A DNA stretch of 64,000 nt from Streptacidiphilus pinicola (GCF_003258295.1 NZ_QKYN01000077.1:1-64000), one strand, 5' to 3'; positions 1 through 64,000 are shown, counted from the stretch's first letter. A program made the numbers and translations. Notes: a model not told the origin generated them from the sequence alone.

Positions 1-819
1 GCGCCCGCCCCGCTGACCGACGCGGCCGGACGCGTCGTCGGGGTGACCGCCGTCGGGGAGGACGGCGAGTCGGCCGAGTACCGCGCCGACGTCGTGATCG
101 CCGCCGACGGCGCGCCGGCGCGGACCGCGCTGGCCACCGGATGGCGGCGCGACGACCGCACCCCGATCGCGACGGCCGCCCGCCGCTACTACCGCACGGA
201 CGCCTTCGCCGACGACGAGTTCCTGCACCTGTGGGCGGACCTGCGCTTCGCGGGCGCCGACGCGGCGCTGCCCGGCTACGGCTGGCTCTTCCCGCTCGCC
301 GACGGCCGGGTCAACCTCGGCCTGGGCGGTATTCCGCACCGCAAGCACGGCGCCATCGACCTGCGTGCCAGCTTCGGCGAGTGGATCAAGCGCCTCCCGG
401 AGGGCTGGAAGCTCGACGAGGCCGCGGCGGAGTCGCCGCTGCGCAGCGCGGCCCTGCCGATGGGGCTCAACCGGCGTCCCCAGTACCGCGACGGGATGCT
501 GGTGGTCGGCGACAGCGCCGGCATGGTCAGCCCCTGGAGCGGCGAGGGCATCGGCGAGGCGATGGAGGCGGGCGAGATCGCGGCGGAATCCGTCGCCCTC
601 GCCCTGACCCGCCCCTCGGGCGCCCGCCGCGAGCAGGCCCTGCACCACTACCCGAAGGAGGTGCACCGCCGCTGGTCCCGCCACTACCTCCTCGGCAACG
701 TCGTCGCCGGGCACGTCTTCGCCCGCTTCGGCTACCGCCCCCTGCTCAACCGTGCCGTGACCTCCAGCCCCGCCGCGACCCGCCTCCTGGCCGGCCTCTT
801 CGGCCACCTGCGGGGGTGA
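1..819 (+). CDS. FAD-dependent oxidoreductase, geranylgeranyl reductase family (5' truncated)
   Basis: The frame is open from base 1, so the N-terminal FAD-binding Rossmann segment lies outside the window; the internal GTG at 43 is not the real start. The visible part includes the family's GDSAGMVSPWSGEGIGEAMEAG stretch in the second half (the GD motif that contacts FAD ribityl/phosphate followed by the lid region). Members reduce isoprenoid double bonds or act as related flavin oxidoreductases near menaquinone and electron-transport genes in actinomycetes. The gene runs toward the leftward operon and ends 27 bases from it, so the two are convergent. The family call is firm; the substrate is unknown. 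Confidence 0.85.
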   Translation, partial: APAPLTDAAGRVVGVTAVGEDGESAEYRADVVIAADGAPARTALATGWRRDDRTPIATAARRYYRTDAFADDEFLHLWADLRFAGADAALPGYGWLFPLADGRVNLGLGGIPHRKHGAIDLRASFGEWIKRLPEGWKLDEAAAESPLRSAALPMGLNRRPQYRDGMLVVGDSAGMVSPWSGEGIGEAMEAGEIAAESVALALTRPSGARREQALHHYPKEVHRRWSRHYLLGNVVAGHVFARFGYRPLLNRAVTSSPAATRLLAGLFGHLRG

Positions 820-846
820 CGCGCGCCGGTGGGTGGCGGCGGGCCG

Positions 847-2517
847 TCAGGCCCGCGTCGCGAGCCAGGCGGTCAGGCGGTGCAGGTCCGCCGGCCGGGC
901 CGGGGAGCCGGTCGCCTCGACGAGCGCGGCGAGCCGTTCGGGCCGGTACAGCACGGGCCGGTAGGTGGGCCGCTGGGCGACCGCCTCCAGCAGCCAGTCC
1001 GCGAGGGCCGAGGGCTCCGGGCGGGTCGTGAAGGCCCGGGCCGGCTCGACGGCGAGAACCGGAGCGAAGGCCGATCCGGGCACGGGGGCTCCGCCCGCGT
1101 GAAAGGCCAGAGCCAACGCCTGCCGCTCCTCGGGACGGGAGCGCAGGTTGCGCAGCCTCCACTCGACCCGATGCCGTCTGACCGCGGCACGGGCGCGGGC
1201 CCGGATCACGGCCGGAAGCGGCTCCCGGAGCCAGCCGTCGAGCGTGCGGGTGAGCCCGCGGACCAGCCGGCGGCCGACAGGGGTGAGCTGCGCCCGGGTC
1301 GACAGCGTGCGCGTCACCAGGCGGGCCTGGAGCCGCCGCTGGGCGAAACGGAAGGCGGCTTCGGGCGAGCCGGTGCGGGCGTGGTGCTCGCGCCAGAACC
1401 CGGCCACGCCGGTGAAGGCGTAGGCGCCGTGCAGCAGACCGGTGACGTGGCGGGGGTCGGAGCGCCAGGGTGCGTAGAACTCCTCCCGGCCCGAGTCCTC
1501 CAGCAGCGGGAAGAGGTGGAGCAGCGCGCCGAGCTTGCTGTGTTGGAACTCGTGCACCATCGTCGCCGCGAGCGAGGCGCCGTCCTGCGGCAACGCGACG
1601 ATCATCGCCCCGAAGGCGTCCCCGGTGGAGGCGCTGTAGTCGGCCGCCGACGGGAGACCGGGGGCGGCGTCCACGTTCCAGGGGACGATGCAGCGCACCT
1701 GCTCCACGTGCAACCCGCCCGGCCGGCCCGGCGGTGCGGTCAACTGGTCCACGGCTTCGACGAAGCGGCGTCTCCACTGCTCGACCTCGGCGTCGTCCAG
1801 GCGCTGCGGCGCGATCGGCTCGTCGAGATCCCGGTACGGGTCGACATCGTCCAGCCAGGTCCAAGCCGGTGATGGAGCATCAGCCGTGAGCACATGCAGC
1901 GCGTCCCAGGCCGATCCGCCCGCGCGGTCCAACGGCCGGACCTCCACGGCGCTCCGACCGTCGTCGAGGTGCAGCGCCGGGCCGCGCAGGCGCGCCACAG
2001 CGGCCCCGTAGTCACCCGAGGACGTCCCACCCAAGCCTCGGCCGCCCGACCTCGAATCGTTGAGCCTCGCGACGCCCAGGGTCGGCAACGGCACCACGCC
2101 GTCGCGCACCGGGATCTCCGTGTCGGCGTCCAGCCCCGCCCGGACGCAGGCCGCCAGCGCGACGGCCGCGAGGTGGCCCAGGTCCACCCGGAGCGGGGGC
2201 CCGGACGATGAGCCGTGCAGTCTCCGCAGCGCGTGGCCCAGCCAGGAGCCGACCTGAGGACTCATCAGAATCAGTTCCGCAGCGGCCGGCTGAGCGCGTG
2301 CCGCGGCGGAGAGGAGTTTCCACGACCGGTCCACAGCCTCGGCGCCGCCGGGCAGGTCGCCGTCCGCACGGAGCCGGTCGAGCAGTCGGCGCAGCAGCAG
2401 CAGTCGGCGGGCGCGCTCGCCCTCCAGCAGGAAGCCGACCGCCTCGGCAGACCCCCCGCCGGCGGCGAGTTCGTCGAACCAGGCGCCCGGCATGCTCAGC
2501 GCGGGCGCCTCGCTCAC
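847..2517 (-). CDS. HExxH-motif peptide hydroxylase (aKG-HExxH type)
   Basis: This 556-residue protein carries HEFQH at residues 322-326 in the context MVHEFQHSKLGALLHL, followed by a long helical C-terminal half. That layout matches the HEXXH putative peptide-modification family that accompanies FxSxx-COOH RiPP systems, now annotated as alpha-ketoglutarate-dependent peptide beta-hydroxylases. I chose GTG at 2517 because it overlaps the stop of the upstream small gene (GTGA), which indicates translational coupling; the longer upstream frame is an Arg-rich antisense-like extension. It is the last gene of the operon, right after its likely peptide substrate. The metal-binding role of H322, E323 and H326 is inferred from the motif. 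The actual residue modified is unknown. Confidence 0.8.
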   Translation of the reverse strand: MSEAPALSMPGAWFDELAAGGGSAEAVGFLLEGERARRLLLLRRLLDRLRADGDLPGGAEAVDRSWKLLSAAARAQPAAAELILMSPQVGSWLGHALRRLHGSSSGPPLRVDLGHLAAVALAACVRAGLDADTEIPVRDGVVPLPTLGVARLNDSRSGGRGLGGTSSGDYGAAVARLRGPALHLDDGRSAVEVRPLDRAGGSAWDALHVLTADAPSPAWTWLDDVDPYRDLDEPIAPQRLDDAEVEQWRRRFVEAVDQLTAPPGRPGGLHVEQVRCIVPWNVDAAPGLPSAADYSASTGDAFGAMIVALPQDGASLAATMVHEFQHSKLGALLHLFPLLEDSGREEFYAPWRSDPRHVTGLLHGAYAFTGVAGFWREHHARTGSPEAAFRFAQRRLQARLVTRTLSTRAQLTPVGRRLVRGLTRTLDGWLREPLPAVIRARARAAVRRHRVEWRLRNLRSRPEERQALALAFHAGGAPVPGSAFAPVLAVEPARAFTTRPEPSALADWLLEAVAQRPTYRPVLYRPERLAALVEATGSPARPADLHRLTAWLATRA

Positions 2518-2753
2518 TCCGCCCTGCCCGGTTCGCCGCCCATCGTGGCGCCGCCACGCGGTCGGTGCACCTGGGCCATCAGGCGTGGATGACCGACAGG
2601 AGCCACGAGCTCGCACAGGTCGGCGAGAGCCACGCCTGCGAGGTCGGGCACATCCGATGGGACGGCGCCCGATTCGATGACGTCGGCCATGACGACGTCG
2701 GGCCCGATGCGGTCCCCGGCAGTCGGTGCACCCAACGTGCGATCCCCCTTCAC
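2514..2753 (-). CDS. FxsA-like RiPP precursor candidate
   Basis: A short ORF of 79 residues from GTG 2753 (ATG at 2690 is an alternative, giving 58 residues). Its centre reads DVPDLAGVALADLCEL, very like the conserved leader helix of FxSxx-COOH precursors (xLPDLxGxxLAxL). It is followed by a Pro/His/Arg/Gly-rich tail ending GEPGRAE. The hallmark C-terminal F-x-S-x-x is absent, so this is a divergent member or a different class of substrate. The stop overlaps the start of the HExxH hydroxylase by four bases, and the upstream neighbour is the caspase gene, so it is embedded in the operon. The family link rests on the leader pattern and on context. The tail contains two His residues (GHPRLM, QVHRP) that would be plausible hydroxylation sites. 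Confidence 0.6.
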   Translation of the reverse strand: MKGDRTLGAPTAGDRIGPDVVMADVIESGAVPSDVPDLAGVALADLCELVAPVGHPRLMAQVHRPRGGATMGGEPGRAE

Positions 2754-2817
2754 GCACTCACTGTTGACGTTGTCATGGTCTTCCCATACAGACGCGCCGG
2801 TAACCTGGATCGGACGG

Positions 2818-3933
2818 TCAGCCGGTCTCGCCGCGCTGTCCCACGCACCGCTGCACCGCGGCCTCGAGCGCCTTGCCGCGCCTCTCATCAGGGTCGAGCA
2901 TCCGGACCAGATCGTAAAGACTCCACAGGCACGCGGGGGTGCGGCTGAGGTGACCTGTCATCATCACCACGTCGGTGCGCAGGACATGGTGCCGCGGCAT
3001 CCGCTCCACGCAGTCCGTGCTCAGCGCGTCGACGAGGGACTGTCGTTGCACCGGGTCGGCGGTCAGCGGGTAGGCCAGCAGCGCCTCGACGACCTCTCCC
3101 CTCGCGACCGTCCGCACGGCCTGGGGCAAGGACCCCGACGGGGACGGGACGACCGCGGACTCCGGCGCGTGGACGGCGATCCGGGGCAACTGATCCGCGC
3201 TGCCCTGCCGGCGCAGTTCCGCCAGCCGCGCGTCGACAGCACGGAAGAGCTGCCGAGGCTCGGGAGGCCAGGGCCCAGCGGCCGGTGACCGCTCCAGTTC
3301 GGTCAGCACCAGGTCGGAGAAGAGACCGGTGCGCCGGTCCGGGTCGTTCAGGGCCCGCTGGCCGCGGGAGGCGCCCACCAGCAGCACCTGCTCGCAGTCC
3401 GGCACCCGTCGGCCCGCAGGCAGCCGTTCGCCGGGCAGGTCGGCGACGAAGCGGTGGTCCTCGACGAAGGTCTGGCAGGCGTCGACGATCCAGATCTGCC
3501 GGGTGAAGCAGCGGTTCAGATCGGTCGCCAGGGTGCGCCGCGCCGACTCCAGGTCGAGGTTGCGCTTGTCGGCCGCGCCCGCGTCGGCGCAGAACAGGCG
3601 CAGGTGCTCGTCGCGGTCCAGCACGCCGTGGCCGCCCCACCACACCCACAGCAGACTGTCCTGCCGTGGGGCCGAGCAGGTGGTGACGGCGTCACGCACC
3701 CGCTCGTAGACGGCCACCTGTTCGCGGGCGGCCTCGCGCGCGCCCGGCCTCTCCTCGGGGGCGGCCAGTGGAGCGAGCAGGGTCACGATGTTCGCGGCCG
3801 GGACACCGCGCCCCAGCAGCCAGGACCGGAACCGCAGCGCGTCGGAGGCCGGCCCCGGCAGGTCCCACGCGGGTCCCGCCGCGTACCGCTCCACACCCAC
3901 GATCAGCGCGTGGGTGAGCTCCGGTGACGTCAT
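2818..3933 (-). CDS. Caspase-like protease with C-terminal EAD2-like domain
   Basis: This 371-residue protein starts at ATG 3933, overlapping the hydrolase stop (ATGA). Residues 5-260 form a peptidase C14 caspase-like domain: the catalytic His sits in WWGGHGV (H102) and the Cys in IVDACQ (C153), each at the end of a hydrophobic strand. Residues about 275-371 resemble the N-terminal domain of the VMAP protein of the same operon: EALLAYPLTADPVQRQSL compares with DALCALPALRDPQQRYEL, and both end in an L-x-D/V-V-x-L-(F/L) helix followed by RGxxLEAAV/RGFREAV. Such paired effector-associated domains (EAD2) recruit effectors to sensors in bacterial conflict systems. The predicted role is a signal-activated suicide protease; its targets are unknown. 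Confidence 0.85.
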   Translation of the reverse strand: MTSPELTHALIVGVERYAAGPAWDLPGPASDALRFRSWLLGRGVPAANIVTLLAPLAAPEERPGAREAAREQVAVYERVRDAVTTCSAPRQDSLLWVWWGGHGVLDRDEHLRLFCADAGAADKRNLDLESARRTLATDLNRCFTRQIWIVDACQTFVEDHRFVADLPGERLPAGRRVPDCEQVLLVGASRGQRALNDPDRRTGLFSDLVLTELERSPAAGPWPPEPRQLFRAVDARLAELRRQGSADQLPRIAVHAPESAVVPSPSGSLPQAVRTVARGEVVEALLAYPLTADPVQRQSLVDALSTDCVERMPRHHVLRTDVVMMTGHLSRTPACLWSLYDLVRMLDPDERRGKALEAAVQRCVGQRGETG

Positions 3934-5111
3934 GCCAGCCGCTCCGCGACGGCGCGGTAGACGGCGCGGTTGCTCCAGTAGGCACTGTGCGAGGCGGGGA
4001 ACGGCTGGCCGTTGTCGACCTCCACGTCCTCGACCCGTCCGGGGAAGATCCCCGCGCCGATGTAGGAGAGCAGGTCGCGGCGGTCGTAGAGGTTCAGCCA
4101 GCGCGGCACGTGCTCGGGCAGCACCGAGGGGTACGGCAGGGTGGGCAGCGCGTCCGTCTCGTACAGGAAGGGCGCCTGCGAACCCACCGTGACCAGCAGT
4201 TCGACCTGCGGCAAGGGCTCGGCGACCAGCGTCTCCAGCGCGGCGATCCCGCCCAGGCTGTGGCCGATCAGCACGACCGGGCCCTCCACGCCGAGCACGG
4301 TCTCCCGAAGGCGGGCCCGGATCCGCTCGCCGCGCGCGAGGTAGTGCAGCACGTCGCCCGCGAACGGATGAGCCGCGTCGGTCAGGGACCGGCGTCGGCG
4401 TACCGCCTGACGGCTCGCCAGCCACAGCGGCGGACGCAGCAGCAGGCGGGTCGGCGAGGGCGCCCGGTCCGCACCGGGCGCCGCCGCGCCCATGGCGCCG
4501 GCCGCGGCGGCCACCGCCCGGTCGCGGGCCGCGCCGTCGCAGACCACGGCGGTGTCCTCGTCCAACTGTGCGGCGACGGCCGCGGCCACCACCGAGCGGG
4601 CCAGCATCAGGGCCAGCTCCTGGTCGTCGAGCCGTTCGTCCGCACCCGGCAGCAGTTCGCTGCCCTGCAACGAGGCCGCGGCGTCGGCCATTCCGTCCCG
4701 CAGCTCGGCCGGCACCGGCACGGTGGCGGGACCCGTGGCGGCGGTGAGGGCATCGGCCAGGACGCGGAGCAGCTTGCGCGGGCGCTCCCCGGGGAGCGCC
4801 GCCCCCGGCGGCAGCTCGCCGGGCTCCGCGGCGCCGGCTGCGGCGGCCGCGAGTTCGGCGAGCGGGTCCCGGTAGAGCACGTCCCAGAGCGCGACCGGGT
4901 CCTCCGGCTCGGGCCCGCCGCGTGTGCGGGCGTGTCCGGGTATCGACGCGCCGTCGGCCCGCAACCGTGCGCCCAGGTCGCCGCCCCAGTAGCAGGGCAC
5001 CGCCGTCAGCTGCGGCGTCTGCTCCCCGAGCCCCTCGCAGACGCGCTGGAAGAGCGCGGAGAAGCGGGGCTCACGAACACCCGTCCCGTGTACGAAGACC
5101 GCTGTACCCAT
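3930..5111 (-). CDS. Alpha/beta hydrolase (lipase/esterase-like)
   Basis: This 393-residue protein begins MGTAVFVHGTGVREPRF, a typical strand plus HG oxyanion turn. It carries the nucleophile elbow GHSLGG at 283-288 (Ser285) and a late His in PASHSAYW, consistent with a Ser-His catalytic pair. ATG 5111 is preceded by GAGGGG at a good distance; the longer upstream frame is antisense to the next gene and is rejected. The 82-base gap to the FxsT-like gene is the largest between the upstream genes of the operon. Its stop overlaps the caspase start, so the two are probably translated together. Standalone hydrolases of this type occur as candidate effectors in conflict operons. A membrane-lipid or small-ester substrate is possible, but nothing in the sequence decides it. 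Confidence 0.8.
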   Translation of the reverse strand: MGTAVFVHGTGVREPRFSALFQRVCEGLGEQTPQLTAVPCYWGGDLGARLRADGASIPGHARTRGGPEPEDPVALWDVLYRDPLAELAAAAAGAAEPGELPPGAALPGERPRKLLRVLADALTAATGPATVPVPAELRDGMADAAASLQGSELLPGADERLDDQELALMLARSVVAAAVAAQLDEDTAVVCDGAARDRAVAAAAGAMGAAAPGADRAPSPTRLLLRPPLWLASRQAVRRRRSLTDAAHPFAGDVLHYLARGERIRARLRETVLGVEGPVVLIGHSLGGIAALETLVAEPLPQVELLVTVGSQAPFLYETDALPTLPYPSVLPEHVPRWLNLYDRRDLLSYIGAGIFPGRVEDVEVDNGQPFPASHSAYWSNRAVYRAVAERLA

Positions 5112-5193
5112 GAGCCCCTCTGTACTCCGACCTTCGAACGCCGACGACCGCCTGCCCGTGCCGCCCGGAACGCCACTCCGGGCGCGCCGCGCC

Positions 5194-8100
5194 TCAGATG
5201 GGCAGCGCGGCCAGGTCGAACTCGATGCGCTGGTGCAGTCCCGCGGCCGTGGTGGTGGGATGCTGCTGGCCCAGCACCCGGCGCAGGCCCTCGAGCGCCT
5301 GCGCGTGGTGCTCGTCGGCCTCCTCCAGTCGGCCGAGGCCGCGCAGGTCGAGCGCGAGGTTGGCGCGGCACGCGAGGGTGACCGGGTGGTCCTCGCCCGC
5401 CTCCGCTTCGAGCAGGCGCAGGGCCGCCTCGTCGCGTTCCCGCGCGGCCTCGAACTCAAGCGCGGCGTAGTCGTCGTTGGCGCGGCTGAGCTCCGCGGTC
5501 AGGGTGAACAGGTGGCGCTCCCCGAGCGCGCGCCGGAAACCCTCCACCGCCTCCTCGTCCAGCCGGGTCGCGCCGGAAACCTCGCCGAGCGCGCGCAACG
5601 TAGCCGCCAGGTTGACCTGCGCGCTCAGGGTGAACAGGTGGCCGGGGCCGAGGCTCTCCGCGAAGCGCTTGACGGTCTCCTCCCCGATCTCGCGTGCGGC
5701 GCCGGGCTCGCCGCGCAGCCGTCGGTCGACCATCGCGTTCATGGCGGTGCTGAGCGTGTCGATGTAGGTGTCGCCGTAGCGGGTGCGCAGGCGCTGGAGC
5801 GTCTCCTCGTTGAGCCCGGCGGCGCCGGCCAGGTCCCCGTCGCGCCGACGGCACACCGCGAGCTCACGGGCGGCGCGCACGCTGGCGGCGTTGTCCACGC
5901 CGAAGGCGGTGCAGTAGCTGCGGTAGGTCTCCTCCTGGAGCAGCCGGGCCCGCGCGTAGTCGCCCGACTCCCGCACGTCGACGCTGATGGCGTTGAGGGT
6001 GTTCAGGGTGCGCGCGTCCAGCGGGCCGAAGACCTGCTCGCGCTGCTGGGCGGTCTCCTCGTCCAGCTCCAGCGCCTCGCCGAAACGTCCCGCGAACTTG
6101 AGAGCCAGGCCCAGGTCGTGCGCGATGATCAGCGCGGAGGGGTCGTCCGGGCCGAACAGGTCGCGGGCGCGGGTGTAGGCCTCCCGGTCGATCCGGAGCC
6201 CGGCGGATACGTCGCCCCGGTAGCGCAGGGCCATGGACATCTGCCGCATGGAGTCCAGCAGTTCCTCCTCGGCCACGGACGCCCTGCGGGAGACCTCGAG
6301 GGCCTGCTCCGTCAGGGTGAACGACTCCTCGAAGCCGCCGAGGAAGCGCAGCAGGAAGGCGAGTTGCTTGGTCATCTGGATGACCAGCGGGTCCTCCTCG
6401 CCGGATTCGACCCGCCAGGCGATCAGTGCAGTGCGGGCCAGCTGGGCCGCGGTCTCGTGGGCTCCCCAGTAGAAGAGGTAGTCGACCACCGAGTAGACCA
6501 GCTCACGGACCCACGGGTCGGTGCTCTCGGCCGCCCCGGAGGCCTGGACGTGCGGCAGCAGCGCCTGGAACGCGGGCCACTGGTCGGCCGCCGAGGTGGA
6601 GCCGGCCGGCTTGGCCGCCGCCAGCAGCACCTGGGCGGCGCGGCGCATCTCCCCGGTGCGCTGCTCGTCCATCCCGGCCTGGAGCACGGCCTGCATCAGC
6701 CGGTGCATCTGCAGGGTGCCGGTCTTGTGGTCGAGGCGGATCAGTGAGAGCCGGCTCAACTCGCGCGTGGCCCGGCCCAGTTTGACCGGATCCTGGAGCA
6801 CCGGGTCGAGCAGCGGGCTGACCTCGACGCTCCGGGGGGTGCGCAGCAGGCTGAGCGGGATCGGCTCCGGGGCCATGCAGGCGCAGACCTGGAGCAGGTC
6901 GCGGGCGGCCGGGTTCTCGGCCGACAGCCGCTCCAGCGAGATGTCCCAGGCGGCCGCGACCGGCAGCGGGTAGTCGGGGGCGGGGTCGAGTTGCAGGATG
7001 CCGGGGCGCCGCTGCTCGAGCAGTTCCAGGTACTCGCCGACGGTCATGCCGGTGGCCGCGTGCCAGGCCGCGGCCTGCTCGATGGCCAGCGGCAGATCAC
7101 CGAGCGCCTCGGCCAGTCGGTTCGCGTCCTCGCGCGAGAGCGCCTGCGCCCGGCGCTGGAGCAGTGCGATGCTCTCCTCGCGCTGGAACACGTCCACCGT
7201 CAGCGGCCTGGCGACGCGCTCCCACTCCGGGTTGCGCGAGGTCACGATGATCTGCCCGGGGCCGCCGATCGGGAAGTAGCGACGCACGGTGTCGATGTCG
7301 GTGGCGTTGTCGAAGACGAGCAGCCAGTTGTCGTACGGCTGGCCCGTGCGCAACGCCTCGCGCACCGCCGGGACGGCCGTGTTGGCCTGGGGGCCGGTCT
7401 CCAGACCCAGGCGCACGGCCAGTTCGGCCAGGGCGCCGAGGATCAGGCTCTCGCGTTCTGCGGGGATCCACCAGATCACGTTGTACTCGTGCATCCGCCG
7501 GTAGACGTACTCCAGGGCGATCTGCGTCTTGCCGACGCCGCCCATGCCGTGCAGGGCGTGCGGGAGCACGGCGGCGGTCCCGTCCCCGCGCAGCCGGTCC
7601 GCGACCGCGCCGAGCAGTTCCTCCCGCCCCGTGAAGTGCGGATTCTTCGGTGGCACATTGCCCATCACTTTGGGCTGACCGGTGCGCACGTACCGGGTCT
7701 CCACCGGATTCTCCCTCTCCTGGTCCGACGATCCGATGTTTTCCGCTACCGCGGTGCTTGTCTCAAGGGGCGGCACTGCACCTACTCCTGACGGTCCACC
7801 AGCTGACTCGCCCTCTTTTAGCACATTTGCGGCATTCAGCGCGTTTGCTGTCGAAGGCTTGGTATGACCCGACGCGACGGATGCCGCCAGCCGTCTCGCC
7901 CGCACCGCGTACGGCCCGGAAAGCGCCCGCATCACCGCCTTCTCCACGGTGATCCACGGCTGGCCCGCCTCGGGCAGCGGCGTGCCCTCCGGGTCGATCA
8001 GCGCGGCCCGCAGCTTGGCCCCGCTCTCTCCGGCGGCGGGCAGCTCCGCGAGCGTGCTGACCACCTCGGCCACCTCGGAGCGGGACGTGGTGGCGAGCAG

Positions 8101-9588
8101 CGCCTCGCGCACGCCCAGGGCGAAGTCCGGCCCGGGCGTGTCCTCACGGTTCCAGTCGATGAGCCCGCCCATGAAGATCTCCGCCAGCTGGGACGGCCCG
8201 GTGCGCGGCGACAGCCGCTGCTGCAGGCTCATGATGACGTCGAACTGAAAGGCGGAGGCGGCGAGTTGGGCCGCGAGGCGACGAGCCGGGGGCGAGGCGA
8301 GCGAGGCGAACCGGCGCACCGCCGCCTGGGCGTCCTGCGGTCGGGTGGTCCGCGGCGCGCGCATCCCCGGCGCCGGGCTGCCCAGGGCCAGCGCGCCGGC
8401 CATGACGCCGGGCAGCACCAGCCGGAGCCCGGGCTCGCCCGCCACCAGGGCGGCCCAGGCCGCGAACGACTCCTTCTTGAGGCTGAGCACCGGCACCGGG
8501 ACCCGTCCCGGGCCCGGCGCGGCCGCCGGGTTCAGCGGGTCCTCCAGCTCGGGTGGCTGGTCGTGCAGCAGCCGGGTGTTCGGGGCGGCGAACCCGGCCG
8601 ACCCGAAGCGGGCCCGGTGCGGGACGAGGGAGCTCCGGTGCCACAACGAGGTGGGGAGCACGTGGGAGATGGCGGTGGGCCCCTTGCGGGCAAGCATGCC
8701 GAGCAGTCCGTCCATCACGCTGCCGGCCCAGCCCGGGGCCAGGCCGTCGGTGACCACCAGGTACAGCTGGGAGCCCGCCGGACCGAGTGCCTCGCTCGGG
8801 TCGCCGACGCCGCCTCCGGCGTGCCGCAGCACGGCCGCCCCGTGCTCGGGGACCTCCAGCCGCAGCATGCGGACGTCACGGAAGGCGCCGCTCCACACGG
8901 CCTGCTCGGCGATCTGCGCGACGACCTGCGCCCAGGGCGCCATGGTCGGCGCGGTGTCGACGAAGAGCAGCAGTTCGAGCGCGCGTCGGCAGCGGCGCCG
9001 GGTGTAGGGCAGCCAGAGGTCGTCGGCCATCCCGCGCTCGGCGGTGCGCTCCTCGTCCAGTTCCTGGCGTAAGGAGTCGGGGACGTCCCGGCGCAGCACC
9101 CGCAGTGCGCGCGCCAGCGGGGCGACCCCGTGACGCCGCGCCAGCCGGAACGGCAGCGCCCTGCGTCCCTGGTCGTGCGAAGCCGCGTCCTCGCCCGACG
9201 GCGGCCCGGTCCGGCCCGCGGTCGCCGGCGACTCGTCGGCCCCGGGGGCCTGGGACTCGGGAGCACCCGGTCCGAGGAGCAGCTCCCCCGGTGCGGCGTC
9301 GCCCGGGTCGGGGCGGATCAGAGCCGCGTCCGCGCCCGCCAGCAGCTCCTCGGCGCCGTCGTCCGAGGCCTCGCCGCCGACGGGGTCGGAGCCCTCGTCC
9401 GGACCGGAACCCGCGTCGGGCGTCTGCCCGGCCTGGCCCTGGCCACCGGTGCTCTGACCGCCGGTGCTCTGACCGCCGGTGCCTTGGTCACCGGCGCTCC
9501 GGAGCACCGCCGAGGCGAGCCAGGCGGCGTCGGCGATCTCGCGCCAACTCAGCCTGCCAGGGGCGCGTTCCCTGTGCAGACCCTCCAT
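5194..9588 (-). CDS. vWA-like / NB-ARC / TPR protein, FxsT type
   Basis: A 1,464-residue multidomain protein. Residues 35-55 hold STGGQ repeats in a long acidic Gly/Ala/Ser linker. Residues about 200-380 look like the SAV_2336-type vWA-like fold, with LLLFVDTAPTM at the site of a MIDAS motif (DxSxS replaced, so metal binding is doubtful) and a VVTDGL strand near 280. A STAND NTPase follows: P-loop GMGGVGKT at 681-688, WLLVFDNATD as Walker B, IIVTSRNPEW as sensor and LGDLPLAIEQ as the GxP-type motif. From about residue 1000 to the end there are many TPR units. The order matches the FxSxx-COOH system TPR protein (FxsT). It is probably the switch and scaffold that senses a signal and releases the effectors. 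Its stop is 82 bases before the hydrolase; its start overlaps the MoxR stop. Confidence 0.85.
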   Translation of the reverse strand: MEGLHRERAPGRLSWREIADAAWLASAVLRSAGDQGTGGQSTGGQSTGGQGQAGQTPDAGSGPDEGSDPVGGEASDDGAEELLAGADAALIRPDPGDAAPGELLLGPGAPESQAPGADESPATAGRTGPPSGEDAASHDQGRRALPFRLARRHGVAPLARALRVLRRDVPDSLRQELDEERTAERGMADDLWLPYTRRRCRRALELLLFVDTAPTMAPWAQVVAQIAEQAVWSGAFRDVRMLRLEVPEHGAAVLRHAGGGVGDPSEALGPAGSQLYLVVTDGLAPGWAGSVMDGLLGMLARKGPTAISHVLPTSLWHRSSLVPHRARFGSAGFAAPNTRLLHDQPPELEDPLNPAAAPGPGRVPVPVLSLKKESFAAWAALVAGEPGLRLVLPGVMAGALALGSPAPGMRAPRTTRPQDAQAAVRRFASLASPPARRLAAQLAASAFQFDVIMSLQQRLSPRTGPSQLAEIFMGGLIDWNREDTPGPDFALGVREALLATTSRSEVAEVVSTLAELPAAGESGAKLRAALIDPEGTPLPEAGQPWITVEKAVMRALSGPYAVRARRLAASVASGHTKPSTANALNAANVLKEGESAGGPSGVGAVPPLETSTAVAENIGSSDQERENPVETRYVRTGQPKVMGNVPPKNPHFTGREELLGAVADRLRGDGTAAVLPHALHGMGGVGKTQIALEYVYRRMHEYNVIWWIPAERESLILGALAELAVRLGLETGPQANTAVPAVREALRTGQPYDNWLLVFDNATDIDTVRRYFPIGGPGQIIVTSRNPEWERVARPLTVDVFQREESIALLQRRAQALSREDANRLAEALGDLPLAIEQAAAWHAATGMTVGEYLELLEQRRPGILQLDPAPDYPLPVAAAWDISLERLSAENPAARDLLQVCACMAPEPIPLSLLRTPRSVEVSPLLDPVLQDPVKLGRATRELSRLSLIRLDHKTGTLQMHRLMQAVLQAGMDEQRTGEMRRAAQVLLAAAKPAGSTSAADQWPAFQALLPHVQASGAAESTDPWVRELVYSVVDYLFYWGAHETAAQLARTALIAWRVESGEEDPLVIQMTKQLAFLLRFLGGFEESFTLTEQALEVSRRASVAEEELLDSMRQMSMALRYRGDVSAGLRIDREAYTRARDLFGPDDPSALIIAHDLGLALKFAGRFGEALELDEETAQQREQVFGPLDARTLNTLNAISVDVRESGDYARARLLQEETYRSYCTAFGVDNAASVRAARELAVCRRRDGDLAGAAGLNEETLQRLRTRYGDTYIDTLSTAMNAMVDRRLRGEPGAAREIGEETVKRFAESLGPGHLFTLSAQVNLAATLRALGEVSGATRLDEEAVEGFRRALGERHLFTLTAELSRANDDYAALEFEAARERDEAALRLLEAEAGEDHPVTLACRANLALDLRGLGRLEEADEHHAQALEGLRRVLGQQHPTTTAAGLHQRIEFDLAALPI

Positions 9589-10706
9589 CAGCGCCCCTTC
9601 GAAAGGTCGCGGAGCAGCGTCTCCAGCAGGGTACGGTCATCCTCCTCGGGCCGATAGCCGCCCGCCACCATGTGCACCGCATTGAGTAGCTGGTCGATCG
9701 TGTGTGTGCCACCGCCGGAGCTGCGCCGGTGGAACTCGTCCAGCAGGCTCTCGATCCCCTCCGGCCGCCGGCGCAGGTGGCTGGCGACCACGGCGACGAG
9801 CTGTTCCCTGGTCGGCGGCCGCATCTCCAGCGGGAGGCAGCGGCGACGCAGCGCGGCCGGGAACTCGCGCTCACCGTTGCTGGTGATGACCACGATCGGA
9901 AAGGCGCGGCACTCCACCCGGCCGTGTCGGATCTCGGCGCGCCTGCCCGGGTCGTCGGTGAAGACGCTGACCGGGGACTCCCGACTGCGGACCAGCTCCG
10001 GGATCTCGTAGCTGCCGTTCTCCAGGACGTGCAGCAGGTCGTTGGGAAGGTCCAGGTCCGCCTTGTCGAGCTCGTCGATCAAGAGCACGCGCGGGCGCTC
10101 GAAGGGAAGCAGGGCGGTTCCCAGCGGACCGAGCGTCAGGAAGTCACCGAGCGCGGGTGGTTCGTCCGTCCCGGCCTCGGGCTCACCGTCGCGCGGGCTT
10201 CTTCCGGCCCGTACGCTGTCCCGGCTGCCGTCCCGGATGGCGTCCCTGATGCCGTCCCGGGCGGCTCGCCAGGCCGCGATCGACTGGGCGCGCCCGATCG
10301 CGTCGTACTCGTTGAGCCCGCCGCGCAGGGTGGAGCGGCTGACGATGTTCCACTCCAGCACCCGGCCGAGCCCGAGCTCTCGCGCGATCAGATGAGCCAG
10401 CGAGGACTTGCCCAGCCCCGGCGCTCCGGTCACCAGCAGCGGGCGACGCAGCAGCACCGCGGCGTTGACGGTGGCCAGCTCCTCCGGACCGAGGGTGGCC
10501 CGCGGGTCCAGACCGCCGAGCCTTCGCTCCGCCGTCGTCGGATCGCCCGGCGGTGCCTCGCACAGCGGCGCACCCGCGAACTCACGCCACGGCGGCGGAT
10601 CGGGAAGCACCGGTGGTTCGCCGGCAGGCGCCTGCCCTGTGCCGCGGAACGCCCACCACCCCTCGCCAGGCGCGGCGTCCGGCGCCGAGGCCTGCTGTTC
10701 GGTCAT
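9588..10706 (-). CDS. MoxR-family AAA+ ATPase
   Basis: This 372-residue AAA+ protein has Walker A GAPGLGKS (94-101), Walker B VLLIDELDKAD (207-217), sensor-1 IVVITSNGERE and an arginine-finger-like PAALRRRCLPLE. MoxR ATPases act as chaperones with vWA proteins. Here the vWA-like partner is the N-terminal part of the downstream 1,464-residue protein, and the VMAP is encoded upstream, completing the vWA-MoxR-VMAP triad. An unusual insert after the first helices (about residues 151-168) repeats the pattern RDGIRDAIRDGSRDSVR. Start and stop overlap both neighbours by a few bases, so expression is tightly coupled. Confidence 0.9.
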   Translation of the reverse strand: MTEQQASAPDAAPGEGWWAFRGTGQAPAGEPPVLPDPPPWREFAGAPLCEAPPGDPTTAERRLGGLDPRATLGPEELATVNAAVLLRRPLLVTGAPGLGKSSLAHLIARELGLGRVLEWNIVSRSTLRGGLNEYDAIGRAQSIAAWRAARDGIRDAIRDGSRDSVRAGRSPRDGEPEAGTDEPPALGDFLTLGPLGTALLPFERPRVLLIDELDKADLDLPNDLLHVLENGSYEIPELVRSRESPVSVFTDDPGRRAEIRHGRVECRAFPIVVITSNGEREFPAALRRRCLPLEMRPPTREQLVAVVASHLRRRPEGIESLLDEFHRRSSGGGTHTIDQLLNAVHMVAGGYRPEEDDRTLLETLLRDLSKGR

Positions 10707-12157
10707 GCCGGCTCCTCCTCCAACTCCACCGGACGGAACGGGTCATCCCACAGGCAGACGACATGACGCACCGCTTCGCCGGAGGCCGGGTCCGCGATGG
10801 CCCTGCTACGCAGGGAGCGGATCTGCTCGGGAAGCAGTCGGGGCACGTTACTGGACAGCACCATGAGTATCCCACGAGCCGACGCGGAGTAGTCGTCGTT
10901 GGCATGCCACAGCGCGAGTCCGACCCCCTGGGCGATGGCGGCCTGAAGCCCCGCCAAACCTCGTCCCGATACCGGTGGCTGATGCAGCACCACGGCGTTG
11001 AGATGCTGATTCTCGATCAGTTCGACACCCCATCCGGACGGTGAGGCGTCCGGATCGGGGAAGAGCGGGGCCCTGGCGGTCGCGAGGCTGCGCCAGCGTT
11101 GCCGCCAGTCGGTGCGCAGCCGCCCGTCGCGGGCCCACATCCGCATCCGCTCCAGGCTGCGCACGTGGACGCAGTAGCGCGACCCGATCACCACGGTGTC
11201 CAGCACCCCCGCCCGCTGGCGGAACCAGGCGACGTCATGGTTGAGCAGGGAATAGGGAAGCAGGAACTCGATGTGGGTGGCGGGCTCGCCGGGTCTGGTG
11301 TCCCAACTGCCGACCGTGGCGAGGATGATGCCCTCGACGACATCCTCCAGGGTGGCCAGGGTCGCCCGCCGGTCCTCCTGAAGGTGTGGCGCCCAGCGGT
11401 CGGGGAACCGGTTCACCCAGTGCCGCACCTCGATGTCCTCCGAGCCGTCCCGGACCGGATCGACCATGATGACCAGGCACTGCGGCACGTCCATCGGACT
11501 CGCGGCTAACTCGGCCGCCTCCTCGCGGCGGGACCGCAACGCGTCGAGAACCCCCAGCTCACGTGCCCGATCCTCGTTCCAGGCCCGCAGCAGCTCCGCC
11601 AACGCCGGGGACTCGCGCTCGGCCACACGTTCCACCAGCAGCAGCACCGGCGGCAGTTCGTCCGGCTGTGCTGTCAGCTCCAGCATGCTGTTGAAGAGCT
11701 CGACCACGGTCGAGCGCTCCGGCACGACGTGCGTCAGGTCGCGCGCCAACTGCCGTTGCAGCCAGCGCAGATCCCACACCTCGGCGCGTCTCAGCAGGCC
11801 ACGGACCCGGTCCAGGTCCTCGTCCCGGAAGACCGGCGCCAGCGGGATCGACGGCGGCTCGGGCGGCGCCCCGGGAGCCACCGCCTCACGGAACCCCCGC
11901 GCCGCCTCGTGCCCCTCGAACAGCTTGACGACGTCGACGAGCAGGTCCAGCCCCGACGGGTGCCCCAGGGCCGCGCGGGCGATCTGCCGGCAGTCGTCCC
12001 GCATCCGGTCGCCGCGCAACTCGATCGCGCACGCGAGCGCCTCGCCCAACTCCTGTGTCAGCTCGTAGCGCTGCTGGGGATCTCGCAGCGCGGGCAGCGC
12101 GCAGAGTGCGTCGACGATCTTGTTCAGCGATGAAAGCCGCCCAGGCTCCCCGACCAC
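10703..12157 (-). CDS. VMAP (vWA-MoxR associated protein) with N-terminal EAD2-like domain
   Basis: This 484-residue protein is the first gene of the leftward operon, with a 215-base divergent promoter region behind it. Residues 1-95 are helical and match the C-terminal domain of the operon's caspase (EAD2-like). The remainder has the VMAP middle and C-terminal pattern, including PQCLVIMVDP, IEFLLPYSLLNHDVAWFR, a conserved WxxRW region, and a last third with VLHQPP and GVGLALW. VMAPs are the third component of the vWA-MoxR ternary conflict systems described by comparative genomics. It is thought to couple the AAA+/vWA machine to effectors through the EAD. The short overlap with MoxR supports co-translation. 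The domain assignments come from motif reading, not from a profile search. Confidence 0.8.
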   Translation of the reverse strand: MVGEPGRLSSLNKIVDALCALPALRDPQQRYELTQELGEALACAIELRGDRMRDDCRQIARAALGHPSGLDLLVDVVKLFEGHEAARGFREAVAPGAPPEPPSIPLAPVFRDEDLDRVRGLLRRAEVWDLRWLQRQLARDLTHVVPERSTVVELFNSMLELTAQPDELPPVLLLVERVAERESPALAELLRAWNEDRARELGVLDALRSRREEAAELAASPMDVPQCLVIMVDPVRDGSEDIEVRHWVNRFPDRWAPHLQEDRRATLATLEDVVEGIILATVGSWDTRPGEPATHIEFLLPYSLLNHDVAWFRQRAGVLDTVVIGSRYCVHVRSLERMRMWARDGRLRTDWRQRWRSLATARAPLFPDPDASPSGWGVELIENQHLNAVVLHQPPVSGRGLAGLQAAIAQGVGLALWHANDDYSASARGILMVLSSNVPRLLPEQIRSLRSRAIADPASGEAVRHVVCLWDDPFRPVELEEEPA

Positions 12158-12372
12158 GTGCCCCCCGACCGCCAGTGCGCCTGTTGGGCGCCGAAGTTAT
12201 CACGCGTGTTCGCACACGACCACCCCGTCGCGGAGGCACAACTGGCCTGTGTTGACGGGTGGCTGACGAGTGGGACGAGCGCCGCGACCGCTCCGGTTCC
12301 CACAAAGTGGACCAATGGATCACGGTCGAATTGGCTCTCCTGAGCAGGCCAACCACTGACTACGTTAGGGGC

Positions 12373-12980
12373 ATGCCTCAGACCCGCGTTGACTTCTACT
12401 TCGACCCCGCCTGCCCCTTCGCCTGGATCACCTCCCGCTGGATCCTCGAGGTGGAGCCGCTGCGCGACCTCGACGTCCGGTTCCACGTCATGAGCCTGTA
12501 CCTGCACAACGAGGGCAACGAACTGCCCGACTGGTACCGCGATCTCGTCGACCGTTCCCTCGGTCTCGTCCGCGTCGCCGTCGCCGCCGCCGAGCACCAC
12601 TCCGACGACGTGCTCCGTGACCTCTACACCGCGCTCGGCACCCGCATCCACGGCAGGGAGACCAGGACTTCGACGCGGTCGCCGTCGAGGCCCTGGCCGA
12701 GCTCGGCCTCCCGGAGACACTCGCGGACGCCGCACGTTCGACGGACCACGACGCCGCGCTCCGGCGCAGTCACGACGCGGGCAAGGACCCGGCGGCGGGC
12801 CGGTACGTGGGCACGCCCACCATGCACATCGACGGGACCGCCTTCTTCGGGCCCGTGCTGAACAGCATCCCTCGCGGCGAGGACGCGGCGCGGCTCTTCG
12901 ACGCGGTCCGGACGCTCTCCGCCCACCCGGACTTCTTCGAGCTGAAGCGGGAGCGCAGCGGCAAGCTGCGGTTCGACTAG
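12373..12980 (+). pseudogene. DsbA-family mycothiol-dependent nitroreductase-like gene with one frameshift
   Basis: The gene starts [21 protein letters not shown] at ATG 12373, the thioredoxin-fold strand and cis-loop typical of DsbA-family mycothiol-dependent nitroreductases (the CPFAW variant lacks the second Cys). The first frame stays good to about 12,655. From there the homologous reading continues one frame over ([20 protein letters not shown] ... [18 protein letters not shown]) and ends at TAG 12978-12980. Restoring one G in the stretch GGCAGGGAGACCAGG would give an intact protein of about 202 residues, the family's normal length. The change could be a true mutation or a base-calling indel. 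The gene has its own promoter region shared with the divergent VMAP operon. Confidence 0.75.
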
Positions 12981-13016
12981 GCCTCCCATCCCACCTCGCG
13001 CAGAGAGAAACAGCCT

Positions 13017-13472
13017 GTGAAGGACTACGACTGGCAGTACGGCAGCGACGGCGTGGACTTCGACGAACTGTGCCGCCTCTACCGGGCGGCCCCCTTGGGG
13101 GACAACACCGCGGCCGAGCTGGCGACCGTGTACGGCAACAGCAGGTACGCCTGCTTCGTGTACGCCGACGGCGCGCTGGTGGGGGCGGGCCGCGCCCTCG
13201 CGGACGGGGTGGACTGCGCCTACATCGGCCATGTCGCGGTGCACCCCACGCACCAGGGTCAGGGGTTGGGCGCCGAGATCGTGCGCCGACTCGCGGACCA
13301 GGCCCGCGACCACAAGAAGATCATCCTCTACGCCAACCCCGGCACTGAGGCCTTCTACGGCCGGCTCGGCTTCCTGCCCATGAACACCGCGATGGCGATC
13401 TGGCGCGATCCCGACCGCGCCGTCGAGGCCGGCCTGCTCCGCCGGGAGGGCAGTCGGCTCCCGTCCGGATGA
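13017..13472 (+). CDS. GNAT N-acetyltransferase
   Basis: A 151-residue single-domain GNAT protein starting at GTG 13017, 36 bases after the DsbA-like gene. The core strand-helix reads AYIGHVAVHPTHQGQGLGAEIV, the acetyl-CoA pyrophosphate loop (Q/R-x-x-G-x-G/A) being QGQGLG, followed by a late strand LYANPGTEAFYGRLGF that is typical of motif B. Such enzymes transfer acetyl groups to small amines or protein N-termini. The acceptor cannot be told. It is intact, unlike the gene upstream. Confidence 0.88.
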   Translation: MKDYDWQYGSDGVDFDELCRLYRAAPLGDNTAAELATVYGNSRYACFVYADGALVGAGRALADGVDCAYIGHVAVHPTHQGQGLGAEIVRRLADQARDHKKIILYANPGTEAFYGRLGFLPMNTAMAIWRDPDRAVEAGLLRREGSRLPSG

Positions 13473-13561
13473 GCGGACCCTCGGCGTTTGTTTCAAATTC
13501 GAACCAGTTGGTATCGTCGAAGGGAACCAGTCCACGCTTGAACCTCGCAAGGAGGGCACCC

Positions 13562-14062
13562 ATGCCGGTACGCCGCCTCAATCACGCGGTCCTCTACATC
13601 CGCGACGTCTCGACCTCGGTCGCCTTCTACACCGAGGTGCTGGGCTTCAAGGTCGCCCTCGAGATCCCCGGCCGCGCCGCGTTCCTGAGCGCCGACGAGA
13701 CGCTCAACGACCACGATCTCGGCCTCTTCGCGATCGGCGCCGGCGCACCGGGCCCCCAGCCCGGCCACGTCGGCCTCTACCACCTGGCCTGGGAGGTCGG
13801 CACCCTCGGCGAGCTGGCCGCGATCGGCCGGGCGCTCAGCGAGCGCGGCGCGCTCGTCGGCGCCACCGACCACCACCGCTCCAAGTCGTTCTACGCCAAG
13901 GACCCGGACGGCAACGAGTTCGAGGTCATGTGGCGAGTGCCGCGCGAGGACTGGCCGACAGCTGACGAGATGTCGAACATGCGGTCCCTGGACCTGGAAG
14001 CCGACATCGCCCGCTGGGGCGCCGACCTGACCACCGGAGCGGCCGCCGGCTCCGCGACCTGA
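13562..14062 (+). CDS. VOC-family (glyoxalase/dioxygenase superfamily) protein
   Basis: This 166-residue protein starts at ATG 13562, eight bases after AAGGAGGG; the upstream in-frame start at 13469 has no ribosome site. It shows the paired beta-alpha-beta-beta-beta modules of the vicinal oxygen chelate fold: RLNHAVLYIRDVSTSVAFYT with metal-ligand His at the start, and later GLYHLAWEV and AKDPDGNEFEVMW with His and Glu ligands in the expected places. These features fit a metal-dependent glyoxalase, dioxygenase or fosfomycin-resistance-like enzyme. The specific reaction cannot be read. It is the last backbone gene before the tRNA-Lys remnant. Confidence 0.88.
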   Translation: MPVRRLNHAVLYIRDVSTSVAFYTEVLGFKVALEIPGRAAFLSADETLNDHDLGLFAIGAGAPGPQPGHVGLYHLAWEVGTLGELAAIGRALSERGALVGATDHHRSKSFYAKDPDGNEFEVMWRVPREDWPTADEMSNMRSLDLEADIARWGADLTTGAAAGSAT

Positions 14063-14231
14063 GGCCCGTCAGAGCAGCCTGCCTGCCGCGCCGCCCGGCG
14101 CAAACTGCGTGCCATGCCACCGTTTCGCCGAACCGCCGCGCCCGCCACGATCCACGGCACTCGCGCCACGCTCCGTGCTGCACTGTCGCTTACGCCCACC
14201 GTGCCGTGCTCCCACCCCGCTCCCAGCACAG

Positions 14232-14276
14232 GCACAAAAAAACCTGCGGCTCCATGATCAGTCATGAAGCCGCAGG
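14232..14276 (-). terminator. Rho-independent terminator of the tRNA-Lys locus
   Basis: Read leftward, a stem ACCTGCGGCTTCATGA pairs with TCATGGAGCCGCAGGT around a CTGA loop, with one mismatch, and is followed directly by seven T residues. It sits 16 bases beyond the tRNA 3' end and on the same strand, as a tRNA terminator should. Its presence marks this side as the original chromosomal 3' flank. Confidence 0.9.
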
Positions 14277-14292
14277 TCAGATACCACCTTGG

Positions 14293-14338
14293 TGGTGCGC
14301 CGCCAGGGACTCGAACCCCGGACCCGCTGATTAAGAGT
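14293..14338 (-). other. 3' half of a tRNA-Lys(CUU) gene: attachment-site remnant
   Basis: The complement contains the anticodon loop CTCTTAA, the anticodon stem 3' side TCAGC, a T-arm with GGTTCGAGTCC, and the acceptor 3' side GCGGCGC-A-CCA. The sequence to the right does not supply a D-arm or 5' acceptor strand, so only the 3' half of the gene is present. Integrases of actinomycete elements use just this 3' half as attB/attP identity, and the intact tRNA is rebuilt at the other end of the element. The remnant plus its terminator therefore marks the left attachment junction, and 14,339 is the likely first base of integrated DNA. The adjoining 14,339-14,617 holds no gene that I can see. Confidence 0.85.
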
Positions 14339-14617
14339 GAATTTGTGTCAGGTGCGGCCACTGCCATCGACTGACCAGGGACGTCATCGAATGCCTATCT
14401 GTCCAGGCCACCGCCGAGATGCCGTCCAATCGGGGCCATCGCGTGCCGACCAAGACCGGCGCCGCCGCTCCCACCACGCTCCCACCACCCGATTCGGAGG
14501 CGGTCCACGTTCTACCAGACGAATGCCCCGGACCTCGGACCTCAGAGATGGCCGGGGACACGTACATCAAGGCCGAGCAAGATCGGGGTTGAGCTGCAGT
14601 CGACGGCCCGCGCGATC

Positions 14618-15823
14618 TCAGCCCGCGGGCTCCGAAAGTGTAGTCGCCAGTCCTTGCGTGCCCAGCCGATCAGGCTTTCCCTGCTCAAGCACTTCCTTCA
14701 GCGGTTTGAGTATCGCTTCCACGGCTGCCTTCATGTCCTGGTACATCTCGAGGTCCGTGCGATCAGACCGCACTGGGAACGGCAGCATCCACCAGGTGAG
14801 ATCGGAGCCGTCGACTGGTGCCTCAAGGTCTTGGCCAGCTTCGTTGAAGATCAACTGGGCTGCTCGGTGCATCTCTCGGAAGACCGGCCGCAGCCGTTCT
14901 GCGCTGCTGTCGGACATGCCGGTGAGACCGAAGCGGAGGGGAGAAGCTGCGCATGCTCCCCAATTCTGGATCGGTTCGAAACAAACCCCAAGCTCGGCGT
15001 CAGCACCCGGCAGCTTCTGACGGCTTCCGAACCAGTCCCAGATCCGCGCTGGACTCGACGCGTCCGACGCACGCGTCGTCTGCCACGACGGTTGAAACGG
15101 GACGCCGAGTTCTTCGGCAACGATTCCGCACAGCACACGTGTCGAGTAGATCGCCTTCGCGAAGGTCAGGCCAAAGCCGCCCTGGGTCAGCTCGCCGGCG
15201 CCCCAGGACCACAGCTCTTGCTCGTGTGTGGCCACGAACTCCTCCAACTGGTAGTGGTCTGAGGCCAGACCGGGGTCCGGCGCAAACGCGGGGGGCCGAA
15301 TCAGGTCGAGAACGAGACGCCACGAAGTGATTCCGACGCGGCGGCCCCCGGTGAGGGCAAGCCACTCGACACCGTACCCGTCCCTCTCCCAGAGCGAGGT
15401 CTGGGCCGCGAGCCCCACAGCGGCACAACGCTCCATGAGCTCAGCGCGCAACCGGGGAATGCGCACAGCCGGACACACGAACAGGAGAGAACCACCACCT
15501 TCAAGCCGCTCCGCATAGACAACTGGCTGGGTGGGTTGCAGCGGGGCGTTCAACTTGACCTCGATGGACAGCCATGTCCGGCTACCAATACGTCCTTCGA
15601 TGTCCACGACGGCCTTGTCATCACCGGACCTGGCCTGTGGCATGAATCGGATCTGCTCCTGCGCCTCCGCGGAAATCCCGCTGCCGGCGAGGACAGAAAG
15701 CAGTGTCGTGCGGATGGCAGGATGCCGCTGGAGCATGAAGCACAGCGCCCCGGTTGCTACATCCTCCTTGTGCAGCACCTTGAACATGTCTGCCAAGTGT
15801 CCGAGCACACCATTCGATCCCAT
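14618..15823 (-). CDS. PD-(D/E)XK nuclease-like protein
   Basis: This 401-residue protein starts at ATG 15823, preceded by GGAGGCGGGGG. Near residues 70-95 it has DKAVVDIEGRIGSRTWLSIEVK, a D-(x)n-E-V-K arrangement typical of the PD-(D/E)XK nuclease core, followed by a helix. The later half, with many Trp and Leu, is not recognised. Similar proteins are found as solitary candidates in defence islands. It is the first gene inside the integrated DNA and reads toward the attachment site. No partner methylase lies beside it. Nuclease activity is an inference from three residues, so another restriction-like or structural use remains possible. Confidence 0.55.
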   Translation of the reverse strand: MGSNGVLGHLADMFKVLHKEDVATGALCFMLQRHPAIRTTLLSVLAGSGISAEAQEQIRFMPQARSGDDKAVVDIEGRIGSRTWLSIEVKLNAPLQPTQPVVYAERLEGGGSLLFVCPAVRIPRLRAELMERCAAVGLAAQTSLWERDGYGVEWLALTGGRRVGITSWRLVLDLIRPPAFAPDPGLASDHYQLEEFVATHEQELWSWGAGELTQGGFGLTFAKAIYSTRVLCGIVAEELGVPFQPSWQTTRASDASSPARIWDWFGSRQKLPGADAELGVCFEPIQNWGACAASPLRFGLTGMSDSSAERLRPVFREMHRAAQLIFNEAGQDLEAPVDGSDLTWWMLPFPVRSDRTDLEMYQDMKAAVEAILKPLKEVLEQGKPDRLGTQGLATTLSEPAG

Positions 15824-16171
15824 GGCCCCCGCCTCCAGATGCTGTCCGCACATCCTAGGTCCGGGCCAACCCACGATCTGCCAAACCAATCACCTTTACT
15901 TCCAGAGGCTTTGACCATGGGCAAGTCCAAAGCGGCTCGCTCGCCAGCGCCCGACTACAGTCGTCTGAGTCAGTCTGTAACGGCGTCAGGCTGAGGATGC
16001 GGTCCGTCTCGATGGGCCAGACGGACGTCCCGAGAGCAGGTGGTCAAAGCGACAGCCAAGAGCACGGTGAAGGCCATATCGGCGCGCCGGGCCAGCGGGC
16101 ACAGCGGAAGGCCGACGCACGACACCGCACTCTCTTGTCGGCAAGGCGCCAGCGCTGAGCGGAGACACCAG
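15824..16171. other. Non-coding gap
   Basis: About 350 bases between the divergent PD-(D/E)XK-like gene and the next rightward gene. I see ribosome-binding sequence at each end (GGAGGCGGGGG on the left, GCGGAGAC on the right) but no convincing additional ORF, repeat or RNA gene. It presumably holds the two promoters. Confidence 0.5.
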
Positions 16172-16693
16172 ATGCAGCAGCCGATTCTCAATCTCAGCTC
16201 CTGGAGCGTCGAGGACGTCGAAGCTCACATGGCTGGGCTTTCGCGCGGGCAGGAGTTGGAACGGGTCCGCGTGGTTGCCCAGACCCGGGTCTATAGGTCC
16301 ACCGAGCCACGCGAGGTCCGCCTGCGCTGGGCCAGGCTCGCGCTTGCGGCGAACGAGCGGTTCCACGACAACACCCCGTGGGCGCAGGCCCGGATGTGTC
16401 ACCAGGAGTTCTCGCTGCGGAGCTGGGTCATCGAACACCTCGGCCCGGACGCCGATCCCGACTGGAACCCGCAGGCCCTGGCCACCGACACCCTCGCAGC
16501 GCTCCCGCTCGATCCACACCTGGCGGGATCCTTGGCGCGGGGCTGGCGAGAACTCCCGATCGAGCAGATCGGTACGCTGCGCCGCTGCAAAAACCTCACC
16601 GCCCATGTGGACCGGCTGATGCTGCACCTGCCCCCGGGACTGATCAGGGATCAGCTCGAAGCCTGGGCATCGGTTCGCGAGAACCTGCCCTGA
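16172..16693 (+). CDS. Hypothetical protein (173 aa)
   Basis: A 173-residue ORF starting at ATG 16172 behind GCGGAGAC. The protein is helical, rich in Arg, Leu and Trp, with no membrane segment, signal peptide or metal-binding motif. It begins MQQPILNLSSWSVEDVEAHM and ends ASVRENLP. Charged residues and regular spacing suggest a soluble alpha-helical protein. I do not recognise a family. No operon partner is visible: the next gene on the right is a broken gene on the opposite strand. Confidence 0.6.
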   Translation: MQQPILNLSSWSVEDVEAHMAGLSRGQELERVRVVAQTRVYRSTEPREVRLRWARLALAANERFHDNTPWAQARMCHQEFSLRSWVIEHLGPDADPDWNPQALATDTLAALPLDPHLAGSLARGWRELPIEQIGTLRRCKNLTAHVDRLMLHLPPGLIRDQLEAWASVRENLP

Positions 16694-16729
16694 GCCGAGG
16701 CGACGCGATCTTCGCCGGCAGTGCTCTGA

Positions 16730-17534
16730 TCACGTCAGGTAGAGGACCGGGCGGGTCTGGAAGTCCTCGTACATGTCCTCGCCTTCGGGGCCGTGAATGA
16801 ACTCGGCCATTGAGGGGTTGCGGTTGGCCGTCGCCAGCGGCAGCCACTCAACGAAGTTGCCGTAGCCGCCGCAGACCGACTCTCCTCCGTCGCCGCCGTA
16901 CACCGAGTCCCGGTCGCTGGTCATCTCGGCCTGGTAGGTGTCTTAGGCGATGCGCAGGCCGAACGCGCTCGGCTGGTGCTGCGGTCCGGTCTTGTCCCCG
17001 TAGGGCGAGCGGTCCAGGGGACAGTGGTCGCCCCAGCGGAAGAGCGTGCCGACTCCGGCTCCGCAGGCGTGCTCCCACTCATCCGGACCCGGCAGCCGCA
17101 GCCCCTCGGCGGCGAGAGCCGCCGGTACCTCGTCCGGCCGCGCGGGCAGTGCCTCGTTCTCCACCGCCATGAGCACGGCGGGCACGGTGACGGTTCGGCG
17201 CGGGCTGAGGACCATGGCCAGGTATGCGCGAGGATCGGGGTCGAAGCGGAACCCGCCCGCCAGGGTCTGGTCCGCGGTAGCAGGTCAGCTGTTCAGGCGA
17301 CGCCTGCCAGCGGTCCAGGTCGAAGCCGACCGTGACCACGCCGCCCGGAATCAGTGCGAACTGCCGACCGCTGCGCTCGATCAGGACGCGCTGCAGTGGG
17401 GCGCCGAGATGTTCGACCGTTTCGACCCGGACGACCCGACCTGCGACCCGGCGGGCGATCTCCTGGGCTTGCCGGGTTGCCGTAGTCAGGTCGAGGGTGC
17501 GCCAGCGGTCGAGGGAAAGATCGGCGAAGGACAT
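16730..17534 (-). pseudogene. Formylglycine-enzyme-like (SUMF1/EgtB fold) gene with frameshift and in-frame stop
   Basis: Three pieces in order make one protein. The N-terminal part (ATG 17534) reads MSFADLSLDRWRTLDLTTAT ... RQFALIPGGVVTVGFD, the start of an FGE-sulfatase-like domain. Near 17,270-17,283 the homologous frame changes by one (to DQTLAGGFRFDPDPRAYLAM) and continues through LRLPGPDEWEHACGAGVGTLFRWGD, the hallmark of the SUMF1/EgtB family. At 16,943-16,945 TAA interrupts the same frame just before the last part (GGYGNFVEWLPLAT ... VLYLT). One frameshift plus one nonsense codon make real inactivation likely. Intact relatives are small FGE-like proteins of unknown role in actinomycetes. 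Confidence 0.7.
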
Positions 17535-17682
17535 GGCGCGAAGTCTGCCATCCGGCACCGACACTCGCTTCCGGGTGCAGGGCCGTCTCCGTCGACGGCT
17601 GTGCCCAGGTCGGTGGGCAGATCCTTGCAATCGAATGTCCCTCGGCACCGCCCGAGGGCAGAATGGCCGCATGGCAACTTGA

Positions 17683-18015
17683 AGAGCACCGGCCGGACGA
17701 AAGTCCTGGCGCAAGACGGGCCACGGCTGGTCTGTCCGCGACGGTGACCGCTGGATCTGCACTGTATGCCACGAGCCTGTCCGCTCCTACCAGTACCGCT
17801 TCCACTCTCCCGGGTCCTCCAGCTTCGAGCGCTGCATCGGGTTCGTCTGGTGCTCGGGATGCCGGATCTACTCGGGCAACATGGTCTACGTTCCCCGCGA
17901 GCGGGCCCTGGTCGACGCCCTTGCAGCGCTGCCTGCCGGTAACCGAGACCGGCTGCTCCGAAAGGAAGCCGCGTTGATCGACTATCTGGACGGACAGGGC
18001 ATCGGTCAGCACTGA
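17683..18015 (+). CDS. Hypothetical Cys-containing protein, start unclear, possibly frameshifted
   Basis: From 17,683 to TGA 18,013-18,015 one frame reads like a real protein: GHGWSVRDGDRWICTVCHEP, then YQYRFHSPGSSSFERCIGFVWCSGCRIYSGNMVYV and a helical tail. The Cys pairs (C-x-x-C and C-x-x-C) suggest a small zinc ribbon. No ATG or GTG lies early in this frame. An initiator in the adjacent frame (TTG at 17,680, giving LKSTGRTKVL) would need a one-base shift, so the gene may be damaged. It overlaps the end of the convergent HEAT-repeat gene by 10 bases. Confidence 0.4.
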   Translation, partial: RAPAGRKSWRKTGHGWSVRDGDRWICTVCHEPVRSYQYRFHSPGSSSFERCIGFVWCSGCRIYSGNMVYVPRERALVDALAALPAGNRDRLLRKEAALIDYLDGQGIGQH

Positions 18016-19886
18016 CTGGCGCCGTGCGCAGGAGACAGCCGCTCCAGCGCCGACCTCGCGGCGCGGGCAATGTGCTCGTCTATCCGGAGTTCCTCGTCCT
18101 CGTCGCCCGTGTTCACCCCGATCCGTGTGCAACGGTGCGCCAACGCTTCGATTACGGGAACCACCTGTTGAGCGAACGGACCCATGTCGCCGAGCAGAGC
18201 GCAGGTCTCCAGGCCGAACACGTCGTCGGTGAGGTAGTCCGGTAGGAGGTCGAGGAGCAGGGGCGCGACGCCCGGGCCCTGCACATTCCAGAGCAGGCGC
18301 ATCGCGCGTGGATGGAGACGCCTTGGGTCCTGCGCCATCCGGCTCAGCCGCTCCGCGTGCCGGGGTGCGAGTCCGCCATACAGGTGGAGGCGCTCCATCA
18401 GCGGCAGGACGCGGCGCATTGCCCGGACGGTGTCCGGGAGTTGGTCGAGCCGGCGCTCGGCGTGGGTGCGTTCTCCGGTCACCGCGAGGAGCACGGCCGC
18501 GCACGTGTCGGCCAGATCCTCCCGCTCGAGGCAGCGCAGCAGCGCCGGTGCGGCTGAGGAAGCCGCTGGTCCCAGAGCCGCGAGGACGTCAAGGGCCCGG
18601 CGGCGGACCCACGAGCGGCACGTCTGCGACGAAGACACCGACGTGTCCACCAGTGCCACGAGTTCGGGAACCAGTGGCGCGGCTGCCGCCCCCAGACTGA
18701 CGGCGGCGGCCAGGGCCCCAGCCAGCGGACAACCCGTGTGCCACCGGTTCTCGGGGCAGTGCTTGTCAGCCGCGCGAAGGGCCTCACGCGCAGCATCCAC
18801 CCACAACGCCGGGTCGGTGCTTGGCGGGATGACGCCCTCGACGGCCTCAACGAAACCGCGCGCCATGAAGCCTGTTCTCACGAGACCACTCAGTACAGCG
18901 GCAGCGCGTTGATCCCCCACCCGTCCGAGACCCATGGCAGCCTCGGTCCGAATCCCCGGGTCCTCCAGCACCGCGGCCAGAACGTCCACGCACAGCCGGG
19001 AGGCGTCCAGACTCGCACAGATACTGCTCACCGCCTCGCTGCGCACCCTGGCGTCGATGTCGCCGACAGCCGCGCTCAGAGGCAGGCAGAGCCGGTCGGG
19101 CGCGCCACGCCAACGGCGCAGCGCCCCACGGGCGATGTCAGCGCCGGCCAGGCGAGCGACCGAGGACGGGTGGGCGACGAGACGCGACGCCCAGCTGTAG
19201 GCCGCCTCCTCGCGGTCCTGCCGGACCAGCGCGAGCGACCACCACCAGCCGGGACGAACGGCAAGCTTGGAGCCTGGGCCTCCCAGGCGCTCTCCGGCCG
19301 ACGGCAGGCAGGACAGTGCGAGGTCCTCCCACATCGGCCACTGCTCCTCTGGAGCAACGCGGACCGCTGCGAGGGCTGCACGGAGTCGGACTGCTTCGTC
19401 CGGGTCGGTCCGCAGGCTTTCGGCGAGCGTGGTTGCCGCGTCGCCGGTGAGGTCCCCGTGCGAGCTGAACATTGCCTCCACGAGGGCGAGACGAGCCACC
19501 GGGTCAAGGGGCGAGTCCGGTTCCCGGACCATGTCGAGGGCGTGCTCCGGGTCGGCGGTCGCGAGGAGCCATGCCGCGCTGCGGCGGACGGTTCCGTCCG
19601 GATCAGCAAGGCACGATCGGGCATGCTCCGCGGCCACGTGCCAGGGTTGCGCACCCCAGCTCATGTCGTTCAGAAGCTGCAGGGTCCGGCAGCGGGCTTC
19701 GGCATCAGGATGCTCGCAGTAGCCGAAGAGCAGGCGGGCCACGGGGCCGTTGCGTTCTTCGCGCACGGCGGTGAACAGGGCGCTGCGGGCGTCACCGTAA
19801 GCGCTCCCCCTCGGGTCGGCGAGTGCGGCGGCAAGCCATGCGTCCACGAGTTGGTCCGGCTCGAAGGCCGTTCCGCCGGGGGTCAC
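18006..19886 (-). CDS. HEAT-repeat protein
   Basis: A 626-residue soluble protein from GTG 19886 built almost wholly of degenerate alpha-helical pairs of HEAT/PBS-lyase type, for example DPDGTVRRSAAWLLAT, DPDEAVRLRAALAAVR, DIDARVRSEAVSSICA and DPGIRTEAAMGLGRVGD. Such solenoids usually act as protein-binding scaffolds. No catalytic motif is apparent. The N-terminal lead is not preceded by a clear ribosome site, so a later start is possible. A SMI1/KNR4 gene lies 177 bases upstream on the same strand. HEAT-repeat, SMI1/KNR4 and DUF2199 proteins together resemble the loosely grouped accessory or immunity-type genes often seen in Streptomyces. Confidence 0.8.
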   Translation of the reverse strand: MTPGGTAFEPDQLVDAWLAAALADPRGSAYGDARSALFTAVREERNGPVARLLFGYCEHPDAEARCRTLQLLNDMSWGAQPWHVAAEHARSCLADPDGTVRRSAAWLLATADPEHALDMVREPDSPLDPVARLALVEAMFSSHGDLTGDAATTLAESLRTDPDEAVRLRAALAAVRVAPEEQWPMWEDLALSCLPSAGERLGGPGSKLAVRPGWWWSLALVRQDREEAAYSWASRLVAHPSSVARLAGADIARGALRRWRGAPDRLCLPLSAAVGDIDARVRSEAVSSICASLDASRLCVDVLAAVLEDPGIRTEAAMGLGRVGDQRAAAVLSGLVRTGFMARGFVEAVEGVIPPSTDPALWVDAAREALRAADKHCPENRWHTGCPLAGALAAAVSLGAAAAPLVPELVALVDTSVSSSQTCRSWVRRRALDVLAALGPAASSAAPALLRCLEREDLADTCAAVLLAVTGERTHAERRLDQLPDTVRAMRRVLPLMERLHLYGGLAPRHAERLSRMAQDPRRLHPRAMRLLWNVQGPGVAPLLLDLLPDYLTDDVFGLETCALLGDMGPFAQQVVPVIEALAHRCTRIGVNTGDEDEELRIDEHIARAARSALERLSPAHGASQC

Positions 19887-20063
19887 CGGCTGGAAAGGGC
19901 ACTGCCCTTCAACAGAGTCGTCATGCGGCCGATCATGTCCAGTCGACGCAGGTTCCGCAACCGGATTCGGGCTGCCCTGACGGTGAACAGGTGCCGGAGC
20001 GGTGCTCTGACCCGCACATTCTGCTCGCTGGCCTCCAATCGCTCGGCACGGGCAAGGTGTTGG

Positions 20064-20627
20064 TCAGGACCCGTCCTCGATGACGTCGCACCACGGCTTG
20101 CCTTCGGCCCAGTGACGAACCCAGCCGGCGAAGCCCGACTGGCCCGTGGTGCCGCCGAATTCGGCGCCGAAGGGAGAGGCCCCCTCGCCGCAGATGAACC
20201 AGACGTGACCGCGGTGCTCGCCGGTCACGATCAGATGCCAGTTCATTCCGCATCCGTCGGTCCCCAGGACGATGGAGCCGTTCAGGAAGACAGCGTCCGT
20301 GTCGGGTTCCTCCTCGTCCTCCTCCCATACCCATCGTTCGGTGAGCGGGAAGGGGATACTCAGGTCGCGCTCTGCGAGGGCGTCCGGCCAGTCGGCGGGC
20401 AGGTCGCCGATCGGGAGGATCCCGTCGTAGTCGGTGGGGCCGAGCGATGTGCCGTCGGTGATCTCGGCGACGAAGGTCCGGTAGGGCTCGGGCAGCACGA
20501 CACCGTTGTGTGCCTCGAAGGCGTGGACCGCCTCCCAGCCGAGAGCATCTTCCGGCCCGCCGTCCCCGAACTCCTCTCGGAGCAACTGCAGGTCGACCGG
20601 GGAGGCGTGTTCGGTGTTCAGGGTCAT
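20064..20627 (-). CDS. SMI1/KNR4 (SUKH) family protein
   Basis: This 187-residue protein shows the SUKH-fold signature: a helical N-terminus, then LPEPYRTFVAEITDG, an acidic stretch EEDEEEPDTD, and the core strands GTDGCGMNWHLIVTGEHRGHVWFICGEGASPF. SUKH proteins include toxin-immunity proteins. No toxin gene is adjacent, so the role here could be immunity to an exogenous toxin or something unrelated. Its ATG at 20,627 overlaps the stop of the DUF2199 gene (ATGA), so the two form an operon. Confidence 0.85.
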   Translation of the reverse strand: MTLNTEHASPVDLQLLREEFGDGGPEDALGWEAVHAFEAHNGVVLPEPYRTFVAEITDGTSLGPTDYDGILPIGDLPADWPDALAERDLSIPFPLTERWVWEEDEEEPDTDAVFLNGSIVLGTDGCGMNWHLIVTGEHRGHVWFICGEGASPFGAEFGGTTGQSGFAGWVRHWAEGKPWCDVIEDGS

Positions 20628-21544
20628 CGGGTGGTTTCCTCTCCGTCCTCAACGCGGATGGAGCGCCAGACGTGCTTAGCCCACGCCAGGTCCACGGTCT
20701 CGTCGAAGACGCAGCCGGTGACCAAGGCCGCGCCAGGCACCACGACAAAGCCGTAGAGCGTGTGCTGCTCCTTGCCCTCCCGCACGGTGGTCGTCCAGAA
20801 CGCATGCCGCAGGCAGCCCGGTTCGCGCTCAGTGAGCTGCTGCTCGGCCGGTACGGACGGGGCGCCCTGGAGAAGCGCGGCGAGCTGGGCTTCAAGGTCG
20901 GCGTCCGGCTCGCGCCGCGTCAGGGCGTCGAGGAAGACCGTGCGGCCCGGGCCATGGAAACGGTGGCTGCCGTCGACGACTCGGCCTTGTAGGCCGGGTG
21001 TGCGCTCCATGGACCAGCGCCCGTCGACGCGGGTGCGAACGGCCACCGGAAGCGCGTGGCCGAAGCGGCTCAGGACGTAGTCGCGGTCCCATTCCTCGGT
21101 CAGGATCTCGGAGACGGCCGTGCTGTCCGCCGCCGTCACATACGGGATCTCGCCCTCGTTCAGGACGGTGGCGGTGACCCGCGCGTCTTGGAGGCGGTCC
21201 TGCCAGGGGCGGGTGGCGTTCGCCAGGGTTCCCTCGAACACCAGGTCGCGATAGGCGGGGGTCTCCCACGCCTCCGCGGCGCGGGCGAGGTCGGCGTCGG
21301 TGATCCGCAGCCAGGTGCCTATCACCAGCTCGATCCCGTCCGTGAGGCGGACCGGCAGCAGGCAACGGACGAAGGAGCCGTGCCCGTCTGCCTGCAGCAG
21401 GGCCTGCAGGTCCGCCGGGTGCCGTCGGCCCTGCTCGTCACCGCCGAACACGGCGTCCGGGAGGCCGAATCTGACATCGATGCGCTTGTCGTCCGGCGTG
21501 GGAGCGCCGCAGCAGGAGCAAGCTGGTACTGGATGGCTGATCAC
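20624..21544 (-). CDS. DUF2199 domain protein
   Basis: The conserved N-terminus VPACSCCGAPTPDDKRIDVRFGLPDAVF, with its C-S-C-C zinc-like cluster, followed by GSFVRCLLPVRLTDGIELVIGTW, is the DUF2199 signature. A C-terminal part of about 150 residues continues beyond the usual domain. I use GTG 21544, just before the conserved Cys; ATG 21592 is an alternative with 16 extra residues. Function of the family is unknown. The gene is divergent from the rightward truncated gene at 21,670 and runs into the SMI1/KNR4 gene. Confidence 0.75.
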   Translation of the reverse strand: MISHPVPACSCCGAPTPDDKRIDVRFGLPDAVFGGDEQGRRHPADLQALLQADGHGSFVRCLLPVRLTDGIELVIGTWLRITDADLARAAEAWETPAYRDLVFEGTLANATRPWQDRLQDARVTATVLNEGEIPYVTAADSTAVSEILTEEWDRDYVLSRFGHALPVAVRTRVDGRWSMERTPGLQGRVVDGSHRFHGPGRTVFLDALTRREPDADLEAQLAALLQGAPSVPAEQQLTEREPGCLRHAFWTTTVREGKEQHTLYGFVVVPGAALVTGCVFDETVDLAWAKHVWRSIRVEDGEETTR

Positions 21545-21669
21545 GGCGCGCAGCCTAGCCGGACCCGCTGACACCGAAGCACGGAGCGCCATGCGCGGTC
21601 CGAAAACCCCTTGCGGCCAGTCGGCCTGCTTGGTGGGATGCGGGGGTTTCGGCGGTGGGAGGGGACGGC

Positions 21670-22453
21670 TTGGCGGTGTTCGGGTGTGCCGGCTGTGGCG
21701 CGGTGCTGACCGCGGCGGTGTCGGAGGTGGCGTTGCCAATCCACCTGGCCAGCACGCATTGGGAGACGTTGCACCCGCCTCTGCTGGAGTCTGGTACGTA
21801 TGCCGTCGACCCCGAGCCGTATGGGCCCCCGTGGCAGCAGTGGGACGAGGTCGGGGCGCGCGAGGCGGCGGAGCGGGGGCGTTTCGCGCCGTTCGGCGCG
21901 CTGTCCGACGGGCCGTCGGGCACTGTCCTCCTCGCGCCCGGCGACCTGCGCGGCACCCGGCTGATCCTGGAACGGGCCGGCGGCTACTGCATGGGAATCG
22001 ACGGGAGAGACGGGCCGAACCTTGCCTGCCTGGGCTGCGATCTGCCGGTCGGCACGAGGATGGACGACTGCGGGTGCTGGCAGGTGGTCCGGCTCGTCCC
22101 GCAAGCGGTGGTGCGGCTGCCCGGCCCACCGGAGCGGCCGGTCATGGACTGGACGGAACTGCTGGCCGCTGGCGCGCTGTGGCACCGGCTGAGCAAGTAC
22201 CGGGACGTCCCGGCGGGCGTCGCTCTCGCCCAGGTCGTGGTGGCCGCCGGGGACACGGCGGTCGAGGTGTCGCCCGGGCCGGTCGCCGAACTCCTCGGCC
22301 GGGCGCTCGGCGCGCTGCAACCCACCGGGGAAAGCGCGAAGCGGCTCGACCTGGCGGGGCCAGGATTCGGCGAGCCAGCCGCCGACCTGGTGCTGGTGCC
22401 GGTCCACCCAGAGACCGGAGACATCTGGCAGCCGCACTGCGGGGCGGTGCCGA
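21670..22453 (+). pseudogene. Conserved actinomycete hypothetical protein, 3' end lost at an IS junction
   Basis: From TTG 21670, five bases after GGAGGGG (GTG 21676 is also possible), the frame encodes a protein with paired Cys motifs (FGCAGCGAVL, NLACLGCDLPVGTRMDDCGCW) typical of a streptomycete family of unknown function whose N-terminal half binds metal. It keeps a good match to the expected pattern to the phrase PVHPETGDIWQP. Shortly after, near 22,450, the sequence switches to the transposase gene of an IS3-type element on the other strand, and the remaining codons are nonsense. The C-terminal third is therefore missing and the protein is probably non-functional. Confidence 0.6.
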
Positions 22454-22454
22454 T

Positions 22455-23017
22455 TCGATCGCGGCGATGTAGTCGTGCTGGTTCGCGGTGGGCGACACGT
22501 GCCAGCCGAGCTCGTACTTCGACCAGTAGTCCCGGCAGCCCGCAAGCCGCCAGATGCCGCCGCCGGTCGTCTCGAACTCGGAGAAGTCGAGCTGCCAGAC
22601 CTGGTTCGGGCCAGTCGGCTCGGTCGCGAAGGCGGCATTGCGGCGGGCGGCGAGCTGGCGCCGTTCCCGCTGGTAGTTCGCCTCCAGGAGCAGGCCCTCG
22701 TCCCGCAACAGCCGCAGCACGGTCGCCTGGGAGACGCGGTGGCCGTCGTGGCGGCACATCGCCCACACCTTGCGGTGGCCCCAGGCCGAGTGCGCGAGCG
22801 CGTGTCGGCGGGCGGTCTCCCGGACGCTCTCGCGAGCCGGGCGCGGCCACGGTCCTCTGGCCTGCGCGCCCTGGCGGCCGCGGGCCTGGTGGCGACGCCA
22901 GGTCCGCTCGGGCACGCCGATGAGCCGGCAGAACCTCGCGGTCGGCATGCCCGCCTCGGTGCGGATCACCTCGAGGTCCTCGAAGGGCCCAGCCGGCCCT
23001 CCGCGGACTTCTTCCAC
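22455..23017 (-). pseudogene. IS3-type transposase OrfB, truncated
   Basis: The frame reads from the orfA overlap into an HTH region (MPTARFCRLIGVPERTWRRH) and the DDE integrase core start NQVWQLDFSEFET, where the D of QLDF is the first catalytic acid. It ends at YIAAIES (about 22,455), well before the second Asp and final Glu. Codons beyond that belong to the disrupted neighbouring gene read antisense. The protein is about 185 residues where about 280-300 would be normal, so it is non-functional. Confidence 0.75.
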
Positions 23018-23280
23018 ACCCGCAGCTCGACTGCCGCCTCACCCAGTGCCTGGGTCAAGTCGGCGACCTGGGCTTCGAGTTGCTGTTCCCGGGTGCTGGG
23101 GCCGGACTTGCCCGCGAGGCCGGCCCGGCTGGACTCCAGGAACTGGCGCTTCCAGGTCCCGATCGACTGCTCGGACACCTTCGCCCGCCGCGCGGCCTCA
23201 GCGACGGTCATCTCACCGGCCAGGATCGACAGCACGATCCGGACCTTCTCCTCCGGCGGCAGTGCCGGTGGCCTCACCAT
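22966..23280 (-). CDS. IS3-type transposase OrfA
   Basis: 104 residues from ATG 23280. The N-terminal half is a helix-turn-helix of the IS3 OrfA type (EEKVRIVLSILAGEMTVAEAARRAKVSEQSIGTWK) followed by a leucine-rich coiled coil (EQQLEAQVADLTQALGEAAVELRVWK). It overlaps the orfB frame by about 50 bases in another phase, as expected for programmed -1 frameshifting to make the OrfAB transposase. The DNA-binding part is intact but lacks a working catalytic partner here. Confidence 0.8.
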   Translation of the reverse strand: MVRPPALPPEEKVRIVLSILAGEMTVAEAARRAKVSEQSIGTWKRQFLESSRAGLAGKSGPSTREQQLEAQVADLTQALGEAAVELRVWKKSAEGRLGPSRTSR

Positions 23281-23497
23281 GATCGATCAGGCTCCTTCAA
23301 GCAGCAGGACCCGCAACAAACGAGCCCTGCCACAAAGTCTGACGCGCGACAGGACTACCCCCGGCCGCCAAAACCAGACAGCACCCAACAGGCCTGCGCA
23401 GCTTGAACCAGCAGGTCAGCACCCCGCAGTCGCGCGGGTAGCAGCACCGGTCGCCTCAGCAGGGCCCCACCTCGCACCCATCACAAACCGACAAAGC

Positions 23498-23531
23498 AAA
23501 AGGCGGCCAACTCGCGAAGGGTCAACCGCCT
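23498..23531 (-). terminator. Possible rho-independent terminator beside the second tRNA-Lys remnant
   Basis: Read leftward, AGGCGG pairs with CCGCCT and is followed by TTTTGCTTTG. The stem is only six bases, so it is weaker than the terminator at 14,232. It lies 31 bases downstream of the second tRNA 3'-end copy, the same relative place as at the first copy. Confidence 0.45.
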
Positions 23532-23562
23532 GATCAGGCTGCCACTTGGGCAATCTGTGCTT

Positions 23563-23607
23563 TGTGCGCCGCCAGGGACGCGAACCCCGGACCCGCTGAT
23601 CAAGAGC
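23563..23607 (-). other. Second, degenerate tRNA-Lys 3'-half copy (attachment-site-like)
   Basis: Over about 42 bases this copies the 14,293-14,338 remnant in the same orientation, with three substitutions (one in the T-loop, one in the anticodon loop region, one next to it). It again lacks the 5' half of a tRNA. It may be the right end of a first element or the left end of a second element inserted in tandem at the same tRNA-Lys locus. The mutations mean it could no longer serve as a tRNA and suggest an older junction. Confidence 0.75.
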
Positions 23608-23710
23608 GCGCACGTCTGGCGCCAGCTGCCCCGCTCGCGAGCCGCTCGCGAGTCGACGACAATTGAATCCGCAGGGCGTGCATGAAGAACAGTTCAAATT
23701 GGGGGCAATC

Positions 23711-25435
23711 ATGAAGTTCAACAAGCTTGCCCCTGGGTTGGAGTTCATCTACCAAGAGTTCCTAGCGCACGGGGCCGAAGGTGCGGCGCGGGAGGCGGAA
23801 CTGTGTGGCCTCACTGGAGTGGACACCACGGCCAGAATGCCTCGCATGCATGTCTTCCTGGAGTTCATCCCGGAAGCCAGGCTGAGCAACCTCAAGGACC
23901 ACGGTGCAGTCCTGCATGCCGGGGGTGGATGTGTGCGAACAGCAACCGTTCCACTCGAGAGCTTGGCTGACCTGAGTGACGATCCAGAGATCGAATACAT
24001 CGCCCCTTCTCATCAAGTGCATGCTTGTATCGATGTTGCGGCCGTGAGCATAGGCATCGACCTGATGAGAGCTCGATGGGGGAACGGCATCGGAAATGGC
24101 GAAGGCGTACTCATAGGAATTATCGACACAGGCATTGACCCGACACACCGCGCATTTTCTGGCCGCATTGATCGGATCTGGGACCAGACCCTGCCCGGAA
24201 AAGGTTTGCCGGAAGGTAACTTCGGTGAAGAACTACTCGGTGACGGAATCCTCAAATCAACAGATTCGCAAGGACACGGCACTCACGTCGCCGGAATCGC
24301 TGCCGGACAGGACTCACAGTTCATGGGAGTGGCCCCGGCAGCACACATAATCGTTGTCAAGGCCCTGCCCGGGACGTTGGGCCTGTCCGCAGGAATCAAC
24401 TACGTCTTTCGCATTGCAGGACAACTCGACATGCCGGCCGTAGTCAATGTGAGCTGGGGAAGTCATGGCGACGCCCATGACGGAACTGACCCGCTCTCCC
24501 GGATGATCGACTACTGGGCCCGGCCAGGCCGGATCGTGTGCTGTGCCGCAGGCAACGAAGGACAACGCGACATTCACGCAGGCGTGGATATCTCTCCGGG
24601 AAGTTCTGAGGAAATCGCAGTACAGTCTGACGCTCTCCCAATCAACATAGAGGCCTGGTGCGCGGCGGAGGCTCAACTTAGGATGAGCGTCGTCTCTCCG
24701 TCTGGACAGGCGACACCTGTCGAACCACTCGCCCCAGCCCCCGCGAAAGATCCATACACGCTTCCCGAAGGCCGTGCGCGTCTGGTGACCAGGAAGGATC
24801 CGGGGAACCAACACCATCACATGAAGGTCTCAATCCGCCCAACGTCGGCGAGGCCGGGGTACCAGTGGCGGCTACACCTGGAGAACGTTGGAACCGAGGC
24901 GGTCTATGTCGATGCATGGCTGGCCAATGTCAGGGAAGTCCGTGAAGATGTGAGGTTCATCGGGCCTGGCGTAGTCCGCGGAATGCGAATCGGTTCCCCA
25001 GGAGCGGCAACATCCGCCATCACGGTCGCTAGCTACACCACCCGAACGAGTTGGCGTTGTCAGGATGGTTGCGAGAAGAGCCTTCCGCTGACCCCCGGGG
25101 CGATCTCCGACTTCAGCAGTGACGGACCTCGACGCGACGGGGCACCGAAACCAGACCTCGCCGCACCGGGCGCGATGATCATTTCATGCCGGTCGCACGC
25201 TTACACGGCCACGACGGACTGGCTCATCGACGACGACTACATGATCATGGGTGGAACCAGCATGGCATGCCCCTTTGTCGCCGGGCTTGCTGCACTTATG
25301 CTGGAGCGCCAGCCGTCCCTTGATCCCCTGCAACTGAAGGAGATCATGAGGGTGCACTGCGTCAGAGCGGGGCATACCCCAGATGACTTCGACACGAAGT
25401 GGGGCTTCGGCCTAATCGATGCCTCCTACCTCTAG
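23711..25435 (+). CDS. Subtilisin-like serine protease (S8), no signal peptide
   Basis: 574 residues from ATG 23711, nine bases after a GGGGG run. Residues 46-100 form an I9-like propeptide (MHVFLEFIPEARLSNL ... DPEIEYIAP). The catalytic domain has Asp139 in IGIIDTGID, His189 in DSQGHGTHVAG, the oxyanion Asn in CCAAGNEG and Ser517 in GGTSMACPFVAG. An insert between the His and Ser blocks (about residues 310-430) forms a beta-rich domain. No secretion signal or membrane helix is seen, so it probably acts in the cytosol. Downstream are a small inhibitor-like gene and a Pepco/Trypco-like gene, which suggests a controlled intracellular effector. The GC content is lower than in neighbouring genes. 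Confidence 0.9.
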   Translation: MKFNKLAPGLEFIYQEFLAHGAEGAAREAELCGLTGVDTTARMPRMHVFLEFIPEARLSNLKDHGAVLHAGGGCVRTATVPLESLADLSDDPEIEYIAPSHQVHACIDVAAVSIGIDLMRARWGNGIGNGEGVLIGIIDTGIDPTHRAFSGRIDRIWDQTLPGKGLPEGNFGEELLGDGILKSTDSQGHGTHVAGIAAGQDSQFMGVAPAAHIIVVKALPGTLGLSAGINYVFRIAGQLDMPAVVNVSWGSHGDAHDGTDPLSRMIDYWARPGRIVCCAAGNEGQRDIHAGVDISPGSSEEIAVQSDALPINIEAWCAAEAQLRMSVVSPSGQATPVEPLAPAPAKDPYTLPEGRARLVTRKDPGNQHHHMKVSIRPTSARPGYQWRLHLENVGTEAVYVDAWLANVREVREDVRFIGPGVVRGMRIGSPGAATSAITVASYTTRTSWRCQDGCEKSLPLTPGAISDFSSDGPRRDGAPKPDLAAPGAMIISCRSHAYTATTDWLIDDDYMIMGGTSMACPFVAGLAALMLERQPSLDPLQLKEIMRVHCVRAGHTPDDFDTKWGFGLIDASYL

Positions 25436-25446
25436 GGGTTTGTCAA

Positions 25447-25734
25447 GTGGACGAGCTCAAGATCGACGCGGACCTGCTGGAAGCGCTCGAGGCGCTGCCT
25501 GACGCCAGCGAGCAACGTCTTGCCGTCTTCATCCACCTGGCCGACGAGCCGACCAGCGAGGAACGCGAACTGCTTGCACACGTGGGCGCGGCAATGTTGC
25601 CTGCAAGCTCCACGACGACTTACGCGATGATGACCCCCCGCGACGTTAGAGCGCTCTCCGAGGAGCCTTGGGTCTTCGCCCTCACGCTCTCCACCCCGGT
25701 GCATCCGCTAGCTTCGAGCAGCTGGCTGGACTGA
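25447..25734 (+). CDS. Small I9-propeptide-like protein, candidate inhibitor of the adjacent subtilase
   Basis: 95 residues from GTG 25447, 11 bases after the protease stop. The core EQRLAVFIHLAD ... ERELLAHVGA ... TTTYAMMTPRDVRALSEEP-WVFALTLS follows the beta-alpha-beta-beta-alpha-beta order of subtilisin propeptides, and aligns with the protease's own N-terminal domain (MHVFLEFIPE ... VPLESLADLSDDPEIEYIA). It lacks a signal peptide and a protease domain. A free propeptide-like protein beside a protease would be a ready inhibitor or folding helper. The inference is structural; binding is unproven. Confidence 0.6.
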   Translation: MDELKIDADLLEALEALPDASEQRLAVFIHLADEPTSEERELLAHVGAAMLPASSTTTYAMMTPRDVRALSEEPWVFALTLSTPVHPLASSSWLD

Positions 25735-25895
25735 GTAGTCGTTCCGCGCCCCCACCACCAGCCGGAGCCTTCCCAACTGGCGCGCTTTCCCCCAATGGCC
25801 TAGCAATGCGTGAGCCTCGCCGCGGCTTGGGCATACTAGCCCCAGGCGCCAATGGGAAGCGCCTGCGAATGCCGCCTAGATAAGGGGATTCCTCT

Positions 25896-26312
25896 GTGAC
25901 TAGTCACGAAAAGCCCGTCAAGGCGAACACGGTGCCAATCATGGTCCCAATCTGGCAGAGTGTTCCGGAAGAGTCTTTTCCCGATATTGAAGACGACAAC
26001 TTGCCAGTCGATGTTCGCGCCTTTCACTTCGGGGGCGACAAAGGAAGTAGTTTTACAGAAAAAGCAATTCAGAAGACAATCGAACTCGCAGAGGTGCAAC
26101 TCGACGCCGAAAGTTACAACAGGATCTGTTCGCAGATCTTTACTCTGGCCATGGCGCAGGAGGCGGGGGAGTCTGATTCAGTTGAGCCTCGACGGAAGTT
26201 TCGAGTCGAGGAAATCACGGTGCGTCTCGGCGTTCACGCCAATGGCTCGCTGGCTTTCGTTGCCGAGGCAGGTATCGAGGCGGGTGTCGAGGTGACTTTC
26301 AAGCGCGCCTGA
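25896..26312 (+). CDS. Pepco/Trypco-like beta protein
   Basis: 138 residues from GTG 25896, behind AAGGGGA. The end reads KFRVEEITVRLGVHANGSLAFVAEAGIEAGVEVTFKR, a run of short strands like the C-terminal signature of the Trypco/Pepco (peptidase co-occurring) domains found with proteases in bacterial conflict systems. The first half is acidic, with an amphipathic helix near residues 54-75. Its GC content is clearly lower than the rest of the window. It is the third gene of the protease module. Whether it is a sensor, an inhibitor or a protease substrate is unknown. Confidence 0.5.
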   Translation: MTSHEKPVKANTVPIMVPIWQSVPEESFPDIEDDNLPVDVRAFHFGGDKGSSFTEKAIQKTIELAEVQLDAESYNRICSQIFTLAMAQEAGESDSVEPRRKFRVEEITVRLGVHANGSLAFVAEAGIEAGVEVTFKRA

Positions 26313-26313
26313 C

Positions 26314-26473
26314 TCCCCTTCCGACATCCTGGGGAGAGGTCCTCGGCGACGAAACCGTCGCCGCCATGATCGACCGACTCGTTCACCACGCCGAAGTCCA
26401 CTCCCTCAAAGGCGAGTCCTACCGCATGCGGGGACGCGAACTCGGACGCATCCCCACCGACGACAACGAATGA
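26314..26473 (+). mobile_element. IS21-family istB 3' remnant
   Basis: A frame reading LPTSWGEVLGDETVAAMIDRL followed by VHHAEVHSLKGESYRMRGRELGR to TGA 26471-26473 is the C-terminus of the IstB ATP-binding transposition helper. Nothing of the P-loop part or of istA is present. It abuts the Pepco-like gene directly and marks a past IS21 insertion or deletion. Confidence 0.75.
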
Positions 26474-26870
26474 CACACCATCCAGCGAGACTACGACTGG
26501 CCCACAAGTGGACCGCCGAGACCGGACCGTTTTCAGCGGTCGCCGACAGCTTCCCAGCGGTATTCCTTGACCGCCCACCGAGGCCGAGCGGATTGAACAC
26601 CAAGGTCCTCTCGTCGGCCGCCTGCAGTTCTTCGAGCGTCTTGAGGGTCATGTTGATCGTGGCCTTCCTGACCTTGCGTCGTAGCGGACCGGTCAGGATG
26701 GGGCTCATCAGCGCACTGACGCAGCCGGACTGACGCCCGCCGACACGATGCGCAAGAGCTCCTGACTGCCGCTGGCCGACGGCGGAGTCTGGATCGTGCT
26801 GCTGGACAGCTTCGACGAGGCGTTGGGGCAGGCTGCCCGTCGCGCTCCCTCCCGGTGTGTGCCGGCAACA
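26474..26870. other. Non-coding, degenerate DNA
   Basis: About 400 bases after the IS21 remnant. Several overlapping leftward open frames exist (for example one containing MTLKTLEELQAADERTLVF), but none has a ribosome site, a continuous domain or a recognised family. I regard it as decayed or insertion-derived sequence. Confidence 0.4.
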
Positions 26871-28913
26871 TCACACTTGGAACCAGGGAGGCGCCATCGC
26901 CCTACGAGCACGCAAGACCGCCTGCACGGGTGCCAGTGCCGCGTTCAGCGACTCTATGGAGCCGGCGCTCCAGGCTTCCACGGATGCCAACATGCCGTCG
27001 ATCCGGGAAACGAGCTTCCCTGCACTCTCGTCACCGCTGAGCTCAGCAGCAAGGCCAAGACCCCGGCGGCAGTGCACCACGCACTCATGCAAGCTGGCCT
27101 GGGCATCTTCGTCGCCAGCTGCCAGTTCACTGCCCAGCCGCGCTGCCTCTCCAGTCACCTGCGCTGCAGCAAGGGCGATGACATGGCGCACGGCTGGCGC
27201 AGGGAGCGAACCGCTGTTGATCAAGGCGTTGACCGTTAGAGGAAATATATCCTCGGGCGCCCGCAGTGTCCCCCCGGTCGCCTCCGCCAGCAGTCGTTCA
27301 ACCCAGTTGCGATCGAGGGATATCGGCGTGAGATTTGGTGTTCGCTGCCACACCAACCAATGCGAAATGGCAGGGTCCAGCTCCGCAGATCGGACGATCC
27401 CGAGACACAGTCGGAGAAAGCTGTCTGAATCGAGAGACTGCACCACGAGCTCAAGGGTGCTGCCGGAGCGCCGGAGGTCGTGGACAGAGATGCCATAGCC
27501 CCCCATCGCTTCCAAGATGGCGAGGTTGCGAGCGGACTCAGGTGCCTTTGTCAGCCAGTCTCGAACCGGTGGCTTGGCGATGGCGAACGCGACCTCCATT
27601 CCGTGGTGAAAGGCCTGGCAGACTGCCCGGGCTCGCTCGGCTGCCATGAAGAGGGACTCCAGTGTGACGGTATCTTCGCCGAGGCGCGCAGCGCCAAGAG
27701 CGGAATCCCACCAGATGTCGCGATGGGCGATTGCGTTCCGCCAGGGAACATCAATCACCGAGGCCAGCGCCTCGAACAACCTTCCCTTGCGACGCGCGAG
27801 CGCGTCGTGGACAGGCCTCAGGGTGGAGTCGCCGGGGAGGCGTTGGCCCGCAAATGCGAGCGCGGCGATCGCAGTCCGCCGAGCGTCGCCCTCGACGGCG
27901 AGCACGTAGGCGTTCGCCGCCGATTCAAGCTTGTGCTCGTCGTCTCGATCGCTCGATTCAAGTTCACGATGCGCCTTGAAGAAGCCAGCATGCCCCTGCC
28001 ACATCGTCCGTTCCCCGGCCCACTGCTCCTCCCAGGCGGCCATGAAGGCGGCTTCATCGGTTCCGAGCGCCTCCAGGACCAGGTCCCTGGCGGCCACCGC
28101 GACGCGATTCGCCACGAGAGGAAACGACGACGTGATCAGAACTATCAGGTGGCGCCGAAGCGAAGGGCTCAGCGCCACAGAGCTGTCGATGAGGTGCGCT
28201 GACTGACCGCGAAGCCGACGATCGAGGTGGGTTTCGTCCCGAGACCACACCGCCTCGAGCCTGGAAGTGAAAGCCAGTCCCTGGCCGTCGACGAGCTCCC
28301 GGTCATCGATCCCGATTGCCCTCTGGATTGCGCCGTCCTCGACCTTCACCAGGACGGGGGCCTCATCGATGGTCAACTGGCGAACTTCCGCGGACGCCTG
28401 CCCCGTCAACGAGATCAGCTGACGCCAGCCAGGCTCGGACCAGTCCTGCTTCTCGCATACGGCGATCGCGGCGACAACGCGGCCGACCAGACTGACGTAC
28501 CGGGCCAAGTCTCTGCGCGGTGGGTAGGCGGTCTCGGGGGGCAGGAACCTCAGGATGTCGACGTCGGCGACCATGCTTCGAACGCCGGCGCGCAGTTCAT
28601 CGACCGCGCGAGCCAGACGCCGCTCCGCATTGCTGCCCTGTGATCCGTCCTCCTGTAGGACCTCCAACAAATGCGCCAGAGCGCCGTGAAGGCTACCCCA
28701 AGTAGTCGACAGGTCCGCCTCTCCCAGGACACTGCGCCACTGGCCACTCGTCACGGAGATGTGCGCCCGTGTACGAGCGCTGCCGCCGAGTACCTCGGAT
28801 GCCGCAACGAGGAAGTCGGGGTCGCGCTGCAGTAATCCTCTGACGGCGGGCCGCTGGCCGGGACTCGCCAGGCCGCTCCAGGCTGGCAACTTGACGATCG
28901 CGTCATTGTCCAC
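26871..28913 (-). CDS. Large protein with HEPN-type RNAIAH motif
   Basis: 680 residues from GTG 28913; the ribosome site is weak. Most of the chain is alpha-helical. Residues 381-450 read FEALASVIDVPWRNAIAHRDIWW and then an amphipathic helix. R392-N-A-I-A-H397 is the canonical Rx4H motif of HEPN ribonucleases, and the following helix context fits. The long N- and C-terminal parts are not recognised. HEPN proteins in defence islands usually cleave RNA to stop phage growth. The gene is transcribed divergently from the GHKL-nuclease of the restriction system, with 297 bases between them. It might be part of that system or an independent defence gene. Confidence 0.5.
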   Translation of the reverse strand: MDNDAIVKLPAWSGLASPGQRPAVRGLLQRDPDFLVAASEVLGGSARTRAHISVTSGQWRSVLGEADLSTTWGSLHGALAHLLEVLQEDGSQGSNAERRLARAVDELRAGVRSMVADVDILRFLPPETAYPPRRDLARYVSLVGRVVAAIAVCEKQDWSEPGWRQLISLTGQASAEVRQLTIDEAPVLVKVEDGAIQRAIGIDDRELVDGQGLAFTSRLEAVWSRDETHLDRRLRGQSAHLIDSSVALSPSLRRHLIVLITSSFPLVANRVAVAARDLVLEALGTDEAAFMAAWEEQWAGERTMWQGHAGFFKAHRELESSDRDDEHKLESAANAYVLAVEGDARRTAIAALAFAGQRLPGDSTLRPVHDALARRKGRLFEALASVIDVPWRNAIAHRDIWWDSALGAARLGEDTVTLESLFMAAERARAVCQAFHHGMEVAFAIAKPPVRDWLTKAPESARNLAILEAMGGYGISVHDLRRSGSTLELVVQSLDSDSFLRLCLGIVRSAELDPAISHWLVWQRTPNLTPISLDRNWVERLLAEATGGTLRAPEDIFPLTVNALINSGSLPAPAVRHVIALAAAQVTGEAARLGSELAAGDEDAQASLHECVVHCRRGLGLAAELSGDESAGKLVSRIDGMLASVEAWSAGSIESLNAALAPVQAVLRARRAMAPPWFQV

Positions 28914-29210
28914 GAACGGATCATGCCATGCAGACGATCACGCAGTCAGCCGGGTGAGGGAACTGAACCGCTGCCGCTCTGGACAAAGACATCCAGACGC
29001 CGCTCCAAGGCCCCTCGGCCTCGACCATGCTGGCTGGGCACCTGCAGCGTTGGCGCGCTCCCGGACTCCGGCGTTGAGACCTGGAGACCGCGGGCTCGGC
29101 AGGCATCGGAGCGGTGGATGTTCGCGGGCGGTGATCTTCGTGTGCCGATACTCGCAGCGTTTTCCGTACTACCTTTGTCGCCTCAACTTCCTTCCTGAGG
29201 AGGAGCGCTA

Positions 29211-31199
29211 GTGAGCGCTGCAGTACCTTGCCTGGAGATCCGCTTCCACGGCCGAGTCATCGAACATCTCGGCATAGACATGTACCAGTCGCCGGTCGCG
29301 GCGATCGCAGAGTTGGTCTCGAACGCCTGGGACGCGGACGCGAGCCAGGTCGACGTGACCCTCCCCGACAACGTCAAGTCCGACTCGGCGCGCATCGTCA
29401 TCAGCGACAACGGGGAGGGCATGACTCTCCAGCAGTGCCAGGACAGGTACCTCAACGTCGGGTACAACCGACGTCGTGACAGGGAGTCGGACCGCACGCC
29501 CGCTGGCAGGCCGATGATGGGGCGCAAGGGCATCGGCAAGTTCGCCGGCTTCGGCATCGCGCGCTTCGTCGAGGTGGACACGACCAGCAAGGAGACCGGC
29601 GAGCGGACGGTTTTCCGACTGGACGCGGAAGTACTGATCGACGGGTCCTCGTCCTACGCGAACAGCGAGCCGTTGACCGTCGAACTCATCCGGCACGAGC
29701 CTGCGGATCCGAGTCGGACCAAGGACCACGGGACCGTCATCACGTTGCAGGGGCTCAGTCTGAAGCAGCGGCCGCCCGTTGAGCGTTTCAGGACCAGCAT
29801 GGCGCGCCGCTTCCTGCTCCTGGAGCGCTCCGACGACTTCAAGGTCCTCGTCAACGGTGCGACGATCTCCGACATCGAGGACGTCGAGAAGATCGAGTTC
29901 TCCTTCCCCCGGTCGTACGCCGAGTACGACCTTCCTGTCCCCGCGGGGCTGGAGATCGACGGTGAGTGGGGAGTCGAGAAGCTCTCCGACGGAAGTCGGA
30001 TTCGCTGGAGGTTCGTCTTCTACCGGGAGCCCATCGGTGACGACGAGCTGACCGGTGTTTCCATCTTCAGCCATCACAAGCTGTCCCAGCGCCCGTTCAT
30101 CTTCAACCTCTCGGGCGGCCTCGGTGGCCAGACCGCGATTCACTATCTCTCAGGGCGCGTCGAAGCAGATTTCCTGGACGAGCAGGACAAGGACCTCATC
30201 TCGACGGAGCGGCAGCGCGTCAACTGGGACGTGGACGAGACTCAGCCTCTGCTGGAGTGGGGCAGGGCAAGGGTTCAAGCCCTTCTGCGAACCTGGCAGG
30301 ATCTCCGCGCCCGCGGGAAGAAGGAGGCGATCGAGAACCGTATCCGCCCCTTCTCTCAGCGTCTCGGCAAGCTCGAACGGCCCGAGCGGAGGGTCGTCGA
30401 CAAGGCGCTCCTCTCGCTCGCCAAACTGCCTGCGGTGAACGAGGACCAATTCGCGGATCTGGCCGAGTCCGTGCTCACCGCCTGGGAAGGGGGCCGCCTC
30501 AAGAGCCTCATCGACGAGCTCGCAGAAGCAGAGACGATGGACTCCGAGGCGCTCGTCGCCATCCTGATGCAGTCCCAGGTGATGAGTGCCCTGCATGCCG
30601 CGGAGCGTGTGAAGAGCCAGCTGAACCTGATCGTGGGGCTGGAGGAACGTGTCAAGCGTCGCGCTCTGGAGCTCGAGGTCAGGGACTACATCGCCGAACA
30701 CCCGTGGCTGATTCAGCCTCGGTGGGACACCTTCAAGGTCGAACGCGGGATTGACCCGTTGGTGAAGGAGGTCGCGAAGGCGGTTTACGGGGATGCCTGG
30801 AACGCACGTGTCGACCTCGTGCTGTCATCAGGGTCGCAGCTGCTCGTGGTGGAGTTCATGCGGCCAGGGCTGAAGGCCGACTGGGACCACTTGAACCGCT
30901 ACGAACGCTACGTGACGAGGCTGCGCACAGCAGTGATTGCGTCCGACAGTCAGTTCCGCATGGTCACGGGCCTGTTGGTCGCAGATCACATCGACCGTGC
31001 GGCGGACGTCGCTTCCAAGGTCCAAACGCTGCGCAGCCAGGACATGGATGCCACGGACTGGCCCGGGCTGCTACGACAGGCTCGTCGTCAGTGGGAGGCC
31101 TACTTCGACATCCTGCGTGACCGGGCGCCGGACGACAGCCGCATGCAGCAGCTCGCCGAGGGACAGGCCGAGCCCCGGTCGATCTCGGCCGAGGACTGA
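29211..31199 (+). CDS. GHKL (MORC/MutL-like) ATPase fused to a PD-(D/E)XK nuclease
   Basis: 662 residues from GTG 29211, preceded by GAGGAGG. The ATPase has the N-box ELVSNAWDADA (34-44), the DxGxG motif SDNGEGM (65-71) and the lid motif GRKGIGK (104-110), all typical of GHKL enzymes of MORC/MutL type. A helical linker follows. The C-terminal region near 530-553 reads ARVDLVLSSGSQLLVVEFMRP, with Asp535 and Glu548 on neighbouring strands as in PD-(D/E)XK nucleases. This architecture occurs in the restriction systems from which eukaryotic MORC proteins were proposed to derive. It faces a five-gene leftward operon convergently, and the shared hairpin at 31,241 ends both units. Confidence 0.85.
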   Translation: MSAAVPCLEIRFHGRVIEHLGIDMYQSPVAAIAELVSNAWDADASQVDVTLPDNVKSDSARIVISDNGEGMTLQQCQDRYLNVGYNRRRDRESDRTPAGRPMMGRKGIGKFAGFGIARFVEVDTTSKETGERTVFRLDAEVLIDGSSSYANSEPLTVELIRHEPADPSRTKDHGTVITLQGLSLKQRPPVERFRTSMARRFLLLERSDDFKVLVNGATISDIEDVEKIEFSFPRSYAEYDLPVPAGLEIDGEWGVEKLSDGSRIRWRFVFYREPIGDDELTGVSIFSHHKLSQRPFIFNLSGGLGGQTAIHYLSGRVEADFLDEQDKDLISTERQRVNWDVDETQPLLEWGRARVQALLRTWQDLRARGKKEAIENRIRPFSQRLGKLERPERRVVDKALLSLAKLPAVNEDQFADLAESVLTAWEGGRLKSLIDELAEAETMDSEALVAILMQSQVMSALHAAERVKSQLNLIVGLEERVKRRALELEVRDYIAEHPWLIQPRWDTFKVERGIDPLVKEVAKAVYGDAWNARVDLVLSSGSQLLVVEFMRPGLKADWDHLNRYERYVTRLRTAVIASDSQFRMVTGLLVADHIDRAADVASKVQTLRSQDMDATDWPGLLRQARRQWEAYFDILRDRAPDDSRMQQLAEGQAEPRSISAED

Positions 31200-31240
31200 T
31201 TCGGCTCATCGATCAGGGATCGATCCCCGAGATTCGACAC

Positions 31241-31268
31241 GAGGGCCTCGCACAGTGGCGAGGCCCTC
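31241..31268. terminator. Bidirectional hairpin between convergent genes
   Basis: GAGGGCCTCGC pairs perfectly with GCGAGGCCCTC around a six-base loop (ACAGTG). The 11-base-pair stem lies 41 bases after the GHKL-nuclease stop, and its right arm touches the stop codon of the convergent gene. No T-run follows, as is common in Streptomyces. Confidence 0.8.
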
Positions 31269-32040
31269 AGTGCTCCAGGGCGCGGCGCGTATCGGCACGC
31301 ACGCCTCTGACCAGGGCGTAGAGGTCGGTGGCGGACGCGGCGTCCAGATCCATGAACGCGGTGAGTCGCAGCAGCCTGATGAGGCTTTGCCGGAACACCG
31401 TGCGGGACGGCACCCCATCCGCGTCGCGAGGATCCTCAGCGTGGGCGCGGACGATCGAGCGCACGAGAGCCGGCGATCCTGCGAGCGCGGAGCGTCGAGC
31501 CATGATCTGGTCCAGGTCCGCCTCGCCCATCACTGCGAGCAGGTGGTAGGGGTCGTCGGCGTCCGGATCCCTGAGGACGTGCGCACGGGTCCACAACCGG
31601 CCGAGGGCGTGCCGGGTCAGGTCGGTGCTCTTGAACCGGTCCCCTGTGTAACCCTTTCCCGGCTTCGCGGGCCAACGCCACGTGCAGACGTCCGGCAGGA
31701 GCACCAGGGCGAGGAACGCCCAGATCTGTCGCTGAGCAGCCTCTCCGGGGATCAGCAGAGACTGCTCGTGCAGCACCCGCGCAACAGCGCGGTCGAACGC
31801 CGCCCCTTGGGCATTGGTCGGTTCTTCGGGATAGCCCTGGGCGCGGGCGACCGCCAGGACGCTGAGCCGCAGCCGCTGCAGGTCATCGCGTGATGCGCGT
31901 TGGCCCCCTGTCGCTGCGAACACGGCGCGCGTGGACTGATAGGCCACCATGTTCTCGTGCGCGCCGCTCGGTACCTGATGGAGCACCTCGAACAGGCGGT
32001 TGGCCTCCGCCGGGAGCAAGCGTGGGTAGAGCAGACTCAC
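31267..32040 (-). CDS. DUF6339-like accessory protein of the restriction system
   Basis: 257 residues from GTG 32040, overlapping the stop of the preceding gene (GTGA). It is helical and begins MSLLYPRLLPAEANRLFEVL. It includes QRQIWAFLALVLLPDVCTWRW and KGYTGDRFKSTDLTRHALGRLWTRA, a pattern I associate with DUF6339 proteins that accompany Z1/GHKL restriction systems. No catalytic motif is clear. It is the last gene of the five-gene operon. The family label is tentative; the operon placement is firm. Confidence 0.6.
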   Translation of the reverse strand: MSLLYPRLLPAEANRLFEVLHQVPSGAHENMVAYQSTRAVFAATGGQRASRDDLQRLRLSVLAVARAQGYPEEPTNAQGAAFDRAVARVLHEQSLLIPGEAAQRQIWAFLALVLLPDVCTWRWPAKPGKGYTGDRFKSTDLTRHALGRLWTRAHVLRDPDADDPYHLLAVMGEADLDQIMARRSALAGSPALVRSIVRAHAEDPRDADGVPSRTVFRQSLIRLLRLTAFMDLDAASATDLYALVRGVRADTRRALEH

Positions 32041-32969
32041 TTCTGGCCGTCCCTCGGGAAACCGATGCCATTCTGAACGTCAGCCCGGAACCGGGAGGGA
32101 TCCCGACGCCGTTCGTCGTGAAGCCTCTTGATCGCTTGGTCGACGCCCTCCCCGGGACGTGCAAGGTACGTTCGAATCAGGGCTCGCACGAGGCCGGCCA
32201 TGGTGATGCCCTGTCCGTTGTCCTCGTGACTCGCCGCCGGCTCGTCCAGGAACGCCTCGTCGTCGAGCGCGCGGCCTATGAGGTCGCACACGATGTCGAC
32301 CTCCAGAAGCCCCCAGAGGTCACCCGGGGCGTCCTTCTTCTCCGCTTCCAGGGCACGTCTGATTTCGGGATTGTCCTCGTTCAGCAGTACGAGCAGACTC
32401 CCCATCGCCGCCTGCTGCCAGTCCCCACCGTCCATGCTGACGTACCAGGCCGCGCCCGGTGGAAGGCCTGCCTCGCGGAACGACACCGGGGCGACCGGCA
32501 GAAGGCCCGCCGACCCTTCCAGATGCATCCTCGCCTGGTCGCTCCACAGGATGGAGCCGGCACGGGTCGCGACGAACGGGTCCGAGTACGGCAGGTCCGA
32601 GGCGAGTTCCAGCAGCGTCTCGATCGTCAGCTCTCCACCGAGGTCCAAACCCTCTGCGACCACCTGGATCTCGCAGGCCACCTTGTCGCCGCGCATCGGC
32701 AGGATCTCGCGGAAGGCCGCGTGCTTGATGAGGGAGGTGGATGGCCAGTAGCGCACGGACAGGCGCAGCCCCGCGTCGGCGGGCAGACCGCAGTCCTCGC
32801 GCAGCTCGGCGAGATCGACCTGCACGACTCTGCTCATCGCGATGTCCGTCGTGTAGTCCCAGTCGGGCAACGCCATCGGCAGCGGTTCACCCGCGGCGAC
32901 CCCCAACTGCCATTTCTCGGCGTGTACTCGGTCGACCGGGCGACGGTACGGCCAGGCGCGCACGCTCAT
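32037..32969 (-). CDS. Uncharacterised component of the Z1/GHKL operon
   Basis: 310 residues from ATG 32969, which overlaps the stop of the second GHKL ATPase gene (ATGA); the longer ORF upstream is antisense-like and Arg/Gly-rich. The chain starts MSVRAWPYRRPVDRVHAEKW. It has a beta-rich N-terminal half (RVVQVDLAELREDCGL, GLRLSVRYWPSTS) and a helical C-terminal half. I see no nuclease, ATPase or methyltransferase motif. Strict four-base overlaps on both sides say it belongs to the system, perhaps as a DNA-recognition or adaptor subunit. Confidence 0.65.
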   Translation of the reverse strand: MSVRAWPYRRPVDRVHAEKWQLGVAAGEPLPMALPDWDYTTDIAMSRVVQVDLAELREDCGLPADAGLRLSVRYWPSTSLIKHAAFREILPMRGDKVACEIQVVAEGLDLGGELTIETLLELASDLPYSDPFVATRAGSILWSDQARMHLEGSAGLLPVAPVSFREAGLPPGAAWYVSMDGGDWQQAAMGSLLVLLNEDNPEIRRALEAEKKDAPGDLWGLLEVDIVCDLIGRALDDEAFLDEPAASHEDNGQGITMAGLVRALIRTYLARPGEGVDQAIKRLHDERRRDPSRFRADVQNGIGFPRDGQK

Positions 32970-34897
32970 GACTGCCTCACAACGCTGATGTCGACGACCA
33001 CGTCGGCCACGGCCGTGACGATCAGCTCCACCTCCATGGGCCCACCTTCGTGCTGCAGGACGTCCCCCGGGACGATCCCACCGTCGGCCGTACGCCATCC
33101 CATGACCGCTGGTACCGCGGCGCCCACCGGGGGCGAGTCCTCGGCAGCCCCGTCGCCGGTGAGCACGTAGGCCAAGCCCTGGATCCGGTCCGGTCCGTGG
33201 ACGACGACGCGTTGCACGAGCACGGGTCGTCCGGCGACGACGTCGAAGGTCGGCTCCGACACCAGGGTCGGCCGTCGGGTCGGACCCCCCGGCCTGCCCT
33301 GGGTGGCACGGCCGCTCCGGATGCCGCCCCCGCCCTGCCCATCGCCATCGGGACCGGCGCCCCCGGACATTCCGGCGTCCACCCCAGAGGCTCCTGCACG
33401 CGTCCGCGAGTCGCCTGCCCGACCGGTCGTGTCCAGCACCGCGGTTCCCGTCCCCCCCGGGCCGGCGAGCAGGTGCCCCAGACGCTGAGAGACAGAGCTC
33501 ATGGCGTACCGCCCGACCTTCACCTGACGCTTCGCCTGAGCCCCACTCAGAGCGTCGCAGCGATCCTTCAGCCGCCGTCCCGTAGTACGCACGAAGGTGG
33601 CTTCCCGACCCTTCAGCTGCCTGTACTCCCACACGTCGTGGGTCGGGGGTTCCGACTGGGAGAAGATCCCGTCCAGGTCGTCCGCGACCTTGAAGACCCC
33701 CGCGTAGCCCGCGTCAGGGGTCGAGCGCTCAGGGCCGGCGTAGTAGCGGGTCACCAATTCCGGTCCGCGCAACAGACAGACATGGTGCGGTGCCCCCTCG
33801 ATGCCCAACTCGCGTGCCGCCGGCGAGAGGACACTTGCCCCGTAAGTGTAGTCGTATGCGAAGGATCCCAGGTCCTTGCGGGGATTACCGCAGACCAGGG
33901 TCTCGCTCTGACCGCCTATTGCCTTGCGGTAGGCGTCGGCGAAGGAGGCCAGGGTCGCATCGTCATCAGGGGAAGGCACAGGGACGGTCACTCCGTTGGC
34001 AGTGACCGCCACGGTCATGCGGACTCGACGCTCCGGGAGGAGGATCGGCCACAGGTTCCATGCCGAGGCGTCCGCGAGGTGGATGCCTGCGTCCTGGACC
34101 GTCAGCTCCTCGGTCGTCTCGGAATCCGGCAACGATGGATCGGTGAGGTCAGGATCGACCACGATGACCGTCGTCCCGGTCTCGTCGGCGTCGAACCCCG
34201 CCAGTCCGAGGCTACCCGCTGCGGCGTCGGCGAGTTCGTTCCGGAGCGGCTCGCAATGGTCCTTCTCAGGCAACCCCCACCAATGACGGCCAGTACGTTG
34301 AATTCCGCCGTCCCAGAACGCCTTCCGGATGGCGGAGCCGATGAAGCGGGACTCCAAGGCGCCGTCCTCACGCCTGAAGCGTGTATGGATGAAGATGCAA
34401 CCCGTCCTCGACAGACGGTAGAACGCACCCTTGCCATAGCCGAAGGTGCCGCCACTGGGATGCCCCGTCGACACTCCCTCGCGGTCTCCGCTGTTGAGGA
34501 CGAACCGCAGCCACTCCCGCCTCTCGGTCCGTCCTGAGTCCGAGCGTGTGGGCCCACCCAGTCCCGTGGTGCCGCGGTCGGAAACCGCCAGGTACCGGAT
34601 CGACCCCGCCTGCGCGATCTGGCGGAACATCGGGTCCTGGTCCCTGATCTGGGCCGCCGCGCTCGTGAACAGCCTGCGCCATTCGTTGGCATGCCCGGCG
34701 CCCACCGTGCACAGGTCGAGCCGGAAACGGACGACCTCCTGCTCGGGCAGGCGCGCGTCCCACGAGTTCTGCGCGGCCTCTCGAACCAGCAGGGAGAGCC
34801 GCGAGAGGCTCGGGCGACCCAACTGGTTCAAGAGGCCATCGGCGGTGATGCCGCCATCCGCGCGGAAGGGCTGTGCGTACCAGCCTGGCCGGCTCAA
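32966..34897 (-). CDS. Second GHKL-type ATPase of the restriction system
   Basis: 643 residues from TTG 34897 (overlap TTGA with the gene before, GGGAG upstream). Residues 37-49 read LVREAAQNSWDAR, the GHKL N-box. AVSDRGTTGLGG carries the DxG at 107-109, and GGTFGYGKG (149-157) is the glycine-rich lid. The C-terminal 200 residues are Gly/Thr-rich and end in a beta domain. It differs clearly from the GHKL-nuclease at 29,211, so the system has two distinct ATPases. Paired GHKL proteins are seen in systems with Z1 NTPases. The lack of a nuclease tail suggests an assembly or DNA-clamp role. Confidence 0.8.
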   Translation of the reverse strand: MSRPGWYAQPFRADGGITADGLLNQLGRPSLSRLSLLVREAAQNSWDARLPEQEVVRFRLDLCTVGAGHANEWRRLFTSAAAQIRDQDPMFRQIAQAGSIRYLAVSDRGTTGLGGPTRSDSGRTERREWLRFVLNSGDREGVSTGHPSGGTFGYGKGAFYRLSRTGCIFIHTRFRREDGALESRFIGSAIRKAFWDGGIQRTGRHWWGLPEKDHCEPLRNELADAAAGSLGLAGFDADETGTTVIVVDPDLTDPSLPDSETTEELTVQDAGIHLADASAWNLWPILLPERRVRMTVAVTANGVTVPVPSPDDDATLASFADAYRKAIGGQSETLVCGNPRKDLGSFAYDYTYGASVLSPAARELGIEGAPHHVCLLRGPELVTRYYAGPERSTPDAGYAGVFKVADDLDGIFSQSEPPTHDVWEYRQLKGREATFVRTTGRRLKDRCDALSGAQAKRQVKVGRYAMSSVSQRLGHLLAGPGGTGTAVLDTTGRAGDSRTRAGASGVDAGMSGGAGPDGDGQGGGGIRSGRATQGRPGGPTRRPTLVSEPTFDVVAGRPVLVQRVVVHGPDRIQGLAYVLTGDGAAEDSPPVGAAVPAVMGWRTADGGIVPGDVLQHEGGPMEVELIVTAVADVVVDISVVRQS

Positions 34898-35928
34898 ATA
34901 TCGGCTCCCAACTCGGTGATCACCCGCTCCCGGTCCGCGTGTGCCGGAACCGTGTCGAGGTCGATGCTGTATTCCAGGTCCATGGCGCCAACTGGCACCA
35001 CGCCCCCGAGGAAGGATCCTGGAGTGATCCTCGGGAACTGGTCCCCCACTTCATACCAGCGTTGTTCGATCGTGACGAACCGGATGTCGGAAGCCGGTCC
35101 CTCGCCTTCCGATGGCAGACCGAGGGCCCTCAGCCGCGTCTCCAGTTCTTCAAGGTCCTCGACCCGGGGACTGCATGCCTCGAGTACGTCGAACACCGAT
35201 CTGGCATCGGGCGCGCTCGACTTGGCCACCCGGAACCAGGCCAGGAAGAGCGCGGTGCCGGGCGGCGTCTCCAACTGGTCCGCGCCGTGGATGCGAACGA
35301 CACGGTTGTCGGCGGCCGTAGTCGCCTTCACCTCGATGGCGCTCTTGGATCCCCGGAAGTCCTGAGGGCAGCCCAACGGCCCTAGCCAGTGCCTGATGGC
35401 TCCAGGTTCTCTGTCGAGCAGCGCCTCCAGGACGACCAACTCGGCGAACAGCCCGGCGAGTCGGGGCAGCGTCCATCGCTCCGTGGTGCCCCCGAACAGG
35501 AGCCGCCAGGCGTTGAGTGTGCGCGCGATCCGGGCAGGCCGCCCCTCGGGCTCCGCCGCGATCTGGACGCACAGTTCGGCGACCAGGCTGGTGAACGTCG
35601 TCTGCAGGTCAGCACGCCGGCACGACAGGTCCGCGTAGCGGACCGGCAATTCGTCACCGAGCAGGAGCGACCGTGTGACGAGGTGGACTCCGGCGCTGCG
35701 CCGGTCGTCGTCCAGCTGGTCCTCCGGGGCTATCGGCACCAGGAGGTGCCGACGTCCCTCCGCGCTTCTCCCTAGCCGGAGCAGTCCCTGGACGGTGGGG
35801 ATCTGCAGTTCAGCGGACAGCATGCGGGCGTCCGGTTGCCGGATCGCCTCCTGGTCGAGGCGCATCCACATCTGTTCCAGCATCGAGTGCAGCCGAGCGG
35901 AAGCACTCGTTCCTCCCGATTCGATCAT
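34894..35928 (-). CDS. PD-(D/E)XK motif protein (DUF4420-like)
   Basis: 344 residues from ATG 35928, overlapping the Z1 stop (ATGA). A helix with FAELVVLEALL (Glu163) precedes CPQDFRGSKSAIEVKATTA, where Asp190, Glu199 and Lys201 match the PD-(D/E)XK catalytic layout. The N-terminal domain (to about residue 130) is a beta-rich region with LLRLGRSAEGRRHLLVP. This matches the DUF4420 nucleases that pair with Z1 proteins. It is predicted to be one of the cleaving subunits. Residues and context agree. Confidence 0.8.
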   Translation of the reverse strand: MIESGGTSASARLHSMLEQMWMRLDQEAIRQPDARMLSAELQIPTVQGLLRLGRSAEGRRHLLVPIAPEDQLDDDRRSAGVHLVTRSLLLGDELPVRYADLSCRRADLQTTFTSLVAELCVQIAAEPEGRPARIARTLNAWRLLFGGTTERWTLPRLAGLFAELVVLEALLDREPGAIRHWLGPLGCPQDFRGSKSAIEVKATTAADNRVVRIHGADQLETPPGTALFLAWFRVAKSSAPDARSVFDVLEACSPRVEDLEELETRLRALGLPSEGEGPASDIRFVTIEQRWYEVGDQFPRITPGSFLGGVVPVGAMDLEYSIDLDTVPAHADRERVITELGADI

Positions 35929-38672
35929 GCGCCACCCTCGTTCGAGTCGAGGTCCTGCTCGAGCACGGACAGATCCTCCTCGTCGTCCTCGCTGGCCGCG
36001 GGGAAGGCGCGTGAAAGATCGGCCTGAACGTAGTCGTACTCCACTGCGAGATCTGTCCCGTTGGTGGGTTCGGGGAAGACCAGAGCAGCGCCCCACACGA
36101 TCTCGCCAGGAGCGTCGAGCGGCGCACGGCCCTCCAGGGGGCCCAATTCCCCGCCCTTCTTTCGGCGAACGGGCACCGGCGACTTGGAATCGATCGGGTA
36201 GAAGAGGATCAGGCCGCGCTCGGGCTGCTGCTGTACGCGCAGTCGTTGAAGTAGGGAACGGTTGACCTGCTCATCGGGGCCGATCTCCAGCCGGAGATCG
36301 AGGGCTTCGTCACGCGAACCCGTCAGGGTCTTGATGTCGGCCTCCGGCTTGTTCGCACTGGTGGACAGGCGCGTGCGATTCACCGGGTGGACGAACTGAT
36401 CCCCCGGCAGTTCCACGATCTTGGTGCCCGGAGCCTGTGCACTCCCAATCACGCCGACATTCCAGATGGACAGGGCGCCAGACTTGTTCCGGCGCTCGAT
36501 GTATTCGCGCATGAGATCACGAGCCGCGTCCACGGTCTTCGGGTGGAACTTGTAGGCGTCGATGAAGTCCAGCACGGGGTCCAGCGGGACCTCCCGCCAG
36601 AGGGCCCGCTCGGAGGCCACCGCTTGATCGATGCGGCCCTCCCTGTGGGCCGCCGTCAGGAGCGCGCGGGCCGCCGCAGCGTTGGAATCGTGCCAGTCGA
36701 TCTGGTCCGGACCGCAGGGGAAGTACCTGCTCTCCACCAGTGCTCCGCCGTAGCCAGCCGCCGCACGGACGGCGTTCTTCGACTTCGCCGGCGCCGTCAC
36801 CCGCATCTTCGGGTGGGTGCGGATCCGGACAGCCATCTGCAGCGGCGTCAGATGCTCGGTCAGATAGCGGTCGATCTCCTGGCGCATCTCGGCCTCGACG
36901 GTGGCGAGGTGCGCGAACCAGTGGCTCGTCTCGTCGGGCATGTAGATCCGCGGCAGGTCCTCGTAGCCGACGCGGTACCCGAACCAGCGGCCCATCTGCA
37001 GCAGGGTGTCGTACACGCTCGACGAGCGGACGAAGAAGCTGACGACCAGCCCTTCGAGCGTGAGCCCGCGCGAGAGAGTGTTGCCGCCGACCGCGATGAC
37101 GTTGACCGGGCCGGATTCGTAGTCGAGCCGCTCGGTGCTCCGATAGTGGTCCATGACGATGCGCGTGGTCGAAACGATGTTCTCGAGACGGTCGAGGACC
37201 GCCTCGAAGCTGGTGACCTCCCGGTCCCATTCCAGCGGGTCCACCCGTTCCACTTCCGACTCCCAGAGCGACCGCAATTCCTCGACCACTCCGGTGCCGT
37301 CGCGCAGGCCATGGGCGATCTCGGCCTTCAACGACTCCAGGATCGGGCGGTAGGCATCGTGGACGGTCGTGTCCGAGTGGGCGTGAACCAGCATGGACGA
37401 GTGCTGGTCGGCCTGTCCCCGCTCATGACGGGCGGCTGTGGCGAGCCAGAACCAGAGCACCGCACGACGGAGGGACGGGGTCTCGTACGGGGTGAAGTCC
37501 GCGAGAGCGGCACGGTTGACCGGGCGCAGATCGTCCAGCTCCTCGGGCGGGATCGACCGGATCATGTCGAGTCCGCCCGGCACGTCCGCAGGGTCCTCCC
37601 CGTCGAGCGGATTGCGACCGAACAGAGTCTCGGGCCCCTGGTAGTCCTTTCCGCGCGGCAGGCTGACAATGAAGTCCCGAGGGTAGAAGTCCTGCTCATC
37701 GGTCGGGTCCATCAGCAGATTGGCGAACGGCGTGGCCGTGTACCCGAGGTAGCAGACCTTGGGTAGGCGTCCGATCACGTCCCGGATCAGCGGATTGATC
37801 TTCCGGGTGGCCGGGGTGGCCTGGTCCGCCTCGTCGTCGATGATGAGGGTCGGGCAGTTTCCGAGCTGCTCCTGGGCCTTTTCCAGCCAGTCACGCAGCT
37901 TGCGCAGCACTGGTCCGTTCTTCTTGACCACCAGGAGGAGCCGCTGGTCCTTGGAGGCGAAGAAGGACTGGGCGTTGGGCGGAGGGACGAAGTCGTGCTC
38001 GGGCTTGGTGATCTGGTGCCAGAGCGGCGGGTTGAGGTCGACCACGTCCCGGATCAGACGGGTTTGCGTCTGTCGACGCAGGGAGTTGGTCACGCCGGAG
38101 AGCACGATGAACATGCGGTAGCCGCGATCAGCCGCCTTGCAGGCCACGGCCGTGAAGTTGCTCGTCTTGCCCGACTGGACGTGACCGACGACGAGGCCGC
38201 GGGATCGGAACGCGGGGGTGGCGGGGTGGTCGAGCATGGCCGCGACCACGTCCGAGGCCGTGTCGATCTTCTCGACCTCTTCCCGGCTGAGGCTGCGCAG
38301 AAGACGCTGCTCGAAGGCCGGCCAGTTCTTGTCGCTCGTGCGGACCCCGGTGTACCACCGTTGCTCGTTCTCGCGGCCGATTGCGAGCGGCTCCTCGAGT
38401 CGGGCGATCCTCGTGGCTTCGGTCTCGTGGCGCTGGAGCAACTGCTCGATGACCTCCTCGGGCACGAACAGGTCCCGCATGGTCTGAGTCGCCTCGTGCG
38501 GCAGCATCCCGTCGGTCAGGTTCTGGAACCGGTTCCAGGCTGCTTCCAGCCTCGGATCGCCCACAATTCCTCGCAGAGATTCAAGATCGATCCGGAACCT
38601 GGTGCCCGACTCGATGCGCCGCTGTCTACCGGCACTCAAGCTACTAGGCGCCACCGACACGTCGCGCACCAT
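35925..38672 (-). CDS. Z1-domain NTPase (superfamily II-like)
   Basis: 915 residues from ATG 38672, the first gene of the leftward restriction operon. The Z1 signature GLVVGHVQSGKTSNF gives a Walker A at 163-170, LIIDDEADQ (276-284) is the Walker B, and YLGYTATPFAN and the late block NVIAVGGNTLSRGLTLEGL / LLQMGRWFGYR are the helicase-like motifs of the family. Z1 proteins are found with GHKL ATPases, DUF4420 nucleases and Vsr in restriction systems. It is the presumed motor. The vsr gene is divergent, 131 bases away. Confidence 0.9.
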   Translation of the reverse strand: MVRDVSVAPSSLSAGRQRRIESGTRFRIDLESLRGIVGDPRLEAAWNRFQNLTDGMLPHEATQTMRDLFVPEEVIEQLLQRHETEATRIARLEEPLAIGRENEQRWYTGVRTSDKNWPAFEQRLLRSLSREEVEKIDTASDVVAAMLDHPATPAFRSRGLVVGHVQSGKTSNFTAVACKAADRGYRMFIVLSGVTNSLRRQTQTRLIRDVVDLNPPLWHQITKPEHDFVPPPNAQSFFASKDQRLLLVVKKNGPVLRKLRDWLEKAQEQLGNCPTLIIDDEADQATPATRKINPLIRDVIGRLPKVCYLGYTATPFANLLMDPTDEQDFYPRDFIVSLPRGKDYQGPETLFGRNPLDGEDPADVPGGLDMIRSIPPEELDDLRPVNRAALADFTPYETPSLRRAVLWFWLATAARHERGQADQHSSMLVHAHSDTTVHDAYRPILESLKAEIAHGLRDGTGVVEELRSLWESEVERVDPLEWDREVTSFEAVLDRLENIVSTTRIVMDHYRSTERLDYESGPVNVIAVGGNTLSRGLTLEGLVVSFFVRSSSVYDTLLQMGRWFGYRVGYEDLPRIYMPDETSHWFAHLATVEAEMRQEIDRYLTEHLTPLQMAVRIRTHPKMRVTAPAKSKNAVRAAAGYGGALVESRYFPCGPDQIDWHDSNAAAARALLTAAHREGRIDQAVASERALWREVPLDPVLDFIDAYKFHPKTVDAARDLMREYIERRNKSGALSIWNVGVIGSAQAPGTKIVELPGDQFVHPVNRTRLSTSANKPEADIKTLTGSRDEALDLRLEIGPDEQVNRSLLQRLRVQQQPERGLILFYPIDSKSPVPVRRKKGGELGPLEGRAPLDAPGEIVWGAALVFPEPTNGTDLAVEYDYVQADLSRAFPAASEDDEEDLSVLEQDLDSNEGGA

Positions 38673-38803
38673 GGGGGAGTCGGTACTCCCGACCGCAGCC
38701 CCTGCCCCGGTCCGGTCGTGCCCCGCACCGGGGCGGCAGCGGCCCTCATGAGCAGTGGGCGGAGGGCGACAGGACCACCAGACGCAATGCGGGACGTGCC
38801 AGG

Positions 38804-39280
38804 ATGAACGGCATGCCGATGACCCCGTCCTCGCCAGACGTGTCAGTGAGGATGAGCCTCCAGGCTTCCCAGAACACCAGGCCCGAGGTGGCAGTGCGCC
38901 GGGCTCTGCGCGCGATAGGCGTGGGCTACCGGATCCACGTAGCCGTCCCGGGGAAACGCAGGCGCTCCATCGACATCGCCTTCGTGGGACCGAAGGTCGC
39001 GGTCTTCATCGACGGATGCTTCTGGCACAGCTGTCCCGAACATGGCACTCGCCCGGGGAGTAACAGTGAGCAGTGGCGTGCGAAATTCGCCCGGAACATC
39101 GAGCGCGACCTCGACACCACCGCCCATCTGGAGGGACTGGGCTGGTTGGTGCTCAGGTTCTGGGAGCATCAAAGCCCTGTGGACGTCGCTGAGCAGGTCG
39201 CTGCCGCTGTCGCGGAACGGCGCAGGAGCCGGCCTGCTGTTCGCCGCACAGCCGCACCCACCGTCATGGGAGAAGGCTGA
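38804..39280 (+). CDS. vsr: Vsr-type very short patch repair endonuclease
   Basis: 158 residues. The family hallmarks are all present: NTRPEVAVRRALRAIGVGYR, then SIDIAFVGPKVAVFIDGCFWHSC (in two parts, residues 55-76) with Asp57 as the catalytic acid, CPEHGT, and NxxRDxDTTAHLEGLGWLVLRFWEH. Vsr nicks T:G mismatches arising from deamination of 5-methylcytosine, protecting the host from mutation at sites of the partner methyltransferase. In Z1/GHKL systems it is sometimes thought to act as a restriction nuclease. The start at 38,804 is one of several Met codons. The methyltransferase gene is convergent, with a strong hairpin between. Confidence 0.92.
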   Translation: MNGMPMTPSSPDVSVRMSLQASQNTRPEVAVRRALRAIGVGYRIHVAVPGKRRRSIDIAFVGPKVAVFIDGCFWHSCPEHGTRPGSNSEQWRAKFARNIERDLDTTAHLEGLGWLVLRFWEHQSPVDVAEQVAAAVAERRRSRPAVRRTAAPTVMGEG

Positions 39281-39313
39281 ACGGGGTCACGATCGCGTGG
39301 GCCGAGAGGGCCT

Positions 39314-39343
39314 CTCGTGCCTGTCCGGAAGGACAGGCACGAG
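39314..39343. terminator. Strong hairpin between vsr and the methyltransferase gene
   Basis: CTCGTGCCTGTCC and GGACAGGCACGAG form a perfect 13-base-pair stem with a GGAA loop. It lies 34 bases after the vsr stop and 10 bases before the methyltransferase stop, so it can end transcription from both sides. Confidence 0.85.
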
Positions 39344-39352
39344 GCGTTCCGA

Positions 39353-40462
39353 TCATTCGGCGGGGGCCGGCTTCAGCGGGCTGCTCCCCTTGGTCGTTTC
39401 CCACGGACTGTCCACCGCGGCGTCGAGCGCTGCCTCGTCGAGCTCCCATCCCAAGGCGGCAGCCAGCACATGGGCGGCCAGCCGCGGAGGAATGGCATTG
39501 CCGATCTGCTGCGCCCTGGCCTTGCCGTCCCAGGGGAAGTCCATCGGGAAGGTCTGCAGGCGCCCCGCTTCGCCCTCCGTGAACCGGCCGAGATCACGCT
39601 CCTTGGCATCCGGGGTCACCAGGCGGTTGCGGGTCCACTTCCCTGTGATCGTGAACGACGGCTGATCCGAGGTCCTCCGGCCTCGCCGCTCCGTATTGCC
39701 ACCGGTGCTGTAGTTGGAGACTACTTTGAACTCGTCCTTCCGGCCGAGCGCCTCCCCCATCGTCACCCAGGTCTTGCGTCCGTTGCCGTCCGCGGGGCGG
39801 GGAGCGCCGAGGCGGAAGCGGTGGTGCGTGGGCTTGGGTAGTTTCGCCTCGCCGTCACGGCGAGCGATGAGGATGGCTCGCCTGCGCGTCTGCGGGACCC
39901 CGTAGTCCTCCGTGTGGAGAACGCCGGAGACAGTCCGGTAGCCGAGGCCGAGACCGCCGAGAGCCTCTTCAATCGTTTCCCAGACGGGCAGCACACCCGG
40001 GACCTGTTCGAGCACGATGGTGTTGTACGGATGTCCCAGCTCCGCCGCGTGCAATGCCCACTTCAACGGCTGGAGGACGAGCCCGGTGCGATAATCGTCA
40101 CCCAGGTTGGCCAGGCCAGCCGAGACGTCCTCGCCCGTGGCCATGCGCTTGGCGAACGCCTTAACCAGCTCCAAGGCGCGCCGGCCGTCACCATTGCCGG
40201 TGAGGGTGTAGGTCTGGCAAGGCGGGCCGCCTGCCAGGATCGTGGCGTCCGGGAAATCAGCCGCACTGCTCTCGCGGACATCCCCCTGCCTTGTCCGGAA
40301 ACCCGCTGCCTCGCGGGTCTGGCACGCATCCGCGTCCCATTCGACGCCATCGACCGCCAGCCCCAACCAGTGCGCAGCCACGTCGAGACCGCCCGGCCCG
40401 GCAAACAGGTCCACCATGTGGATCTGCGAGGTTTGGGGGGTTTGCGGGGGCGCAGTGGTCAT
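39353..40462 (-). CDS. DNA (cytosine-5-)-methyltransferase
   Basis: 369 residues from ATG 40462. It contains the C5-MTase motifs in order: DLFAGPGG (18-25, motif I), GGPPCQTYTLTG with catalytic Cys82 (motif IV), VLEQVPGV (motif VI, ENV-like, here EQV), YGVPQTRRRAIL (motif VIII), a target-recognition region, and AQQIGNAIPPRLAAHV (motif X). The EQV instead of ENV in motif VI is a variant worth noting. It should modify host DNA at the recognition site of the neighbouring GHKL/Z1 restriction proteins. No ribosome site is clear before the ATG. The site cannot be told from sequence. Confidence 0.92.
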   Translation of the reverse strand: MTTAPPQTPQTSQIHMVDLFAGPGGLDVAAHWLGLAVDGVEWDADACQTREAAGFRTRQGDVRESSAADFPDATILAGGPPCQTYTLTGNGDGRRALELVKAFAKRMATGEDVSAGLANLGDDYRTGLVLQPLKWALHAAELGHPYNTIVLEQVPGVLPVWETIEEALGGLGLGYRTVSGVLHTEDYGVPQTRRRAILIARRDGEAKLPKPTHHRFRLGAPRPADGNGRKTWVTMGEALGRKDEFKVVSNYSTGGNTERRGRRTSDQPSFTITGKWTRNRLVTPDAKERDLGRFTEGEAGRLQTFPMDFPWDGKARAQQIGNAIPPRLAAHVLAAALGWELDEAALDAAVDSPWETTKGSSPLKPAPAE

Positions 40463-41047
40463 GGAGTGGGATCTTATCCGGAGCGGGCGGTCCGGGAGAC
40501 CAGGTGTCACCGTCACGGGATCGGGAACCGGTCCCCTGGTCGGGGCCGTGAGACCGTGGCGCCAGCCTGACCTCGACGGCATGCCCCTTTCATGATCCGC
40601 ATCCGTTCGACGGCGAGGGAGGTGCGGTCTCATTGCGCGCCCCCATTCACGCGACGCCCGAACTCCATCAAGCCGGGCGCCCCGCGCTCAACGGAGCCCG
40701 AGGACTGTGGTGGCAGATGGGTATGGCACATATGGAAGCTCCTGTCCGTATCGACATGACCCACGACACCAGGGAGACCCCGGAAAGGGCCAGCATGTGC
40801 GCGCGAGTAACTGAGCCGGTCCGGATTCCCTAGCGGTCGTTCGACCGAGTGAAGAGCAGTTATTCAGGCACCGATTCGGTTCCCCAGGGACCCGCCGCTA
40901 CTCGTACTGCTGCGAGGCGATGCGGCACGACGGCACCCCCGCTGACGGAAGCCGAACCCCGCTTCAACGCAGCCAACCGGCGCTGGACATGACCCACGCC
41001 CGCAAGACACGGGGCAGAACCATGGACGCCTCCCCCGCTTCAACCTC
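40463..41047. other. Region without a recognised gene
   Basis: About 585 bases between the methyltransferase start and the murB stop. Short open frames exist, such as one of 38 residues beginning MGMAHMEAPVRIDM at 40,719, but none has an operon partner, a conserved pattern or a firm ribosome site. The left part must hold the methyltransferase promoter. This gap marks the boundary between the defence island and the biosynthetic cluster. Confidence 0.45.
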
Positions 41048-42121
41048 TCACGGCTGACGGCCATCCCTCATCTGGACGTAGCGAGGCTGTGCGCCGAAGA
41101 GATCGAGTTCCGGCGTAAGGCAGATGCCCGTATGGGCCTCAACAGCGCAGGCGATCTTGGCAGCAGCCTGCGTGAAGTCATCGGCAGTCGCTCGGCCATC
41201 GGTGACCAGGGTGTACTGCTTGGCGGAGATCCGAACTCCGGGGACGAGCGACTCACCGAGGGAGAAGCCAGCCTGCTTGATGAGCCAGCTGGCGCTCACG
41301 CGGTTGGTGCCGTCTGCGAAGTGGTGGAGCGGCATGCCCTGACGCGTCAACGCCGCAGCCTGGCCGATGCTGACGGGCGGGCTGAGGAAGACGCTGCCAG
41401 CGGAACGATGGTCGGGATCCGTGGGGTCGAGGACCATGCCCTTGCTGCGGCGGACGGCCAGAACAGCTTCTGCGGCCTCCGCAAGAGGAACGCTGGTGCC
41501 GGGCTTCACGCCGAGCTCGTCGGCCACCTGCCCGTAGGTGATCGGGACGCTCTGCTTGGTGCGCGGGAGAAGGAACTGAACGGCGAGGATGGTCCACTGG
41601 TCGCTGTGCTTGAACTGGCTGGTGCGGTGGCCGAGATGGCAGTCGGCCGCTCCGAGCCGAAACGTCTTCCGCTGTTGCCAGTCCCACGCGTGGACCGCGG
41701 TGAGGGTATCTGCGACCTCGATGCCGTATGCGCCGACGTTCTGGATGGGCGTGGCCCCCACGGTGCCGGGAATGCCGGTGAGGCTCTCCAGGCCGCCGAG
41801 GTTCTCGGCAATCGCCGTATCGACCAGGTCCTGCAGCAAGTGGCCGGCCTGAACCGTAACGAGAACGGCGTCACCGCCGGGGGCCTCCTCGAAGGTCAGG
41901 CCGCTCGTCTCCATCTTGATCACGGGAGCCTGGACGCCGGTGTCGGCAGCAAGCACGTTGCTACCGCAGCCCAGGGTCAGCGGCGTGAAGCCGTCAGCAG
42001 AGGCGAGGCGAGCAACGGCGTCCCACTCGGTGGCGTCTCGGTGGTGGATGACAGTGGCAGCAGGGCCGCCGATCTCCAGAGTCGTGAGCGTGGCCAGAGA
42101 GACCTGGTGACGAACGTGCAT
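41048..42121 (-). CDS. murB: UDP-N-acetylenolpyruvoylglucosamine reductase (MurB homologue)
   Basis: 357 residues from ATG 42121. MurB features are LGCGSNVLAAD (FAD-binding), LTGIPGTVGATPIQNVGAYGIEV, AGSVFLSP with the catalytic Ser position (GSxF), and HFADGTNRVSASWLIKQAG. MurB reduces UDP-GlcNAc-enolpyruvate to UDP-MurNAc. An extra murB sited next to an XRE regulator and a biosynthetic cluster is probably not the housekeeping copy; it may supply a precursor or replace a sensitive enzyme. It follows the XRE gene with 25 bases between stop and start, so the two are probably co-transcribed. Confidence 0.85.
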   Translation of the reverse strand: MHVRHQVSLATLTTLEIGGPAATVIHHRDATEWDAVARLASADGFTPLTLGCGSNVLAADTGVQAPVIKMETSGLTFEEAPGGDAVLVTVQAGHLLQDLVDTAIAENLGGLESLTGIPGTVGATPIQNVGAYGIEVADTLTAVHAWDWQQRKTFRLGAADCHLGHRTSQFKHSDQWTILAVQFLLPRTKQSVPITYGQVADELGVKPGTSVPLAEAAEAVLAVRRSKGMVLDPTDPDHRSAGSVFLSPPVSIGQAAALTRQGMPLHHFADGTNRVSASWLIKQAGFSLGESLVPGVRISAKQYTLVTDGRATADDFTQAAAKIACAVEAHTGICLTPELDLFGAQPRYVQMRDGRQP

Positions 42122-42146
42122 GGGCGCCTTTCCGTCGGAGGACCCG

Positions 42147-43481
42147 TCAGGAGGATCGCAGGATGTGATGCGCCCTGTCGACGACCTCATGTGCCCTCCT
42201 GGAATCCACTCTCTCAAATCGGGTCTGTAGGGTGCGGAGCCTCGCCTTGGCGCGGCCGGAGATCAGTCGTTCTCCCAGATCGAGCGCCTGGCAGGCCGCA
42301 TCGGCCGCGCCTTCCAGGTCACCGAGGCCGAGGCGCGCTTCGGCGAGCGAGGCATTGTGGAGCATGCGATTTCGCGGTTGGTCCTGACCAAACAGGTTCA
42401 GGCCACGGACGAGGTGGGCCTCAGCCCGGTCGGAGCGGCCAAGCTCGAGCCAGGCTCGTCCTGCATCGGCAGCCAGGACGGCCGGGGTGACCCAGTACGC
42501 CCATGCTGGTGCGTCGCTGGGAGAACCGTCGGCGTATGCAGCAGACGCGTCGTCGAGGGCGCGAGCGCACGCCGTTTCGTCGGCGAGCTGGGCGTGGACC
42601 CGGGCCTGCCGGGTCGCCAGCAGGGCGTGAACCGATCCGTGTCCGGGCCGGTCCGCCCCTTTGCGGGCGGCACGGATGAGGCTGAGCGCGGCGCCGTGTT
42701 CTCCGGCCCAGGCGGCTTGGTAGCTGAGGCAGGAGACGATGTTCGCGCCCAGGGCGGCATCGCCGGCTGCGTGCGCGGCACGAAGTCCCGTCAGCAGGTA
42801 GCGCTGTCCGAGGCCGGTGAGGTCCTGATCGCAGGCCAACCACCCGGCAAGCTGAGCGAGCTCGGCGAGGATCTGATGGAGACGCTGGCCTGTGTCGGCG
42901 TCGTACGAGCCGTCTCTGGCCAAGGTGGCTGCCCGCCGGAGGTCGTCGGTGACCCAGTCCAGGACCAAGGGGCCACCTTGGACGTCGTCGAGTCGCCGCA
43001 ACTGGGCTACTCGGTCGGACAGCACGTACGTCATCTCGGGAGTCACCGGCTGCCGGCCGACGACGCGGCCCTGGATCTCGACGGGTTCGACCGTGAGCCA
43101 GTCGAGGACCGGAGCGGTCAACGCGTATCCGGGCAGTCCGGGCAGGGTGCTCGCGCTGTCCGATGCGGCATTGAAGACGTGGAGGGGGCCGGACCAGAGA
43201 GAGCCTCCTGTCCATGGTCCGTAATGGCTGCTCAAGGCGGCCGGCTCGACGGTGGGCTCGGGACGCGGCCACAGCATCGGTACGGTGACCGCCTCGCCCA
43301 GCTTCGTCGACAGGATCGCCGTAACGATCTCCGGAACGGCGCCGCGTGGCTTGGCGCCCTTCAACCACGCGTACGGAGCCTTGCGGCTCACGGTGTGCAG
43401 GCCGGCTTCCCGGTTCACCTCGCGACCGAGTCGTTCTGCCGACCATCCGAGCCGATCCAGGTACTCGGCGAGTGTCGCCAT
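42147..43481 (-). CDS. XRE-family regulator with TPR-like C-terminal half
   Basis: 444 residues from ATG 43481, behind GGGAGGG at a good distance; GTG 43490 is upstream in frame. The N-terminal LAEYLDRLGWSAERLGREVN ... KAPYAWLKGAKPRG is a helix-turn-helix of the XRE class seen in streptomycete cluster regulators. After a linker the protein is a helical array of TPR-like units (GDAALGANIVSCLSYQAAWAG, SVHALLATRQARVHAQLAD). It is divergent from the HATPase gene and probably controls the cluster; phased TGACC repeats lie in the shared promoter region. Confidence 0.8.
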   Translation of the reverse strand: MATLAEYLDRLGWSAERLGREVNREAGLHTVSRKAPYAWLKGAKPRGAVPEIVTAILSTKLGEAVTVPMLWPRPEPTVEPAALSSHYGPWTGGSLWSGPLHVFNAASDSASTLPGLPGYALTAPVLDWLTVEPVEIQGRVVGRQPVTPEMTYVLSDRVAQLRRLDDVQGGPLVLDWVTDDLRRAATLARDGSYDADTGQRLHQILAELAQLAGWLACDQDLTGLGQRYLLTGLRAAHAAGDAALGANIVSCLSYQAAWAGEHGAALSLIRAARKGADRPGHGSVHALLATRQARVHAQLADETACARALDDASAAYADGSPSDAPAWAYWVTPAVLAADAGRAWLELGRSDRAEAHLVRGLNLFGQDQPRNRMLHNASLAEARLGLGDLEGAADAACQALDLGERLISGRAKARLRTLQTRFERVDSRRAHEVVDRAHHILRSS

Positions 43482-43556
43482 CGCGCACACCCTCCCTGAC
43501 TGACCATCAAATCAACTACCAGGCTGGCACAACCGCAAGGCCATCGGCTGGGCGTT

Positions 43557-43600
43557 TGACCATTGCTGACCAAGCTGACCCGACACTGACCCGCCTGACC
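43557..43600. promoter_or_regulatory. Phased TGACC direct repeats, candidate operator
   Basis: TGACC begins at 43,557, 43,567, 43,576, 43,587 and 43,596, spaced 10, 9, 11 and 9 bases, close to one helical turn. Two more TGAC/TGACC copies lie at 43,497-43,505. They sit between the divergent XRE regulator and the HATPase gene, where an autoregulator would bind. The binding protein is inferred. Confidence 0.45.
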
Positions 43601-43731
43601 ACGATGAAGGCTTCCGGCGGTCCGTGTGCGCTGCTGAAGTGGCGCTGCAGGGCTGGTCGCAGTTGCCAGCTGGAAGTCGGGATTGGCCTGCCCAACCATC
43701 ACCGGCCTGTTACCGGGCGATCGGAGTACGC

Positions 43732-44247
43732 ATGGGACACATTGCCGTACCTGGGGGCGGCACCACGCTGCATCTGAAAACGCGAGCGGGGCCCGTACAC
43801 CGCGCTGAAGAATCACTCGCCACTCAACCGCCAAGCTGGGTCCGCGACCTGGTCTTCGAAACGCCCGTCAGACCGGAAGCTGTTCCGACAGCCAGGGAAT
43901 GGCTGCGAGAACGCTTCGGGCAGATCTTCGACCAGGAGGTCCTCTCGGATCTGCAGCTGGTCCTCACGGAACTCGTCACGAACGCAGTGACCGCGAGCCC
44001 GAAGGACGAGCTCGTTCGCGTGGCGCTGCGTCAGGTACTCAGGGGCCTCCTCATCGAGGTGACCGACACGAGCCCGCAGGCTCCGCGTCTGCGGCAGCCC
44101 ACCGCCCGGGACCAAGAAGGCCGGGGCCTCGTGCTCGTGTCCGCGATTTGTCCCGACTGGGGCTGGCACCCGCAGGACCCCGGCAAGGTCGTCTGGGCTC
44201 TCTACCAGATCTCGGACAGCCGGAACGAAGCACCCACTTCGGCCTAA
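43732..44247 (+). CDS. HATPase (RsbW-like anti-sigma type) ATP-binding protein
   Basis: 171 residues from ATG 43732, eight bases after GGAG. It has VLSDLQLVLTELVTNAVTAS (N-box with the ELVTNA core), VTDTSPQAPRLRQP (D-box) and DQEGRGLVLVSAICPDWGW (G-box). These features mark the HATPase_c_2 proteins, abundant in Streptomyces and often paired with XRE/BldB-like regulators. Its place as the first rightward gene beside the XRE gene suggests a regulator of the cluster. Kinase or anti-sigma activity is not shown. Confidence 0.8.
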   Translation: MGHIAVPGGGTTLHLKTRAGPVHRAEESLATQPPSWVRDLVFETPVRPEAVPTAREWLRERFGQIFDQEVLSDLQLVLTELVTNAVTASPKDELVRVALRQVLRGLLIEVTDTSPQAPRLRQPTARDQEGRGLVLVSAICPDWGWHPQDPGKVVWALYQISDSRNEAPTSA

Positions 44248-44319
44248 CCGTCACTCTCGACGACCCGCCGGGAGCGCAGTCAGGCGCCGCAGAGGCGCTG
44301 GAGAACCATGCCCTCTTCC

Positions 44320-44346
44320 GGGTGACGCCCCCAATCCGCGTCACCC
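44320..44346. promoter_or_regulatory. Perfect inverted repeat upstream of the cluster's first enzyme gene
   Basis: GGGTGACGC and GCGTCACCC are perfect 9-base arms separated by 9 bases, ending 26 bases before the ATG at 44,373. It could be an operator or an attenuator hairpin. The TGACG/CGTCA half-sites recur in the palindrome at 52,105. Confidence 0.4.
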
Positions 44347-44372
44347 CACGCTCACGACTCTGCGAGGTTTCC

Positions 44373-45191
44373 ATGGAACTGTCCCTCATCACGGACGAGG
44401 TAAGTCAGGACCCGGAAGACGCGATCGGCCTGGCCCTCGCTCACGGCCTTCGGAAGGTCGCCGTGCGATCGGTCTGGGGTACGAACGTCGCCTTGCTCGA
44501 CCGACCCGCGGTCGACAGGCTGGCGAAGCTCTTCGCCCGCCGCGGCGTCGGGGTGTCCAGCATCATGTCCCCACTCTTCAAGTGCCACGCTCCTGGCGCG
44601 GATGAGTCGGGCCTCGTCGACCCGCACTTCATCGGGCTCCCACCTGTGTTCGAACAGCACGTCGCAGTCGCGGGATGGCTCGGCCAGATCGCGGATGCGG
44701 TCGCCGCTCCGCTGGTTCGCATCTTCACCTTCCTCGATCCATCGCCGGGCGGTCGGCCCTGCCGGCTCGGGGCGTCGGAGCTCGCCACCATGCGGGAGGC
44801 CGTGACCGACTGGCCCTACGGAGTGGAGCCCGTCATCGAGAACGAGTTCGTCTGCAGGGTGAAGACGCTCCCCGAACTCACGGCGTTCGGGCTACGGAGC
44901 GGTTGGCGCGCCGTCGCGGACCCGTGCAACGGCCTCCTCGCCGGCGACTCCGACGGCCTGGAGCACATGACCGCCGAACTGCTGACCGCGACTGCGGACG
45001 TGCACGTCAAGGACCGGTCCGGTGCGCGTTACGTCCCGGTGGGCGATGGCGAGCTGCCGTGGCAGCAGATCTTCGAGCGGCTGCGTCAGTTCGGGTACAG
45101 CGGCACCGTGACGCTGGAGTCGCATCTTCGCCGCGACCTCGACGGCGTCGAGGCGTCGCTGCGGGCTCTCACCCGGCTGGCCGCCTCGTGA
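44373..45191 (+). CDS. Sugar phosphate isomerase/epimerase-like TIM barrel
   Basis: 272 residues from ATG 44373. The pattern MELSLITDEVSQDPEDAI, VRIFTFLD, VIENEF, WRAVADPCNGL, ADVHVKDRSG and GYSGTVTLESHL matches the xylose-isomerase-like TIM-barrel family, whose metal ligands are the Glu of IENE, the Asp of ADPCN, the His of VHVKD and the Glu of TLESH. Such enzymes isomerise or epimerise sugars and inositols. The stop overlaps the next gene's start (GTGA). With the following Gfo/Idh/MocA enzyme it resembles an aminocyclitol- or sugar-modifying pair. Confidence 0.85.
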   Translation: MELSLITDEVSQDPEDAIGLALAHGLRKVAVRSVWGTNVALLDRPAVDRLAKLFARRGVGVSSIMSPLFKCHAPGADESGLVDPHFIGLPPVFEQHVAVAGWLGQIADAVAAPLVRIFTFLDPSPGGRPCRLGASELATMREAVTDWPYGVEPVIENEFVCRVKTLPELTAFGLRSGWRAVADPCNGLLAGDSDGLEHMTAELLTATADVHVKDRSGARYVPVGDGELPWQQIFERLRQFGYSGTVTLESHLRRDLDGVEASLRALTRLAAS

Positions 45192-46261
45192 GGCCGCTGG
45201 GACTGGCCGTGGTGGGCTGTGGTCGCTGGGGACAAAACCACGTCCGCGTGGCCGTCGGCGCGCCGAACGTGGCCCTCGTAGGCGTGGTGGACCCGGACCG
45301 CGCGCAGCGCCAACAGGTGGCGCGTGAACACGCGGTGACGGGTTGGTCTCACCTGGACCAGGCCCTGGAGGACCCGCGCGTCGAGGCCGTCGTGATCGCG
45401 ACGCCGGCCACCACGCACAGCGAACTGGTGGCGCGGGCTCTGGTTTCCGGTCGGCACGTGCTGGTCGAGAAGCCGGCGACGATGAGCGTCGCGGATGCGA
45501 CTGCTCTGGTCAGTGCCGCGGAAGAGCAGGGTGTCCAACTCTCGGCCGGGCATACGTTCCTCTACTCGCGGCCCGTCCGGAACGTGGCGGCCTGGCTGCG
45601 CGAGGGGGCGCCCAGCGCGCCGTGGCTGATCCGGAGCGAGCGGCTGGGCGGGCAGCGCCGCGGGGACTGCGGCGTGCTGTGGAACTTCGGTCCGCACGAC
45701 GTGTCGCTCCTGCTGCACCTGGTCGGTGACCCGGTGGTGGAGGTGGCCGCGCGAGGACATCGCTTCCCCGGAGGCGGTCACCTGGACACGGTGACGATCG
45801 ACGTGACCTTCTCCTCCGGAATGCGGGGCGAGGTCTACCTGGGCTGGCGGCACGCCGGGGCCAAGCGGTCGCTGCGGCTGCTCGGGGAGGACTGGGTGCT
45901 GCGGTACCGGCACGGACACCTCGACGGCGGGGACGTCATGCTCCTCGGCGGCCGCGGTGAGGGTCCCGCTGCGGACGCCGCGCTCACGGCGGGCTGCGAA
46001 CGCGACCGCCGCGGTGCGCTCGCCGGGTACGGCGAGCCGCTACGGGTGCAGTTGGAGGAGTTCGTGGCCGCCTGCCGTTCGGGGGTTCCCAGCCTCACGG
46101 GCCCGGATCACCTGCTGGCGGTCACCGCGGTCTTGGAGGCGGCCGAGTACTCCGCGGCTCTGGGCGGCCTTCCCTACCGCCTGGCGCCTTTCGCGCCTGC
46201 GCTCACGGCTCCCGTGTCGCCCCTGCCAGCCGTCCACGAGTTCGCGACGGAGGAGGTCTGA
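45188..46261 (+). CDS. Gfo/Idh/MocA-family oxidoreductase
   Basis: 357 residues from GTG 45188. It begins with a nucleotide-binding GLAVVGCGRWGQNH (GxGxxG), then VVDPD, VVIATPATTH and HVLVEKPATMS, with the family EKP motif, and a C-terminal beta domain with LWNFGPHDVSLLLHLVGDP carrying the active-site His. These enzymes oxidise or reduce sugars or cyclitols with NAD(P). The gene is translationally coupled to the TIM-barrel gene and followed after one base by the carbamoyltransferase. The longer upstream frame is antisense-free but overlaps the TIM barrel and is rejected. Confidence 0.9.
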   Translation: MRPLGLAVVGCGRWGQNHVRVAVGAPNVALVGVVDPDRAQRQQVAREHAVTGWSHLDQALEDPRVEAVVIATPATTHSELVARALVSGRHVLVEKPATMSVADATALVSAAEEQGVQLSAGHTFLYSRPVRNVAAWLREGAPSAPWLIRSERLGGQRRGDCGVLWNFGPHDVSLLLHLVGDPVVEVAARGHRFPGGGHLDTVTIDVTFSSGMRGEVYLGWRHAGAKRSLRLLGEDWVLRYRHGHLDGGDVMLLGGRGEGPAADAALTAGCERDRRGALAGYGEPLRVQLEEFVAACRSGVPSLTGPDHLLAVTAVLEAAEYSAALGGLPYRLAPFAPALTAPVSPLPAVHEFATEEV

Positions 46262-46262
46262 C

Positions 46263-47978
46263 GTGTCTTCATACGTCCTGGGTGTGAACCTTACGCGTAC
46301 CTCCACCGGCATCGGGCTGGACGACGGCGCGGCAGCCCTGCTCCGCGACGGCGTGCCCGTGGCGGCCATCGCCGAGGAGCGGCTGGTCCGGCGCAAGCAC
46401 AGCGGCGGAGTCAGGAAGGCCGTCGGCTACTGCCTGGTGGAGGCGGGCATCGAGATCGACGCGGTGGACGCCGTCGCGGTGAGCATCTGCTGCGAGCTGA
46501 CGCCCTCACCGCGCTGGGCTGCCTCGGCGCTTCGGCGTGAAGGCGTCCTGGTGCGTGACGACCAGGTCGTCGTCGTGCCCTCCCACCACCTTTCGCACGC
46601 GGCCAGTGCCTTCCTGCCCAGCCCGTTCCGCGAAGCCGTCACCGTGGTGGCGGACAACGAGGGCAACATCCTCGGCCCGCGGCTCCACAGCGACTACTGG
46701 CGCAACTCACTGGAACGAACGACCGTGTGGGACTGCTGCGACGACGGACGGCTGCGCCTGGAGCAGGTGGGGCGTCACGGAGACGGTCCGGACGAGCTGT
46801 CTCTGGGCTCGGCGTACGGCTACATCACGCGTTGGCTGGGCTTCCCCAGCTATCACGACGCCAGCCAGACCATGGCGCTGGCCGCGTACGGGACCGGCAA
46901 GTGGACCGACGCCGAGCTGTTCACCTGGCACGACGGACGCCTCAGATGCCGTATGCCGCAGCGCCACCGGGCCAAGACCGAAGCCGTCTCCGACTGGCTC
47001 CACGAGCAAGCGGGTGTCAGCGCTCCCCCGCGCACACCCGGGGCCGCGCTCGACGGGACGCACCACGAAGTGGCTGCTCTCGCCCAGGCGGCACTGGAGA
47101 ATGCTCTTCTCCGACTCATCGGCGACGCCGTCGAGCGGACGGGCCTGCGCTCGGTGTGCCTGGCTGGCGGGGTTGCACTGAACTGCGTCGCCAACCACCG
47201 GATCGCCCGCGAGCTCGACCTGGACGGTCTCTTCGTCCAGCCCGCGGCCTCGGACGTGGGCCAGGCGTTGGGCAACGCCCTCTGGGCCCACCGGCGGCTC
47301 GGTGGCGACGGGCGATGGACGATGGCCAGCAGCTCCCTGGGTCACACCTACACCACGGCGGAGATCGACGCCGCGCTCGCGCCGTGGAGCGACCAGGTCC
47401 GGGTCACCCGGCCCGAAGACCCCGTCGCCGATGCGGCGTCCCGGATCGCCGACGGGCAGGTTGTCGGCTGGTTCGACGGCGGCAGCGAGTACGGCATCAG
47501 GGCGCTGGGCCAGCGCAGCCTCCTCGCTGACCCGCGCCGCGCCGACACCAAACCGCGGCTGGACGCGGAGATCAAGAGGCGCGAGGCGTTCCGCCCCTAC
47601 GCCCCGAGCGTCACCGCGGGCGCGGCAGGCGACTGGTTCGACGTCCGCCCGGCGGAGACGGCTGCTGCTGGCCCGGCCACGTTCATGCTCCAGGCCGTCC
47701 CGGTCTTGCCGGATCGGCGCGCGCGCATCCCGGCCGTCGTCCACGCCGACGGCACGGCGCGCGTCCACGTGGTGCGACCTGAGATCCAACCGCGCTATCA
47801 CACGCTGATCGAGCGGTTCGCCGCCCTCACCGGTGTCCCGGTCCTGCTCAACACCTCGTTCAACGCGGCCGGGAACCCCATCGTCGAGAGCCCCGCCGAC
47901 GCTGTCGCGGAGTTCCTCACGCTCGGCCTCGACGCCCTGGTCTTCGACGACCGCGTCGTCACCCGCGCCGCGAACTGA
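46263..47978 (+). CDS. NodU/CmcH-type carbamoyltransferase
   Basis: 571 residues from GTG 46263, eight bases after GGAGGAGG. It shows VLGVNLTRTSTGIGLDDGAA ... AIAEERLVRRKHSGG, the His pair in PSHHLSHAASAFLPSPF, VVADNEGN, CLAGGVALNCVANHRIA, GSEYGIRALGQRSLLADPR, and LLNTSFN with PADAV in the YrdC-like end. The family adds a carbamoyl group from carbamoyl phosphate to hydroxyls of sugars or antibiotics. Its presence implies a carbamoylated small-molecule product. Confidence 0.92.
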   Translation: MSSYVLGVNLTRTSTGIGLDDGAAALLRDGVPVAAIAEERLVRRKHSGGVRKAVGYCLVEAGIEIDAVDAVAVSICCELTPSPRWAASALRREGVLVRDDQVVVVPSHHLSHAASAFLPSPFREAVTVVADNEGNILGPRLHSDYWRNSLERTTVWDCCDDGRLRLEQVGRHGDGPDELSLGSAYGYITRWLGFPSYHDASQTMALAAYGTGKWTDAELFTWHDGRLRCRMPQRHRAKTEAVSDWLHEQAGVSAPPRTPGAALDGTHHEVAALAQAALENALLRLIGDAVERTGLRSVCLAGGVALNCVANHRIARELDLDGLFVQPAASDVGQALGNALWAHRRLGGDGRWTMASSSLGHTYTTAEIDAALAPWSDQVRVTRPEDPVADAASRIADGQVVGWFDGGSEYGIRALGQRSLLADPRRADTKPRLDAEIKRREAFRPYAPSVTAGAAGDWFDVRPAETAAAGPATFMLQAVPVLPDRRARIPAVVHADGTARVHVVRPEIQPRYHTLIERFAALTGVPVLLNTSFNAAGNPIVESPADAVAEFLTLGLDALVFDDRVVTRAAN

Positions 47979-48032
47979 CCGGCGCCAGTCCGGCACCGGG
48001 CGCCCACTCCCCATGACAAGGAGCGCAAAGCG

Positions 48033-49733
48033 ATGACCGAGTCCTTCTCCCCTCACTCCGTCCACGACGGGGGCTGCGGTTCCTGCGGTCCCCGTCCCGC
48101 GGGCGGCAGCACCCCGGTGCTACTGCCCCTGCCGAGGCCGCGGCGAGCGGGCGCCGAATCCGGTGACTCGCGCGACGGCCTGCCCGCACTCGCCGCCGGG
48201 GCGGACGCGGTCCTGACGGCGGTCCACGCCAACGCCGAGGCCCTCCCGGCGGTGGCACCGCGTGAAGACGGCCCGCAACTGGAGTCCAACACACAGCTGA
48301 TCGACCTCGGCGACGGCGCCTGGTGCCTCAACCACGCGCTGCGCCAGCAGCAGGTCTTCGGCGGAAGGTTACTTCGCGACGCCGTCGAGGACCTGCGGGC
48401 CGGACGAACCCCGTCGGCATCAGACCTGATGGCGAGGCTCGTCGCGGAGGGCTTCGTCGTGGACGCCGGGGGAGAGCCCGAGGCGTTCCACCGCCGGCTG
48501 ATGGCTCAGGAGGACTCCAAGGAGGAGACCGAGCCGTCGTTTACGCTCCTGCGCATCCTGCTGACCGACGTCTGCAACCTCTCCTGCCAGTACTGCAAGG
48601 TCATCCCCAACGTGCTCGCCCCGCAGGCCGAGCCGACCGACGCCGACCGCCTCACCGAGACCATCGCGTTCTTCTTCGCCCACTCCGACCCCGCCCGCCC
48701 GAAGATCATCCACATCACGGGCGGCGAACCGACGCTGTTCTTCCATCAGGTCCAGCACGTCGTGACCACCGCCGAGCGGCTGGCCCGCCCGGGCGAGAAC
48801 TTCTGGTTCGTCATCGGCACGAACGCGGTCCTCATCCGCGGACGGCACGCGGCCTTCCTGGCAGAGCACGACGTCAAGTGCATCGTCTCCATGGACGGCC
48901 CCGCCGAGATCCACGACCAACTGCGCCGCAACCACGGAGGTCACGGCTCCTGGCGGATGGTCGACGCCGGTGTCCGACAGCTCCAGCGCGCCGGCGCGGA
49001 GGTGTCCTTGTCCATGGTCCTGGGACAGCACAACCTCGACCGGGCCGAGGAGATCATCGCCTGGTTCCTCGACACCTACCAGCCCACCGGTCTCGGCGTG
49101 AACTTCATGAAGCCACCCACTCCCGAGCAGCAGGACTACGCCCAGCTCATCGACCCCGACCGCTACGCCGACCGCATGTACGCGATCCACCAGGCCTTCC
49201 GCGACCGAGGCCTGTTCCTGGAGCTCGTCCACCGCAAGCTGCAGCCCTTCGTCGAACGCCGGTACCGCTTCCACGACTGCGGCGCGGCCGGCGGGACCAA
49301 CCTCAACGTCGACGCGAAGGGCAACGTCGGCCCGTGCAAGAGCTTCCTGGTCATGGACAAGCTCGCACTGCGCACCCTGGACATCGACGCATACCGGGAC
49401 ACCGTGGTCACTCGCTGGCGGAAGCGCTCTCCCATCTACTACCAGCACTGCGAGGGGTGCGCGGCCAGGGGGATGTGCGGCAACGGATGTGCGTACGACG
49501 CCCTGGTGCACAGCGGGGACGAGATGGCCATCGACGTGCGCAGCTGCCACTACACTCAGCGCTTCAACCAGCTCTTCGTGCGGGACCTTTTCGACCAGGT
49601 GCGCCCGCCCGGTCCCGTTCCCGCGAACTGGTGGCACGTTCCCACCGCCGAGGAGCGGCACCTGCTGCTCGGCGCGGTCGCCGCCCGTCCGCGCACCCTT
49701 TCGTACTCCATCGGCCACCAGACGCTCGACTGA
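48033..49733 (+). CDS. Radical SAM / SPASM-domain protein with N-terminal PqqD-like region
   Basis: 566 residues from ATG 48033, preceded by AAGGAG. Residues 80-155 look like a PqqD-type winged helix (NTQLIDLGDGAWCLNHALRQ ... LVAEGFVVDAGG) that usually binds peptides. The radical SAM CxxxCxxC is CNLSCQYC (181-188), followed by HITGGEPTLFF. The C-terminal SPASM-like cluster has GTNLNVDAKGNVGPC and CEGCAARGMCGNGC. It also has a short Cys pair (GGCGSCG) near the N-terminus. SPASM enzymes modify peptides or similar substrates. No short precursor gene is seen next to it, so the substrate may be a non-peptide or carrier-bound group. Confidence 0.9.
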   Translation: MTESFSPHSVHDGGCGSCGPRPAGGSTPVLLPLPRPRRAGAESGDSRDGLPALAAGADAVLTAVHANAEALPAVAPREDGPQLESNTQLIDLGDGAWCLNHALRQQQVFGGRLLRDAVEDLRAGRTPSASDLMARLVAEGFVVDAGGEPEAFHRRLMAQEDSKEETEPSFTLLRILLTDVCNLSCQYCKVIPNVLAPQAEPTDADRLTETIAFFFAHSDPARPKIIHITGGEPTLFFHQVQHVVTTAERLARPGENFWFVIGTNAVLIRGRHAAFLAEHDVKCIVSMDGPAEIHDQLRRNHGGHGSWRMVDAGVRQLQRAGAEVSLSMVLGQHNLDRAEEIIAWFLDTYQPTGLGVNFMKPPTPEQQDYAQLIDPDRYADRMYAIHQAFRDRGLFLELVHRKLQPFVERRYRFHDCGAAGGTNLNVDAKGNVGPCKSFLVMDKLALRTLDIDAYRDTVVTRWRKRSPIYYQHCEGCAARGMCGNGCAYDALVHSGDEMAIDVRSCHYTQRFNQLFVRDLFDQVRPPGPVPANWWHVPTAEERHLLLGAVAARPRTLSYSIGHQTLD

Positions 49734-49743
49734 GGGGCCGTCC

Positions 49744-51285
49744 ATGACCACCATCACTGCTTCGCCTGACTCCGTGCGTCTTCGCGACGCCGCTGCGGAC
49801 GCCTTCCAGCTGCATGTTCTCCCCGCGATCCGCACCTCCCTCCCGGGCGTGGAGGACCTGCTGACCGCGACGGTCACCTCGTCCGTCGCCTACGGCGCCG
49901 CCGACGAGCACTCCGACCTCGACGTGTTCCTGGTTTTCCGGCGCGAACGGGACTATCGCGCACACGCCGCGGCCCTTGGAGCCCTCATCGACGGCCTCAG
50001 CCTCGACGAGCTCTACGGGCCCATCTGCGACAAGGGCATGCGCTTCGAGATCGAGAGTCTCCCCCGGGCCGACCTCTCACGCCTCTACCACCACCCCGAG
50101 AACCCGGATCACTGGCACCAGCAGAGCGAGTGGCTGCTCGCCTGGTTCCTGGACTCCTGGCCCCTGCACGACCCTGGGGGCGTCCACGCGCGCATGCGCC
50201 GGCTCGCCGGGACGTGGCCGCCGGCCGTCCTGGCGGCGCGCCAGGACGAAGCGTGGACCCGGGTCACCACCTGGACGGCGACGGCCCTGCGGCTGCTGCA
50301 CGACGAGGGCACCACCTATCCGGCCGTCCGCGCCGCGTTCCGCGCGGCAACCGTCGGTCTGGAGGCGGCGTACCTGTGTGCGGGGCGCTTCGCCCCTCAT
50401 CCCAAGTGGCGTGAGTCTTACGCCCGCCGGCACCTCGCGCACTCACCGGACGCCTGTCGCGTGCTCGCCTCCCAGCAGCAGCTCGCCGAGGTCCTCGCGC
50501 ACCCGCCCTATCGGTCGGAGGACCTCGCCGAAGCGCTCGAAGAGCACCAGGACAGGCAGAAGCCGCCGGGCGACGGGCAGGAGCCCTGCCTCGACTGGCA
50601 CGGGCCGTTGACCGCTGCGTCGGATACCTTCGCCGACAGGCACGGCCGTATCCACCTGCTGCGCCGGCGCGCGCCCGGCGCCCTGGTCCTCGGCGCCGCC
50701 CGCGCCGCGGCGCACGCGGGCGAGACCGTCTATCTCGCGGGCGAGACCGGATACGACCTTCTCCTGTCGCAGCGTCCCGGCTACGACCACTCCATGCGGG
50801 TGTCCGAGCCGCTGCGCTGGCTGCACGCGCACGGCCTCAGGGGCGACCCGGCCGGGGACACGTCGGCCACGGAGAACCTTCGCTGGAGGTACCTGAACTT
50901 CGTGCTGTGGCGCAAGCTCCGCGTGGTCGACAAGACCCGGCGCCGCGGCCTTCACTTCACCTGCCGCTGGTACCAACTGCAGGTCGTCGACCACCTGCTG
51001 GAGGCCGAGACCCTCCTGGCCGGAACGCACGCACCGCCCCTGCACCGCCTCACCAGAGCGCCCCGTGGCTTCACCCGGCCGCCCCTCGCCGGCCTGCTGG
51101 ATGAAGCCCGCGCGGACACCGGCCTCTCCGACGTCGGCGCGTTCCTGTCCCAGGGCTGGCGAGACCTCGCCGGAGTGCAGGACCGCCTGGTCCGGCACCG
51201 CCTGCTCGACCCGCGCGACGTCACGGATCCCCTGGCGGGCCAGTGGGACGTCCAGTACTGGAAGTACGAGAACCTCTTCAGCTGA
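49744..51285 (+). CDS. Nucleotidyltransferase-domain protein
   Basis: 513 residues from ATG 49744, behind GAGGGG. The N-terminal TVTSSVAYGAADEHSDLDVFLVF (44-66) is the minimal nucleotidyltransferase motif (G-S/x-x-Y-G-x-x-D-x-x-S-D-x-D), with Asp58 and Asp60. The rest is helical and not recognised. Enzymes of this fold adenylate or otherwise nucleotidylate small molecules, including aminoglycosides, so either biosynthetic activation or self-protection is possible. It lies within the tight rightward operon, 11 bases after the radical SAM gene. Confidence 0.75.
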   Translation: MTTITASPDSVRLRDAAADAFQLHVLPAIRTSLPGVEDLLTATVTSSVAYGAADEHSDLDVFLVFRRERDYRAHAAALGALIDGLSLDELYGPICDKGMRFEIESLPRADLSRLYHHPENPDHWHQQSEWLLAWFLDSWPLHDPGGVHARMRRLAGTWPPAVLAARQDEAWTRVTTWTATALRLLHDEGTTYPAVRAAFRAATVGLEAAYLCAGRFAPHPKWRESYARRHLAHSPDACRVLASQQQLAEVLAHPPYRSEDLAEALEEHQDRQKPPGDGQEPCLDWHGPLTAASDTFADRHGRIHLLRRRAPGALVLGAARAAAHAGETVYLAGETGYDLLLSQRPGYDHSMRVSEPLRWLHAHGLRGDPAGDTSATENLRWRYLNFVLWRKLRVVDKTRRRGLHFTCRWYQLQVVDHLLEAETLLAGTHAPPLHRLTRAPRGFTRPPLAGLLDEARADTGLSDVGAFLSQGWRDLAGVQDRLVRHRLLDPRDVTDPLAGQWDVQYWKYENLFS

Positions 51286-51301
51286 AGCCGGAGCCACCAC
51301 G

Positions 51302-52129
51302 ATGTCCCGACTCGCCCTCCTGGGCTCAGCCACCGGTGGAGCCCTCTCGCCCGTCCTTCACCGGTCCGCCTATCACGCACTCGGCCTGCCCTGGACCTAC
51401 GAGGCGATCGACTGCGCGCCCAGCCAGCTCGGCCGTCGGCTTGACGAATGCCGCGCCGGAGAATGGGCCGGATTCTCGCTGACCATGCCGCTCAAGCAGG
51501 CGGTCGTCCCGCTGCTGGACGAGATCGGCGACACCGCCCGGCAGACGGGCACGGTCAACTGCGTCAGCGCCCGGGATGGCCGCCTCCTCGGCGACAACAC
51601 CGACGTTCACGGCATGACCGCCGCTCTGAGCCAGGTCCTGCCCTCCGCCGAGGACGTCGTCGTCCTCGGCGGCGGCGCAACAGCGTGCTCGGCGCTCGCA
51701 GCCGCGCATCGCTTCGGCGCGAAGGCGGCCACCCTGCTACTGCGGAGCCCCGACCGCGCGCCCATCGTGCGGGAGATCGCACGCCGGGTCGGGATGCGCC
51801 TTCGTGTCCGCCCCTGGACCGAGGCCCGTGAACATCTCGACGCGCCATTGGTCGTCTCCACCGTGCCGCCCGGCGCGGCAGACGTCCTTGCGACGGGCTG
51901 GCGGCCCGGGGCTGGCGTGCTGCTGGACGTGGTCTACCGGCCCTGGCCCACCCCACTCGCCGCCGCCGCGCAGCCCGCCGGACGGACCGTCGTCGGCGGA
52001 CTCGCCATGCTCGTGCACCAGGCCGCCCGGCAGGTCGAGCTGCAGACCGGATGCGAGCGGGCACCGCTCCAGGCGATGTTCGCGGCCGTTGATGAGATCG
52101 CGAGTGACGTTACGTCAATCAGTCAATAG
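51302..52129 (+). CDS. Shikimate dehydrogenase family protein
   Basis: 275 residues from ATG 51302. It has LLGSATGGALSPVLHRSAYHALGLP (substrate-binding region, residues 6-30), FSLTMPLKQAVVP with the catalytic Lys, TVNCV, LLGDNTDVHGM with the catalytic Asp, VLGGGATACSALAA as the NADP-binding loop, and a C-terminal QTG. It is of normal family length. In a biosynthetic cluster it is more likely to reduce a shikimate- or cyclitol-like intermediate than to serve aromatic amino acid synthesis. Its stop is two bases from the ribosome site of the next gene. Confidence 0.88.
   Translation: MSRLALLGSATGGALSPVLHRSAYHALGLPWTYEAIDCAPSQLGRRLDECRAGEWAGFSLTMPLKQAVVPLLDEIGDTARQTGTVNCVSARDGRLLGDNTDVHGMTAALSQVLPSAEDVVVLGGGATACSALAAAHRFGAKAATLLLRSPDRAPIVREIARRVGMRLRVRPWTEAREHLDAPLVVSTVPPGAADVLATGWRPGAGVLLDVVYRPWPTPLAAAAQPAGRTVVGGLAMLVHQAARQVELQTGCERAPLQAMFAAVDEIASDVTSISQ
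52105..52117. promoter_or_regulatory. TGACGT-T-ACGTCA palindrome near the end of the dehydrogenase gene
   Basis: A perfect six-base palindrome around a single T, 12 bases before the dehydrogenase stop and 23 bases before the serS start. It shares TGACG/CGTCA half-sites with the inverted repeat at 44,320. It could be an operator for separate serS control; otherwise it is chance. Confidence 0.35.
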
Positions 52130-52139
52130 GAGTGGATCA

Positions 52140-53426
52140 TTGACATCAGGAACCGGATCGAAGACTGGCCGCCGCATCACTATGATGGGGCAAGTGATCG
52201 ATCTGAAGGCCGCACGCCTGGAGCCAGAGACCTACCGTGCCGCCCTCGCCCGACGAGGCGCGGCTGACGACTTCGACGCCCTACTCGCTGTGGACGCGAG
52301 TTGGCGCGAACTGACCGAGCGCGTGGACCAGCTTCGATCTCAGAACAAGCCGAAGGGAGCGCCGACTCCCGAGCAGATCGAGCACCTCAAGCAGCTCAAG
52401 GAGCAGCTGCGCATCTCCGAGGACGAGCTCGCCCAGGCCGCCGAGAAGCGCCAATACCTGCTCGACCGCCTACCCAACCTCCCCCACCCCACCGCGCCCG
52501 ACGGCGGCGAGGACGAGGGTGAGATCGTGCGGACCTGGGGCTCGATCCCCACGTTCGGCTTCACGCCCAAGGACCACCTGGAGCTCGGCTCGCAGTCGGG
52601 CTGGGTCGACATGAAGCGCGGCGCGCGCCTGTCCGGTTCGCGCTTCGCGTACCGGGTCGGCAACGTCGCTCTCGCCGAGACCGCCCTGTACCGGTTCGTC
52701 CTGGACCACGTGATCAGCAAGGGCTTCACCTACCTGCTGCCGCCGGTGCTGGTCAACGAAGCGGCCATGTACGGCACGGGCTACCTGCCGAACGAGGAGA
52801 GCAACCTCTACCGGCTCGACAAGGACGAGCTGTACCTCAGCGGCACCTCCGAAGTCGCTCTCGGCGGCTTTCACATGGATGAGCGCCTGGAGGAGGCCGA
52901 GCTGCCGGCCCGCTACACCGCCTTCTCGACGAACTTCCGCCGTGAGGCCGGCTCGGCGGGCAAGGACACCCGCGGCATGTTCCGGGTCCACCAGTTCGAC
53001 AAGGTGGAGATGTTCGTCTTCTGCCTGCCCGAGGATACCGAGCGCATCCACGACGAGATCCTGGCCATCGAGGAGGAGATCGTCCAGGCCCTCGGCCTGC
53101 CGTACCAGGTGGTCAACATCGCCGTCGGGGACCTGGGCAACCCGGCCGCGAAGAAGTACGACATTGAGGCATGGTTCCCGGCCCAGCAGCGATACCGGGA
53201 AGTCACGTCCTGCTCGAACACCACCGACTACCAGGCGCGGCGCCTCAACGCCCGTGTCCGGCGCGAGCACGGCAGCGAGTTCCTTCACACGGTCAACGGC
53301 ACCGGCATCACCGCCCGTGCCCTGCTCGCGGTGATGGAGAACTTCCAGGACGAGCACGGCGTCGTGGCCGTCCCCGAGGTCCTCCAGAAGTTCGGTGCAC
53401 CGGCGCGACTCGGAGCCACCGACTGA
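52140..53426 (+). CDS. serS: Seryl-tRNA synthetase, cluster-associated
   Basis: A class II SerRS of 428 residues if started at TTG 52140, which has AGGAG seven bases upstream. ATG 52182/52185 or GTG 52194 would give the usual 'VIDLKAARLEPETYRAAL' start but lack a good ribosome site. The N-terminal long coiled arm (LLAVDASWRELTERVDQLRS ... RISEDELAQAAEKRQYLLDR) and the catalytic motifs (FRREAGSAGKDTRGMFRVHQFDKVE, TGYLPN, EVTSCSNTTDYQARR) are intact. Cluster-borne SerRS enzymes serve either as resistant copies or to supply seryl-tRNA to tRNA-dependent transferases (as in valanimycin synthesis). It ends one base before the convergent HD gene's stop. Confidence 0.93.
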   Translation: MTSGTGSKTGRRITMMGQVIDLKAARLEPETYRAALARRGAADDFDALLAVDASWRELTERVDQLRSQNKPKGAPTPEQIEHLKQLKEQLRISEDELAQAAEKRQYLLDRLPNLPHPTAPDGGEDEGEIVRTWGSIPTFGFTPKDHLELGSQSGWVDMKRGARLSGSRFAYRVGNVALAETALYRFVLDHVISKGFTYLLPPVLVNEAAMYGTGYLPNEESNLYRLDKDELYLSGTSEVALGGFHMDERLEEAELPARYTAFSTNFRREAGSAGKDTRGMFRVHQFDKVEMFVFCLPEDTERIHDEILAIEEEIVQALGLPYQVVNIAVGDLGNPAAKKYDIEAWFPAQQRYREVTSCSNTTDYQARRLNARVRREHGSEFLHTVNGTGITARALLAVMENFQDEHGVVAVPEVLQKFGAPARLGATD

Positions 53427-53427
53427 T

Positions 53428-54042
53428 TCAACCCCTTTCGGTGTCGGACGACTCACTGATCGTCCGGCACCAAGGGCTGTCCAGCTCCAGCTCCAGCTCG
53501 TCCAAGAAGGTGTGGGCATAGGCTCGACGAGCGGGGGCGAGACGTTGAGCCGTGGGTGTCCGGAACTCGGGACGGTCGACAAAAGCCCTTGCGATCCGGA
53601 GCGTCTCCTCGACCCGCTGACCACGCGCCCCGCCGGTCGTGAACGCCTTCGCGATACCGAAAGGCCCCATGGCCTCCCAGTAGTTGGCGTCGTACACCAA
53701 CTGCTCCTCCGGCGAGACCGGCTCGGTCAGATGCCGTTCCAGTGCCGCGATGCCCTCTTCCGCCTCGACGGAAGTCCAACCCAGGCCCTCCAGAAAGCGC
53801 TGGGTCCGCTCACGGAAGCAGGAGTCCGCCATCTTCTGGACCAGGCCGTGGAAGCAAGCCAGGAAGTACAGCAGATCCTGTCTTGGAGTCGTCCCCTCAG
53901 CCAGCAGTTCGGCCCGCGCGATGACGCGCTCGATGTGCACGAAGTCATGCGCCGGGTCCTTGGCCTCGTACAGGGGGCGTGCCTCGGCGGCGTAGGACGA
54001 CAGGCGATAGCGCTGCGCCTTCCCAGAAGCAGGCGGGGTCAT
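53428..54042 (-). CDS. HD-domain-like protein with degenerate active site
   Basis: 204 residues from ATG 54042, behind GGAGGAGA. The HD-fold pattern HDFVHIERVIARAELLAEG is present, but the central HD dipeptide is replaced: FLACFHGLVQ reads HG where AALLHD is expected. Later FLEGLGWTSVEAEEGIAALERHL fits the fold. Loss of the metal-ligand Asp suggests reduced or altered phosphohydrolase activity. It lies convergent with serS, with one base between the stops. It may be a cluster accessory gene or a neighbour. Confidence 0.7.
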   Translation of the reverse strand: MTPPASGKAQRYRLSSYAAEARPLYEAKDPAHDFVHIERVIARAELLAEGTTPRQDLLYFLACFHGLVQKMADSCFRERTQRFLEGLGWTSVEAEEGIAALERHLTEPVSPEEQLVYDANYWEAMGPFGIAKAFTTGGARGQRVEETLRIARAFVDRPEFRTPTAQRLAPARRAYAHTFLDELELELDSPWCRTISESSDTERG

Positions 54043-54267
54043 CACTCTCCTCCGCCTCGGCAGCAGTAGCTGTCTCGGGCAGCACCTCCACCCCCGTGGT
54101 TCCATGAGACCTACTGGTCGGGGCAGGGGCATGTCGGGATCCGCCGAACAGGGGAATCGACGCCAGAGCGGGTCCCGCCGGGATGCCGGCGTTGGCGGAA
54201 CCGATCGAGCCGCCGGTTCGAGTGACTGCGGCGCACCGATGGCCACATGGCTCACGCACCGTGCGGC

Positions 54268-54723
54268 TCACCCCGAGAGACGGGCCCCGAAGACGACGAA
54301 GACCGCTTTTCCCGACGGCGTCCGCCTTGCCGACAGGCAACCCTGGAACAAGCTGCTCAGCAGGCTCAGCCCGCGTCCTCGCTCACCCATCAGGTCAAAG
54401 CCGGGCCTTACCTGCCCGGTGCCCTCAGGCGGCGCGACGGGGTGCAGCGCGATAGGCGGGAGATCCGGACTGCTGTCATGGCACTCGAGGACGTACTCGC
54501 CGCCGCTGGTCAGCAACCGCAGCTCGTACGGACCGGCGGCGTGCTCCGTCGCGTTGGCCACGAGCTCCGAAGCCGCGAGCAGCACGTCATCCACGACGGC
54601 CTCGCTCAGGTTCAGGCCCAGCAGCTCGGGACGCAGCCGCAAGCGGGCGAGCCGGGCCGGCTGCACGGTTCCGGCGTTCCAACGGCAGACGATCACGCTC
54701 TGCCCGCTCGGCAGGCCGGTCAT
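54268..54723 (-). CDS. HATPase (RsbW-like) ATP-binding protein
   Basis: 151 residues from ATG 54723, which overlaps the stop of the small upstream ORF (ATGA). It has VVDDVLLAASELVANATEHA (N-box ASELVANA), LECHDSSPDLPP and GFDLMGERGRGLSLLSSL (G-box), typical of the anti-sigma/HATPase_c_2 family. It is the second such protein in this window and differs clearly from that at 43,732. The target is unknown. Confidence 0.8.
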   Translation of the reverse strand: MTGLPSGQSVIVCRWNAGTVQPARLARLRLRPELLGLNLSEAVVDDVLLAASELVANATEHAAGPYELRLLTSGGEYVLECHDSSPDLPPIALHPVAPPEGTGQVRPGFDLMGERGRGLSLLSSLFQGCLSARRTPSGKAVFVVFGARLSG

Positions 54724-54884
54724 GCCGCAGCCCACCGAGGTACCGGGCGAGCGTGCCGACGCTGACGGCGATGCCGCCCCCGGCCCGGGCTCAGGAACGA
54801 GCGCGTGCCGCGGGCGACAAGTGCGACGTTGAAAGGGCCGTACCGGAACGTGTCGAGCACGACGAGCAGAACGAGCATGAACAC
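54720..54884 (-). CDS. Small hydrophobic/basic protein coupled to the HATPase
   Basis: 54 residues from GTG 54884 (GTG 54887 and ATG 54878 are also in frame), six bases after GGAGG. It begins VFMLVLLVVLDTFRYGPFNV, a likely membrane helix, and ends in Arg-rich sequence. Its TGA overlaps the HATPase start by four bases. The coupling and ribosome site support it; the family is not recognised. Confidence 0.5.
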   Translation of the reverse strand: MFMLVLLVVLDTFRYGPFNVALVARGTRSFLSPGRGRHRRQRRHARPVPRWAAA

Positions 54885-55042
54885 CACGGGCCTCCGATCC
54901 ACGCTGGGCGGAGCACCACGACACCCTGACCAGGGCGATAAGGGCCAGGGGTGATCGAAAAGACTTCTGTGCGCACCCAGAGGGACCTCGACAAGGGGCG
55001 ACGACAGCCGTCGTCGGCGCGCTGAGAGCGAGGTGGCCAGTC

Positions 55043-55306
55043 GTGGTTTCCATGATCGCGGGGATCGCAGCCCTGCTGCTTGTGCAGCTCCCGCTACGGC
55101 TGGAGACGGCAGCCGTCTGCTTCGTCCTGGCGGTGCTCGGTCCCGATCTGAGCACCGTCGATGTGGCCCTGTTCCGCCTCCCCGATGCCATCGTGCTACC
55201 CGCCGTCGTCGTGCTGGCGCTCGTCGCAGCCTCGGCGTCCGCTTACAGGCGCCCGGATCTGCTGGCGCGTTCACCGGTGGCCAGCCTGGCCTCGGTCTGC
55301 TCATGA
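55043..55306 (+). CDS. Small predicted membrane protein
   Basis: 87 residues from GTG 55043. It contains two hydrophobic segments (MIAGIAALLLVQLPL and a second near residues 48-65, DAIVLPAVVVLALVAAS). GAGG lies nine bases upstream. No family is recognised. It is divergent from the HATPase pair, with the shared promoter region between 54,885 and 55,042. Confidence 0.4.
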   Translation: MVSMIAGIAALLLVQLPLRLETAAVCFVLAVLGPDLSTVDVALFRLPDAIVLPAVVVLALVAASASAYRRPDLLARSPVASLASVCS

Positions 55307-55999
55307 CCGGTCTTGCACTCCTCTCGCAGGGCGCCGCGGTGCTGCATCGCCTCCTCCGAGCGGGCGGCCACCCCACTGCCCGGGCCAGAGCGGCGCGCTG
55401 ACGAACCGCCGGGCCAGCGAAGGCCGGCACCCTGTCCAATCATCCGTATCCACCACGGGTGTCCACGACCCCGTCCATCCACAGACGGGATACCCCCGGG
55501 ACCGGGAAAACCGCAGGTCACACGGCAAGCCTCCGCCCTCGGAGCTGCCCCGACTCCATACCCGGGGAGCCTATAACCCCCGGTCTTCGCGCGCGGCCGC
55601 CCACCCGGTCCGACCAGTGTGTATCTCCTGGCCTCACGTTGCTCCCTCCCGTCTCCCTCCTTCTCCCTCCTTCGTCGGGCCAGCCAGCGCGAGACGGTGT
55701 CGGCCGGCATCGGGGTGTGACGGTGCGCGCCCGGCCGGGGCGGGGGGGGTCGCGGGCCGACCCGCGTCGGCACGACCGGCTCATCGACGCCTACCAGAGC
55801 CTTAGGCGGCACACACGGGCCGCCGACCCCGGGCGGCTGCGACTGGTGCCCAGACAGCGCAGGAAGCGCGCCACACGCCCCTGTCTGTGCGCCTGCACCC
55901 GCCCCTGCGGCTGCGACCGCGCCACGTGCACCGCCCTGACCCCAACTCCCGCCCAGGGGCGACCAGCTGGCCGCCCCTGGGCGAAAGTGGGCTCCCCCC
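55307..55999. other. Region without a firm gene
   Basis: About 690 bases. One rightward frame ending at 56,028 contains an unusually Cys-rich stretch (TRPCLCACTRPCGCDRATC) after a basic helix, and might be part of a small protein, but no start or ribosome site is convincing. The rest of the interval shows only random-looking open frames. Confidence 0.35.
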
Positions 56000-56336
56000 A
56001 TGAACGCGAACACCGGCTGCCTGCCTGACCTCGACTTCCCCCTCCTGACCATGCGCCCCGCTACCTGGCCGGACCGGGCGCACCCGACGCTGCCCTCGAT
56101 CGCCTCGACATCTCCGGGTGGTCCTGGTCCGACGACTCCGCGTACTGCCACACCTTCTCCCCCTGCCAGCGCTTCTACGCCGGATTCCTGCCCCAGCCGG
56201 GGACCCGCCCGAAGCTCGAGCTGTGGCGGATCTGGGCCCGCCCCGACCGCAGGGCACCGCTCGCCCCTTCGGTGCGGACCGCGACATCCCCGCCGAGCTG
56301 GTCGGCGCTCTCAGCGCCGCCCTCGCCCACGACTGA
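56000..56336 (+). pseudogene. DUF317-family gene with two frameshifts
   Basis: Three frames in order give a DUF317 protein: MNANTGCLPDLDFPLLT from ATG 56000, then PRYLAGPGAPDAALDRLDISGWSWSDDSA ... FSPCQRFYAGFLPQPG ... LELWRIWARPD (from about 56,055), then FGADRDIPAELVGALSAALAHD (from about 56,255) ending at TGA 56334-56336. The PRYLAGPG start, the FSPCxRxYxGFLP block and the FGxxxPxELVxALxxALAxD end are typical of DUF317. The family is common on Streptomyces plasmids and integrative elements. Either two true indels or base-calling errors explain the breaks. Confidence 0.65.
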
Positions 56337-56624
56337 CACCGGACCACACCCGAGGCGGAAGCGGCGGACCTGACGGCCGAGACGCCTTCGCCCCCGACGG
56401 TCGCTCAACGGCGGCGGCCCTGGTGCAGCCGCGCCGCCGACCGGCGTCCACGGAGGTGGACGCCATCACCACCCGACCGGTCCGGCAACCACCAGCTGGA
56501 GCCCCTCCTCGGACTTTCGGGGGTACCAGCCCAGCGCAAGCCCTTGAAAGGATCTTGCTCATTCGGCCGCACCCGGCCCCAGAGGGGCTCGCCGGGGCGC
56601 GGCACAACAACTTGAGGGGGATCC

Positions 56625-57261
56625 ATGCGCAGGGGCAAACTCATCCTGGCCGCAGCTATCGGGCTGTGCCTGGGCGGAAGCATCGTCACACCGGCCACCG
56701 CGGCCGAGACCACCGCGGAGCAGGCCACCGTTTCATCAATATCCGTCCAGGCCGGGGACTCCTCCCTGGACATCACCCTCGACAAGCCTGTCACGCCGAC
56801 GACCGCGGCAAGCCTGCAGTCCCAGCTCCAGGCGGAGCTGGGGCCCGACGCACCCAAGGTTCAGCCGCAGAAGATCGACCCGGGTCCCACCTACCCGGTG
56901 GTGCACTGCTCCGCGCCGGACAACACCTTCAGCGACCGCAACGGCACCTTCCACACCCGCTACAACTGCAAGTACAACAACGTCAACTGGGGCTACAAGG
57001 TCGCCCTGCCCCTGCAGGCGATCGCCGCCGGTCCGATGAACGAGGCCGGCATGCGCTGGTACAAGGGAACCGGCCACTACCTCGGCGCGAACGCCCCCCC
57101 ACACCGTCGGCGTCTCCTACCTCCTGCACGGTACCCAGGGCGGCATGGCCAGTGGCGACCTGCTGAGTTGGTGGGACACACTGACCTTCCCGGTCGAGGT
57201 GGCCGGGAACCCCGGTAAGGCCGTGCTCCACATAGGCGGAAACTTTGTCGTCCTTCGCTGA
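56625..57261 (+). pseudogene. Secreted hypothetical protein with a frameshift in a C7 run
   Basis: It starts at ATG 56625 behind GAGGGGGA. Residues 1-27 are a signal peptide (RRGKLILAAAIGLCLGG ... ATAAE). The protein has a paired-Cys segment (VVHCSAPDN, YNCKYNN). At 57,094-57,100 a run of seven C shifts the frame. Removing one C restores HTVGVSYLLHGTQGGMASGD ... VLHIGGNFVVLR to TGA 57259-57261, with a good length of about 211 residues. The homopolymer makes a sequencing error at least as likely as a mutation. The product would be an exported small protein of unknown function. Confidence 0.6.
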
Positions 57262-57664
57262 GCCCTCCCCGCTCCTGCTCTCCGTCCTGGCCGGCGTAGC
57301 CGAATCGCTCCGACCACTCACCGGCCCTGCAGTGAACGTCCAGTCCGTCTCCCCGACTGAAACCGTCCTCGCTCCGGGCTGGGGAGAGCCGTCGGGGCAG
57401 CCGCCCGCGTTCCTCGTCCAAGCGGACGTCGACGGACAGGACTTCGCGTTCCACGTACATGAGGGCGGCAGCGCCGCCGAGCAATCATGGCGCTGCGCAC
57501 AGGCGCTCATGGACGCGGCCCAGGAGGCCGTGGGCTCCACGCCGTATCCGCCCTGTCCCGGCCACCGGCACCCAATGACCGTCGAGCGGGACGGGGAACG
57601 GGTCTACTGGTGCTGCCCCGGGGCACCCCGCGTCCCCGTGGCACCCATCACCCAGGGCTTCTGA
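57245..57664 (+). CDS. Hypothetical protein (139 aa)
   Basis: From TTG 57245, overlapping the end of the secreted gene and preceded by GGCGGA. The protein is soluble, with two conserved-looking pieces: QADVDGQDFAFHVHEGG, and CPGHRHPMTVERDGERVYWCCPGAP with Cys and His that could bind a metal. No known family. The hairpin at 57,672 follows the stop by seven bases. It is probably co-transcribed with the gene before. Confidence 0.6.
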   Translation: MSSFAEPSPLLLSVLAGVAESLRPLTGPAVNVQSVSPTETVLAPGWGEPSGQPPAFLVQADVDGQDFAFHVHEGGSAAEQSWRCAQALMDAAQEAVGSTPYPPCPGHRHPMTVERDGERVYWCCPGAPRVPVAPITQGF

Positions 57665-57671
57665 CGCCGAC

Positions 57672-57703
57672 GGGGCTCCTCCCCTCAAAGGGGGTGGAGC
57701 CCC
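57672..57703 (+). terminator. Hairpin terminator
   Basis: GGGGCTCC pairs with GGAGCCCC, and an inner CCCC/GGGG extends the stem around a TCAAA-type loop. It starts seven bases after the stop of the 139-residue ORF. There is no T-run; the stem is GC-rich and strong. Confidence 0.7.
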
Positions 57704-57825
57704 GGACTGCCCTTCACGCCGACCCGGCGGCCTGGAAGCTTCACCGCCCATCGCCCGTGTAGCAGCCGAGCTCGCCAGGTCACTGGTTCACCGAGCGGGC
57801 CACGAGGCGCTAGCGCGAGGGCACC

Positions 57826-58026
57826 TCACAGGTTGACGCTGTCCACGTCGCCGCCAGGTGCGGTAAGCACCCGAAGCCACTCGTCGTAGTGCCCTCCCTC
57901 TGAGTTGTCGAGGGATTCGACGGTGACCGTTTCCCGTGCGTACTGCACGGCTTCACGGTCGGAGAGTTCGGGGTAGCTCTCGCGAACATCGGCGGCCACG
58001 GTCTTCGCCGCTTCACGCAGGTCCAT
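57826..58026 (-). CDS. Small acidic hypothetical protein (66 aa)
   Basis: From ATG 58026, with AAGGAGA at eight bases. It reads MDLREAAKTVAADVRESYPE, is rich in Asp/Glu and ends SVNL. Its base-composition pattern and ribosome site make it a probable gene. It is helical, with no membrane part. Function unknown. Confidence 0.65.
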   Translation of the reverse strand: MDLREAAKTVAADVRESYPELSDREAVQYARETVTVESLDNSEGGHYDEWLRVLTAPGGDVDSVNL

Positions 58027-58403
58027 AAGTCGTCTCCTTCGTCTCGGATCCAGCCGTCGAACCGGTCTTCGGCCGTAACTCCACCGAGGGTGAGGCTACC
58101 GTCGGTGTCGCGCAGAAGCTTCGGGCTTCAGGGTGACGCTGACGCCGTTTGAGGTTTCGGCGCCATGGCGCTGCGCGTCGCCGAGCACCGGCTCCGGCGC
58201 TGTGAGCGCGTCGTGGGCGGCGGACCGGTGCTGTGCGCGCCCCATACATGGCTCTGCGCTCACTCCCCTGCCCCACTTCGGACACCACGGGGCCCGGTCA
58301 CACCTGAACAGCACCTCATACTGCCAGCCACCACCGGCGTGCCGATCACCGCTGCCGGGGCGGGCCGGACGCGCCAGTCGTTCCGGCCCGCCCCGGTCAC
58401 CGC
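58027..58403. other. Non-coding gap
   Basis: About 375 bases between the 66-residue gene and the end of the winged-helix gene. Only random open frames are seen. The left part presumably carries the promoter of the 66-residue gene. Confidence 0.45.
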
Positions 58404-59105
58404 TCACTTCAGTTGTGCCGGAGAGGCCACGAGCCGGTAGGTACGGGGCTTTGCCGTCACCATCTCCGCTTGCCCCAGGTTGACCAGCGTCACGAGCGCG
58501 TTCGCAACCGCCCCGGAACTACGGCCCAGCTTCCGGGAGATCTTGGTAGGCGAGTGCGCCATGTCGGCGTGGTCGGCGAGGAAGCCGTGGACCAGAGCCC
58601 TGAGCCCACCCTGGCCGAGTCGCCCGCTCGGGGATACTTCGCCCGTTGCGATGGCCGACACGGCCTGCGGCTCAGCGTCGGGTTCCCCAGCCGGGCCCTG
58701 CTCATCCTTGTGTCGGTCGGGCAGGTCGTCCGCGCGAGGAAGTTCGTCTTCGCGTCCCACCAAGGACAGGGCAGAAGCTTGGTCGGCGTCGTTGGTGCCC
58801 AACGGGTCGGCGCCCTCCTCGCTCCCGCCCGGAGCGTCGGACACCTCGATGTCCGCCAAGGACGTGGCGGTGACGTACCAGCGGTCGGGGAAGCGGCGGT
58901 TGCCATCGCTCCCACCCAGGGTTCGCCGGGCGAGACCCTCCTGCTCCATCTGCTTGAGCAGGTTGGCAGCGGTGGACTTGCCGGTCTGGGCCGCGCGAGC
59001 CAGCTCGGCCACGGTGCTGCCGGGAGATGCGTTCAGGGCTGCGTAGATCCGGGCGGCGCTGGGGGTGAGGCCATCAGGAACAGCGGGAATAGCGGTGAGG
59101 GTCAT
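58404..59105 (-). CDS. Winged-helix (MarR-like) DNA-binding protein with two HTH regions
   Basis: 233 residues from ATG 59105, behind GGAGG. The N-terminal part TPSAARIYAALNASPGSTVAEL ... GKSTAANLLKQMEQEGLARR is a winged helix, and the C-terminal AHSPTKISRKLGRSSGAVANALVTL is a second one. An acidic Asp/Glu-rich linker (about residues 90-160) joins them. Such proteins are found on actinomycete plasmids and integrative elements as regulators. The gene sits between decayed element genes. The target is unknown. Confidence 0.7.
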   Translation of the reverse strand: MTLTAIPAVPDGLTPSAARIYAALNASPGSTVAELARAAQTGKSTAANLLKQMEQEGLARRTLGGSDGNRRFPDRWYVTATSLADIEVSDAPGGSEEGADPLGTNDADQASALSLVGREDELPRADDLPDRHKDEQGPAGEPDAEPQAVSAIATGEVSPSGRLGQGGLRALVHGFLADHADMAHSPTKISRKLGRSSGAVANALVTLVNLGQAEMVTAKPRTYRLVASPAQLK

Positions 59106-59229
59106 CGGGACCTCCGGTCGCAGTGGTGCCGTCGTAGGTCCCCGGCCGGGGCGACCCGGACGGTGGCCACCGCGCTAATCGGGTCGTGGTCCAATCGATC
59201 GCTCTCAAACCCCAGCCAAGTCAAGCCAA

Positions 59230-59665
59230 TTCGAGAGAATCGACGGCAACGTGCCACATGCACCGAGAGGTTCTGCAGAGCAGTTGCCGATCGTCACGGT
59301 TTGGCCGGCGGGCGTGGTGTCTCCGATCACGTCAGTTCCGATTCGTTCGAAGCAAGTGAGGGCACCTGTGTGGGGCGTCGATCATCTCGGTGGGCGACGT
59401 GACGATGCCGACGTGGACGATGCGGGCGAGTCGCTCCCGGAGAAGATGAGGCGACCGGGCTCGATAGCGGCTCCGCGTGGGGGTTTGGGTCCAGAGTCGT
59501 ACTGCTGTTGAGCGGTGCGGGGGAGTTGGATGCCGGCGGCAGCGTAGGCGGCCTGGGTGAGGCCGGAGCAGTCGAAGGCTCGGCGGGTCTCCGCGCCCCA
59601 CCCATCGGGATGCCAAGCTGGGAGCAGGCGTAGGCGACCGCATGAGCTGCTTCTGGAAGCTCTTC
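59230..59665 (-). pseudogene. NlpC/P60 (C40) peptidase remnant, multiply frameshifted
   Basis: Pieces in three frames read as one domain: AVAYACSQLGIP, then WGAETRRAFDCSGLTQAAYAAAGIQLPRTAQQQY (the catalytic Cys block DCSGLTQ), GRLIFSG, then IVHVGIVTSPTEMIDAPH (the catalytic His block) and HTGALTCFERIGTDVIGD. At least three indels occur, and the N-terminal part and any lead domain are missing. Such peptidases open the cell wall for transfer in Streptomyces conjugative elements, so the remnant hints at a lost transfer region. Confidence 0.65.
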
Positions 59666-59731
59666 CTTCCGACAACGTGCCCTCTCGTGAATCCGGTACC
59701 GCAGCGTGCGGGTAGTCGTCAGACTGACTCG

Positions 59732-60532
59732 ATGAGCCTGAAACCCTCCGGCAGCGCGACCTCCCCCAATGGCCCCAACCCCGAGCTGTATCCGGACCTG
59801 GCCGCCGCCGGCGGCCTGCACGCTGCGTTGGAGCAGGTCACCATCGAACTCGGCCTCAACCTGGTCGAGGTCTGGAGCGCCAGCGAGGAGCCCTGCGAGC
59901 CCGCCGCTTCCGGGGCGTCCAACGGTCGCAAACCGCTGTCGATCTACCTTGGCTCCCAGGAGCGCTGGTTCAGCGTGAGCGGGTGGAGCCGCGGCGTTGA
60001 ACTCGTCCGTGGCGCCACGAAAGACCTCCACGAGGTGGCGAAGGCTGCGGCCGCCTGGCGGGCAAGTGCATCCCTGCACGATCTGCGCCAGCTGTGCCCG
60101 TTCCTCACCTTCGGCGAGCTCGCCGAAGCCCACGAACACGGTCCCGCCGACGCCGTTGCCGTGAAGTGGCGGCTCCTGCGTGAAGAACTGCGGGACGACA
60201 TCCCGTTCCCAGCAGTCCGCGACCTGGTGGAAGCCGCTTATGCCGAACCGAAGCTCAAGCAGCTCTACCCGTTCACCAGCCACTGGGGTCTTCACTTCTC
60301 CACCTGCACAGGGTGGCCATTCACCTGGGTGGTCCCCTTCATTGACCCGCTCCGCGACGGGCGGTTCCGCGTGTCGGGCCCGAATCGCCGAACAGTGATC
60401 GACGAGGCCGACACGGCGGCAGAGGCCATCGACATCGTGGTCGCCCATCTGCCGGACAACCTCGGTCCGGCTTTCGCCGGCACGGCCAGTGACATGAAGC
60501 GAGAATTCGTTGCAGAAACCGATGGCCACTAG
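59732..60532 (+). CDS. DUF6193-like protein
   Basis: 266 residues from ATG 59732. The order RWFSVSGWSRGVELVRGATKDLHEVAKAAAAWR, LTFGELAEAHEHGPADAVAVKW, EAAYAEPKLKQLYPFTSHWGLHFSTCTGWPFTWVVPFI and SGPNRRTVIDEADTAAEA matches DUF6193 proteins, which occur near streptomycete specialised or accessory genes. It is intact, unlike its left neighbour. Its function is unknown. A second uncharacterised gene follows after 13 bases. Confidence 0.6.
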   Translation: MSLKPSGSATSPNGPNPELYPDLAAAGGLHAALEQVTIELGLNLVEVWSASEEPCEPAASGASNGRKPLSIYLGSQERWFSVSGWSRGVELVRGATKDLHEVAKAAAAWRASASLHDLRQLCPFLTFGELAEAHEHGPADAVAVKWRLLREELRDDIPFPAVRDLVEAAYAEPKLKQLYPFTSHWGLHFSTCTGWPFTWVVPFIDPLRDGRFRVSGPNRRTVIDEADTAAEAIDIVVAHLPDNLGPAFAGTASDMKREFVAETDGH

Positions 60533-60545
60533 CCGAGGGAGGGAT

Positions 60546-60989
60546 GTGAGCAACTCGCCCCTGCCGACGGAGCTCGATGATCGATGGATCTTGAACCTCC
60601 GTAGCCTCTCCATCACACAGATCACCGTGGACTTCCGTCTCACGCTGGCGCTCAGCTCGGACTGGCTGGTCACGCTCGAAACACCGGCTGAGCTGATGCA
60701 AGGGCCAGGACGGACAGAGAGCAACCCCGGCTTCCGCCTGACGCCAGAAACGCAGGACGTCGCTCCAGCCCTGACCCTGTTCGGATCGAAGATCCTCTCC
60801 GCGGTCGCGTTCAAGACCGGCACCCTTCGACTGGTGTTCGACAACGGCATGCATCTGAAATGCCGCAGCCACCCCGAGTTCGTGGCATGGCAGATCACCG
60901 GCCCTGAAGGGCAACGCATCGTGTCGATGCCAGACGGTGAGCTGGCACTCCGGTTCGACGCGGAGGGGACAGAAAGGCACTGGCCGTAG
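60546..60989 (+). CDS. DUF6188-like protein
   Basis: 147 residues from GTG 60546, just after GAGGGAGGGAT; ATG 60525 is also in frame. The core (ITQITVDFRLTLALSSDWLVTLETP and SKILSAVAFKTGTLRLVFDNGMHLKC) is a beta-rich pattern like DUF6188. It is soluble and without Cys clusters. It lies in a short operon with the DUF6193-like gene. Role unknown. Confidence 0.6.
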   Translation: MSNSPLPTELDDRWILNLRSLSITQITVDFRLTLALSSDWLVTLETPAELMQGPGRTESNPGFRLTPETQDVAPALTLFGSKILSAVAFKTGTLRLVFDNGMHLKCRSHPEFVAWQITGPEGQRIVSMPDGELALRFDAEGTERHWP

Positions 60990-61071
60990 CCTCCGGGGCA
61001 CTGTCGGCCTGCCCACTACCATCCCTCCTCGGCAAAGAGCGTCCTGAAGACCGGCCGTCAGGAGACCGTTC

Positions 61072-61221
61072 ATGACCCGCAGCACACCCCCGCGCCCCGT
61101 CGATGTCGAGGCTCTGTTTCCCGAGCTGGCGCCTCTGGCTCGCTCGACCAGGCTGCACCCGCGGCACGGCACTCCGAACGGCAAGGCAAAGGTCGAGCGG
61201 CGGGCCGCCTCTGCGGCCTGA
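61072..61221 (+). pseudogene. Truncated conserved hypothetical gene
   Basis: From ATG 61072, with AGGAG seven bases upstream, MTRSTPPRPVDVEALFPEL and PLARSTRLHPRHG match the start of a common streptomycete protein of several hundred residues. After about 35 residues the sequence becomes unrelated and stops at 61,221. This is a gene end lost at a recombination break. Confidence 0.5.
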
Positions 61222-61270
61222 GGGGGGGCCTGGCCGGTGTCGAGCACGAGACACGAGTCGTATCGCGGCA

Positions 61271-61521
61271 TCATCCCGGAGAGTCGCCGCTGATCCCCGT
61301 GGCTGCGGCCTGCCGATAGAGCGTCAGCACCATGGAGGGTATGTCCGCGACCACGGTGCCGCTCGGTGCGCCCGTGCCGGAGATGAACAGCACTCCGGTG
61401 GCCAGTGCCATCAGGGCGACGAGGACGGCTGTGACGGTGGCCGCGACGGCCAGGATGAGGCCCGTGCCGCAACCGGGGCTGCCCCGGCTGCGGCACGGAC
61501 AGACGTTGCGCTGGTCGTCAT
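61271..61521 (-). other. Possible small membrane protein, frame uncertain
   Basis: ATG 61521 overlaps the stop of the replication-relaxation gene (ATGA) but its frame soon ends in a low-complexity stretch. The adjacent frame reads CGTGLILAVAATVTAVLVALM and then LATGVLFISGTG to TGA at 61,271, a convincing membrane helix. A one-base shift would join them. It is a candidate gene only. Confidence 0.35.
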
Positions 61522-62537
61522 GGGCGCCGCAAAGCGCCTAGGAAGTCATGCCCGAAAGGATGAGGCGCGACGGGGCCCGCGAGCGCCGCGACCGCTTCGC
61601 GGCGCTCGGCAGCGTCAGGGTGCTCAGCGGGGAGCTCGGCGAGGCGCTGGCGGTGGGTGGGACGTCCGAGGCGGAGCCAGACGGGGCCGAGGGGTTCGTG
61701 CGCGGCAGCTGCCGGCGGCATGTGGTCGCGCGCGGTGGTCGCGACGTCGACGGCGTGGAGGGCGGGGTGTCTGGCGAGGCGTTGGTGGAGGTGGGTTTCC
61801 CGGCAGCTACTGGGGAGGGTGAGCACCACGAGGGGGCGTCCGCCGAGGGCTGGGGCGGCGTCGGCGTAGGCGTCGAGTTTGGCAGCGAGCCTGGCGTGGG
61901 GTTCGGTTCCGGTGTCGTACTCCAGGAAGAACGCGACGGTGGGGCCGTCGGGTCGGCGGAGGCGGCCGTGCGCGTCGGGGCGCACCAGGTCTCCCCAGAC
62001 GCGGGCACAGCGCTGCTCGGACCACCATGCGTCAACTCGCTCCGGGTGGGGGCTTGTGCGCGAGGCGGCTGCGAGGCTGGTGAAGAAAGTAGTGGCGCCG
62101 AGGTCATGAGCGAGCGTGGGCGAGTAGGCAGTGCGAGTGATCAGGTCGGGGCTCCAGCCGAGGGCAGCCGGGGTCGTGGCGTGGCGGGCGGCGAGGATGC
62201 TGGCCCCGTTGCGGGCAAGGAGGTAGTGCTCGGGGGCGGAGCCGGAAACGGCGCGGGGGCGAAAGGAGTCGAGCAGTCCCAGGCGGTAAAGGGTAAGCAG
62301 GCGGCGGTTGGTGTTGCGGAGGCTGTTGTCCCACAGGGCGTTGATGTGAGCGGAGGTGAGGACGGTGTGCTCGGCGAGCATCTCCAGCAGCCAGATGTCG
62401 CGTTCGGTGAGCCTGGTCAGCAGTTCGGCGAGAGGCTGACGTCGTCGGCCCGCGCGAGGGCTCCCGGTGTGCGGCGTGACGACTCGGGGACCTCCGCGGA
62501 GCAGGGGCGCGGGGGCGGGGTTGCGGCGCGTGGTCAT
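61518..62537 (-). CDS. Replication-relaxation family protein
   Basis: 339 residues from ATG 62537. The typical replication-relaxation pattern is present: LTERDIWLLEMLAEHTVLTSAHINALW (winged helix), NTNRRLLTLYRLGLLDSFRP, then AHDLGATTFFTSLAA, and FFLEYDTGTEPHARLAAKLDAYA. Such genes sit on Streptomyces plasmids and integrative elements, next to transfer or replication genes. The ATG overlaps the stop of a small gene upstream. The protein is intact. Confidence 0.8.
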   Translation of the reverse strand: MTTRRNPAPAPLLRGGPRVVTPHTGSPRAGRRRQPLAELLTRLTERDIWLLEMLAEHTVLTSAHINALWDNSLRNTNRRLLTLYRLGLLDSFRPRAVSGSAPEHYLLARNGASILAARHATTPAALGWSPDLITRTAYSPTLAHDLGATTFFTSLAAASRTSPHPERVDAWWSEQRCARVWGDLVRPDAHGRLRRPDGPTVAFFLEYDTGTEPHARLAAKLDAYADAAPALGGRPLVVLTLPSSCRETHLHQRLARHPALHAVDVATTARDHMPPAAAAHEPLGPVWLRLGRPTHRQRLAELPAEHPDAAERREAVAALAGPVAPHPFGHDFLGALRRP

Positions 62538-62761
62538 GCTCGATCTCCTTCGAGGAGGCGGCGCCGGATGCGCTGGGGCCGGATTTCCGGCGGGAGGCAG
62601 CCCGGGCCTGCACCTCGCAGCCTGGTACCAGTGCGGGGAGAGGGTGGGTGGAGACGCGCGACGTGCAGCAACACGTCGAGGCGTCGGCGGAAGGCGGACA
62701 GGACGGCGCGGATCCTGCCCCGGGGCGGGCGCCGGGGACGCAGGATGCGGAACCTGGGCAT
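62534..62761 (-). CDS. Small Arg-rich protein, coupled to the replication-relaxation gene
   Basis: 75 residues from ATG 62761, seven bases after GGAGG. It is very basic, with PRFRILRPRRPPRGRIR and RRRLDVLLHVARLH. Its stop overlaps the next ATG. The longer frame to 62,896 lacks a ribosome site. Family unknown; DNA-binding is a guess from the charge. Confidence 0.55.
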   Translation of the reverse strand: MPRFRILRPRRPPRGRIRAVLSAFRRRLDVLLHVARLHPPSPRTGTRLRGAGPGCLPPEIRPQRIRRRLLEGDRA

Positions 62762-63005
62762 GCGGAACCTCCAGGATGCGAGGGTCAGGGAAGACTGATC
62801 GGCCCAGCGGTGGTGGCCGCCGGTCGATGCCACCGCCCCTGGGTCAACGGGAGACGCGGCCTTGCGGTGAGTCCGGGGAGTCCGTCGGACCTTCACCTCC
62901 CTCGAAGGAGTCGTGGAGGGCCTACTGGGTGCGAAGTGTCAACGTCCGCGGCGCGGACCCCCGGGAACACCGCAGCCGACGACGGGTGCCGGTTGCCGTG
63001 TCTCT

Positions 63006-63572
63006 CACCCTCAAGAAACGCAATTTCCGGGCCGATCCAAACGCTCGAACTTCAATTCGACGTCGTCGCTGGACAGTCAGCCCGACGCGATCGCCCCGGC
63101 CAGCTTGCGCTCGGCGCGGGTGGGCAGCATGAACAAGCTCTCCGGCGAACCGCCCAACCGCCTAGCGGATTCGGCCATCGGCAGGCCGTCCAATCGAGTG
63201 ACGCTTCCCCCACCCGTCCGGGGCGAACGGCTGGCGCCTGCGCAGCTTCGACGAAGCCAAGGAGGCCCTGGCAGCCAATGTGGCCGCCTGGGCAGGCGAG
63301 ACATGCTGCGAGCAGCAGGTCGGCGCCTCCCAAGCACCTCCGCCGAACCTCCGCTCCACCTCCTATGCGGCTGATCCGGTCGCCGGAACCGCACCGGAGA
63401 TCTGCGCCTGACCAGCCAGAACGGCACACCGCCGTCCACCCCGCCCCATCGCCCGGACCGGTGCCTGGCCCGCCCAGAGGCGCCCCTTCCGGCATACCCC
63501 GAAAAGAATTACTGACGTCGAATTTCTGACCACGCGTTTGGATCGGCCCGGAAAATGCGTTTTTTAGGGTGT
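63006..63572. repeat. 567-bp cassette bounded by about 60-bp inverted repeats
   Basis: The left arm (63,006-63,065) and the right arm (63,513-63,572) are imperfect reverse complements. Their perfect core is CCGGGCCGATCCAAACGC at 63,027-63,044 and its complement at 63,534-63,551, and the ends read CACCCT and AGGGTG. The interior of about 447 bases has no intact gene; a fragment reads LRSFDEAKEALAANVAAW. No transposase is present, so a MITE-like or other non-autonomous element, or the remains of an IS, is likely. It stands directly upstream of the excisionase-like gene. Confidence 0.7.
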
Positions 63573-63609
63573 CAACGTTCTTCGCGGCGCCCGTCGGGCC
63601 GAAAGGTCC

Positions 63610-63954
63610 ATGCACAACCACCGCACTTCCGCGATCCCTGCTCCTGACAACCTGACGACTTCTCCGCGCGGCCGGCACCGCCGCAACACCCCGCGCCTCG
63701 CTGACCTGCGCGACCTTCCACCCACCCTCAGCCTGACCGCCGCAGCCCGCTTGCTCGGCGTCGGGCGCACCACCGCCTACGCCCTCGTCCACCGCAGCCA
63801 GTTCCCCTGCCCCACCTTCAAGGTCGGCCACCAGCACCGCATCTCCACCGCCGTCCTACTCCAGTTCCTCGGCGTGAGCGTCTCCGAAGCCGAAACGTCC
63901 GCGCCCGGCCATGTCGACGTCTCATGCCTCGCCGACTCATCACACCAACCGTGA
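63610..63954 (+). CDS. Excisionase/AlpA-like HTH protein
   Basis: 114 residues from ATG 63610. The central LSLTAAARLLGVGRTTAYALVHRSQFPCPTFKVGHQHRIST is a winged/MerR-type helix-turn-helix as in Xis and AlpA proteins, with a basic N-terminal arm. Such small proteins are usually encoded next to the integrase of Streptomyces elements. The integrase may therefore lie just past the right edge of the window. The HTH family call is good; excision activity is inferred from position. Confidence 0.7.
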   Translation: MHNHRTSAIPAPDNLTTSPRGRHRRNTPRLADLRDLPPTLSLTAAARLLGVGRTTAYALVHRSQFPCPTFKVGHQHRISTAVLLQFLGVSVSEAETSAPGHVDVSCLADSSHQP

Positions 63955-64000
63955 GCTGCGGCGATGTCGTTGACAGCAGGGCGGGCGCAGAGCGTGGATC

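Follow-up and report, generated by a model that had tools for sequence, protein, structure and literature searches.

What is the role of a second gene for seryl-tRNA synthetase (SerRS) placed at the end of a tight operon that also encodes a radical SAM enzyme, a carbamoyltransferase and a putative nucleotidyltransferase? A second SerRS bound to a cluster is a classic flag for a SerRS inhibitor, and the natural inhibitors of this synthetase known to us are few. We have analysed such an operon from a Streptacidiphilus genome of 8.4 Mb in 281 contigs, within a stretch of 64,000 nt referred to below as the window. Proteins were assigned by Pfam, NCBIfam and PDB comparisons.

A seven-gene operon and its borders

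Positions 44373–53426 of the window carry a tight rightward operon of seven genes. They are listed here 5′ to 3′ with their neighbours; ‘core’ and ‘variable’ refer to the comparison of loci described in the next section.

41048–42121, − strand: second MurB (paralogue), 43% identical to the genomic copy on contig C137
42147–43490: NsdA-family regulator (NCBIfam)
43732–44247, + strand: HATPase_c_2/anti-sigma-type ATPase, probable regulator (Pfam PF13581, E 1e-11)
44373–45191, + strand: core gene 1, TIM-barrel sugar epimerase/isomerase (AP_endonuc_2, D-tagatose 3-epimerase-like; PF01261, E 6e-12; PDB D-tagatose 3-epimerase, E 2e-5)
45188–46261, + strand: core gene 2, Gfo/Idh/MocA oxidoreductase (PF01408, E 5e-29; six loci)
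46263–47978, + strand: variable gene, O-carbamoyltransferase of NovN/GdmN/TobZ type (PF16861, E 2e-58)
48033–49733, + strand: core gene 3, radical SAM/SPASM enzyme (PF04055, E 1e-12)
49744–51285, + strand: core gene 4, putative nucleotidyltransferase with a long cluster-specific C-terminal part (weak Pfam matches and motif)
51302–52129, + strand: variable gene, shikimate-dehydrogenase-like enzyme (PF08501, E 4e-20; NF001311 above cut-off)
52182–53426, + strand: core gene 5, second SerRS (TIGR00414, 419 bits versus a cut-off of 302)
53428–54042, − strand: HD-domain-like protein with HG in place of the HD doublet (PRK10119, E 2e-7, below cut-off)

Consecutive operon genes are separated by −4, +1, 54, 10, 16 and 52 bases, with the start of the Gfo/Idh gene taken as the GTG at 45188, which overlaps the isomerase stop. 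The first-pass annotation had described a rightward operon with all of these enzymes and with neither PKS nor NRPS, and on both points the Pfam and NCBIfam matches agree with it. It had placed the cluster at 41048–53426, with an XRE regulator and a HATPase beside the operon. The start has to be moved: MurB and the NsdA-type gene were rejected as cluster members and are mere neighbours, since no other locus has either of them in the same place. The HATPase has relatives adjoining the same operon elsewhere (74% identical in S. neutrinimicus, of the same genus as the window, and 41% in G038 and G133). Thus the operon starts at 44373, or at 43732 if the HATPase is counted. Distant regulators of the NsdA kind occur near the G036 and G133 loci.

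On the other side, the earlier annotation missed the degenerate HD-domain-like gene, which belongs to the cluster. It is convergent with serS, adjoins it in five of six loci, and has the HG doublet in 5/5. The window contains no tRNA genes, positions 40000–58000 gave no Rfam matches, and no gene of the operon encodes an exporter.

Conservation of the core and exchange of tailoring genes

Whole-genome searches with the radical SAM protein yielded, in addition to the window, full loci in S. neutrinimicus, G036, G038, G133 and Streptomyces sp. TP-A0356; a seventh locus is a fragment in a metagenome-assembled genome (MAG) named Mycobacterium sp. The six genomes with full loci belong to several genera. 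That the genes occur together in other genomes, which the first-pass annotation had made a check on its reading, is therefore the case (six loci). All six full loci retain the order of the five core genes (epimerase, Gfo/Idh, radical SAM, nucleotidyltransferase and SerRS), so the grouping is not a matter of chance. Over the loci, identity to the window proteins is 74–95% for the radical SAM enzyme, 51–81% for the nucleotidyltransferase and 66–96% for SerRS.

The genes that vary between loci encode the carbamoyltransferase, the shikimate-dehydrogenase-like enzyme, a second epimerase, an SDR enzyme, PhyH, a glycosyltransferase and a sulfotransferase. The carbamoyltransferase is present in four of the six loci and missing from G036 and TP-A0356; carbamoylation is thus tailoring and not core. 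In G038 and G133 two genes, for an SDR epimerase and a second epimerase, take the place of the shikimate-dehydrogenase-like gene. In TP-A0356 the latter gene precedes genes for a PhyH oxygenase and for another Gfo/Idh enzyme, and downstream of SerRS there is a counterpart of the G038/G133 second epimerase (72–74% identical) beside a glycosyltransferase and a methyltransferase. In the MAG fragment the radical SAM gene is followed by a sulfotransferase.

The cluster is rare: it was found in five of 395 Streptomycetaceae genomes, in one of 393 Streptomyces and in two of 70 from the genus of G038, and in a class-wide set of 395 genomes only in the window's own genome, figures that are approximate because the genomes searched are samples.

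The retention of the core while decoration genes are exchanged is our main reason to regard the locus as a specialised-metabolite cluster, a reading that we hold with high confidence. It could be argued that the operon serves an internal signal, a cofactor, or tRNA modification or stress, with an auxiliary SerRS; the absent exporter, the adjoining regulators of NsdA and HATPase kind and the degenerate HD protein would suit such a role. Still, the sporadic distribution and the swapped carbamoyltransferase, PhyH, glycosyltransferase and sulfotransferase genes suit a diversifying metabolite better, and we consider a non-antibiotic operon improbable. If the specialised-metabolite reading is right, the exchange of tailoring genes leads one to expect several related compounds that form a family. 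With seven to nine genes and no PKS or NRPS, the operon is small enough to be expressed as a whole, and its presence in S. neutrinimicus NBRC 100921 (a culture collection strain) and in Streptomyces sp. TP-A0356 (a studied strain) makes the idea directly testable.

The cluster SerRS

The SerRS encoded in the operon has the motifs of a class II bacterial SerRS: motifs 2 and 3 are present, and TSEV, FRREAG, NGT and an arginine are conserved, residues which we take to contact serine and ATP. The housekeeping SerRS is encoded elsewhere in the genome (contig C131) and is ∼44–45% identical to the cluster copy over aligned columns. Neither the tree nor the alignments group the cluster copy with the housekeeping streptomycete lineage; the six cluster enzymes form a single clade (support 100/100) apart from other streptomycete SerRS. 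Their tRNA-binding arm is shortened at its tip by about eight residues, and the loop that precedes the motif 3 arginine is one residue shorter; of 30 other streptomycete SerRS included in the comparison, not one has these deletions. In 247 Streptomyces genomes the sole close relative comes from the genome that carries the cluster (the next match was 50% identical), which argues that this SerRS travels with the cluster. From its sequence, then, the enzyme is apparently a specialised paralogue that is catalytically intact.

It is likely that this SerRS is present for immunity and/or seryl supply, and the chances that immunity makes at least part of its role are about even. Seryl transfer from tRNA and a SerRS-directed antibiotic, the alternatives named in the first-pass annotation, are thus both still tenable. 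Would it be enough to assume that the enzyme delivers Ser-tRNA or Ser-AMP from which amides or esters are formed, without any role as immunity copy? Its position in a tight operon and a clade bound to the cluster are compatible with this, and there are precedents: VlmL, the SerRS of valanimycin, supplies seryl groups, and AbmK of albomycin, whose cluster also has a carbamoyltransferase and a radical SAM enzyme, is both a resistant SerRS and a seryl donor (PMC9032320). However, no seryl- or acyl-transfer partner (VlmA- or AbmF-like) was recognised among the operon proteins with Pfam and NCBIfam, and we find a supplier-only SerRS rather doubtful. If a seryl transferase is hidden in the operon, it could only be in the C-terminal half of the nucleotidyltransferase, which is an orphan.

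The radical SAM/SPASM enzyme and its invariant tail

The radical SAM enzyme has a CX3CX2C motif (C181/185/188) and seven SPASM cysteines (C416, 435, 473, 476, 482, 486 and 505), all invariant; the SPASM domain model itself, PF13186, matches only at E 0.09. The N-terminal part carries the motifs GCGSCG and LPxPR. The protein ends in ARPRTLSYSIGHQTLD, and the 16-residue tail is identical in all seven proteins (the six loci and the MAG fragment). At the codon level 12 of the last 17 codons have synonymous changes, while the preceding 17 residues, eight of which vary, form a variable linker. Possible roles for the tail are those of a docking peptide, of a substrate or of a part of the active site.

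The closest NCBIfam families are peptide and protein maturases (E down to 9e-36, with scores far below the cut-offs). PapB, FibroRumin and QhpD maturases share the radical SAM core and the SPASM cysteine pattern with the window enzyme at ∼23–29% identity; in contrast to these families, the window enzyme falls far below every curated cut-off, has no precursor recognised at the loci, and has its own N-terminal motifs and invariant tail. A peptide-recognition domain at the N-terminus was considered and dropped, as the hhalign alignment with the FibroRumin maturase spans residues 165–522 only. No relatives of the enzyme were detected in viral contigs and none above 60% identity in plasmids. One relative on an Embleya plasmid adjoins genes for an apparent quinone-cofactor oxidase, which we read as a protein-cofactor context.

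These relationships raise the question whether the product is derived from a peptide, with the radical SAM/SPASM enzyme as maturase and, as substrate, either a ribosomal peptide encoded elsewhere or the enzyme's own C-terminal tail. Borosin methyltransferases carry their own fused core peptide. The first-pass annotation had noted no known RiPP precursor, and indeed none was found, in an operon whose gaps are at most 54 bases; it had left unused the kinship with maturases, which together with the complete set of seven SPASM cysteines and the tail kept at the protein level speaks for a peptide. Against it, comparison of small ORFs around the six loci gave only GC-rich low-complexity matches, and no peptidase is encoded in the operon. 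Core peptides usually vary, whereas this tail does not, and neither the hhalign alignment nor the AlphaFold2 model (made from few sequences, pLDDT 38) confirmed an N-terminal recognition domain. The C-terminus of the nucleotidyltransferase is likewise strongly conserved, so that a role in protein contacts or at the active site is conceivable for such tails. Overall a peptide-derived product appears unlikely. Bolder still, and to be given very little credence, is a new logic in which the enzyme's own invariant C-terminal peptide would act as substrate or scaffold and, with the sugar-type enzymes, nucleotidylation and seryl activation, lead to a nucleotide- or seryl-conjugated SerRS inhibitor.

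Sugar-type enzymes, carbamoyltransferase and nucleotidyltransferase

Several of the remaining enzymes would fit a sugar-like substrate. The epimerase retains the E/D/H/E residues of its family in all six loci, and the model nearest to the Gfo/Idh enzyme in NCBIfam is UDP-GlcNAc 3-dehydrogenase (NF040723, E 3e-32, below cut-off). In the shikimate-dehydrogenase-like enzyme the lysine and aspartate that we take to be catalytic are retained. The first serine of the SxS motif, presumably carboxylate-binding, is alanine in 4/4 copies, so that the AroE pattern of catalytic Lys/Asp plus both serines is incomplete; this substitution suggests that the substrate may be other than shikimate.

In PDB comparisons the carbamoyltransferase is closest to antibiotic O-carbamoyltransferases (decarbamoylnovobiocin carbamoyltransferase, E 7e-78; GdmN, E 4e-76). 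The earlier proposal of a carbamoylated sugar- or cyclitol-like product agrees with this NovN/GdmN type and with the tagatose-epimerase-like and Gfo/Idh matches; its ‘carbamoylated’ part does not extend to the two of six loci that lack the gene. We lean towards a sugar or cyclitol core.

The putative nucleotidyltransferase has an S..G..SDLD motif of the ANT/KNTase-like kind, with S47, G51, D58, D60 and E102 invariant. Its AlphaFold2 model, made from few sequences, matches the aminoglycoside nucleotidyltransferase ANT(4'') weakly; with pLDDT 44 here and 38 for the radical SAM protein, the fold matches of both are weak. Behind the assignment, then, stand weak matches, the motif and a model of low confidence. 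In 294 genomes sampled from the order, no relatives of this protein were detected except in its own genome, nor were there any among 72,556 plasmid records.

Proposed pathway

We infer the substrate, the order of steps, the nucleotidylation, the target and the product as follows. The epimerase and the Gfo/Idh enzyme, joined in the window by the shikimate-dehydrogenase-like enzyme, would act on a sugar or cyclitol, oxidising, epimerising and reducing it. A radical modification would be the task of the radical SAM/SPASM enzyme, the carbamoyltransferase could cap a hydroxyl by optional O-carbamoylation, and the ANT-like enzyme would add a nucleotidyl group. The product would then target seryl activation, or be assembled with it, and the SerRS paralogue would serve the producer as an insensitive version of the target and/or as a source of seryl-AMP or Ser-tRNA.

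Taken as a whole, a small non-PKS/NRPS product of pseudo-sugar or cyclitol type, acting on or built with seryl activation, for which SerRS would confer immunity and/or donate seryl groups, is our best explanation, and we judge it as apt to prove wrong as right. Several points count against it: the operon encodes no exporter and no recognisable enzyme for acyl transfer; the families nearest to the radical SAM enzyme act on peptides or proteins and not on sugars; and the matches behind the nucleotidyltransferase call are weak.

Comparison with known systems

As the first-pass annotation had anticipated, the open-access literature yielded no cluster that matches; subscription papers could describe one. 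The nearest system is that of albomycin/SB-217452, which has a non-housekeeping SerRS (AbmK), a radical SAM enzyme (AbmJ) and a carbamoyltransferase (AbmE) in common with the window operon (PMC9032320). The operon proteins do not include albomycin's PLP-dependent transaldolase AbmH, PLP epimerase AbmD, aminoacyl-tRNA synthetase-like ligase AbmF, N-methyltransferase or siderophore NRPS. The operon in turn adds the epimerase, Gfo/Idh, nucleotidyltransferase and shikimate-dehydrogenase-like enzymes, and the carbamoyltransferase is dispensable in loci of the window type.

With the clusters of valanimycin and other azoxy compounds the operon shares a cluster-encoded class II SerRS; unlike them, it has no recognised seryl-tRNA-dependent transferase or N-oxygenating enzyme among its proteins. 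Because the partner enzymes of these systems are absent, the operon is not a member of the albomycin or the valanimycin type; by analogy, it may work in a similar way.

Nucleotide inhibitors of aminoacyl-tRNA synthetases are exemplified by agrocin 84 and microcin C, which PMC9032320 also names. Here the resemblance is one of logic only, and the logic shared would be that of a nucleotidylated warhead paired with an insensitive synthetase.

Cluster variant in Streptomyces sp. TP-A0356

In the TP-A0356 locus (L008), the seryl-tRNA synthetase (SerRS) gene of the cluster is followed, on the opposite strand, by additional genes:

L008 17362-20892, minus strand: glycosyltransferase, methyltransferase and second epimerase

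The second epimerase matches, at 72-74%, the epimerases situated within the clusters of two other genomes, G038 and G133. The TP-A0356 cluster probably directs the synthesis of a glycosylated variant of the product. The TP-A0356 genome carries three SerRS genes, the third of which may be a member of a different cluster.

Genes of the window

41048-42121, minus strand: second MurB (UDP-N-acetylmuramate dehydrogenase), a duplicate of an essential gene
58400-64000: excisionase-like and replication-relaxation-like ORFs
29211-40633: defence island with a type II cytosine methyltransferase, a Z1 helicase (MzaC-like), an MzaD-like protein and ATPase/restriction-enzyme-like proteins
847-5459, minus strand: aKG-HExxH peptide beta-hydroxylase domain protein and an adjoining EACC1-type caspase-like protein

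The MurB gene, whose product is 43% identical to the other MurB copy of the same genome, adjoins the cluster and apparently lies outside its membership. The excisionase-like and replication-relaxation-like ORFs suggest that a putative mobile element adjoins the cluster as well. The defence island looks like an MZA-type system plus a restriction-modification gene, and the gene pair at the contig end fits an FxSxx/HExxH peptide-modification neighbourhood.
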